The position numbers and the translations under genes were made by a program. Source: an uncultured Jannaschia sp. (GTDB taxonomy: Bacteria; Pseudomonadota; Alphaproteobacteria; Rhodobacterales; Rhodobacteraceae). From it: a stretch of 37,014 nt of DNA. The notes under the pieces are model-generated. The model saw only the letters and a program-made list of their open reading frames with translations, was not told the DNA's origin and did not search any database. The stretch covers positions 1-37,014 of the forward strand of contig NZ_CANLTR010000034.1 of assembly GCF_947494055.1 (NCBI RefSeq), read 5' to 3'. Positions 1 through 37,014 of the stretch are shown here, one piece after another (positions within the stretch are counted from its first letter, which is position 1; the number at the start of each line of letters is the position of its first letter).

Positions 1-79
1 TCCGCTCCTCTCCCAGCCAGGGAAACTTAGCGGAAAACTCCAGTTTCAAACGGTCCAGTTCTCAGGGGGCAGAGCACCT

Positions 80-310
80 AAGACCGAGCTGTTGAACGAG
101 GAGATCTTCGATACCCTAGATGACGCCCGGCGCAAGCTGGCGCTCTGGCGCTACGACTACAACGCCGTCAGACCGCACTCGTCTCTGGAAAGCCAGGCGC
201 CGCTCGACGTGCACCGGACGCTCGAGCAATTCGAGGGCTCCGCGCCCGGCGCGCTTGCCCAGAACGACCGCCCAGACTACCAATCTCAAACCCGCAAACT
301 CTTGTCATGA
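80..310 (+). pseudogene. IS3-family transposase (OrfB) C-terminal fragment
   Basis: The frame encodes the carboxy end of an IS3-type DDE transposase: a TELLNEEIF segment, then WRYDYNAVRPHSSL, which matches the family's usual end of the integrase core (xYNxxRPHSSL), and a polar tail. It stays open upstream of the TTG at 92 but the text before about position 75 no longer resembles a transposase, so the amino-terminal part, including most of the catalytic core, is missing. It is a truncated remnant, not a working gene. It lies beside an IS66 remnant at the edge of the BHAC cluster, which suggests old insertion events at this border. Confidence 0.75.
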
Positions 311-343
311 ACGAGGGACCCACGGGGGCAGGTCAACCGCGGC

Positions 344-861
344 TTAGGCGGCGCGGTCCTGTGCTGCGGCGGCGGTCCAGTTCCAAGGCAGCAGCTTGTC
401 GAGCTGGCTGACCTTGTGGTCGTGGATGCGGTCAAGGAGGTCGGCGAGGTAGGCCTGCGGATCGAGGGCGTTCATCTTGGAGCTCTCAATCAGGGTCATG
501 GCGCGGGCGAGCGTCTCGCCGCCGGTGTCGGACCCGGCGAAGAGCCAGTTGCAGCGGTCTACGCCGATTGGGCGCATCGCACGTTCGGCTGGACTGTTGT
601 CGATGGCCACGCGACCGTCTTCGAGGAACAGGGTGAAGGACGGCCAGCGGTTGAGGGCGTAGCGGAAGGCCTTAGCGAGGTCGTCCTTGCGGGTATGCGG
701 GCGAGTTGCTGCTCCGCCCAGACTTTGAACGTCGCGACCTTCGCTGCGCTGAGCTTCTGACGTACCGCGCGGCGCTGATCCGGCGTTCGACCTGAGGTCT
801 CGCGCTCCACGCTGTAGAGCGCGCCGATCCTGATGGCAATGAGCCGCATCGGACTCTCGCG
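344..861 (-). pseudogene. IS66-family transposase (TnpC) C-terminal remnant, frameshifted
   Basis: Two minus-strand frames together give the end of an IS66 TnpC. The first (about 861-688) carries the ALYSVERE, PDQRRAVRQK and FKVWAEQQLARI segments. After a frame change near 688 the second (about 690-344) carries RYALNRWPSF, EDGRVAIDNSPAERAMRPI, LFAGSDTGGE and the LLPWNW end typical of the family. The frame break and the absence of the long amino-terminal part show a dead element. Its last codons are about 730 bases from the bhcD stop. Confidence 0.8.
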
Positions 862-1071
862 CCGGAACAGGCTGTTGGCTTTTGCCACGCACGGTTCCGA
901 TTTCCTTCTCAGCCTCGTGGGAAAGACGCTCGAAAGACGGGGGATCCGGGACGGGGTCGGAGCCATGTCGGAAATGCACACGGCCTGAAGCATCCCGGCT
1001 GTCTTGGGTTTGCTGCAGCGCGCGAGGTCCGGGGCAGAATTATCCGTCCTCAGTGTTTTCCGATTGCATCG

Positions 1072-2043
1072 TCAGAAATCCACCTCGATCGCGGCACCCG
1101 TCTCCTTCGCCCGTGCGACGACCGCCGAGGCGACGGCGAGGTCCTGCAGGCCGACGCCGGTGCCGTCGAAGAGGGTGATCTCGTCGTCACCGCTGCGGCC
1201 GGGATGGTCGCCGTTGATGACCTTGCCCAGTTCCACGACGTCGCCCTCCGCGATCAGGCCCTGTCCGACGGCATGCTGCGCCTCGCCGATGCTGATCGAC
1301 TGCGCGACCTCGTCGGTGAAGACCGTCGCGCGCGCCAGCAGCCTCGCCTCGACCTCCTGCTTGCCCTTCGTGTCGGTGCCCATGCAGGCGATATGCGTGC
1401 CGGGTGCGACATGCGCGTCCATGAGGCTGGGCGCGGTGGACGAGGTGATCGAGATGATCACGTCCGCCCGGGCGCCCAGATCGTCCAGCGAGACTTCCTC
1501 GAAGGGCAGGCCCAGCTCGGCGGCGCAGTCGGCGAGGCGGGACAGCATCTCGGGGTGGTAGTTCCAGCCGACGACCTTCTCGAAGGCGCGCTGCTTCACG
1601 GCGGCGCGCATCTGGAAGACCGACTGGTGCCCGGCCCCGATCATGCCGAGCACCTTCGCGTCCTTGCGCGCCAGGTGGGCGATGGAGACGGCCGAGGCGG
1701 CCGCGGTGCGAAGCGCCGTCAGCAGGTTGCCCCCCACCATCGCCGTGGGCTTGCCCGTCTCGGGGTTAAACAGGAAGACCGTGGACTGGTGGTTGATGAG
1801 GTCCCGGCGCTCCAGGTTGTGGGGCCAGTAGCCGCCCGCCTTCAGCCCGAGCGCGCCACCCACGGCGTCGACGCCGCCCTTGAAGCCGTAGAGCGCCTCC
1901 TCCGGCCCCGGCAGCGCCTCGCGCACCACGGGGAAGTTGCGGGCCTCGCCACGCGACATCGCGGCGAAGACGGCCTCCACGGCGGCGAAGGCGTCCTCGG
2001 GGGTGACGAGGTCGGCGATGGCGGCTTCTGGGACGATGATCAT
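1072..2043 (-). CDS. bhcD: Iminosuccinate reductase BhcD (ornithine cyclodeaminase/mu-crystallin family)
   Basis: A 323-residue protein of the ornithine cyclodeaminase/mu-crystallin family. It has an ATPEDAF-like start, the region LKAGGYWPHN, a dinucleotide-binding stretch around VLGMIGAGHQS (about residues 130-145) and the conserved DGTGVGLQDLAVAS near the end. In the BHAC, BhcD reduces iminosuccinate with NADH to L-aspartate, which returns as amino donor to BhcA. The assignment rests on family plus position as the last gene of bhcA-bhcB-bhcC-bhcD; by itself the sequence could be another cyclodeaminase-type dehydrogenase. It is separated from bhcC by 111 bases rich in palindromes, unlike the tight bhcA-B-C spacing. 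Confidence 0.9.
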   Translation of the reverse strand: MIIVPEAAIADLVTPEDAFAAVEAVFAAMSRGEARNFPVVREALPGPEEALYGFKGGVDAVGGALGLKAGGYWPHNLERRDLINHQSTVFLFNPETGKPTAMVGGNLLTALRTAAASAVSIAHLARKDAKVLGMIGAGHQSVFQMRAAVKQRAFEKVVGWNYHPEMLSRLADCAAELGLPFEEVSLDDLGARADVIISITSSTAPSLMDAHVAPGTHIACMGTDTKGKQEVEARLLARATVFTDEVAQSISIGEAQHAVGQGLIAEGDVVELGKVINGDHPGRSGDDEITLFDGTGVGLQDLAVASAVVARAKETGAAIEVDF

Positions 2044-2065
2044 GGCTGCTCCTGTCGGGAATTCG

Positions 2066-2135
2066 GGCGTCCGGACGCCTGCCGCGGAGATGGGCTGCCG
2101 CGTCCGGACGGCTTCGCCCGGCCTTCCGCCGGGCG
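2066..2135 (-). other. Cluster of palindromes between bhcC and bhcD
   Basis: Three inverted repeats fill the gap between bhcC and bhcD: a perfect 14-base palindrome at 2066-2079 (GGCGTCCGGACGCC), the 10-base core CGTCCGGACG repeated at 2101-2110, and a stem-loop at 2115-2135 with 8-bp arms (CGCCCGGC / GCCGGGCG) and a 5-base loop. No T-run follows, so this is not a standard terminator. It may protect the bhcABC message 3' end or reduce read-through into bhcD; that is inference. Confidence 0.5.
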
Positions 2136-2154
2136 CCTCCGCTTGTCGGTCGTC

Positions 2155-3315
2155 TCAGTAGGCCTTGCCGCGCGCCGAGACCGGCCAGAGCGTTTCGACC
2201 TTCCCGCCGCGCACGCCCACGTACCAGTCGTGGACGTTGCAGGTCGGATCGCAATGCCCGGGGACGAGGCGCAGCTTCTCGTTGACCTTGAGCACGCCCT
2301 TGGCATCCTCGATCACGCCGTGCTCGTCGGAGCACTTGACGTATTTCACGTCGTCGCGGCCGTAGATGAAGGGCAGGCCGCTATCCACCGACTGCGCCTT
2401 GAGGCCCGCGTCGCAGATCGCCTTGTCGGCCTTCGCGTGGCTCATCACGGTCGTCAGGATGAACAGTGCGTTCTCCCATTCGCCCGCGTCGATCCGGTTG
2501 CCGTTCTCGTCGAGGATGCGTCCGTAATCGGCGTCCATGAAGGCGTAGGAGCCGCATTGCAGCTCGTTGTAGACGCCCGATTTCCCCTCGAAGTAATAGG
2601 AGCCGGTACCGCCGCCTCCGACGATGTCGCATTCCATGCCCTCGGCTGCGAGCGCATCCACGGCCTCCTTCACCTGCGCGACGGCCACGTCGATCTTGGC
2701 GCGGCGGTCCTCGTAGCTGTCGAGGTGCTGCATCGCGCCCTGATAGGCCTGGAGGCCCGAGAACCGGAGGCCTTCGGCATCGCGGATCGCCCGCGCGATC
2801 TCGAGCACGGCGTCGGTGGTCCGCACGCCGCAGCGGCCCGCGCCGCAATCGATCTCGATCAGGCACTCGATCTCGGTCCCGTGCCGGACGGCGGCCGCCG
2901 ACAGGTCGGCCACGTTGGCCACGTCGTCGACGCAGACGATCGTGCGCGCGCCCAGCTTCGGCAGGCGCGCGAGGCGGTCGATCTTGGCCGGGTCCGTCAC
3001 CTGGTTGGAGACGAGGACGTCGGTGATGCCGCCGCGGGCGAAGACCTCCGCCTCCGACACCTTCTGGCAGCAGACGCCGCAGGCGCCGCCCATCTCCTGC
3101 TGCAGGAGCTGGACGTCGACGGATTTGTGCATCTTGCCGTGGCTGCGATGGCGCACGCCCATCTTCTGCGCGAAATCGCCCATCTTGCGGACGTTGCGCT
3201 CCAGCGCGTCGAGATCGAGGACGAGGCAGGGCGTCTGGATGTCGGCCTCGTCCATGCCCGGTACGGCGGGGACGTCGTAGCCGACTTCGAGATTGTCGTA
3301 GTTCAGGTCTTTCAT
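2155..3315 (-). CDS. bhcC: Beta-hydroxyaspartate aldolase BhcC (D-threonine aldolase-like, fold type III PLP)
   Basis: A 386-residue enzyme of the D-threonine aldolase/alanine racemase-like family (fold type III PLP). The PLP lysine lies in HGKMHKS (Lys61). Other family features are the TPCLVLDLDALERN start (about 28-41), the glycine-rich VGGGGTGSY segment and the carboxy-terminal metal-site motif PGHCDPTCNVHD, which in this family binds the divalent cation. In the BHAC it condenses glyoxylate with glycine to (2R,3S)-beta-hydroxyaspartate. It starts 12 bases after the bhcB stop, in the same transcript. D-threonine or 3-hydroxy-D-aspartate aldolase activity would be the alternative name outside this context. 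Confidence 0.92.
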   Translation of the reverse strand: MKDLNYDNLEVGYDVPAVPGMDEADIQTPCLVLDLDALERNVRKMGDFAQKMGVRHRSHGKMHKSVDVQLLQQEMGGACGVCCQKVSEAEVFARGGITDVLVSNQVTDPAKIDRLARLPKLGARTIVCVDDVANVADLSAAAVRHGTEIECLIEIDCGAGRCGVRTTDAVLEIARAIRDAEGLRFSGLQAYQGAMQHLDSYEDRRAKIDVAVAQVKEAVDALAAEGMECDIVGGGGTGSYYFEGKSGVYNELQCGSYAFMDADYGRILDENGNRIDAGEWENALFILTTVMSHAKADKAICDAGLKAQSVDSGLPFIYGRDDVKYVKCSDEHGVIEDAKGVLKVNEKLRLVPGHCDPTCNVHDWYVGVRGGKVETLWPVSARGKAY

Positions 3316-3327
3316 GTCTCGGTTCCT

Positions 3328-4314
3328 TTAGCTCTGCATCCAGGGCAGCTTGCCCAGGTCGACGTTGCCGCCGGTGATGACGACGCCCACGCGCTTGCCC
3401 GCGAAGACGTCCGGGTTCTTCAGGATCACGGCCAGCGGGACGGCGCAGGACGGCTCCATCACGATCTTCATCCGCTGCCAGGTCAGGCGCATCGCGTCGA
3501 CGATCTCGTCCTCGGACGCGGTCAGGATGTCGGTCACGTGGTTCGACACGAAATGCCAGGTCAGGTCCTTCAGCGGCACCTTCAACCCGTCCGCGACCGT
3601 GTTCGGCGCGTCGTCGGCGATGATGTGCCCGGCTCGGAAGGAACGCGCCGCGTCGTCGGCCTGTTCCGGCTCGGCCGCGATGATCTTCACCTCCGGCGCG
3701 ATATGCGACAGCGTCAGGCAGGTGCCCGAGATCATGCCGCCGCCGCCGATCGGCGCGACGATCATGTCGAGCGGGCCGCCATGCGCCTCGTCCATCTGCG
3801 CCATCATCTCGCGCGCGCATGTCCCCTGACCCGCGATCACGCGCGGGTCGTTGTAGGGATGCACGAAATCGGCGCCGGTCTCGGCCTGCACCTTCGCGAA
3901 GACCTCCTCGCGCGACGAGGTGGAGGGCTCGCATTCGGTGATGATGCCGCCATAGCCGCGCACGGCGTCCTTCTTGGCCTCCGGCGCCGTGTGCGGCATG
4001 ACCACGTGGCACGGGATGCCCCGCCGCCCCGCCGCGTAGCTGAGCGACAGCGCGTGGTTGCCCGACGAATGGGTGGCGACGCCCCGCTCCGCCAGCGCGT
4101 CCGAAAGCCCGAACACCGCGTTCGAGGCGCCCCGCACCTTGAAGGCGCCGGCCTTCTGGAAGTTCTCGCACTTGAAGAACATCTCGCAGCCGGCGCGCGC
4201 GTTCAAAAAGGACGAGGTCAGCACCGGCGTGCGGTGGATGTAGGGCGCGATCCGCTCGTGCGCCGCGATCACGTCGTCGAAGGTCGGGATGTCGAGCGTG
4301 TCGGTATCCTTCAT
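3328..4314 (-). CDS. bhcB: Beta-hydroxyaspartate dehydratase BhcB (threonine/serine dehydratase family)
   Basis: A 328-residue fold type II PLP enzyme. Visible features are the PLP lysine in AFKVRGA (Lys59), the SSGNHALSL loop that binds the cofactor or substrate carboxylate, and the tetraglycine phosphate loop GGGGMISG (about 186-193). In the BHAC it removes water from beta-hydroxyaspartate to give iminosuccinate, the BhcD substrate. Alone it would be annotated as threonine dehydratase or serine racemase; the neighbours decide the call. Its ATG overlaps the bhcA stop by four bases, indicating translational coupling. Confidence 0.92.
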   Translation of the reverse strand: MKDTDTLDIPTFDDVIAAHERIAPYIHRTPVLTSSFLNARAGCEMFFKCENFQKAGAFKVRGASNAVFGLSDALAERGVATHSSGNHALSLSYAAGRRGIPCHVVMPHTAPEAKKDAVRGYGGIITECEPSTSSREEVFAKVQAETGADFVHPYNDPRVIAGQGTCAREMMAQMDEAHGGPLDMIVAPIGGGGMISGTCLTLSHIAPEVKIIAAEPEQADDAARSFRAGHIIADDAPNTVADGLKVPLKDLTWHFVSNHVTDILTASEDEIVDAMRLTWQRMKIVMEPSCAVPLAVILKNPDVFAGKRVGVVITGGNVDLGKLPWMQS

Positions 4315-5498
4315 GCCGCCGCCCGCTTCGCGTCGCGCCCGTGACGGTAGGTCTCCTGCGCCGCGGCGACGCCCGAGCCGAGCTTCACCGGCAGGCCCAG
4401 ATCGACCATCACCATCTCGGCCACACCCAGCCCCGACAGCATCATCGCGTCGGTGAGCGAGCCCAGATGCCCGATCCGGAACACCTTGCCCGCGACGTCC
4501 CCGAGCCCGACGCCGAAGGCCATGCCGTAATCGCGCGCGGCGACCGTCACGACGTCGGTGGCGTTGAAGCCCTGCGGCGTTCGGATGGCCGAGACCGTGT
4601 CGGAATGAAGATCCGGCGACTTGGCGCAGAGCTCCATCCCCCAGGCGCCGACGGCGCTGCGGACGCCTTCGGCGATCCGGTGATGGCGGGCGAACACGTT
4701 CTCGAGTCCCTCCGACAGAAGCATCTCGCAGGACAGCTTCAGCGCGTTCATCAGGCCGACCGGCGGGGTATAGGGAAACGAGTTGTTGGCATATCCCTTT
4801 ATCATGTCCCTGATGTCGAAATAGGTCCGGGGCAGTGCCGCGGACTCCGCCGCCCGGAGCGCCTTCTCGGAGAAGCCGAGGATCGCCAGCCCGGCGGGCA
4901 GCATGAACCCCTTCTGCGAGCCGGTGACCGCGATGTCCACGCCCCAGTCGTCGAACCGGAAGTCGATCGACCCGATGGAGCTCACCCCGTCCACCAGAAA
5001 GAGCGCCGGATGCCCGGCGGCGTCGATCGCCCGGCGCACGCCCGCGATGTCCGACGTCACGCCGGTCGCCGTCTCGTTATGCGTGGCCAGGACCGCCTTG
5101 ATGGCGTGATCCTTGTCCGCGCGCAGCGCTTCCTCGAAGCCGTCGACCGGCATGCCCGCGCCCCACGGCACCTCGATGACCTGGACGTCCAGCCCGTGCC
5201 TGCGGCACATGTCGATCCAGCGGTCGCTGAACATGCCGTTGCGCCCCGCCAGGACCTTGTCGCCGGGGCTCAGCGTGTTGCTGAGCGCCACTTCCCAGCC
5301 GCCCGTGCCGGTCGCCGGATAGAGGAAGATCTTCGCGTCTTTGGACTTCAGGACATCGCGCACGCCCTTGAGGCAGGGATGGAGGATATCGGCGAAGGCC
5401 GGCGAGCGGTGGTCCATCGTGGGGATATGACAGGCCAGCCGCAACGCCTCGGGCATGTTGGTCGGACCGGGGATGAAGACGGGATTCTGAGCGCTCAT
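4311..5498 (-). CDS. bhcA: Aspartate-glyoxylate aminotransferase BhcA (class V aminotransferase)
   Basis: A 395-residue class V aminotransferase close to serine-glyoxylate aminotransferases. It starts with FIPGPTNMPEALR, has the cofactor-binding GTGGWEVAL and FLVDGVSSIG segments, and the Schiff-base lysine in TGSQKGFMLP (Lys196). In the BHAC it converts glyoxylate plus aspartate into glycine plus oxaloacetate, giving both the glycine used by BhcC and the C4 product. It is the first gene of the cluster, with an AGGAGG-like ribosome site just upstream (complement of cagcctcct at 5501-5509), and is divergent from bhcR. Confidence 0.92.
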   Translation of the reverse strand: MSAQNPVFIPGPTNMPEALRLACHIPTMDHRSPAFADILHPCLKGVRDVLKSKDAKIFLYPATGTGGWEVALSNTLSPGDKVLAGRNGMFSDRWIDMCRRHGLDVQVIEVPWGAGMPVDGFEEALRADKDHAIKAVLATHNETATGVTSDIAGVRRAIDAAGHPALFLVDGVSSIGSIDFRFDDWGVDIAVTGSQKGFMLPAGLAILGFSEKALRAAESAALPRTYFDIRDMIKGYANNSFPYTPPVGLMNALKLSCEMLLSEGLENVFARHHRIAEGVRSAVGAWGMELCAKSPDLHSDTVSAIRTPQGFNATDVVTVAARDYGMAFGVGLGDVAGKVFRIGHLGSLTDAMMLSGLGVAEMVMVDLGLPVKLGSGVAAAQETYRHGRDAKRAAA

Positions 5499-5554
5499 GG
5501 CAGCCTCCTGGACGCGGTTCGCGATACCATTAACCCGGCCGCATCCATTAAGCT

Positions 5555-5598
5555 ATTTTTCTGAAAATCTATTTCATAATTGCCAGATCGGGATTATA
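5555..5598 (-). promoter_or_regulatory. bhcA/bhcR intergenic control region with inverted repeats and a TATAAT box
   Basis: The AT-rich bhcA-bhcR spacer holds two overlapping inverted repeats: 5562-5576, TGAAA-N5-TTTCA, and 5555-5568, ATTTT-N4-AAAAT. The first has the size and shape of IclR-family operators. A perfect minus-strand TATAAT lies at 5593-5598 (plus strand ATTATA), about 95 bases from the bhcA ATG, without a strong -35 box. If this is the bhcA -10, the repeats fall just downstream of the transcription start. BhcR as the binder is an inference from divergent position. Confidence 0.5.
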
Positions 5599-5660
5599 GG
5601 TATTCAATACAGAAGGTTGCGTTTTTCATTAATCGCAGCGGCAAGCACTGGGAAATTCTC

Positions 5661-6500
5661 ATGAAAGAACCGAAGACCGGATCCGTCCGTCCGAGGGGGC
5701 GACCGCGCGCCTTCGTCGACAAGTCCAACCAGAACACGATCAGGACCCTTGACCGGGCCATGCGCGTCCTCGCCGGCCTCTCCCGGCTGGAGGAGGCGAC
5801 CCTCTCGCGGCTGGCGGACACGACGGGCGATCCGGCGGCGAGCGTGTATCGCATCCTCGTCACGCTGCAGGCGCACGGGATCGTCGAGCTGGAGCCGTCC
5901 GACCAGACCTGGCATGTCGGCCCCGGCGCGTTCCAGATCGGCTCCGCGTTCCTGCGCCGGACCTCGCTCATCGCCCGGGCGCAGGAGCCGATGCGCGATC
6001 TGATGGAGGCCACGGGGGAGACGGCCAATCTCGGAATCCATCGCGAGGGCGAGGTCCTGTTCGTCAGCCAGATCGAGACCCACGCCCCCATCCGCGCCTT
6101 CTTTCCGCCCGGAACGCGCGCCGACCTTCACGCATCGGGCATCGGCAAGGTGCTTCTGGCGGCGATGCCGTCCGATCTGCGAACCGGCCTGCTTCCGGCG
6201 TCCCTGCCCAGCTATACCGCGAACACGCTGTCCGAGACCCGTGCCCTGGCGGCCGAGCTCGCGCGGATCGAGACGCATGGCTACGCGGTCGACGACGAGG
6301 AGCGAAACGCGGGCATGCGCTGCATCGCCGCGCCCGTGCGCAACCTGCACGGCGAGGTCGTCGCCGGCCTGTCGATCTCGGGTCCCACGAGCCGCATCAC
6401 GAGCGACCGGGTCGTGGCATTGGCCGCGAAGGTCATCGCGTCCGCCGCAGCCCTGTCCGAACGCCTCGGCGCGCGGCCCGCGACGTCGCGCGTCGATTGA
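5661..6500 (+). CDS. bhcR: IclR-family transcriptional regulator BhcR
   Basis: A 279-residue IclR-type regulator: a basic amino-terminal arm (RPRGRPRAF), a winged helix-turn-helix over about residues 27-80 (TLDRAMRVLAGLS to HGIVELEPS), and an IclR effector domain with ASGIGKVLLAAMP and DDEERNAGMRCIAAPV. The ATG at 5661 is chosen over an open extension to 5580 because the homologous part begins after it and the extension would run into the promoter region; the ribosome site is weak (GGGAAA). It is divergent from bhcABCD, where BhcR is known in Paracoccus to control the BHAC genes in response to glyoxylate. Confidence 0.9.
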   Translation: MKEPKTGSVRPRGRPRAFVDKSNQNTIRTLDRAMRVLAGLSRLEEATLSRLADTTGDPAASVYRILVTLQAHGIVELEPSDQTWHVGPGAFQIGSAFLRRTSLIARAQEPMRDLMEATGETANLGIHREGEVLFVSQIETHAPIRAFFPPGTRADLHASGIGKVLLAAMPSDLRTGLLPASLPSYTANTLSETRALAAELARIETHGYAVDDEERNAGMRCIAAPVRNLHGEVVAGLSISGPTSRITSDRVVALAAKVIASAAALSERLGARPATSRVD

Positions 6501-6639
6501 CGTCCTTTCCGGGGCGCGCCCGTTCGCGCGAACCATACCGTCGGCGCACGCCAGGCCGAGGCTGGAAGGAGGGAACCGGAGCGGTCGCCATTCGGCCAGG
6601 GGCCGAGGTTCCGCAGGCCGGTCCGAGCTGCAAGAGGCC

Positions 6640-6682
6640 GGACGCCCGCCGGCCCGGCAGGCGCGCCGGCCGGGGCGCGTCC
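6640..6682. terminator. GC-rich stem-loop between convergent bhcR and panE-like gene
   Basis: A long stem is formed by GGACGC (6640-6645) with GCGTCC (6677-6682), extended inward by CC/GG and CCGGCC (6649-6654)/GGCCGG (6668-6673) with single-base bulges. It lies between convergent genes and overlaps the stop codon of the minus-strand gene. No T-run follows on either strand, so a factor-dependent or weak bidirectional terminator is the most that can be claimed. Confidence 0.35.
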
Positions 6683-7734
6683 TACCCGGCGACCGCTTCG
6701 TTGACGGCGAGCTTCTCGTCGATGATCCGGACGATCCGGCTGATCTCGGGATGCGAGGTGCCGAGCTGGCGGGCGATCATCTCGATCAGCTTGTCGACGC
6801 GCTCGATCCTGGCGGTCGCGGAGAAGACCGCGCGTGCCGCGGAGGAAGGCGCGCGCAGATGCTCCGCGGCCTTGGCGTATTTCTCGAACGGAACCATGTC
6901 GTCCGCCTCCGCGCCCAGCCGCATGACGAGGTCCGTCACGAACTCGTAGACCTCCCGCGACGTCTTCGCGTCGTCGTGGACCGCCTCGCGGATCGACCGC
7001 GGGCCGTCCGGCGTGATGCAGCGGTAATTGCCCGCGGCCAGCATCGCCCATTTCGCGAACGGAACGAAGGGCGAGTCGAAGACGCGGAACTTGACCGGAA
7101 CCTCCTTGCCGTCCACCCGGTAGGCATTGATCTCGTCCTGGAACGTCTCGAGCATGGCATCGAGCTTGGGGTCGTCGAACTTCGACACCTTGAAGTTGGT
7201 CGGAAGCCCGACATGGAGGACGTTCGGCGCCTCGTCGGGGGGCCGGTAGGCCTGGGGATCGGGGGAGCAGAGCGTCATCAGGGCGGGCTCGAAGCCGTCC
7301 CAGTCGGAGGGATTGGTATAGGCCTTCCTCAACTCCGAACAATCGAGCCCGGGTATGCGGTGCATGTAGGGCAGGGGCGGCATGTTCATGATCGACATGC
7401 AGGCGATCCGTGCCGCGGCGATGCGGGAGAGCAGGTCCGTCAGGACGGGATGCGCGTATTGCGGCTCCTGCATGGCGAGGCAGACCAGGTCGTAATCCTG
7501 GGGTCGCGCATCCCCGGGTGTCACCGCATCGACGGTTCCGGCCAGTGCGCCGGAATGGAAGCTGCGATGGGTGTCCTCGTCGCGCAGCTTGATGCGTACC
7601 TCCGTCCCGCGGGAATTGATCAGCGCCGCGGTTTCGGCCCGGCAGACGAGCGTGACGTGATGGCCTGCCGCCGCCAGCTTGGTGCCGAGAAGCGAGCCGT
7701 AGGAGGCACCCAGGATCAGGACCTTGTAAGTCAT
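6682..7734 (-). CDS. PanE/ApbA-family 2-ketoacid reductase; candidate oxalyl-CoA reductase
   Basis: A 350-residue protein of the ketopantoate reductase (ApbA/PanE) type. It has an amino-terminal NAD(P)-binding fold with KVLILGASYGSLLG (residues 4-17) and a basic residue after the second strand (VCRAE), and a helical carboxy domain with FAKWAMLAAGNY, whose Lys228 fits the family's conserved lysine, and APSSAARAVF near the end. It is longer than typical PanE (about 300) and stands between the BHAC and oxalate genes, not among pantothenate genes. In Methylorubrum extorquens a PanE-like enzyme (PanE2) reduces oxalyl-CoA to glyoxylate. The same role here would feed the BHAC; this is inference. The ATG at 7734 begins the Rossmann motif; the frame is open upstream but not conserved-looking. 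Confidence 0.7.
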   Translation of the reverse strand: MTYKVLILGASYGSLLGTKLAAAGHHVTLVCRAETAALINSRGTEVRIKLRDEDTHRSFHSGALAGTVDAVTPGDARPQDYDLVCLAMQEPQYAHPVLTDLLSRIAAARIACMSIMNMPPLPYMHRIPGLDCSELRKAYTNPSDWDGFEPALMTLCSPDPQAYRPPDEAPNVLHVGLPTNFKVSKFDDPKLDAMLETFQDEINAYRVDGKEVPVKFRVFDSPFVPFAKWAMLAAGNYRCITPDGPRSIREAVHDDAKTSREVYEFVTDLVMRLGAEADDMVPFEKYAKAAEHLRAPSSAARAVFSATARIERVDKLIEMIARQLGTSHPEISRIVRIIDEKLAVNEAVAG

Positions 7735-8059
7735 AGAGTAACTTTCTTTCTCGTTCCGGGCTCTTCCATGAAACTTAGTGTCTCTCTGGTCAAGAAAAAA
7801 ATGCTGCAACGCGGCGAGGAGGCTGGGCTGGAAGCATCCTCACAGGCAGTGACGGCAGAGCTGCCTCCAGTCCTGAAGCACTGACGGAAGACGCCTTCAC
7901 GGGGGGCTTTGCTCTGCATTCGCCGGCCGCCGGGGGCGGCCGTCGTTCGGTCGCGACGTGGCGCGACGTCACCCCGCACCGGATGCCGGCGCACGGGCGG
8001 CCGGGGACCGATGGCGCAGGACGCCGGGCGCGGATCGGCGCCCGGCCGGTCGGAGGATG
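7735..8059. other. Non-coding gap with a GC-rich hairpin
   Basis: No gene is supported here. A perfect hairpin lies at 7924-7942 (arms CGGCCGCC / GGCGGCCG, 3-base loop) about 120 bases after the sucD stop on the minus strand; it lacks a T-run. The stretch probably carries the end of the sucCD transcript and the promoter of the PanE-like gene, but no clear -35/-10 pair was recognised. Confidence 0.4.
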
Positions 8060-8968
8060 CTAGGAGGCGCGTCCAAGAAGTTCGACCAGGGTCTCGCCGA
8101 GTTTCGCCGGCGAAGGCGAGACCTGGATCCCGGCCGACCGCATGGCCTCGATCTTGTCCTCCGCGCCGCCTTTCCCGCCCGAGATGACGGCCCCCGCATG
8201 TCCCATCGTCCGCCCCGGCGGCGCCGTGCGGCCGGCGATGAAGCCGACCGTCGGCTTGGAACGACCCTTCTTGGCCTCGTCCTTCAGGAACTGGGTGGCG
8301 TCCTCCTCGGCGGAGCCGCCGATCTCGCCGATCATGATGATCGACTGGGTCTCCGGGTCGGCTAGGAACAGCTCTAGGATGTCGATGAACTCCGTTCCCT
8401 TGACCGGGTCGCCGCCGATGCCCACCGCGGAGGACTGGCCGAGGCCCGCCTGGGTGGTCTGGTAGACCGCCTCGTAGGTCAGCGTGCCCGAGCGCGACAG
8501 GACGCCGACCGAGCCCTTCTTGAAGATGGCCCCCGGCATGATCCCGATCTTGCATTCGTCGGGCGTCATGAGGCCCGGGCAGTTCGGCCCGATAAGCCGG
8601 CTGGACGAGGCGTCGAGCTTCTCTTTGACGCGCACCATGTCCTGGACCGGAACGCCCTCGGTGATGCAGGTGATGAGCTCGATGCCCGCGTCGATCGCCT
8701 CCTCGATCGCGGCGGCGGCGCCGGCGGGCGGCACGTAGATGACGCTGGCCGTGGCGCCGGTGGCGTCCTTGGCCTCGGCCACGCTGGCATAGATCGGCAG
8801 GGTCTCGCCGTTCGCGCCGGTCCAGTCGGTGCCGCCCTTCTTGGGATGCGTGCCCGCGACCATCTGCGTGCCGTGATAGGCCAGCGCCTGCTCGGTGTGG
8901 AAGGTGCCGGTCTTGCCGGTCAGGCCCTGGACGATGATCCGGGTGTTCTTGTCGATCAGAATGGACAT
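8060..8968 (-). CDS. sucD: Succinate-CoA ligase-type alpha subunit (SucD paralogue)
   Basis: A 302-residue SucD-like subunit. It has a CoA-binding Rossmann domain ([13 protein letters not shown], about 12-24), the IGPNCPG segment (126-132), the [11 protein letters not shown] loop, and the phosphohistidine motif [14 protein letters not shown] with His257. With the beta subunit it forms a nucleotide-dependent acyl-CoA synthetase. It starts 4 bases after sucC. Usual alphaproteobacterial sucCD genes sit beside sucAB and mdh, so this pair is likely a second copy dedicated to this pathway, for example to supply succinyl-CoA as CoA donor for oxalate. That role is inferred, and malate-CoA ligase cannot be fully excluded. 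Confidence 0.85.
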
Positions 8969-8972
8969 GGCG

Positions 8973-10166
8973 TTACCCCCGCACCGCGTTGACGATCTTC
9001 TGCGCGGCGTCGTCGAGATCGTCCGCCGCGATCACGTTCAGATCGCTCTCGTTGATGATCGCCTTGCCCTCCTTGACCTTCGTTCCCTCGAGCCGGACGA
9101 CGAGCGGCACCTGCAACCCGACCTCCTTCACCGCGGCGATCACGCCCTCGGCGATCACGTCGCAGCGCATGATGCCGCCGAAGATGTTGACGAGGATGCC
9201 CTTCACGTTCGGGTCCGAGGTGATGATCTTGAACGCCTCGGTCACCTTCTCCTTCGTGGCGCCGCCGCCCACGTCGAGAAAGTTCGCGGGCTCCGCCCCG
9301 TAGAGCTTGATGATGTCCATCGTCGCCATCGCGAGGCCGGCGCCATTGACCATGCAGCCGATCTCGCCGTCGAGCGCGATGTAGGCCAGGTCGTGCTTGG
9401 ACGCCTCGATCTCCTTCGCGTCCTCCTCGGTCTCGTCGCGGTATTCGACGATGTCGGGATGGCGGAACAGGGCGTTGCCGTCGAACGACACCTTCGCGTC
9501 GAGGACCTGGACGTCGTTGGACTTGGTGACGATCAGCGGATTGATCTCGAGCAGGCTCATGTCCTTCGACACGAACGCCTCGTAGAGCGCCTGGAAGAGC
9601 TCGATCCCCTGCGTGCGGGCGGCATCGGTCAGCTGCAGGGCGTCGGCGATCTTCTCGGCATCGGCCGGCGTGCAGCCCGCCGAGGGCGCGACGGCGATCG
9701 TGTGGATCCGGTCCGGTGTCTCCTCGGCGACGGTCTCGATGTCCATGCCGCCCTCGGTGGAGGCGACGAACGAGGTCCGGCCGGTCTCGCGATCGACGAG
9801 GATCGACAGGTACAGCTCCCGGTCGATATCCGCGCCCGCCTCGACATAGAGACGGTTGACCTGCTTGCCGGCGGGTCCGGTCTGCTTGGTCACGAGCGTC
9901 TTGCCGAGCATCTCGCGCACGTTCGACAGCGCTTCCTCGGCCGAGAACGAGACGCGCACGCCGCCCTTGGCGTCGTCGCCCAACTCCTTGAAGCGGCCCT
10001 TGCCGCGGCCGCCGGCATGGATCTGGCTCTTGACGACCCAGACCGGGCCCGGCAGCGCGCCGATGGCGGCCTCGGCCTTGTCCGGATCGGTGACCACGAC
10101 CCCCTCCGCGACCAGGGCGCCGAAGCCCTTCAGGACCTCCTTGGCCTGATGTTCGTGGATATTCAT
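8973..10166 (-). CDS. sucC: Succinate-CoA ligase-type beta subunit (SucC paralogue)
   Basis: A 397-residue ATP-grasp subunit. It starts [12 protein letters not shown] and has the nucleotide-binding [11 protein letters not shown] (about 47-57), [26 protein letters not shown] and the substrate-site text [13 protein letters not shown] near residue 325. GGIMRCD is the succinate-type motif, whereas malate-CoA ligases (MtkA) as I remember them have a diverged AGINRCD there, so succinate is the better guess. It is 22 bases downstream of the isochorismatase-family gene and 4 bases upstream of sucD, so the three appear to be one minus-strand operon under the divergent GntR control region. Confidence 0.87.
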
Positions 10167-10188
10167 TGACGCCTCCCTCGCGCGTGCC

Positions 10189-10731
10189 TCACTTGATCAG
10201 CGGCAGCATTTCCTTGAACGCTTCCGTCCCGGCCCGTCCCAGCCATTCGAAGACGACCATCTCGGTCGTGACGATGTTGACGCCCCCCGCACCGAGCCGC
10301 GCGAGGCAGGCCGCCTCGCTCTCGATCGTGCGAGACGCGGTGGCATCGGAGACCACGAAGACCTCGAAGCCTTCCTCGACCAGGCTGGCCGCGGTCTGCA
10401 CGACGCAGATATGCGCTTCCATCCCGACCAGGATCGCCTGCGAGCGGTCCAGGGCACGGAACGCCGCGGCGAAGCCGGGCTCCTCCATGCAGGAGAAGTG
10501 CATCTTCGGCAGAATCGGTGCGTCGCCCGCGACTCGCGCCACCTCGGCGACCGTATGGCCGAGCCCCTGGGGATATTGTTCGGTGAGCAGGGCCGGAACG
10601 CCGGTCTTGGCGGCGGCCTGGAGCAGGGTGCGGGTATTGCGAATCGTCCGGGCGGGCGCCTGCATCGCGGGCACCAGGCGTTCCTGCATGTCGATGACGA
10701 TCAGCGCCGAATCTTGCGCCCGGATCAGCAC
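10189..10731 (-). CDS. Isochorismatase-family cysteine hydrolase
   Basis: A 180-residue isochorismatase-like (YcaC-type) hydrolase. The expected catalytic triad is visible: Asp14 in LIVIDMQER, Lys76 in ILPKMHFS and Cys109 in [12 protein letters not shown], with the cis-peptide-type VGMEAH segment before the cysteine. Its substrate is unknown; members act on isochorismate, nicotinamide, N-carbamoyl compounds, oxamate-type amides and others. It is the first gene of the minus-strand operon with sucC-sucD, opposite gntR. An amide or ureide precursor of oxalate or glyoxylate (for example oxamate or oxalurate) would fit the context, but nothing in the sequence shows this. Confidence 0.85.
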
Positions 10732-10765
10732 GTCACTCGTTCCCCCCTGAATATTATCGGTATTA

Positions 10766-10790
10766 GGTATACCAGCCTGCGGTCTGTCAA
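10766..10790 (-). promoter_or_regulatory. Promoter of the isochorismatase-sucCD operon with operator-like palindrome
   Basis: On the minus strand a perfect TTGACA -35 box (complement of 10785-10790) is followed, about 19 bases on, by TAATAC. The perfect palindrome GGTATACC (10766-10773) lies between these elements, where a bound repressor would block the promoter. The same palindrome recurs at 10853-10860 before gntR. The core GT-AT-AC resembles FadR-subfamily GntR operators. Confidence 0.5.
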
Positions 10791-10816
10791 TGCCTTTGTG
10801 GGGCGCCGTAAAGATT

Positions 10817-10860
10817 TTGAAAAGGAATTGACGGACGGCATAATTGGTGTGAGGTATACC
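10817..10860 (+). promoter_or_regulatory. Promoter of gntR-oxc operon with operator-like palindrome
   Basis: A plausible sigma-70 promoter is TTGAAA (10817-10822), a 16-base spacer and CATAAT (10839-10844). The palindrome GGTATACC at 10853-10860 would cover the expected start point, giving autorepression by the downstream GntR protein. An alternative -35, TTGACG at 10828-10833, has no good partner. The two palindrome copies are 87 bases apart centre to centre. Confidence 0.5.
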
Positions 10861-10925
10861 AAATACGGAGAGCGGGAATACTGGTCCGGGAGGGACCCGT
10901 CCGCGATCCTGGGGGGACGAAGCCG

Positions 10926-11642
10926 GTGCTGATTGGCGAAATGCTCAGCCCTATTTCCGAGAGCTACACGCTGAAGGATCACATCTTCGGCGTGCTGCGC
11001 ACCGCCATCCTCGACATGGACATCTACGCGCCGGACGCCGATCTGCGCCTGGACGAGCGGCGACTGGCCGAGCGGCTGGCGGTCTCGCGGACCCCGATCC
11101 GCGAGGCGCTGGCGCGGCTCTCCCAGGAGGGGCTGGTGGAGATCGTGCCCCGCAAGGGCGCCTTCGTGCGGCGCAAGACCCGCAAGGAGATCCTGGAGAT
11201 CGTCGTGACCTGGGCGGCGCTGGAGAGCATGGCCGCGCGCCTGGCGACCGAGGTGGCGACCGACGCCCAGTTCAAGCAGCTGCGCAAGTTCGCCATGAAG
11301 CACAGCGACGACGCCGCCCGCGCGGATCTCGAGGAATATTCCGACGCCAACATCCGCTTTCACCTGATGGTCCTCGAACTGTCCGGGTGCGAGCTGCTGC
11401 GGACCACCGCCGAGGGATTGCTCGTGCACATGCAGGCGATCCGGCGCCGCGCGATGGGCGAGAGCGACCGGGCGTACCGGTCGGTCGTCGACCACATGGA
11501 GATCATCGAGGCCCTGTCGGCACGGGATGCCGATCTGGCCGCGTGCCGCGTGCGTGAGCACACGATGCGGCTGTACAATCATATCAGCAAGACTTGGACG
11601 CGGATCGAGACGCTGGGCGCCTCGAAAGACGCCGCAGTCTGA
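10926..11642 (+). CDS. GntR-family (FCD domain) transcriptional regulator
   Basis: A 238-residue FadR-subfamily GntR regulator. The winged helix-turn-helix covers about residues 15-83 ([26 protein letters not shown], then [16 protein letters not shown]), and the all-helical FCD effector domain follows, with [14 protein letters not shown] and a [10 protein letters not shown] segment carrying candidate metal-binding residues. The GTG at 10926 has a strong GGGGGGA ribosome site at 10911-10917; an ATG at 10941 is the alternative. It is the first gene of the oxalate operon, 26 bases before oxc, and is divergent from the isochorismatase-sucCD operon, so it probably controls both. The effector is unknown; oxalate, glyoxylate or a CoA ester are candidates. 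Confidence 0.88.
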
Positions 11643-11668
11643 GCCAAACGAGGAATACGAGGACCCAT

Positions 11669-13447
11669 ATGACCCCATCCGACACGGCAGCCACCCTAGA
11701 TGCGGAGTCGACGGATCCCGCATCGCGTGACCTGACGGACGGCTTCCACCTCCTGATCGACGCGCTGAAGCTGAACGGCGTCGAGACGATCTACAACGTT
11801 CCGGGCATTCCGATCACCGATCTGGGCCGCTACGCGCAGGCCGAGGGCCTCCGCGTCCTGTCCTTCCGCCACGAGCAGAGCGCGGGCTACGCCGCCGCCG
11901 CCGCCGGGTTCCTGACGAAGAAGCCCGGCATCTGCATGACCGTCTCGGCACCCGGCTTCCTGAACGGATTGACGGCCCTCGCGCACGCGACCACGAATTG
12001 CTGGCCGATGATCCTCATCTCGGGCTCGTCGGAGCGCGAGGTCGTCGACCTCCAGCAGGGCGATTACGAGGAGATGGACCAGCTCGCCATCGCGCGGCCG
12101 CATTGCAAGGCGGCCTACCGCATCCTGCACGCCCGCGACATCGGCGTGGGCGTCGCCCGCGCGATCCGCTCGGCGCTGACCGGACGGCCGGGCGGCGTCT
12201 ATCTCGACATTCCGGGCGCGCTCCTGGGCCAGGTCATGGACGAGGCCGAGGGCGCCGCGTCGCTCATCAAGGTCGTCGATCCGGCCCCGGCGCATTTCCC
12301 CGGCCCCGACGCCGTGGCCCGCGCGGTCGAGGTGCTGCAGGGCGCCAAGAAGCCGCTCATCATCCTCGGCAAGGGCGCGGCCTACGCGCAGGCGGACGAG
12401 ACCGTGAAGCGCCTGGTCGAGACCCTGGGCTTCCCGTACCTGCCGATGTCGATGGCCAAGGGGCTGCTGCCCGACACCCATCCCCTCTGCGCCTCGGCGG
12501 CGCGCTCGATGGTGCTGAAGGAGGCGGATTGCGTCTTCCTGATCGGCGCGCGGCTCAACTGGCTGCTCGGCCACGGCAAGGGCAAGCAATGGGGCGAGCC
12601 GGGGTCCAAGACCTTCGTCCAGATCGACATCGAGCCCAAGGAGATCGACTCGAACCAGCCGATCGCGGCACCGCTCGTCGGTGACATCGAGTCGTGCTGC
12701 ACCGCGCTGCTCGATGCGATCGGCGACGACTGGCAGAAGCCGTCCGAGGACTGGACCGGCGGGGTCAGCACGAAGGTGAAGGGCAACGTCGAGAAGATGT
12801 CCTCGCAGCTTCGGAACAACTCGAACCCGATGAACTACTACGCCGCGCTTGGCGTCCTGAAGAAGGCCATCGCCGACCGTCCGGACACGATCCTGGCGAA
12901 CGAGGGCGCCAACGCGCTCGACATGACGCGCTCGATCGTCGACATCCACAAGCCGCGCAAGCGGATCGACGTGGGCACCTGGGGCATCATGGGCGTCGGC
13001 ATGGGCAACGCCATCGCCGCGGCGGTGGAGACCGGCTGCCCCGTCCTCGCGGTCGAGGGCGACAGTGCCTTCGGCTTCTGCGGCATGGAGGTGGAGACGA
13101 TCTGCCGATACAACCTGCCGATCTGCATCGTCGTCATGAACAACAACGGAATCTACCGCGGCGACGACGTGAACAAGTCGGGCGGGTCCGATCCGGCGCC
13201 GACCGTGTTCGTGCCCGATGCGCGCTACGACCGGATGATGGAGGCCTTCGGCGGCCACGGCGTCCACGCCACCACCCCGGACGAGCTCGGCCGTGCGGTG
13301 GAGGAGGCGCTGTCCTCGGGCCGGCCCACGCTCATCAACGCGGTGATCGACCCGAAGGCCGGCAAGGAAAGCGGCAACATCGGCAGCCTCAACCCGCAAT
13401 CCGTGGTCGCGAAGATGCGCGAGCAGGCCAAGATCGGAGCCGCGTGA
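11669..13447 (+). CDS. oxc: Oxalyl-CoA decarboxylase
   Basis: A 592-residue thiamin-diphosphate enzyme that converts oxalyl-CoA to formyl-CoA and CO2 in the cytoplasm. It has the amino-terminal PYR domain with the activating glutamate in [14 protein letters not shown] (Glu69), a central domain, and the PP domain with the ThDP/Mg motif EGDSAFGF to NNNGIYRG (about residues 461-494). [13 protein letters not shown] and [15 protein letters not shown] agree with oxalyl-CoA decarboxylase rather than acetolactate synthase. Its length is near the Oxalobacter enzyme (568) with a short amino extension. The ATG at 11669 has a GAGGA site; frc follows 26 bases later. Confidence 0.95.
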
Positions 13448-13473
13448 ATGCGGACGAACGGAGGAAATCTGCA

Positions 13474-14748
13474 ATGAAAGCTCTTGAAGGCGTAAAGGTC
13501 CTCGATTTCACCCACGTCCAGTCGGGACCGACCTGCACGCAGCTGCTGGCCTGGTTCGGCGCCGACGTGATCAAGGTGGAGCGGCCGGGCGTGGGCGACG
13601 CGACGCGCAAGCAGCTCATCGACAAGCCCGGCGCGGACAGCCTCTATTTCACGATGCTGAACCACAACAAGCGCTCGATCGAGATCAACTCCAAGAACGA
13701 GATCGGGAAGGAGGTCCTGACCAAGCTGATCGAGACCTGCGACGTCCTGGTGGAGAACTTCGCGCCGGGCGCGCTGGACCGGATGGGTTTCTCCTGGGAG
13801 AACATCCAGAAGATCAATCCGCGCATCATCGTCGCGTCGGTCAAGGGCTTCGGTCCCGGCAAGTACGAGGATTGCAAGGTCTACGAGAACGTCGCGCAAT
13901 GCGCGGGCGGCTCGGCCTCGACCACCGGATTCCTCGACGGCCCGCCGGTGGTGACCGGCGCGCAGATCGGCGACTCGGGCACCGGGCTGCATCTCGCGCT
14001 CGGCATCCTGGCCGCGCTCTTCCAGCGCGAAAAGACCGGTAAGGGCCAGAAGGTGCTGGCGCCGATGCAGGACGGGGTAATCAACCTCTGCCGCGTCAAG
14101 CTGCGCGACCAGCAGCGGCTCGAGACCGGCCCGCTCACCGAATATTCCCAGTACGGCGAGGGCATCGAGTTCGGCGACGCGACACCGCGCGCCGGCAACG
14201 ACTCGGGCGGTGGCCAGCCCGGGCGGATCCTCAAGTGCAAGGGCTGGGAGACCGATCCCAACGCCTACACCTACTTCATCACCCAGGCCGCCGTCTGGGA
14301 GAAGATCTGCGACGTGATCGGCAAGCCCGAGTGGAAGACCGATCCGGATTTCGCGACGCCCAAGGCGCGGCTGCCGCGCCTGAACCAGATCTTCGGCACG
14401 ATCGAGGACTGGACGATGACCAAGACCAAGTTCGAGGTCATGGAGATCTGCAATCCCCACGACATTCCCGTCGGCCCGATCCTGTCGATGAAGGAGATCG
14501 CCGAGGACGAGGGACTGCGCAAGACCGGCACCATCGTCGAGGTCGATCATCCCGAGCGCGGCAAGTACCTGACGGTCGGTTGCCCGATCAAGATGTCCGA
14601 CAGCCCCGTCGAAGTGACGCGCTCGCCGCTTCTGGGCGAGCACACGGTGGAGATCCTGAGCCAGGTGCTGGGTTATTCCGGCGATGAGCTCAAGCGGGTC
14701 GTCGCCTCCGGCGCGGTCGGCGATACCGAGAAGGTGGCGGCGGAATGA
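13474..14748 (+). CDS. frc: Formyl-CoA:oxalate CoA-transferase
   Basis: A 424-residue family III CoA-transferase, close in length to the Oxalobacter enzyme (428). It begins [17 protein letters not shown], has the catalytic aspartate in QIGDSGTG (Asp167, equivalent to Asp169 of the characterised enzyme), and a glycine loop DSGGGQPG that closes over the active site. It exchanges CoA between formyl-CoA and oxalate, giving oxalyl-CoA and formate, and so primes Oxc. The ATG at 13474 has a GGAGGAAA ribosome site. The stop overlaps the next start by four bases, coupling it to the formyltransferase gene. Confidence 0.95.
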
Positions 14749-15674
14749 GCAAGCGCATGCGCCTGATCGTCATGGGTCAGCAGGCCTTCGGCAAGGACGT
14801 GCTGGCAAAGCTGCTGGATCACGGCCAGGACGAGGTGGTCGCGGTCTATTGCGAACCCGATCGCGAGGGAAAGCCGGTCGATCCGATCAAGGAACTGGCG
14901 ATCGAGAAGGGCCTGCCGGTCTACCAGCCGGCCCATTTCAAGGATCAGGCCGACATCGATCAGCTGGCCGAGCTGAACGCGGACCTGATGCTGATGGCCT
15001 TCGTCAACGTCTTCGTGCCCGAGGCGGCGCGGGACACGCCGCGGTTGGGCTCGACCTGCTTCCATCCCTCGCTGCTGCCGCTGCATCGCGGCCCCTCGGC
15101 AGTGAACTGGCCGATCATCATGGGCAGCACCGAGAGCGGGTTCTGCTGGTTCTATCCGAGCGACGGCCTCGACGAGGGCGACGTCCTGATGGACTGGACC
15201 TGCCCGATCGAGCCCGACGACACGGTGATCGATCTCTACTTCAAGAAGATCTATCCCGCCGCCGTCGATTCCGCGCTGGAGGTCGTCGACCTGTACCGGT
15301 CCGGCAACCCGCCCCACAAGGAGCAGGACGAGGCCCGCGCGACCTACGAGCGGCGCTGCACCAAGAAGCACGCGCGGATCGACTGGAACAAGCCCGTCAA
15401 GCAGGTCTACGACCTGATCCGCGGCACCAATCCCTCGCCCGGTGCCTGGACCACCCTGAACGGCGAGGAGGTCCAGATCTTCGACGCCGCCCGCCTGCCC
15501 GGCGACGGGGTGTCGGGCAAGATCATCGAGATCACGGACGAGGGACTGTCGGTCCAGTGCATCGGCGGCCGCGTCCTGGTCAAACGGGTACGACCCGCCG
15601 GCGGCGGCAAGGTCTCGGCGACCGAATGGGCGGCTTCGGCCGGCCTCTCGGCCGGCGATCCGCTCGGTTCCTGA
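14745..15674 (+). CDS. Formyltransferase/10-formyl-THF hydrolase-like protein (ALDH1L hydrolase-domain homologue)
   Basis: A 309-residue protein with a formyl-transferase amino domain (about 1-205) and a formyl_trans_C-type barrel (about 215-300). Conserved features are [17 protein letters not shown] (His107) and [10 protein letters not shown] (Asp143), which match the catalytic His/Asp of the hydrolase domain of 10-formyl-THF dehydrogenase (ALDH1L1). It is closer to that domain than to Met-tRNA formyltransferase, as seen in AVNW and RIDWNKP. No aldehyde dehydrogenase part is fused. It overlaps frc by four bases and precedes fhs, so its work is with formyl-CoA or formyl-folate. Either 10-formyl-THF hydrolysis or formyl transfer from formyl-CoA to THF is possible; the sequence does not decide. 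Confidence 0.8.
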
Positions 15675-15701
15675 AACAAAGCGAAGCTAGGTAACTCCAT
15701 C

Positions 15702-17369
15702 GTGTCAGACATTGAAATCGCCCGCAAAGCCGACAAGAAACCGATCCAGGAGATCGGCGCCAAGCTGGACATCCCGACCGAGCACCTGCTGCCCTTCGGG
15801 CACGACAAGGCGAAGGTCTCCGAAGCCTTCATCCAGTCGCTCGGCGATCGCGAGAACGGGCATCTGGTCCTCGTGACCGCGATCAACCCCACCCCGGCGG
15901 GTGAGGGCAAGACCACGACCACGGTCGGGCTCGGCGACGGGCTGAACGCGATCGGCAAGAAGGCCGCGATCTGCATCCGCGAGGCGTCGCTCGGGCCGAA
16001 CTTCGGCATGAAGGGCGGCGCGGCCGGCGGCGGCTACGCGCAGGTCGTGCCGATGGAGGACATGAACCTCCATTTCACCGGCGACTTCCACGCCATCACG
16101 AGCGCGCACAACCTGCTCGCCGCGATGCTCGACAACCATATCTACTGGGGCAACGAGCTGGAGATCGACATCCGCCGCATCGCGCTCCGGCGGGTGCTGG
16201 ACATGAACGACCGGGCGCTGCGGCAGATCGTCTGCAACCTCGGCGGCGTCTCCAACGGCTTCCCGCGCGAGGCCGGCTTCGACATCACCGTCGCGTCCGA
16301 GGTGATGGCGATCCTCTGCCTCGCCAGCGACCTCGCCGATCTCGAGAAACGGCTGGGCGACATCATCGTCGGCTACCGGCGCGACCGTTCGCCGGTCTAT
16401 TGCCGCGACATCAAGGCGGACGGCGCGATGACCGTCCTTCTCAAGGACGCGATGCAGCCGAACCTGGTGCAGACGCTGGAGAACAACCCGGCCTTCGTGC
16501 ATGGCGGCCCGTTCGCCAACATCGCGCATGGCTGCAACTCGGTCGTGGCGACGACGACGGCCCTGAAGCTCGCCGACTACGTGGTGACCGAAGCGGGCTT
16601 CGGCGCCGATCTCGGCGCGGAGAAGTTCTTCGACATCAAGTGCCGCAAGGCGGGCCTGCGCCCCTCGGCGGTGGTCCTCGTCGCCACGATCCGCGCGATG
16701 AAGATGAACGGCGGCGTCAAGAAGGACGACCTGGGCACCGAGAACGTCGAGGCCGTGAAGAAGGGCTGCGCCAATCTCGGCCGGCATATCGAGAACCTGC
16801 AGAAGTTCGGCGTGCCGCTGGTCGTGGGCATCAACCACTTCGTCACCGACACCGACGCCGAAGTGCAGGCGATCAAGGATTACTGCGCCGAGAAGGGCAC
16901 CGAGGCGATCCTCAACACCCACTGGGCCGATGGCGGCAAGGGGATCGAGGAGACCGCGCGCAAGGTGGTGGAGCTGTGCGAAAGCGGGGTCGCGGACTAC
17001 AAGCCGCTCTATCCCGACGAGATGGGCCTGTTCCAGAAGATCGAGACGATCGCCAAGGAGATCTACCGCGCCGACGACGTGGTGGCCGACACCAAGATCC
17101 GCAACCAGCTCAAGGAATGGGAAGCGCAGGGCTACGGCAATCTTCCGGTCTGCATGGCCAAGACCCAGTATTCCTTCTCGACCGACCCGAACCTTCGCGG
17201 CGCGCCGACCGGCCACGACCTGCCGATCCGCGAGGTTCGCCTTTCGGCCGGCGCGGGCTTCGTGGTCGTCGTCTGCGGCGAGATCATGACGATGCCCGGT
17301 CTGCCGCGCACGCCCTCGGCCGAGAAGATCATGATCAACGACGACGGTCTGATCGACGGCCTGTTCTGA
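15702..17369 (+). CDS. fhs: Formate-tetrahydrofolate ligase
   Basis: A 555-residue ligase of the usual family length. It has the P-loop [17 protein letters not shown] (about 65-81), then [35 protein letters not shown] (the second half in particular is diagnostic), [15 protein letters not shown] and the terminal segment [14 protein letters not shown]. It makes 10-formyl-THF from formate, THF and ATP, and the reaction is reversible. The start is a GTG at 15702 with a weak ribosome site, 27 bases after the formyltransferase. In the oxalate operon it links formate to the folate C1 pool, or it could recover ATP in reverse. Confidence 0.95.
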
Positions 17370-17381
17370 AGGAAACGCGAC

Positions 17382-18236
17382 GTGATCCGCAAGATTCTGG
17401 TTCCCATACGGAATGACGGCAAGGGCGGCAGCGTGCTCGCGTATGCGGCCGCGCTCGCCAAGCGGTCCGGTGCGCATATCGAGGCGGTGCATTGTCGTCC
17501 GCGCATCGAGGACATGATGCCCTATGGCGTCGTGATCCCGTCGTTCCTGCGCGAGCAGGTCAGACAGCAGGGCGAAAGCGTGGCCAGCGAGGAAGAGGCC
17601 GCGCTGCGCACCGAGTTCGAGACGACCGCCCGGACCTACGGTCTGGGCGTCGTGGACCGGCAGACGACGGACCAGAACACCGCGTCCTGGGTCGAGGTGC
17701 CGGGCAAGCAGGTCGACGTCATCCGCAACCGTGGCCGGCTGGCCGACCTGATCGCGGTCGCAAAGCCCGACCGCGACCGGAACCTGGGCTTCAACACGCT
17801 CAAGGCGGCGCTCTTCAACACCGGTCGCCCGGTGATGATGTGCCCACCGACGCCCACCCCGCCGGAGGTCCTCGGCAAGCACGTCTCGATCGCCTGGAAC
17901 GGCTCCATCGAGGCGGTGCGGGCCGTGGTGATGATGCGGCGGGTGATCGAGGCGGCGGACACGATCTCGATCATGTCGAGCGGTTCGGAGCCGACCGGCA
18001 CGACGGCGGAGGAATACCTGGAATATCTCGAGATCCGCGGGATGAAGGGCAAGATCGAGCGCTTCAAGGCCGGGAGGAGCGCGGGAGGGGCGCTGCTCGA
18101 GACCAGCCGCGGACTCGGTGCCGACCTGATGATCATGGGTGCCTACGGCGACAGCCACGAGCGCGAGACGATCTTCGGCGGCAACACGCAGGTTGTTGTG
18201 GACACGGCGACCATGCCGGTCGTGCTCGTCCACTAG
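17382..18236 (+). CDS. Universal stress protein (two-domain UspA-like)
   Basis: A 284-residue protein with two Usp-like halves. It starts MIRKILVPIRNDGKGGSVLAYA, has a middle VSIAWNGSIEAVRAV that begins the second half, and ends with GAYGDSHERETIFGGNTQVV, which fits the family's ATP-binding pattern G-x2-G-x9-G. The GTG at 17382 has a GAAGGAAA ribosome site 12 bases after fhs. Its role is unknown; it is probably co-expressed with the oxalate genes and not a core enzyme. Confidence 0.85.
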   Translation: MIRKILVPIRNDGKGGSVLAYAAALAKRSGAHIEAVHCRPRIEDMMPYGVVIPSFLREQVRQQGESVASEEEAALRTEFETTARTYGLGVVDRQTTDQNTASWVEVPGKQVDVIRNRGRLADLIAVAKPDRDRNLGFNTLKAALFNTGRPVMMCPPTPTPPEVLGKHVSIAWNGSIEAVRAVVMMRRVIEAADTISIMSSGSEPTGTTAEEYLEYLEIRGMKGKIERFKAGRSAGGALLETSRGLGADLMIMGAYGDSHERETIFGGNTQVVVDTATMPVVLVH

Positions 18237-18245
18237 GAGGGGGCA

Positions 18246-18271
18246 GCGCGAGGGTGTTTCGTCCCTCGCGC
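18246..18271 (+). terminator. Strong stem-loop between usp and tctC
   Basis: Perfect 9-bp arms GCGCGAGGG (18246-18254) and CCCTCGCGC (18263-18271) enclose an 8-base loop, ten bases after the usp stop. No T-run follows. It may stop part of the transcripts, or stabilise the upstream message while tctCBA is expressed at its own level. Confidence 0.5.
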
Positions 18272-18355
18272 CACAACGAAGAGCCGCGGCAAGCGGCCGA
18301 AGAAAGCGGGATGGGATAAGCCCATCCGCTCGAACATCTAGGGAGGACTAAAACC

Positions 18356-19342
18356 ATGAAAAAGCGCAATATTGTCGGACTTCTCGGAAGCGCCGTCTTT
18401 GGGCTGTCATCCTTCACCGGCGCGGCTGTTGCCCAGGACTGGGAGCCGAGAAGGCCCATCAGCTTGATCATCATGGCGGGCACCGGCGGCGGCGCCGACC
18501 AGATCGCACGCTTCATCCAGTCGGTCGCCCAGCAGAACGACATGACGCCGCGTCCGCTCGTGCCGGAAAACCGCGGCGGCGGCTCCGGCGCCGAGGCGCT
18601 GATCGCGGTGAACAACACCAATGCCCCGGACTACACGATCCTGGCGACGCTGAACTCGTTCTTTACCACGCCGCTGCTCCAGAGCAACCTCGGCATCGAC
18701 ATCACCGAGTTCACACCCATCGAGATCATGGGGGTCGATCCCTTCGTGCTCTGGGTGAACGCCGATTCCGGCATCACTTCGTTCGAACAATGGGTCGAGG
18801 AAGTGGGGAGCATGGAGCCAAACCAGTACGTCATGGGCGGAACGGGTCAGGGTCAGGAAGATTCCCTGGTGATCGGCTGGCTCGAGTCGAACTTCGACCT
18901 CGACATCAAGTACATCCCCTTCTCCGGTGGCGGCGAGGTGGCCGCGGCTCTCGCCGGCAACCAGGTCATGGCGACGGTCAACAACCCCGCCGAGGCGCGA
19001 GGCTTCCTTGCCAACGGGGACGTCGTTCCGCTGGCCATCTTCTCCGAGGAACGCTCGCCGAACCTTCCCGACGTTCCGACGATGGCGGAGCTGGGCCACG
19101 ATTTCACCTACTACAACCAGCGTGCCATCGTCGGCGCCCCGGGCATGTCCGAGGAGGCGGCAGAGTACTACCGCGACCTCTTCCAGCAGATCTACGATGG
19201 CGAGCAGTGGCAGCAATACATGGAAGCCGAGAGCCTGGAGCCGCTGCAATTGGATGCGGAAGAGCAGACGACGTACTGGGAAGAGCAGATCGCCCGTCAC
19301 GAGGAACTTCTGGCCGAGATCGGCACCCAGGCGGCGGAATGA
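18356..19342 (+). CDS. tctC: Tripartite tricarboxylate transporter substrate-binding protein (TctC type)
   Basis: A 328-residue periplasmic binding protein. The amino end is a signal peptide (MKKRNIVGLLGSAVFGLSSF, likely cut after AVA-Q around residue 25). Next come PRRPISLIIMAGTGGGADQIAR, the family's first carboxylate-binding loop, and YVMGGTGQGQED, the second. It has a good AGGGAGG ribosome site. It starts an apparent tctC-tctB-tctA unit. The ligand is not shown by sequence; with the oxalate genes upstream, oxalate or another small di- or tricarboxylate is likely. Confidence 0.9.
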   Translation: MKKRNIVGLLGSAVFGLSSFTGAAVAQDWEPRRPISLIIMAGTGGGADQIARFIQSVAQQNDMTPRPLVPENRGGGSGAEALIAVNNTNAPDYTILATLNSFFTTPLLQSNLGIDITEFTPIEIMGVDPFVLWVNADSGITSFEQWVEEVGSMEPNQYVMGGTGQGQEDSLVIGWLESNFDLDIKYIPFSGGGEVAAALAGNQVMATVNNPAEARGFLANGDVVPLAIFSEERSPNLPDVPTMAELGHDFTYYNQRAIVGAPGMSEEAAEYYRDLFQQIYDGEQWQQYMEAESLEPLQLDAEEQTTYWEEQIARHEELLAEIGTQAAE

Positions 19343-19395
19343 TCTTCCCGTCCTGAACCGGATCTTCTGAAAGACATGGCCTAGGGAGGGCTGGA

Positions 19396-19899
19396 ATGCG
19401 CCGCGCCGAAATCACCACAGCGGGGGTTCTGGCCCTCCTTTCCATCTACATGATGTGGAAGAGTACCGAACTTCAGATCGGCTATATCCGGGGCTCCGGT
19501 CCCGGGGGCGGCTTCTGGCCGTTCTGGCTCTCCGCCATCATGCTGCTTTGCACCGTGCTGATCGCGATCAACGGGGTGCGAAGAAAATCGCCTCCGTCGC
19601 AAACGGACGAGCCGTTTCTCGACGGTTTCGCGCTCAAGAACCTGGTGTTCGTCGGCGGAGCGCTGGTCGCCTTCCTGCTGTTGATCAGCGTCGTCGGCAT
19701 GCACATCGCGATCTTCCTGTTCCTGATCTACTACGTCGGGTTCCTGGGGCGGCACTCGTTCGTCGTGACCGCGAGCCTCGCGATCGGGGTGCCGATCGCG
19801 TTCTTCTTCTTCTTCGACGGATTGATGCGCATCCCGATGCCCACCGGAATGGCGTTCACGAATCCGCTCTACGACGTGCTCTACGGGCTGATCTACTGA
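19396..19899 (+). CDS. tctB: Tripartite tricarboxylate transporter small membrane subunit (TctB type)
   Basis: A 167-residue membrane protein with four predicted hydrophobic segments: about 7-20, 33-57, 79-115 as two closely spaced helices, and 119-137. The first loop has GYIRGSGPGGGFWPFWLS, which is typical of TctB (GPGFFP-like). It is 53 bases after tctC and 100 before tctA. It is the small, poorly conserved partner of TctA in the inner membrane. Confidence 0.85.
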   Translation: MRRAEITTAGVLALLSIYMMWKSTELQIGYIRGSGPGGGFWPFWLSAIMLLCTVLIAINGVRRKSPPSQTDEPFLDGFALKNLVFVGGALVAFLLLISVVGMHIAIFLFLIYYVGFLGRHSFVVTASLAIGVPIAFFFFFDGLMRIPMPTGMAFTNPLYDVLYGLIY

Positions 19900-19999
19900 T
19901 GCAGGCCAATCAGCAGATGCGGGACATATCGGGTTTCGAGCGGCCAACCGCACGAGACGGCAAGCATACCATCGTCGGCGCGGGGAGGCGTCCGTAGAA

Positions 20000-21517
20000 A
20001 TGGATACGTTTTCACTTCTAACTGACGGGTTCCTTCTGGCGGTCCAGCCATTGAACCTTGCCCTCATCATCGCGGGCGTCACGCTGGGGCTGTTCATCGG
20101 CGCCATGCCGGGTCTGGGCTCGGTCAATGGCGTGGCGATCCTTCTGCCGGTCACGTTCCTGGTGCCGCCTGGCTCGGCCATCATCTTTCTCGCCGCGATC
20201 TACTACGGGGCGATGTACGGGGGTGCGATCAGTTCGATCACGATGGGCATTCCGGGCGCCTCGACCGCGGTCGCCACGACCTTCGACGGCCGACCTCTGG
20301 CGCTCAAGGGCAGGGCAAGCCTCGCTCTGGTGGTCGCGGCAATCGCCTCGTTCATCGGCGGATCCGTGGCGAACATCCTCTTCACGCTCTTCGCGCCGCC
20401 ACTCGCCAGCGTCGCGCTGAGCTTCGGCCCGCCCGAGATCTTCGCGCTGATGATGCTGGCCTTCGCCACCTTCGTGGGCCTGGGCGGCGACGACATCCCC
20501 AAGACGATCCTGTCGATCTGCTTCGGGCTGGTCCTCTCGGCGGTCGGCTTCGACGCGATCTCGGGGGCGCCGCGACTGGTGTTCTTCGACATCTCCGGCT
20601 TCTTGCACGGCATCAACTTCCTGGTGCTCGCGATCGGCGTCTACGGCATCGGCGAAATGATCTGGACGCTCGATTCGACCCGTGGGAAGCTCACGACGAC
20701 GAAAGCCAGCATGTCGTTCTCCGGCGTCATCAAGGACGCCAAGGAAGGCATGGGCCGGAGCTGGAAGGGTACGACAATCGGCTCTTTCGGGGGCTTCTTC
20801 GTAGGAATGTTGCCGGCGGCCGGCGCCACGCCCGGATCACTGATGGCCTACGGCGTCGCCAAGATGGTCTCCCGCGAGTCCCAGGAGTTCGGCAAGGGCC
20901 ATCCCGAAGGCGTCGCGGCGCCGGAAGCGGCCAACAACTCGGCCTCCACCGGTGCCATGCTGCCGATGCTGACGCTCGGCATCCCGGGCTCGCCCACCAC
21001 GGCGATCCTTCTGGGCGGCATGATCATCTGGGGGCTCGTCCCCGGTCCGCGGCTCTTCATCGATGAGCCGGAATTCGTCTGGGGCCTGATCGGGTCGTTC
21101 TACGTCTCGAACTTCTTTGCCGTGATCGTCAACATCGCGCTCATCCCGCTGTTCATCTGGATGCTCAGGACACCCTTCACGATCCTGGCGCCGATGATCT
21201 TCGTCCTGTCGGTCGTTGGCGGCTACGCGGCGATGCAGGACATGCACGATGTCTGGCTGCTCCTGATCTTCGGCTTCGGGGCCTACTTCCTGCGCAAGCT
21301 CGACTACCCGCTGGCCCCCGCGGTGCTGGCGATCGTGCTCGGCCCGATCGCCGAGCCGACGCTGCGCCAGTCGCTGCTGCTGTCCTCGGGCGATCCGATG
21401 ATCTTCTTCAGCCGGGGGATCTCCGGACCGATCATGGTCATCGCGATCATCCTGATCTTCCTGCCGCTGCTGAAGAAGATCTTCTACCGGGGCAGGGCGA
21501 CGAAGGCGCGCGCCTGA
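20000..21517 (+). CDS. tctA: Tripartite tricarboxylate transporter large membrane subunit (TctA type)
   Basis: A 505-residue integral membrane protein with about 11-12 hydrophobic segments, the expected TctA size. Conserved family motifs are visible: GLFIGAMPGLGSVNGVAILLP, YYGAMYGGAISSITMGIPG (about 70-90) and the mirror segment MLPAAGATPGS, then PEAANNSASTGAMLPMLTLGIPGSPTTA (about 307-335). It uses the ion gradient and receives substrate from TctC. It is the last gene of the oxalate operon, and a hairpin lies 32 bases after its stop. Confidence 0.93.
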   Translation: MDTFSLLTDGFLLAVQPLNLALIIAGVTLGLFIGAMPGLGSVNGVAILLPVTFLVPPGSAIIFLAAIYYGAMYGGAISSITMGIPGASTAVATTFDGRPLALKGRASLALVVAAIASFIGGSVANILFTLFAPPLASVALSFGPPEIFALMMLAFATFVGLGGDDIPKTILSICFGLVLSAVGFDAISGAPRLVFFDISGFLHGINFLVLAIGVYGIGEMIWTLDSTRGKLTTTKASMSFSGVIKDAKEGMGRSWKGTTIGSFGGFFVGMLPAAGATPGSLMAYGVAKMVSRESQEFGKGHPEGVAAPEAANNSASTGAMLPMLTLGIPGSPTTAILLGGMIIWGLVPGPRLFIDEPEFVWGLIGSFYVSNFFAVIVNIALIPLFIWMLRTPFTILAPMIFVLSVVGGYAAMQDMHDVWLLLIFGFGAYFLRKLDYPLAPAVLAIVLGPIAEPTLRQSLLLSSGDPMIFFSRGISGPIMVIAIILIFLPLLKKIFYRGRATKARA

Positions 21518-21548
21518 CGATCATGGGCGTCGCGACAGCACGAGAGAT

Positions 21549-21572
21549 GAGCCGGGCGACGTCGTCCGGCTC
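21549..21572 (+). terminator. Stem-loop after tctA
   Basis: GAGCCGG (21549-21555) pairs with CCGGCTC (21566-21572). The inner CGACGTCG lets the stem extend through a G-U pair, so nearly the whole element is base-paired. TTCCTGTC follows, which is only mildly T-rich. It fits the end of the gntR-to-tctA transcript. Confidence 0.5.
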
Positions 21573-21596
21573 TTCCTGTCTACAGGCCGACCCGAC

Positions 21597-23351
21597 ATGA
21601 CCCCGCCCACGGAGGAGTTCGACGCCTGGCACCCCGGATTGAAGTCCGAGCTTCCGCCCGAACTTCTGCCGCAGGTGACGCTTTACCGGCCCGCGAATTC
21701 CGAGGTCGACTATCGACAGGCCAGGGAGGCGGCGGAGTTCTGCGGGCTGAAGCCGCAGGACATGATCGCCTTCCGGGCCGACCGCCTCGCGATCCACGAG
21801 GTCCTGATCCGCGTCACCGCCGACTTCCACGTTCCCGACGGCCCGAACTACGAGGAGCTGGGCCTGAACCTGCGCAGCATGGCCAAGCGGCTCCTCGACC
21901 ATCACGTCCTGCCAAGGCAGGACGAACTGGAGGCGGCGTTCGAGGCCGTCCGGGCCGAGGCGCGGGAGCGGATCGACGCGATCCTGCACCGGGACGTGTT
22001 CGCGCCGGCCGAGCCCGTTCCGACGCCGAAACCCTCGTTTCTCGGGCGCTTCGTGGGGCGCGACAGGCCGATGCGCCGCGAGGCCCCGGCGGCGACCGCG
22101 CCCCCCGAGATCGCGGCCCTCGCAGCTTGGAAGGATGCGCTGGCCGAAACCGAGGACACGCTGGAGCAGGCCTGCCTGAGAAGCCTCGGAATGATCGTCG
22201 GCGGGATCGTGGGACGGTGCGGTCGCCTGATGGCAGACCGGGATCTTGTCGTCCGCCTGTCGACCAATCTCATCTGCAATTCCTACGGCAGCCAGCGCAT
22301 CGGCGCGCTGATCGCGCCGATCCTCCATGCCGCCGCCGAGACCGAGGGGTACCGCCTCCTGCCGCGTCAGGAGGCGCCGGTCGTGTTGAACGTCAAGGGC
22401 GCCTCGGCCGCCGGCAAGAGCACGATCCGGCCCCTTCAGCGCGAGTTGGCGGAGCGGCTGGGCGTACCCTGGGAGGATTTCGCGCTGGTCAGCCCGGATT
22501 ACTGGCGGAAGTTCCTGCTCGATTACGACAGCATGGGCGAGGATTTCCGCTACGCCGCCATGCTGACGGGGCAGGAACTCGAGATCGTCGACCGGAAGCT
22601 CGACCACTACATGGCCGCGAAGGCCGCGCGCGGCGAGATGACCCATCTGCTGATCGACCGCTTCCGGTTCGACAGCTTCGCCTCCGAGAAGAAGGACGGC
22701 GCCGAAGGACGGCTGCTCAGCCGCTTCGGCGACACCGTCTTCATGTTCTTCGTCATCACGCCGCCGACCGAGACGGTGGTGCGCGCCTGGAAGCGGGGGG
22801 CCGCGACCGGGCGCTACAAGGCGGTCGACGACCTGCTCGACCACAATGTCGAAGCCTATACCGGGATGCCGGAGCTGTTCCTGACCTGGGTCAACAAGAC
22901 CCAGCAGAAGGTTCATTTCGAGTTTCTGGACAACGACGTCCCGTTCGGCGAGCGTCCCCGGACCGCGGCGTTCGGCTGGAACGGGCAGATCCATGTCCTG
23001 GACGCGGATTGCATACGCAAGATGAGCCGGTACCGGAGGCTCAACGTCGATGCGAAGACGCCCGAGGACGTCTATCTGCCCGGGTCCGGCCCCGACGAGG
23101 ACATCCTCGCGCGGTTCGTGGAGATGATCCCGGAGGTCGTCTTTCTCGATCCCGGGGGCACGCGCGTGCTGGCGCGCATCCACGACCGGAAATGCGTCTT
23201 CGAGGTCGAGGATTTCCTGGCACGCCTCGACCTCCCGACGGACCGGCCCGACACGCCCGGCGGTCACGACGACGCCGCATCGCCCGAGACGCTGCGGACC
23301 GAGCTCGAACGCGAAAGGACCTTTACCGTCGGCCAGTGGGGAAGTGTCTGA
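21597..23351 (+). CDS. P-loop NTPase/kinase-like protein of unknown function
   Basis: A 584-residue soluble protein I do not recognise by name. Residues 1-250 form a charged, helix-rich region without a known motif. Residues 268-276 are a Walker A loop (GASAAGKST) preceded by VVLNVK, as in AAA_33/zeta-toxin-like kinases. It is followed by SPDYWRKFLLDYDSMGEDFRYA and HLLIDRFRFDSF (a possible Walker B-like aspartate), and a VVRAWKRGAATGRYKAVDDLLDHN segment resembling the lid of such kinases. Fold-level similarity to zeta toxins is inferred, but no antitoxin-like gene is adjacent and the protein is far larger than zeta toxins. The start has only a weak ribosome site, and the tct operon ends just before it. 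Confidence 0.75.
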   Translation: MTPPTEEFDAWHPGLKSELPPELLPQVTLYRPANSEVDYRQAREAAEFCGLKPQDMIAFRADRLAIHEVLIRVTADFHVPDGPNYEELGLNLRSMAKRLLDHHVLPRQDELEAAFEAVRAEARERIDAILHRDVFAPAEPVPTPKPSFLGRFVGRDRPMRREAPAATAPPEIAALAAWKDALAETEDTLEQACLRSLGMIVGGIVGRCGRLMADRDLVVRLSTNLICNSYGSQRIGALIAPILHAAAETEGYRLLPRQEAPVVLNVKGASAAGKSTIRPLQRELAERLGVPWEDFALVSPDYWRKFLLDYDSMGEDFRYAAMLTGQELEIVDRKLDHYMAAKAARGEMTHLLIDRFRFDSFASEKKDGAEGRLLSRFGDTVFMFFVITPPTETVVRAWKRGAATGRYKAVDDLLDHNVEAYTGMPELFLTWVNKTQQKVHFEFLDNDVPFGERPRTAAFGWNGQIHVLDADCIRKMSRYRRLNVDAKTPEDVYLPGSGPDEDILARFVEMIPEVVFLDPGGTRVLARIHDRKCVFEVEDFLARLDLPTDRPDTPGGHDDAASPETLRTELERERTFTVGQWGSV

Positions 23352-23629
23352 TCGGACGCGGCCCGGCAACGATCGAGCCTGGAAGCACCAGATAGCTCTG
23401 CCTTCCTCGTCAGAGACGTTGCTCCGACCAAGCGATGAACGTCATAAGCAGCCTTTCGCCGCGCCGTGCTTGAGCGTCCGCAGTGCGGGATAAGCGTCCG
23501 TTTGCTACGCTACTTCGAACGACCACTCACAGGCATCTCGAGCGACGGTTCTATTGACCGGCACCGGCATCTGTTCCGAACATCGTCCCGTGCATAATTC
23601 GGCCCGGCACAAGGGTGAAGCCACCTGTG
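23352..23629. other. Intergenic stretch after the P-loop gene
   Basis: No gene, clear promoter or RNA is recognisable in this stretch. It begins a roughly 2-kb zone of broken genes. Confidence 0.4.
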
Positions 23630-23734
23630 ACGCCCGAGGCCCCGTCCCTCCGGGACGGTCCGGTCGGTGAAGATCGTGAGGTGCACCGGGGCTTCGCGAA
23701 GCCCCGCGAGCTTGAGGGCGAGATAGTCCTGTCG
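23630..23734 (-). pseudogene. Short BluB-like (5,6-dimethylbenzimidazole synthase/nitroreductase) fragment
   Basis: About 35 minus-strand codons read RQDYLALKLAGLREAP, VHLTIFTDRT and a GLGR end, which resembles the middle of BluB (RQAKYRSLKLEGIRKAP followed by CDRT and LGR in the rhizobial protein). Nothing before or after continues the family, so this is an orphan scrap left by deletion or recombination. The 20-base perfect palindrome at 23687-23706 and the 7-bp hairpin at 23642-23658 lie inside it and are probably coding coincidences. Confidence 0.55.
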
Positions 23735-23736
23735 CG

Positions 23737-24147
23737 TACACGGGCTACGCGGCGAAAGACGCCGTCATGGGTTGCTCGGGAGCTTCGGTGATCTGCAATG
23801 CGTTCCTGGGCGAAATGGACGACATCAGCAAGCTCTCTGCGGATTCCGAGACCTTCGACGTGTCATCCGGCAACGGCTGGGGCTGGGGCACTGAGGTCTC
23901 GGGTTCAGGCTTCTACTATGAGGATGACGGGGCCTACAAATTTACCCTCGGCAAGACGCACTACAGCAATTCTGGAGCTGGCCTAATCGCGCGCTACGAA
24001 ACTAAGAAGCTTCGCGTCTCGCGCATGCCTGAGCAGATGGTGCAGCTCGTGCCGAACCCGCTTCCCGCGTCGGCATTCCTGATCGCAGGAGCCATGGGCG
24101 CGCTCGGCTTCACCGCGCGCCGTCGCAAGGCTCAGGGTGCATCCTGA
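23737..24147 (+). pseudogene. C-terminal part of a VPLPA-CTERM-type exported protein, 5'-truncated
   Basis: The frame encodes the end of a surface-type protein. It has a Gly/Ser/Asp-rich part with paired cysteines (MGCSGASVIC) and then a sorting tail: NPLPAS, a hydrophobic helix (AFLIAGAMGALGF) and a basic end (TARRRKAQ), the tripartite VPLPA/PEP-CTERM layout recognised by exosortase systems. No signal peptide or good start is present. The homologous-looking text begins right after the BluB-like fragment, so the 5' part was lost at a junction near 23735. The ATG at 23767 gives 126 residues without a signal, which is unlikely to be functional. Confidence 0.6.
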
Positions 24148-24252
24148 AGCTCTTCGATCTGGCAGGCCGCTTCGGCGTCCTGCCAGATGTTCTGCGACGG
24201 ACTAGATTTCGATCAAGGGTTTTGCAACGTCCGAGGCGAGGATCTGGTATTC

Positions 24253-24280
24253 AAAAAAACAGGTGTTTTCTGACACCTGT
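24253..24280 (-). terminator. Intrinsic terminator, minus strand
   Basis: Perfect 8-bp arms (ACAGGTGT 24259-24266, ACACCTGT 24273-24280) with a 6-base loop are followed on the minus strand by a run of about seven T (plus-strand A-run 24253-24259). This is the clearest rho-independent terminator in the window. The nearest minus-strand gene is vapC, over 300 bases upstream, so it may have served a lost gene. Confidence 0.75.
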
Positions 24281-24307
24281 CGGCTGGTTCGGTCAGCGCG
24301 GATTTTA

Positions 24308-24325
24308 CAGAATGACTCAGTCCGT
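24308..24325. repeat. Copy 1 of an 18-base near-repeat
   Basis: CAGAATGACTCAGTCCGT matches 27034-27051 at 16 of 18 positions. It lies just before the IS5-like remnant, so it may be the trace of an element end. Confidence 0.4.
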
Positions 24326-24344
24326 TAAGTCATGCCTACCCGAA

Positions 24345-24600
24345 GCGATTGGCCGTGCTTGCCGCGAGAGATCGGCCTCTTGACGATCGAAGATGCGACC
24401 CAGATCGGTTCCGCAAAGCTGTTGCTGACTGGGGGATGATGCCCTGCATTCGGGCCGGAAGGCCCAAGGCATACCCGCAAGCCATGACAGATGCCGCTAT
24501 AGAGAACGTGACCGGATCAAGATCATGTTCGGGCGCCTGAAGGACCGGGGACACGTGATACGACAGGTCCCCTGCCGTGTTCCTCCCGGCCATCGCAACA
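24345..24600 (+). pseudogene. Degenerate IS5-family transposase C-terminal remnant
   Basis: Three reading frames in turn recall the end of an IS5-type transposase. The first has VLAARDRPLDDRRCDPDRFRKAV and GMMPCIRAGRPK (family: LADRGYDADWFR, CIPGRK). The second has RYRERDRIKIMFGRLKDRGH. The third has YDRSPAVFLPAIA (family: YDRCPTVFLSAIALA). At least two frameshifts and internal losses make it non-functional. It lies directly beside the vapC stop. Confidence 0.7.
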
Positions 24601-24602
24601 GG

Positions 24603-24992
24603 CTACCGGACTAGGACGACCTGCACGCCGACGGCCTGGGCTACATTTGCCCAAGCCCTGTCAGCTGTCACCGCTGGCAAGTTCAGGGCAACAGCCAACG
24701 CCAGGCAGGACCGATCGCCGAGGCTGAGCCCGTCGCCCGCCGTTGCATCGCGCATTTGACCGGCAATCATGGCTTGGGCCTCGTCATGAGGATGAACATC
24801 GAGACGTAGGCGAGAAAGCAGGTCGGGCACGACCTTGGGCGGTATTCCTTTCTGGATCGTCTTGGCAACGATCTCCTGCAGGTTGACGGTCGAAATGGCT
24901 GCATTCCGCAGCCACTCGCGAGCCTTGTCGGATCCCTTCTCTCCCTGAAGGTCGACGAACACCGCGGAGGTGTCGATCACGCAGATCGCCAT
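24603..24992 (-). CDS. vapC: PIN-domain toxin (VapC-like)
   Basis: A 129-residue PIN-domain protein with the acidic residues expected for the Mg-dependent RNase site: Asp7 in CVIDTSAV, Glu40 in NLQEIVAK, Asp93 in SLGDRSCLALA and Asp111 in VTADRAW. Its ATG overlaps the stop of the AbrB-type gene by four bases, the usual antitoxin-toxin arrangement. It would cleave a structured RNA such as tRNA when free of its antitoxin. The carboxy end abuts an IS5-like remnant but looks complete. Confidence 0.88.
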   Translation of the reverse strand: MAICVIDTSAVFVDLQGEKGSDKAREWLRNAAISTVNLQEIVAKTIQKGIPPKVVPDLLSRLRLDVHPHDEAQAMIAGQMRDATAGDGLSLGDRSCLALAVALNLPAVTADRAWANVAQAVGVQVVLVR

Positions 24993-25261
24993 CAGCGTGG
25001 TGCCGTGCCGGATCCGCCACCTTGCTCCGCCGCAGCATCGGCCCGGCGTTCGGCAATGACCTCGCTCGCGATATCTTCTCCACCGGAGACATAGGATCGG
25101 AACAGAGCACCTGCCTCGTCGAGGGAGTGATCAGCGGTGGTAAGCCGTACTACATCGCCATCGATCTCCGCCATCACCTGACCGCCCCGCTCGACGCCGA
25201 GTTGTCGCCGCATTTGGGCAGGAAGGACAAGCCGACCATTGGGAAGGACATTCACACGCAT
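24992..25261 (-). CDS. vapB: AbrB/MazE-type antitoxin (VapB-like)
   Basis: An 89-residue protein starting MRVNVLPNGRLVLPAQMRRQLGV, the swapped-hairpin AbrB/SpoVT DNA-binding fold (residues 1-45). It is followed by a linker with a helical tail that would occupy the PIN toxin. A TTG at 25276 would add five residues, but the ATG at 25261 fits the fold start. It is coupled to vapC by an ATGA overlap. Autoregulation at the AT-rich upstream region is expected from the family. Confidence 0.85.
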   Translation of the reverse strand: MRVNVLPNGRLVLPAQMRRQLGVERGGQVMAEIDGDVVRLTTADHSLDEAGALFRSYVSGGEDIASEVIAERRADAAAEQGGGSGTAPR

Positions 25262-25629
25262 GGGACACCTGACCAATAAAATCGTAATGGATAGATAGAC
25301 GAAAATTGGTCACTTATCAATATACGGTCAAGATAGTCTAAGTTACCAAGCTTAATGTGTGGAGCACTAAGCTCAGAAGGGTCATGCGACCGAAGTCGAC
25401 CTAATAGTCCGAACATGCTGGCTCACGCAGGAACCGTGCATGCAGCACATGTCCACAAGGGGATCCGATGCCGGCCATATAGCCGAATGTTCTGCTTGCC
25501 GAACTGCTACGCCACCACATTACCAAGACGGATGCTTGCACCTTGCCCGTCTACTGAGCCCGGCATTTGGCTGTGATCCGGAAGGACGATATGCGTCGTC
25601 CCTCCGGCATTATCGTTCGTTTCGAGGCG
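25262..25629. other. AT-rich gap upstream of vapB; no gene seen
   Basis: The part next to vapB (about 25270-25370) is clearly more AT-rich than the window and probably holds the vapBC promoter and operator. The rest, up to the SDR stop, shows no recognisable gene, RNA or repeat. Confidence 0.4.
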
Positions 25630-26634
25630 TCATCCGCCGGTGGCCTCGAAAACCTGTCCGGTCGAGTACCTCGACTCGGCGCTCGCCGCGAGGACGTAGA
25701 GCGGCGCGATCTCGACAGGTTGCCCGGGGCGGCCGAACACAGTGTCGGAGCCGAATTCCGGTATCGCTTCCGTGGGCTGGCCACCAACGACCTGCAAAGG
25801 CGTCCAGAATGGACCGGGCGCCACCGCGTTGACCCGGATCCCCCGCGACCCGAGCTGCTTTGCCAGCGCCTTAGCAAAGATCACGTTCGCGGCCTTGGTC
25901 TGAGAATAATCGAACAGATTCTCGGGCGGGTCTTCGGCCACCACGGAAGCGGTGATAATGATGGAAGCGCCTGCTTCCATGTGCGGCAGGGCGGCTTTCG
26001 TGATCCAGAACGGGGCGTAGATGTTGGTCTTCATCGTCGCGTCGAAATTCTCGTCCGAGATGTCCTCGATCGACGCCGCCGATTGCTGGAAGCCCGCGTT
26101 GTTGACGAGGATATCCAGCCCGCCCAGCTCCTCGACGGCGCGCTCGACCAGTTCGCGGCAGAAGGCGGGATCGGTGATGTCGCCGGGTATGGCGACGGCC
26201 GTGCGCCCAGCTTCCTCGATCAGGGCTACGACCTGCTTGGCGTCCTGCTCTTCCTCGGGGAGGTAGTTGATGGCAACGTCGGCCCCTTCACGCGCATAGG
26301 CGATTGCCGCGGCACGACCTATCCCGCTGTCACCGCCGGTGATCAATGCCCGACGTCCGGCGAGGCGGCCCGAGCCCCGATAGCTTTCTTCCCCGTGATC
26401 GGGCACCGGGGTCATCTCGCTGGCCAGGCCCGGCCATTCCTGCCGCTGCTCTTCGAAGGGCGGCTGAGGATAGGCCGTCTGAGGGTCGCGCATCTCCGCC
26501 AAAGGGGTACCCGCGGCAGCTTCCTCCGGGGTCTGTGCTTGTGCTGCACCGGCAAACCCGGCTGCAGCGACGCCTCCAGCCATGCCGCCAAGGACCATGC
26601 GTCGTTGCGGATCGTGCAGGTTGTCGTCGTTCAT
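25630..26634 (-). CDS. SDR-family oxidoreductase with a Tat-like signal
   Basis: A 334-residue classical short-chain dehydrogenase. The nucleotide motif is TGGDSGIG (99-106), followed by NNAG (178-181), Asn204, Ser230 and the catalytic YSQTK (Tyr243/Lys247). A twin-arginine leader precedes it (QRRMVLGGMAGGVAAAGFAGAAQA, about 10-33) plus a proline-rich linker. This layout is common in the YhdF/glucose 1-dehydrogenase-like group often linked to stress. The substrate is unknown. Export to the periplasm with a folded nucleotide-bound domain is implied by the leader, but not proven. Confidence 0.88.
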   Translation of the reverse strand: MNDDNLHDPQRRMVLGGMAGGVAAAGFAGAAQAQTPEEAAAGTPLAEMRDPQTAYPQPPFEEQRQEWPGLASEMTPVPDHGEESYRGSGRLAGRRALITGGDSGIGRAAAIAYAREGADVAINYLPEEEQDAKQVVALIEEAGRTAVAIPGDITDPAFCRELVERAVEELGGLDILVNNAGFQQSAASIEDISDENFDATMKTNIYAPFWITKAALPHMEAGASIIITASVVAEDPPENLFDYSQTKAANVIFAKALAKQLGSRGIRVNAVAPGPFWTPLQVVGGQPTEAIPEFGSDTVFGRPGQPVEIAPLYVLAASAESRYSTGQVFEATGG

Positions 26635-27205
26635 GGGATGTCCTTGCGTCAGATAGATTCAGCTCGATCGAGCCGACGTACGCGACGTCGAGCCCGAATG
26701 TTCCGTAACAACCGGCAGGACATTCTATCGCCGGAAGCCAGCGTCATGTCTTCAAGGTGGTGAAAGTCAGGGAACACGCCTCGAGGCGGAATGGCGCCGG
26801 TACCTGCGGCAACACATTATGTGGCTGTTCCCGCTGGTCATGGACTTTCGCAGCCAGCGCAGAGAAGGCGATGGTCATCGAGGGTGTCAAATTCACCGGC
26901 GACGTCGCCGAGATCGACGCCACCAACCGCGCCGTTTGATCAGGCCGCGTCACCCAGATTCAGCCATAGCTCCGGGGAGGTCTGCTCCTCGCTCTTCCCG
27001 GCGAAAAGGCATCCCACGGAAATACGCGTTTGGCAGAATGACGCAGTCTGTAGAACACGCCCTGCGAGGCCGATAATCGAATATTATGTGGGCTGACATT
27101 CCTTTTTTCTGGGAGGTATCCGCAAACTGCGTTGGTCGGCTATGCGGGATAAAGCAACCATCCTGCTTTGCACTCTGGACGACCGCTTGCGTAATTCGGG
27201 CGGGA
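26635..27205. other. Gap without a supported gene
   Basis: Several short open frames cross this stretch on both strands, none with a recognisable family, good ribosome site or consistent codon bias. It contains copy 2 of the 18-base near-repeat (27034-27051). It looks like decayed sequence at the end of the scar region. Confidence 0.4.
27034..27051. repeat. Copy 2 of an 18-base near-repeat
   Basis: CAGAATGACGCAGTCTGT, two mismatches from 24308-24325 in the same orientation, about 2.7 kb away. Together they bracket the vapBC-SDR segment. Confidence 0.4.
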
Positions 27206-28030
27206 TCAGATCGCTCTCGCGGAAATGACGACGGCCGGCATGGGGACCGTCCATTCCGGCCCGCTGCCGTGGTTGTCGAGGATCCGCTGCACCACCGCGG
27301 CCCGGATCGCCCGCGCGTGATCCTCGGGCTGCGGGCGCAGCAGGGCGCCGCCCCGGGCCGTGCCGTCTCGGAAAAACTCGAAAGGGGCGCCAGGATCGTT
27401 CACCTGCCAACCGGAGGCGACGACGTCGCAGGAAAATTCGCCGAAACCCACGGCCTCCAGAGCGGGATAGGCGATCTCCGGGTCCGCATAGTCATTGGCG
27501 CCAGGCCCGGGGGGCAGAGCGATATCCGGTGATCCATGGGCCCCGATCGCGCCGAAGACATAGCCAAACGCACCGTCGACCTCGGGACCGCACCAGGTCG
27601 AGAAGGCGATCCGGCCGCCATCTCGCAGAACCCGCCGCGCCTCTGCCAGTACGCGGGGCGGCTCGGGGATATGCGGCAGGCCGAATCCGATGGTCAGCGC
27701 ATCGAAACTGGCGTCCGCGAAGCCAAGCTGCGTCGCGTCGCCATTCACAAATGTCGCACCGGGCACCGCTGCCTTCGCGATGTCGAGCATGGCGGGTGAG
27801 AAATCGAGGCCGGTCACCCTCGCTCCGGCCTCGACCAGGGCAGCCGACACGTTCCCGGGGCCGCAACACAGGTCGAGCGCTTCCATGCCAGGTCCCGCCT
27901 CGACGGCGGAAACGAGGTGCGGGACAACGATGTCCGATGCCATCGCGAACCCGCGCGCATAGGCGCCGGCGACTGTCGGTTCGGACCATTCCCGTCTTTC
28001 CAGTTCGGCAAAGGCTCCGGTATCCGTCAT
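27206..28030 (-). CDS. Class I SAM-dependent methyltransferase
   Basis: A 274-residue methyltransferase (Methyltransf_11 type). Motif I is ALDLCCGPGNVS (51-62), followed by VTGLDFSPAMLDIA (motif II) and FDALTIGFGLPHIPEPPRVLAEARRVLRDGGRIAFST (motifs post-II/III). The frame is open far upstream, but the ATG at 28030 is placed just before the conserved part and after the terminator of the upstream MFS gene. The substrate is unknown; the sequence resembles UbiE-like small-molecule methyltransferases. Confidence 0.85.
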   Translation of the reverse strand: MTDTGAFAELERREWSEPTVAGAYARGFAMASDIVVPHLVSAVEAGPGMEALDLCCGPGNVSAALVEAGARVTGLDFSPAMLDIAKAAVPGATFVNGDATQLGFADASFDALTIGFGLPHIPEPPRVLAEARRVLRDGGRIAFSTWCGPEVDGAFGYVFGAIGAHGSPDIALPPGPGANDYADPEIAYPALEAVGFGEFSCDVVASGWQVNDPGAPFEFFRDGTARGGALLRPQPEDHARAIRAAVVQRILDNHGSGPEWTVPMPAVVISARAI

Positions 28031-28140
28031 GTCGTGCCTTCGCGGTTTCGGGTGCCGAAACGGAACCTGGATGTCGCTGGCGCAAAAGGCCGCGTGCAGC
28101 AGCTTAGCACGGTTCCCGATGGCGGAGACCGGAAAAGGAC

Positions 28141-28170
28141 GCCAAGGCGGAGCGAATGCTCCGCCTTGGC
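28141..28170 (-). terminator. Intrinsic-type terminator after the OFA transporter
   Basis: Perfect 13-bp arms (28141-28153 and 28158-28170) enclose a GAAT loop, 18 bases after the minus-strand stop at 28189. GTCCTTTTCC follows on that strand. This strong stem ends the transporter transcript and separates it from the methyltransferase. Confidence 0.75.
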
Positions 28171-28188
28171 AATGCGCGACGCCGGCTT

Positions 28189-29490
28189 TTACTGCGCCGG
28201 CGTGATCGCGCCGGCGGGGATCGTGACGCTCGTGTCGTTTCGCGCGTGATGGCGTCGGATCATCGGACGCAGCACGAGGATCGCCGCCAGGGCTGCCATG
28301 AGATCGAGGCAGGCCATCGTGTAGAACACGGTGGTCCAGCCACCCGTCGCCTCCATCACGAGATTGCCGACCGGAACCAGCAGCGCCGCGAAACCCTTCG
28401 CGGTGTAGAGCGCGCCGTAGATCTTGCCGATATGCTTGGTTCCGAACACGTCGCCCGCCGTCGCCGAGAAGAGCGAATAGACCTCGCCCCAGGCGATGAA
28501 GACGACGCCCGAAAGCAGCACGAACGCGATCGGATGGTGGCCGAGCTGCGACAGGGCGAAGATGCCGGCCCCCTCGAGCGAGAAGGCGATGAACATCGTC
28601 GGTTCGCGCCCGATCTTGTCGGAGACGAAGCCGAAGAGCGGCCGCGAGAGACCGTTCATGAACCGGTCGAGCATCAGCGCCAGTGGCAGGGCCGCCATGC
28701 CGAAGAAGACCACCGTGTCGGCGACGCCGAGATCCTCGGCCATCGGGCCGAGCTGCGCCACGGCCATCAAGCCGCCGGTCACGGTCGCGGTGAACATCGC
28801 GAGCATGACCCAGAAGACCGGCGTCCGCAGCGCCTCGCCGAGCGTGTAGTCGCGGCGGCTCTGCAGCACATTGGTCGAATAGCTGACCTCGTCGCCTCTG
28901 GGCGCCTTCAGCAACCATGCGAGCGCGAAGATTGCCACGCCCTGAATGAGGGCGAAGGTGAAGAAGGCCGACTGGTAGCCGGAAGTCTCGATCATCCGCG
29001 CGATCGGCATGATCGTCAGGATGGTCCCCGCGCCGTAGCCGCCCGCCGTCAGGCCGACGGCGAGGCCGCGTCGGTCGGGGAACCACTTGAGCGCGTTGTT
29101 GATGCAGCTCGCGTAGACGCATGCGACACCGGCACCGCCGACGGCGCCGCCGAGGTAGAACATGGCGAGCGATTCCGCCTGGGAATTGATGATCCAGGCA
29201 AAGGCGATGAGCAGGCCGCCGGCCGCCACGATCTTGCGCGGACCCTGGATGTCGATGAAGTGACCGACGAGCGGGGTGCTCCAGGTCTGCATCAGGACGA
29301 AGATGGTGAAGGCCGTCTGGATCGCCGCGCGGCTCCAGTCATGGCTCTCCTGGATCGCCGGAACGAAGAGCGTCCAGGAATACTGCACGTTCGAGGCGGC
29401 AACCATGCAGGCAATACCTGCCACGAGTTGCAGCCATCGGTTGACCGGCACAGGCTCGGCCGGATGAGATGACCTCGATAGGCTCGACAC
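28189..29490 (-). CDS. oxlT: MFS transporter, oxalate/formate antiporter (OFA) family
   Basis: A 433-residue protein with about 12 hydrophobic segments. OFA-type features are NVQYSWTLFVPAIQ in the first helix, the helix 2-3 loop GHFIDIQGPRKIV, ACVYASCINNALKWFPDRRGLAVGLTAGGYGAGT around helices 4-5, and a second-half loop GFVSDKIGR. The GTG at 29490 is preferred because GGGAGGA lies 8 bases upstream; the frame could also start at 29532. It would exchange oxalate for formate or take up related monocarboxylates. Substrate is inferred from family plus the oxalate genes 7 kb away, and other OFA members carry other organic anions. Confidence 0.85.
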   Translation of the reverse strand: MSSLSRSSHPAEPVPVNRWLQLVAGIACMVAASNVQYSWTLFVPAIQESHDWSRAAIQTAFTIFVLMQTWSTPLVGHFIDIQGPRKIVAAGGLLIAFAWIINSQAESLAMFYLGGAVGGAGVACVYASCINNALKWFPDRRGLAVGLTAGGYGAGTILTIMPIARMIETSGYQSAFFTFALIQGVAIFALAWLLKAPRGDEVSYSTNVLQSRRDYTLGEALRTPVFWVMLAMFTATVTGGLMAVAQLGPMAEDLGVADTVVFFGMAALPLALMLDRFMNGLSRPLFGFVSDKIGREPTMFIAFSLEGAGIFALSQLGHHPIAFVLLSGVVFIAWGEVYSLFSATAGDVFGTKHIGKIYGALYTAKGFAALLVPVGNLVMEATGGWTTVFYTMACLDLMAALAAILVLRPMIRRHHARNDTSVTIPAGAITPAQ

Positions 29491-29607
29491 GGGGGTAGTC
29501 CTCCCAGATGCGGCGGAGACGTCGTCTCGCACCAGACCGATCGTGCTGATCGGCGCTTTTTGATGATTGGATGAGGTATCCGGCCCGGCTCGACCGAGCG
29601 GAATCTG

Positions 29608-29892
29608 TCAGAACGTCTGGACGACGGTGGCACGGCTGCGCCAGTTCATCCGGATCGACACGGCCGCGATCGGCGGCGGATCCGGCTCGGACGGCACGTC
29701 GTTCTCTGCGACCCGTTCCGTCCGGGCCGTGCTCTCGCGGGGAAAAGCGATCTCGCTCGGATCGTGGGCGGCAATCTCCGTGACGACCTTCGGCACATTG
29801 CCGGGAAAGGCTTCACCGATCAGCGCCACGACCGGAAGGCGGCGAAGGTTCGGGAGAGCCCCGCACGGGGCAATGACCAGATTCTGGCGCAT
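29608..29892 (-). CDS. Small hypothetical protein
   Basis: A 94-residue frame (MRQNLVIAPCGALPN to VVQTF) with codon third positions as GC-rich as the neighbouring genes, which suggests it is or was coding. No family is recognised and no membrane segment is clear. The ribosome site is poor, and the frame is open further upstream to 30099, so the start is uncertain; it may be the end of a decayed gene. It lies 117 bases upstream of the OFA transporter on the same strand. The 267 bases from 29893 to 30159 show nothing else. Confidence 0.35.
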   Translation of the reverse strand: MRQNLVIAPCGALPNLRRLPVVALIGEAFPGNVPKVVTEIAAHDPSEIAFPRESTARTERVAENDVPSEPDPPPIAAVSIRMNWRSRATVVQTF

Positions 29893-30159
29893 GACTGCCC
29901 GAACTCGCACCGGCCGACGATTCTGGCAAGATTCCATGTTGCCGGACGAACGAAGATTACGCGCCGAAGGCGAATAAGCGCCGATGCGGCGCCGGCCGGG
30001 GGAGATGCCCGCGGCGTGGCGACCATACGCCGTTCCCCGGGCGTTTGAGGTCGGCCGCCGGCAATGCCTCGCCCGGCTTGCCATCGACGGGTCCGGCACC
30101 GGCCGAAGCCCCGATCTGGACCGGAACTTCGGCCTGTGTCCCCGCCGGGCGCGACCCGA

Positions 30160-31149
30160 TCAGCTATCGGGGGTCAGCAGGATCTTTCCGCGATGCGTCG
30201 CGTCTTCCATCATGCGGTGCGCCTGCGTGGCGGCCTCGAAGGGAAACGTCCGGTGGGTCTGGGCGGAGAGCCGGCCGTCGGCGAAGAGCGGCCAGACCGA
30301 GGCCTCGAGAGCGCTTGCGACGGCGGTCTTGAACGCATCGGGGCGCGACCGGAGGGTGGAGCCGGTATAGACCAGCCGCTTGAGCATGATCGGCATCAGG
30401 TCGATCTCGACCTTGGAGCCCGCGTTGAACGCCAGCTGGACGATCCGCGCATCCGCGCGGGCGGCCTTGATGTTCCGCGCCACGTAGTCGCCGCCGATGA
30501 TGTCGAGGATCAGGTCGGCGCCGCCGGCCTCGCGCACCGCCGCCACGAAATCCTCCTCGCGGTAGTTGATCGCCCGCCGCGCCCCGAGCGACCGGCAATA
30601 GGCGCAGTCGTCCTCGCTGCCGCAGGTGGCGAGGACCGTGAGGCCCAGCCGGGCGCCGAGCTGCACCGCCGTCGAGCCGATGCCGCCCGCGCCGCCATGG
30701 ACGAGGAGCACCCGATCCTTCTCGATCTCCCGGTCGTGGAACAGGTTGCTCCAGACCGTGAAGTAGGTCTCGCAGAGACCGGCCGCGTCGATCTCGGACA
30801 CGCCCTCGGGGATCGGCAGGCAATGCCCCGCATCGACCGTCACGTATTCCGCATAGCCGCCGCCATTCGTCAGCGCGCAGACGCGATCCCCGACGCGCCA
30901 GCGATCGACGCCGTCCGCGACCGCGACGACCTCGCCGGAGACTTCCAGCCCCAGCAGGTCGGACGCGCCCTTCGGGGGCGGGTAATGCCCGCGGCGCTGG
31001 ACCAGGTCGGGGCCGTTGACGCCCGCCGCAGTCACGCGGATCAGGACGTGACCGGGCTCCGGGCGCGGCACCGGCCTCTCGCCGGTCTGCAGCACATCGG
31101 GTCCCCCCGACTCGCGCATCTCGACGGTCCTCATACTCTCTGGCAGCAT
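30160..31149 (-). CDS. Zinc-independent quinone oxidoreductase (PIG3-type MDR family)
   Basis: A 329-residue medium-chain dehydrogenase/reductase. It has GPDVLQTGERPVPRPEPGHVLIRV (amino part), AAGVNGPDLVQRRGHYPPP and LGLEVSGEV (PIG3-like), and a nucleotide loop HGGAGGIGSTAVQL (151-164). The zinc ligands of alcohol dehydrogenases are absent, which fits NADPH:quinone oxidoreductase. The ATG at 31149 has a GGAGGA site at the right distance; Met6 is the alternative start. It is divergent from the LysR gene. A detoxification role is a guess. Confidence 0.88.
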   Translation of the reverse strand: MLPESMRTVEMRESGGPDVLQTGERPVPRPEPGHVLIRVTAAGVNGPDLVQRRGHYPPPKGASDLLGLEVSGEVVAVADGVDRWRVGDRVCALTNGGGYAEYVTVDAGHCLPIPEGVSEIDAAGLCETYFTVWSNLFHDREIEKDRVLLVHGGAGGIGSTAVQLGARLGLTVLATCGSEDDCAYCRSLGARRAINYREEDFVAAVREAGGADLILDIIGGDYVARNIKAARADARIVQLAFNAGSKVEIDLMPIMLKRLVYTGSTLRSRPDAFKTAVASALEASVWPLFADGRLSAQTHRTFPFEAATQAHRMMEDATHRGKILLTPDS

Positions 31150-31223
31150 CTCGGTCCTCCGGTGGTTCGCCCAAGACTATGCCGTCGGGCGGAATTGGCA
31201 AACCGGCTTGCACGGAGGACCGG

Positions 31224-32102
31224 ATGATCGAGCTGCGGGATCTGAGACTTCTGGTCGCGCTGTCGCGGCACAGGAATTTTTCGCGCGCGGCGGCCGAATG
31301 CGGGATCTCGCAGCCGGCCTTCTCGATCCGCATCCGCAAGATGGAGGACGGCTACGCCCTGCCTCTGGTGCGGCGCGGCAATACCTTCATGGGCTTCACG
31401 CGCGAGGGGGAGATCGTGCTGCGATGGGCGCGCAAGCTCCTGGCCGATGCGGAAGGGTTGCAGCAGGAGATCGACGGGCTCAGCCGCAATCTCAGCGGCA
31501 GGCTGACGCTCGGCGTGATCCCGACGGCGATGCCGTTCGCGGCGCGCGTCTCCTCCATGTTGCGCCTGGCGCATCCCAACCTCTCGATCGAGCTCAACTC
31601 GCTCTCGACCCGCCTGATCGAGATGCGGCTCCAGGACTTCTCGATCGATGCCGGCATCATGTATGTCCGCGATGCCGACCCCGAGACGACGGTGTCCCTC
31701 TACGAGGAGGGCTATGTGCTGATCGCCCCGCAATCGCTGGTCGAGCGCTTCGGCCCGGAGGTGACCTGGTCCGACGCGGCCTCGTTGCCGCTCTGCCTGC
31801 TGACCCGCGACATGCGCAACCGCGAGCTGATCGACGCGGTGTTCGCCAGCATCTCGACGGTGCCGACGGTGGTGATGGAAGCGACCGGCTTCACCGCGGT
31901 CCTGGCCCAGGTCGCGAGTGGCCACGCCGCCACCATCGCGCCGCGGGCCGTGGCCGACACCTTCGTCACGCTCGGCACGACCAGGCAGTTTCCGCTGATC
32001 GAGCCCGTCGTGACCCATGCGGTTGGATTGTCGGTGAAGAACCAGACGCCGGTCCTGCCGATGGTGCAGGCGCTGCGTCGCGCGATCCGGGCCGCTTTAT
32101 AA
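31224..32102 (+). CDS. LysR-family transcriptional regulator
   Basis: A 292-residue LysR regulator. The helix-turn-helix spans residues 4-60 (RDLRLLVALSRHRNFSRAAAECGISQPAFSIRIRKMED), and the effector domain follows from GRLTLGVIPTAMPF. The ATG at 31224 is chosen because GGAGGA (31214-31219) sits before it and the family always starts here; an upstream ATG at 31179 would add 15 residues. It is transcribed toward the formate dehydrogenase genes, 83 bases away, so it probably controls them. The reductase gene at 30160 is divergent and may be a second target. Confidence 0.9.
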   Translation: MIELRDLRLLVALSRHRNFSRAAAECGISQPAFSIRIRKMEDGYALPLVRRGNTFMGFTREGEIVLRWARKLLADAEGLQQEIDGLSRNLSGRLTLGVIPTAMPFAARVSSMLRLAHPNLSIELNSLSTRLIEMRLQDFSIDAGIMYVRDADPETTVSLYEEGYVLIAPQSLVERFGPEVTWSDAASLPLCLLTRDMRNRELIDAVFASISTVPTVVMEATGFTAVLAQVASGHAATIAPRAVADTFVTLGTTRQFPLIEPVVTHAVGLSVKNQTPVLPMVQALRRAIRAAL

Positions 32103-32110
32103 GCTCCATA

Positions 32111-32124
32111 AATAATGGATTATT
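32111..32124 (+). promoter_or_regulatory. Palindrome upstream of formate dehydrogenase genes
   Basis: AATAAT-GG-ATTATT, with perfect 6-bp arms, lies in the AT-rich 83-base lysR-fdh gap. Within it T-N11-A spacings occur, as in LysR-type sites. It is a candidate binding site for the adjacent LysR protein; no convincing -35/-10 pair was recognised. Confidence 0.45.
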
Positions 32125-32185
32125 ACGTCGCCACTGGAAGTTATTGCGAAGATATGCGATATACCAAGCCAACAGGGAGGCGGAT

Positions 32186-33943
32186 ATGGCTTTGGATCAA
32201 GGCGACGGAGTCTGGAAATCGGGCAAGGGCCGCGGACGGAAGACGCCGAAAGGCCGGCAGCTCGACGCCGAAGCCCTGGAGGAGGTCAGGTCGCTCCTCG
32301 GCGACACGCCGCGCCGCCGCGACCTGCTGATCGAATACCTGCATCTGATCCAGGACCGGTACGGCTGCCTGTCGGCGCCGCACCTGCGCGCGCTGGCCGA
32401 GGAAATGCGCACCGGCATGGCCGAGATCTGGGAAGTCGCGACGTTCTACGCGCATTTCGACCCCCTGCGCGAGGACGACCCGGTGCCGCCCGACCTCACG
32501 ATCCGCGTCTGCGACTCGCTCTCCTGCGAGCTGGCGGGATCGGAGGCGCTGCTCGCGGCGCTGGAGGGCGGGCACGATCCGGCCCGGATCCGCGTCCTGC
32601 GCGCGCCCTGCATGGGCCGCTGCGATACTGCGCCGGTGCTCGAGATCGGCCACCGCCATGTCGACTACGCCACGCCCGAGAAGGTCGACGCGGTGATCGC
32701 CTCGGGTGATTTCCACCCCGAGATCCCCGATTACGAGACGTTCGAGGCCTATCGCGCCGAGGGCGGCTACGGCAGGCTCACCGAGCTGCGCACGAACGGC
32801 GACTGGGAGAAGGTCCAGGACGTCGTCGCGCAATCGGGACTGCGCGGCCTCGGCGGCGCCGGCTTCCCGGCGGGCAAGAAGTGGGGCTTCGTGCGCGGCA
32901 ATCCCGGCCCGCGCTATCTCGCCGTCAACGGCGACGAGGGCGAGCCGGGCACGTTCAAGGACCGCTGGGTTCTGGAGCGGACGCCGCACCTGTTCCTCGA
33001 GGGGATGCTGATCGCCGCCTGGGCGGTGGAGGCCGAGCGCTGCTTCATCTACATGCGCGACGAATATCCCGCCGTCCTGCACATCCTGCACACCGAGATC
33101 GCGGCGCTGGAGACGGCGGGGATCGTCACGCCGGGCTATGTCGAGCTCCGCCGCGGCGCGGGTGCCTATATCTGCGGCGAGGAATCGGCGATGATCGAGT
33201 CGATCGAGGGCAATCGCGGCTATCCGCGCCTGCGTCCGCCCTACGTCGCGTCCGTCGGCATCTTCGACCGCCCGACGCTCGTTCACAACGTCGAGACCCT
33301 TTACTGGATCACCCGGGTGGTCCGCGAGGGACCGGAAATCCTCAACTCGGTCGAGAAGAACGGCCGTATCGGGCTCAGGCGGTATTCCGTCTCGGGCCGA
33401 GTCGCGGAGCCGGGCGTCTACCTCCTGCCGGCGGGATCGACGATCACCGACGTGATCGAGGCCGCGGGCGGCATGATCGAGGGTCACACCTTCAAGGCCT
33501 ATCAGCCGGGCGGCCCGTCCTCGGGACTGCTGCCGGCCTCGCTCGACGACGTGCCGCTCGATTTCGACACGCTGCAGCCGCATGGCAGCTTCATCGGATC
33601 GGCCGCGGTGGTCGTGCTGTCGGACCACGACAGCGCGAAGTCGGCCGCGCTCAACATGCTGCGGTTCTTCGAATCCGAATCCTGCGGCCAGTGTACCCCG
33701 TGCCGGGTCGGCTGCGAGAAGGCCGTGAAGCTGATGCAGGCCGACAAGTGGGACGGCGAGTTGCTGGAAGATCTCTGCACGGCGATGGCCGATGCCTCGA
33801 TCTGCGGTCTGGGCCAGGCGGCGCCGAACCCGATCCGGCTGGCGATGAAGCACTTTCCGCAGGAGGTCGGCGCGACGGACGGCGCGCCGCCGACCGATGG
33901 CTACGATACCGAACAAGCGCTCGAGCGGCGGGAGATGAACTGA
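32186..33943 (+). CDS. fdh1B: Formate dehydrogenase beta subunit, fused NuoE/NuoF-like (Fdh1B type)
   Basis: A 585-residue fusion. Residues about 30-165 are a NuoE/FdsG-like thioredoxin domain with [2Fe-2S] cysteines Cys109, Cys114, Cys142 and Cys146 (VCDSLSCE, APCMGRC). The rest is NuoF/FdsB-like: FMN/NAD region GLGGAGFPAGKKW and NGDEGEPGTFKDR, ICGEESAMIESIEG, and the [4Fe-4S] motif SCGQCTPCRVGC with SICGLG. It passes electrons from the catalytic subunit to NAD. The fused form is that of Methylorubrum extorquens Fdh1B. The ATG at 32186 has AGGGAGG at 32174-32180. It overlaps the next gene by one base. Confidence 0.93.
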   Translation: MALDQGDGVWKSGKGRGRKTPKGRQLDAEALEEVRSLLGDTPRRRDLLIEYLHLIQDRYGCLSAPHLRALAEEMRTGMAEIWEVATFYAHFDPLREDDPVPPDLTIRVCDSLSCELAGSEALLAALEGGHDPARIRVLRAPCMGRCDTAPVLEIGHRHVDYATPEKVDAVIASGDFHPEIPDYETFEAYRAEGGYGRLTELRTNGDWEKVQDVVAQSGLRGLGGAGFPAGKKWGFVRGNPGPRYLAVNGDEGEPGTFKDRWVLERTPHLFLEGMLIAAWAVEAERCFIYMRDEYPAVLHILHTEIAALETAGIVTPGYVELRRGAGAYICGEESAMIESIEGNRGYPRLRPPYVASVGIFDRPTLVHNVETLYWITRVVREGPEILNSVEKNGRIGLRRYSVSGRVAEPGVYLLPAGSTITDVIEAAGGMIEGHTFKAYQPGGPSSGLLPASLDDVPLDFDTLQPHGSFIGSAAVVVLSDHDSAKSAALNMLRFFESESCGQCTPCRVGCEKAVKLMQADKWDGELLEDLCTAMADASICGLGQAAPNPIRLAMKHFPQEVGATDGAPPTDGYDTEQALERREMN

Positions 33944-36723
33944 TGGCCGATACGACCCGTTTCACGCTCGATGGCCGCGAGGTCGAGGCCCTGCCGGGCG
34001 AGACGATCTGGCAGGTGGCCAAGCGCGAGGGCACGCTGATCCCGCATCTGTGCCACAAGGACGCGCCGGGCTATCGGCCCGACGGCAATTGCCGGGCCTG
34101 CATGGTGTCGATCGAGGGCGAGCGCGTGCTGGCCGCCTCGTGCACCCGCGCGCCGGCGGACGGCATGGTGGTGACCACGGCCGAGCCGCGCGAGACCCGC
34201 GCCCGGAAGCTCGTGATGGAGATGCTGCTGGCCGACCACCCGAAGGAGGCGGACGCGCATGACCGCTCCTCGCACATGCGGGCGATGGCCGAGATGCAGG
34301 GCGTCGAGACGAGCCGCTTCCCGGCGCTGGAGCGGGACCGCGTGCCGCTCCTCGACGACAGCCACGTGGCGATGAGCGTCAATCTCGACGCCTGCATCCA
34401 GTGCGGTCTCTGCGTCCGGGCCTGCCGCGAGGTCCAGGTCAACGACGTGATCGGCATGGCCGGACGCGGCCACGACGCCTATCCGGTCTTCGACTTCGAC
34501 GACCCGATGGGCGCGTCGACCTGCGTCGCCTGCGGCGAATGCGTGCAGGCCTGCCCGACCGGCGCGCTGATGGAGTCGAACGTCCTCGACGAGGCGCAGC
34601 GCGGCGACAGCGCCGATTACGACAGCGCCGTCGACAGCGTCTGCCCGTTCTGCGGGGTGGGCTGCCAGATCTCGCTCAAGGTCAAGGACGGCCGCGTCAA
34701 GTATGTCGACGGGATCGACGGGCCGGCGAACCAGAACCGGCTTTGCGTCAAGGGCCGCTTCGGTTTTGACTACATCCACCATCCGCACCGGCTCACCAAG
34801 CCGCTGATCCGCCGCGAGGACGCGCCCGCCAAGGGGCTGAACGTCGATCCCCAGGACTGGAGCCGGCATTTCCGGGAAGCGAGCTGGGACGAGGCGCTCG
34901 ACGCCGCGGCCAACGGCCTCGCGCGGCTGCGCGACGATACCGGCGAGCGCGTGGCGGGCTTCGGCTCGGCCAAGTGCACCAACGAGGAGGCGTATCTGTT
35001 CCAGAAGCTGATCCGCCAGGGCTTCGGGCACAACAACGTCGACCATTGCACGCGGCTCTGCCACGCCTCGTCGGTGGCGGCCCTGATGGAGAACGTCGGA
35101 TCGGGGGCGGTCACCGCCACCTTCAACGAGATCGAGAACGCCGACGTGGCGATCGTGATCGGCGCGAACCCGGTCGAGAACCATCCCGTGGCCGCGACCT
35201 TCTTCAAGCAGTTCACCAAGCGCGGCGGCAAGCTGATCGTGATGGATCCGCGCGGCGTCGGCCTGCGCCGCTTCGCCACGCACATGCTGCAGTTCAAGCC
35301 CGGCGCCGACGTGGCGATGCTGAACGCGATCATGCATGTCATCGTCGAGGAAGAACTCTACGATCGGCAGTACATCGCGGGGTTCACCGAGAACTGGGAG
35401 GCCGAGAAGGCGCATCTGGCCGACTTCCCGCCCGAGAAGATGTCCGAGATCTGCGGCATTCCCGCAGATACGCTGCGCGCCGTCGCCCGCGAATTCGCCT
35501 CGGCCAAGGCGGGCATGATCTTCTGGGGGATGGGCATCTCCCAGCATATCCACGGCACCGACAATTCGCGCTGCCTCATCAGCCTGGCGCTGATGTGCGG
35601 CCATGTCGGACGGCCGGGCACGGGGCTGCACCCGCTGCGCGGCCAGAACAACGTCCAGGGCGCGTCCGATGCCGGCCTGGTCCCGATGTTCCTGCCCGAC
35701 TACCAGAGCGTGACCGACGACGGCGTGCGTTCGGCCTTCACCGAGATCTGGAATTCCGGCGACTTCTCCGACCAGAAGGGCCTGACGGTGACCGAGATCA
35801 TGGACGCCGCGCACGAGGGGAAGATCCGGGGCATGTACGTCCAGGGCGAGAACCCGGCCATGTCGGACCCGGATGTCGACCACGCCCGCGACGCGCTGGC
35901 CAAGCTCGAGCATCTCGTCGTGCAGGACATCTTCCTGACCGAGACGGCGAACTATGCCGACGTGATCCTGCCGGCCTCGGCCTTCGCCGAGAAGACCGGG
36001 ACGGTGACGAACACCAACCGACAGGTGCAGATGGGCCGGCCCGCGCTGGCGCCGCCGGACGACGCGCGCGAGGATTGGTGGATCACCACCGAGCTCGCTC
36101 GCCGGCTCGGCCTCGACTGGGGCTACACCCATCCGCGCGAGGTCTTCGCGGAGATGAAGCGCGGGATGGCGTCGCTCGACAACATCACGTGGGAGCGGCT
36201 GGAGCGCGAGAACGTCGTGACCTATCCCTCGCTCTCGCCCGACGATCCGGGTCAGCCGATCGTCTTCGGCGACGGCTTCCCGCGTCCCGACGGGCGTGCC
36301 AAGTTCACGCCCGCGAGCGTGATCCCGCCCGACGAGGTGCCCGACGCCGATTATCCGATGGTGCTGACCACCGGCCGGCAGCTCGAGCACTGGCATACCG
36401 GGTCGATGACCCGGCGCTCCAAGGTGCTCGACGCGGTGGAACCGGAAGCGAACTGCTCGCTCAACCCCAAGACGCTGCAGCGCATGGGTGTCGAGCCGGG
36501 CGGCATGGTGCGCCTCGTGACGCGCCGCGGCGAAATCACCACGATGGCGCGTGCCGACTGGGCGATCGCCCCGGATATGGTCTTCGTCCCCTTCGCCTAT
36601 GTCGAGGCGGCGGCCAATATCCTGACGAACTCGGCGATCGATCCCTACGGCAAGATTCCGGAGTTCAAGTTTTGCGCGGTCCGGGTCGAAGCCGCCGACG
36701 TTTCGCAGGTGGCTGCGGAGTAA
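33943..36723 (+). CDS. fdh1A: Formate dehydrogenase catalytic alpha subunit (W/Mo-bis-MGD, Fdh1A type)
   Basis: A 926-residue enzyme oxidising formate to CO2. An amino-terminal [2Fe-2S] domain has Cys37, Cys50, Cys53 and Cys67. Two ferredoxin-type [4Fe-4S] clusters follow (Cys151/154/157/161 and Cys194/197/200/204). The molybdopterin domain has a proximal [4Fe-4S] (Cys234/237/241/268). The active-site motif RLCHASS gives metal ligand Cys373 and His374, so it is a Cys enzyme and not a selenoprotein. The His-Cys3 motif seen in NuoG is absent at the expected place (DHPKEADAHD). The sequence closely resembles the tungsten enzyme Fdh1A of Methylorubrum; the metal cannot be read from sequence. No fdhD or cofactor genes are in view. 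Confidence 0.95.
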   Translation: MADTTRFTLDGREVEALPGETIWQVAKREGTLIPHLCHKDAPGYRPDGNCRACMVSIEGERVLAASCTRAPADGMVVTTAEPRETRARKLVMEMLLADHPKEADAHDRSSHMRAMAEMQGVETSRFPALERDRVPLLDDSHVAMSVNLDACIQCGLCVRACREVQVNDVIGMAGRGHDAYPVFDFDDPMGASTCVACGECVQACPTGALMESNVLDEAQRGDSADYDSAVDSVCPFCGVGCQISLKVKDGRVKYVDGIDGPANQNRLCVKGRFGFDYIHHPHRLTKPLIRREDAPAKGLNVDPQDWSRHFREASWDEALDAAANGLARLRDDTGERVAGFGSAKCTNEEAYLFQKLIRQGFGHNNVDHCTRLCHASSVAALMENVGSGAVTATFNEIENADVAIVIGANPVENHPVAATFFKQFTKRGGKLIVMDPRGVGLRRFATHMLQFKPGADVAMLNAIMHVIVEEELYDRQYIAGFTENWEAEKAHLADFPPEKMSEICGIPADTLRAVAREFASAKAGMIFWGMGISQHIHGTDNSRCLISLALMCGHVGRPGTGLHPLRGQNNVQGASDAGLVPMFLPDYQSVTDDGVRSAFTEIWNSGDFSDQKGLTVTEIMDAAHEGKIRGMYVQGENPAMSDPDVDHARDALAKLEHLVVQDIFLTETANYADVILPASAFAEKTGTVTNTNRQVQMGRPALAPPDDAREDWWITTELARRLGLDWGYTHPREVFAEMKRGMASLDNITWERLERENVVTYPSLSPDDPGQPIVFGDGFPRPDGRAKFTPASVIPPDEVPDADYPMVLTTGRQLEHWHTGSMTRRSKVLDAVEPEANCSLNPKTLQRMGVEPGGMVRLVTRRGEITTMARADWAIAPDMVFVPFAYVEAAANILTNSAIDPYGKIPEFKFCAVRVEAADVSQVAAE

Positions 36724-36730
36724 CATGCGC

Positions 36731-36800
36731 GGCGTCTGCGGCGGGCCGGATTCCATGGGCCCCTCGCAGACGCCTCCGGCGACATGTCGAATGTCGCCGG
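36731..36800 (+). terminator. Two tandem stem-loops after fdh1A
   Basis: The first has 10-bp arms GGCGTCTGCG (36731-36740) and CGCAGACGCC (36765-36774) around a 24-base loop. The second has 10-bp arms CCGGCGACAT (36776-36785) and ATGTCGCCGG (36791-36800) with a 5-base loop. They start 8 bases after the stop. No T-run follows, so they may terminate with help or stabilise the message. The remaining bases to 37014 show no gene. Confidence 0.55.
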
Positions 36801-37014
36801 GGGAGATCCCGATCGCCGTCGTCGACAGACCGAGGGCAGGCGTCCGGCCTGACTGCCCGGGCGATCAGCGGGACGGTCGGATCACCGCATCGACGAAGCC
36901 GGTCTTTCTGTTAGCATAGCGCCTTCGTCCTGCATGGCGTGTTGCCTCACGTAACTTTGCTACCGCTTGCCTCATCGAGAGTGTTACCCGCTGACCTGGC
37001 ATGAGGCCTTCGGA

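What the first reader, a model, noticed from the sequence alone, without database searches (positions are those of the whole stretch)
1072..14748. Oxalate assimilation wired directly into the beta-hydroxyaspartate cycle
The window joins a complete bhcABCD/bhcR cluster to frc/oxc, with a PanE/ApbA-like reductase exactly between them. In Methylorubrum a PanE-like enzyme reduces oxalyl-CoA to glyoxylate, which then enters the serine cycle. Here the neighbouring glyoxylate sink is the BHAC. The predicted route is oxalate -> oxalyl-CoA (Frc) -> glyoxylate (PanE-like) -> oxaloacetate (BhcA-D), with no carbon lost in the BHAC. I know of no description of this combined route, but could not search for one.
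Basis: partly seen in the sequence, partly recalled or inferred. Interest (0 to 1): 0.85.

Follow-up and report, generated by a model that had tools for sequence, protein, structure and literature searches.

The report
Oxalate genes beside a glyoxylate cycle
One bacterial genome carries genes for eating oxalate right beside genes of a carbon-saving cycle that uses glyoxylate, joined by a little-studied enzyme that probably turns activated oxalate into glyoxylate; if so it is a new way of wiring two known pathways together, but no activity has been measured.

Summary
The genes are real: bhcD/C/B/A/R, oxc and frc pass curated cut-offs.

The "PanE-like" protein (PanEL) has the ketopantoate-reductase fold but is not of the ApbA2 type, which I take to be the PanE2 family and which also lies near oxc in other genomes. 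PanEL is an uncharacterised family tied to oxalate genes: in 394 sampled genomes of the window's family, 33 of 37 with oxc have it, against 7 of 357 without; it is within 15 kb of oxc in 17 of the 33. In a second family it seems to replace the ApbA2 type.

Best reading: oxalate to oxalyl-CoA (Frc, CoA donor probably from SucCD) to glyoxylate (PanEL) to oxaloacetate (BHAC). No glyoxylate carboligase passes the cut-off here.

Against "wired directly": bhc-oxc adjacency was seen only here; in 26 of 26 other genomes with both, they are on different contigs or over 480 kb apart. Activity and direction are unshown. A new variant built from known modules.

The parts
344..979 (-). IS66 transposase fragment flanking the bhc genes
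   Evidence: PF03050/PF13817 matches
1072..2043 (-). bhcD, iminosuccinate reductase
   Evidence: NF045643 570.5 bits, cut-off 500
2155..3315 (-). bhcC, 3-hydroxy-D-aspartate aldolase
   Evidence: NF045642 753.9 bits, cut-off 690
3328..4314 (-). bhcB, beta-hydroxyaspartate dehydratase
   Evidence: NF045641 594.4 bits, cut-off 550
4311..5498 (-). bhcA, aspartate-glyoxylate aminotransferase
   Evidence: NF045640 719.2 bits, cut-off 650
5661..6500 (+). bhcR, IclR-type regulator (the listed ORF opens at 5580; the ATG at 5661 fits the alignment with Ruegeria pomeroyi BhcR better)
   Evidence: NF045644 359.4 bits, cut-off 350; alignment
6682..7734 (-). PanEL: ketopantoate-reductase-fold dehydrogenase of an uncharacterised family, candidate oxalyl-CoA reductase
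   Evidence: weak PF02558; AF2 pLDDT 94; Foldseek to ketopantoate reductases, TM to 0.67; linkage to oxc/frc
8060..8968 (-). sucD-like CoA ligase alpha subunit
   Evidence: PF02629, PF00549, PF13607
8973..10166 (-). sucC-like ADP-forming CoA ligase beta subunit, second copy in the genome
   Evidence: NF001913 556.6 bits, cut-off 370; another copy on contig C8 at 71% identity
10189..10731 (-). isochorismatase-fold hydrolase
   Evidence: PF00857
10926..11642 (+). GntR-type regulator, divergent from the sucCD side; no family scan was made of it, the name comes from homologues annotated GntR
   Evidence: homologues annotated GntR upstream of oxc
11669..13447 (+). oxc, oxalyl-CoA decarboxylase
   Evidence: TIGR03254 953.8 bits, cut-off 739.4, scanned as the longer ORF from 11594
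13474..14748 (+). frc, formyl-CoA:oxalate CoA-transferase
   Evidence: TIGR03253 711.0 bits, cut-off 504.2, scanned as the longer ORF from 12694
14745..15674 (+). formyltransferase-like protein
   Evidence: PF00551/PF02911; fmt 143.9 bits, under the cut-off of 201.5
15702..17369 (+). fhs, formate-tetrahydrofolate ligase
   Evidence: NF010030 933.5 bits, cut-off 652
17382..18236 (+). universal stress protein, recurrent in the cluster
   Evidence: PF00582
18356..21517 (+). tctC, tctB, tctA transporter, presumed oxalate importer (tctB named by position and by the La 6 annotation, not scanned)
   Evidence: PF03401, PF01970; Tct genes in the La 6 plasmid cluster

Best explanation
This is an oxalate-utilisation island in which the glyoxylate sink is the beta-hydroxyaspartate cycle. 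Oxalate is imported (Tct, inferred) and activated to oxalyl-CoA by Frc (family shown). Part of it is decarboxylated by Oxc to formyl-CoA, giving formate, CO2 and reducing power (known chemistry; flux inferred). The rest is reduced by PanEL to glyoxylate (inferred). Each reduction frees CoA and removes the formyl-CoA that Frc would use as donor, so an ATP-paid donor is needed; the linked second SucCD probably supplies it, as succinyl-CoA or by ligating oxalate directly (inferred). Two glyoxylate then become one oxaloacetate through BhcA-D (gene identity shown, flux inferred). PanEL is a separate, uncharacterised branch of the ketopantoate-reductase fold that takes the place of the PanE2/ApbA2 type in these oxalate clusters. 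The BHAC block was probably placed beside the oxalate block in this lineage, since relatives carry the same oxalate block without it.
For: Curated families for Bhc, Oxc and Frc. PanEL-oxc co-occurrence 33 of 37 against 7 of 357, p 9e-37; within 15 kb in 17 of 33. Tree of 101 PanEL rows: the window sits in a supported 9-row clade (100/99), 8 of 9 oxalate-linked counting the window. Replacement: among 52 oxc+ genomes of the Burkholderiaceae-type sample, ApbA2 type in 23, PanEL in 15, both in 1, one-sided p 4e-4. Fold: pLDDT 94, ketopantoate reductases among the top Foldseek hits. PanEL neighbours other than oxalate genes: isocitrate lyase, class V aminotransferases related to BhcA, glyA and hprA; a ScfR/RamB-type acyl-CoA regulator. 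sucCD recurs beside oxc. No glyoxylate carboligase over cut-off in the genome. Precedents: ApbA2 (PMC7486775 passages) and PanE2, which was characterised as an oxalyl-CoA reductase (PMC8411744 passage).
Against: No activity is known to me for any PanEL member; the first nine Foldseek rows are D-mandelate dehydrogenases, i.e. 2-oxoacid reductases. Only 29 of 101 tree rows are oxalate-linked, though many others lie on short contigs or stretches. Four oxc genomes lack PanEL and none of these four has the ApbA2 type either; 15 of 52 oxc+ genomes of the second family have neither type. bhc and oxc were not seen close together in 26 of 26 other genomes with both. BhcC enrichment among oxc genomes is modest: 27 of 37 against 163 of 357 at E <= 1e-170 (p 0.002), 22 of 37 against 146 of 357 over the curated cut-off (p 0.04). 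None of these tests is corrected for kinship. P. denitrificans, with BHAC, cannot grow on oxalate (PMC11323563 section 5); whether it has oxc was not checked.
Confidence: 0.58

Rival explanations
1. The oxalate block runs the other way: PanEL oxidises glyoxylate (from glycolate) to oxalyl-CoA, which Oxc and Frc burn to CO2 and formate. BHAC and this branch then compete for one glyoxylate pool.
For: C. necator ApbA2 was proposed to act in this direction in glycolate breakdown, with a secondary role (PMC7486775 passages). In Curvibacter PanEL sits beside isocitrate lyase, a glyoxylate source. P. fluorescens uses glyoxylate dehydrogenase, oxalate CoA-transferase and succinyl-CoA synthetase to make oxalate and ATP (PMC2752808 abstract and passages).
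Against: The block has its own transporter and a divergent regulator, and the La 6 plasmid twin carries glyA, an aminotransferase and hprA beside PanEL and ppc further off, which look like assimilation genes.
Confidence: 0.17
2. PanEL is a 2-oxoacid reductase (for example of glyoxylate or hydroxypyruvate) that has nothing to do with oxalyl-CoA.
For: Best Foldseek hits are D-mandelate dehydrogenases; family members occur beside glyoxylate genes without oxc nearby; some genomes hold several copies (8 matches, one of them partial, in Afipia).
Against: Strong tie to oxc and frc and apparent replacement of the ApbA2 type; La 6 has a separate 2-hydroxyacid-dehydrogenase gene (annotated hprA) close by; a glyoxylate reductase would divert the product during growth on oxalate.
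Confidence: 0.15
3. Two unrelated modules lie side by side by chance of transposition; bhc serves glycolate or purine-derived glyoxylate and the oxalate block works alone. (This can be true together with either rival above, so the odds do not add to one.)
For: Adjacency not seen in the other 26 genomes with both; IS66 piece at the edge; a bhc block lies next to another pathway, allantoin/urate genes, in Sulfitobacter OXR-159; the same-genus genome G310 has no oxc over cut-off, no PanEL and no BhcC at the thresholds used.
Against: Even by chance, glyoxylate made by PanEL would meet the only BhcC match in the genome, and no glyoxylate carboligase is over cut-off.
Confidence: 0.25

Closest known systems
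Oxalyl-CoA reductase route of Methylobacterium/Methylorubrum extorquens (PanE2; Schneider et al. 2012, not held, known to me from recall, from a reference entry and from passages of PMC7486775 and PMC8411744)
   Same: Oxalate activated to oxalyl-CoA, part decarboxylated, part reduced to glyoxylate by a PanE-type enzyme
   Different: Sink is the serine cycle there (recalled), BHAC here; the reductase here appears to belong to a different subfamily
Oxalate use in Cupriavidus necator (ApbA2, frc-oxc, glycerate pathway; PMC7486775 passages)
   Same: Reductase gene close to frc-oxc
   Different: Assimilation by the glycerate pathway; the text says C. necator lacks beta-hydroxyaspartate aldolase
Oxalate cluster on plasmid pLA6_002, Paracoccaceae bacterium La 6 (CP031587.1)
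   Same: sucDC-isochorismatase, gntR-oxc-frc-fmt-fhs-usp-tct and PanEL in one block
   Different: PanEL is followed by glyA, an aminotransferase below the BhcA cut-off and hprA, with ppc and a formate dehydrogenase beyond sucDC: serine-cycle-like sink; no bhcB, bhcC or bhcD match in the 40-kb stretch
Beta-hydroxyaspartate cycle of Paracoccus denitrificans (PMC11323563, section 5 read; Schada von Borzyskowski et al. 2019, recalled and seen as a reference)
   Same: bhcABCD with divergent bhcR
   Different: Fed by glycolate oxidation; P. denitrificans does not grow on oxalate
Oxalate-making TCA variant of Pseudomonas fluorescens (PMC2752808, abstract and passages)
   Same: Acylating glyoxylate dehydrogenase, oxalate CoA-transferase and succinyl-CoA synthetase act together
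   Different: Runs from glyoxylate to oxalate; genes not compared here

Membership tests
Beta-hydroxyaspartate cycle cluster | All four enzymes over curated equivalog cut-offs | tested here: met
   BhcA, B, C, D all over cut-off
Beta-hydroxyaspartate cycle cluster | Divergent bhcR regulator | tested here: met
   359.4 bits, cut-off 350 (narrow); divergent from bhcA
Frc/Oxc oxalate degradation | Both enzymes over equivalog cut-offs | tested here: met
PanE2/ApbA2 oxalyl-CoA reductases | About 50% or more identity to the ApbA2-type subfamily | tested here: not met
   Against 9 ApbA2-type proteins the main matches are 25-33% over 78-135 N-terminal residues; the genome has no ApbA2-type match at E <= 1e-60. 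The ApbA2 type was identified by position near oxc and by hits in Methylobacterium and Cupriavidus plasmids, not with the published sequences
PanE2/ApbA2 oxalyl-CoA reductases | Gene close to frc-oxc | tested here: met
PanE2/ApbA2 oxalyl-CoA reductases | Reduces oxalyl-CoA to glyoxylate | not testable with these tools
   needs an enzyme assay
Ketopantoate reductase fold | Fold match over the whole chain | tested here: met
   TM (query) 0.57-0.67, 12-18% identity among the ketopantoate reductases in the first 30 rows
True ketopantoate reductase | NCBIfam apbA_panE cut-off | tested here: not met
   22.0 bits against a cut-off of 141.35
Ketopantoate reductase fold | Catalytic Lys and Glu in register | tested here: inconclusive
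   Lys228 and Glu311 are invariant in 32 PanELs, but the profile alignment puts them one and two residues out of register; the catalytic roles are recalled
Succinate or malate CoA ligase | Curated cut-off | tested here: met
   succinate-CoA ligase beta model met (556.6/370), malate-CoA ligase beta model not met (481.9/604); true substrate unknown

The most novel reading that the evidence does not exclude
PanEL is a new, non-orthologous family of oxalyl-CoA reductase / CoA-acylating glyoxylate dehydrogenase, found in Rhodobacterales, Hyphomicrobiales and Burkholderiales, which together with a dedicated SucCD CoA donor forms a transferable 'oxalate to glyoxylate' cassette that plugs into whichever glyoxylate sink is at hand: serine cycle in La 6, BHAC in this window.
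Probability: 0.45. Interest if true: 0.7.

Novelty: new variant of a known kind. Interest (0 to 1): 0.52.

Why it matters
It would give a third way to assimilate oxalate after reduction to glyoxylate (beside the serine and glycerate routes), add an enzyme family to a step for which few sequences are characterised, and make a puzzle testable: why BhcR binds its promoter more tightly with oxalate in a bacterium that cannot grow on oxalate. In 27 of 37 oxc genomes of this family sample a BhcC-type aldolase (E <= 1e-170) is also present, so the combined metabolism could be more common than the gene adjacency.

Tried and rejected
Rejected: PanEL as an orthologue of the ApbA2 type. Rejected: conserved bhc-oxc linkage (of 26 other genomes with both, 24 have them on different contigs, which in drafts does not prove distance, and 2 have them 482 and 529 kb apart). 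Considered and not decided: malate-CoA ligase reading of sucCD (cut-off not met); the 7731-8555 and 10725-11723 minus-strand ORFs as genes (no family in the scans; they overlap sucD, or gntR and the start of oxc), taken as non-coding frames. The class V aminotransferase beside PanEL in La 6 is not BhcA by cut-off (592.9/650). BhcR pocket: only an alignment of window and Ruegeria BhcR was made, nothing concluded. Catalytic residue mapping by profile alignment was inconclusive. Literature: 9 searches, all in open-licence PMC papers only, showed no paper that joins oxalate assimilation with the BHAC, going by listings and by passages of 9 papers (of the 18 papers listed I looked into 3: PMC11323563, PMC7486775, PMC11166783). 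Subscription papers, among them Schneider et al. 2012, were not readable, so absence from print is not shown. The ApbA2-type threshold (E <= 1e-115, at least 56% identity) was set after seeing the gap; a looser E <= 1e-83 adds only G314. By the strict threshold the C. campinensis gene itself (52%) would fall outside.
Full report
What is there. The window (contig C34 of a 4.75-Mb draft) carries, from left: an IS66 piece (344-979), bhcD-C-B-A on the minus strand, bhcR on plus, PanEL on minus, sucD-sucC-isochorismatase on minus, then gntR-oxc-frc-formyltransferase-fhs-usp-tctCBA on plus. All five Bhc proteins, Oxc and Frc are over curated cut-offs.

PanEL and oxalate. 394 genomes of the window's family, drawn evenly from a larger group, were searched; the tool gives no family name, but G239 has a contig of exactly the length of the La 6 plasmid (180,236 bases), so I take it as Rhodobacteraceae/Paracoccaceae. 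PanEL (E <= 1e-20) is in 40, Oxc over cut-off in 37, both in 33; Oxc without PanEL in 4, PanEL without Oxc in 7 (Fisher p 9e-37, no kinship correction). G381, whose Oxc match is in two pieces under the cut-off, counts as without Oxc; two of the 40 PanEL hits are distant (36 and 43% identity). The two genes are on one contig in 21 of 33 genomes and within 15 kb in 17 of 33, one of these (G245) with only a partial PanEL there. Similar blocks without bhcB, bhcC or bhcD were seen in Sedimentitalea xiamensis (L002), in unnamed relatives (L137-L140, L142) and, rearranged, on plasmids of Paracoccaceae bacterium La 6 and Paracoccus alcaliphilus. In a tree of 101 PanEL rows the window lies in a supported clade of 9 rows, 8 of them oxalate-linked counting the window; the ninth is a 4.7-kb contig with sucD and PanEL. 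Overall 29 of 101 rows, the window included, have oxc or frc within 20 kb or on the stretch held; the label needs 11 changes against a shuffled mean of 25.4. Many of the other rows are short contigs or stretches.

PanEL is not of the ApbA2 type. A sample of 299 genomes was drawn from the family of G394, the genome of a Comamonadaceae MAG (L045); I call it Burkholderiaceae-type (GTDB naming recalled). 52 of 299 match C. campinensis oxc DNA at E <= 1e-100, one (G679) only in part. Of 17 of these genomes that lack PanEL, 10 have a classical PF02558 protein (96-110 bits) within about 11 kb of oxc in the capped list. [quoted passage not shown] I had no PanE2 or ApbA2 reference sequence, so this link is an inference. 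The M. bullatum and C. campinensis plasmid records have no PanEL match at E <= 1e-5 (4 of 72,556 plasmid records do). PanEL aligns to nine ApbA2-type proteins only weakly: main matches 25-33% over 78-135 N-terminal residues, E 2e-6 to 9e-3; profile-profile probability 94.7%. Among the 52, PanEL is in 15, the ApbA2 type in 23, both in 1 (G495), neither in 15 (one-sided p 4e-4). By hand count, 13 of the 23 have the ApbA2 type within 11 kb of oxc and 6 of the 15 have PanEL beside frc; no genome of one group carries the other gene. Of the window family's 37 oxc+ genomes 28 were tested (9 were left out because of the 80-handle limit): none has the ApbA2 type at that threshold, and one (G314) has two 47-50% matches. 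The four oxc+ genomes without PanEL have no ApbA2 type either. The pattern is what functional replacement would give, but lineage effects are not excluded.

Fold. An AlphaFold2 model from the window protein and 31 of the 47 loci has pLDDT 94. Foldseek finds D-mandelate dehydrogenases first, then ketopantoate reductases, over the whole chain; the latter with TM 0.57-0.67 and 12-18% identity in the first 30 rows. This supports an NAD(P)-dependent reductase but not its substrate. By sequence PanEL is far below the ketopantoate-reductase cut-off (22.0/141.35).

Context of PanEL elsewhere. Near it lie glyA, an aminotransferase related to BhcA and hprA in La 6; isocitrate lyase in Curvibacter; BhcA-like aminotransferases in Afipia and Pseudolabrys and a BhcB-like gene in L039/L173; and a ScfR/RamB-type regulator in L137 and L155 (RamB model 390.7 bits, cut-off 700) and perhaps La 6, where the annotation names another regulator. 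Against a single role, other neighbours have nothing obvious to do with either compound: queA, tgt, a radical-SAM enzyme, a peptidase. Oxalate on one side and glyoxylate on the other point to oxalyl-CoA and glyoxylate as the substrate pair (inference).

CoA balance. Reducing oxalyl-CoA frees CoA, so the formyl-CoA loop of Frc/Oxc cannot sustain it alone (inference). A second sucCD sits in the block; the genome's other sucC is 71% identical. sucCD recurs beside oxc in La 6, P. alcaliphilus, C. campinensis and several relatives. In P. fluorescens the three activities work together in the opposite direction (PMC2752808, abstract and passages).

BHAC as the sink. The only BhcC match found in the genome (E <= 1e-170) is the window's, and no glyoxylate carboligase is over cut-off, while 1 of 14 control genomes is. 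Malate synthase and serine-route genes of this genome were not searched. BhcC (E <= 1e-170) is in 27 of 37 oxc genomes and 163 of 357 others (p 0.002); over the curated cut-off in 22 of 37 and 146 of 357 (p 0.04). In the 26 other genomes with both, BhcC and Oxc are on different contigs (24) or 482 and 529 kb apart (2). The same-genus genome G310 has no PanEL, no Oxc over cut-off and no BhcC at these thresholds. So the adjacency looks like a recent, lineage-specific assembly, with an IS66 piece at its edge. A bhc block also lies by another pathway, allantoin/urate genes, in Sulfitobacter OXR-159.

Regulation. Oxalate strengthens binding of P. denitrificans BhcR to its promoter, and that species does not grow on oxalate; its authors doubt that the effect matters in vivo (PMC11323563, section 5 read). 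Whether the window's BhcR behaves so is unknown.

Verdict. The mechanism is likely but unproven, with the corrections above. The combined route was not seen in the listings and passages from 9 open-licence literature searches. The strongest novelty is the PanEL family as a separate candidate oxalyl-CoA reductase, rather than the adjacency. The odds are those I first set; the checks above changed wording, not the balance.

Noticed in passing
window 21597-23351: An ORF with only weak, sub-cut-off Zeta_toxin/CPT kinase matches, whose homologues also lie near oxalate genes: 44% beside oxc-frc in Methylobacterium bullatum (L050:13574-15337) and 59% in L140. Role unknown.
   Followed up: partly
window 10189-10731: An isochorismatase-fold hydrolase recurs beside the oxalate genes; it might release oxalate from an amide such as oxamate (speculation).
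   Followed up: no
L203 (Sulfitobacter sp. OXR-159 plasmid): bhcABCD next to urate/allantoin breakdown genes, another glyoxylate source: BHAC as a plug-in sink.
   Followed up: no
G395 (Afipia sp. 1NLS2; L011, L018, L022, L027): Eight PanEL-family matches in one genome, one of them partial, so the family may have more than one substrate.
   Followed up: no
L013:4986-11101 (Curvibacter): PanEL directly after isocitrate lyase, with a ThDP-enzyme-like ORF upstream (26% to Oxc) that may be glyoxylate carboligase (not tested).
   Followed up: partly
L005:6532-11053 (Rhodospirillaceae): A BhcC-like gene (457.6 bits, cut-off 690) lies between queA and tgt, with PanEL next.
   Followed up: no
window 7735-8059: A relative carries a ScfR-type regulator between panEL and sucD (L137:7855-9279), and L138 has an ORF of like size there; the window has only a 325-bp gap.
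   Followed up: partly
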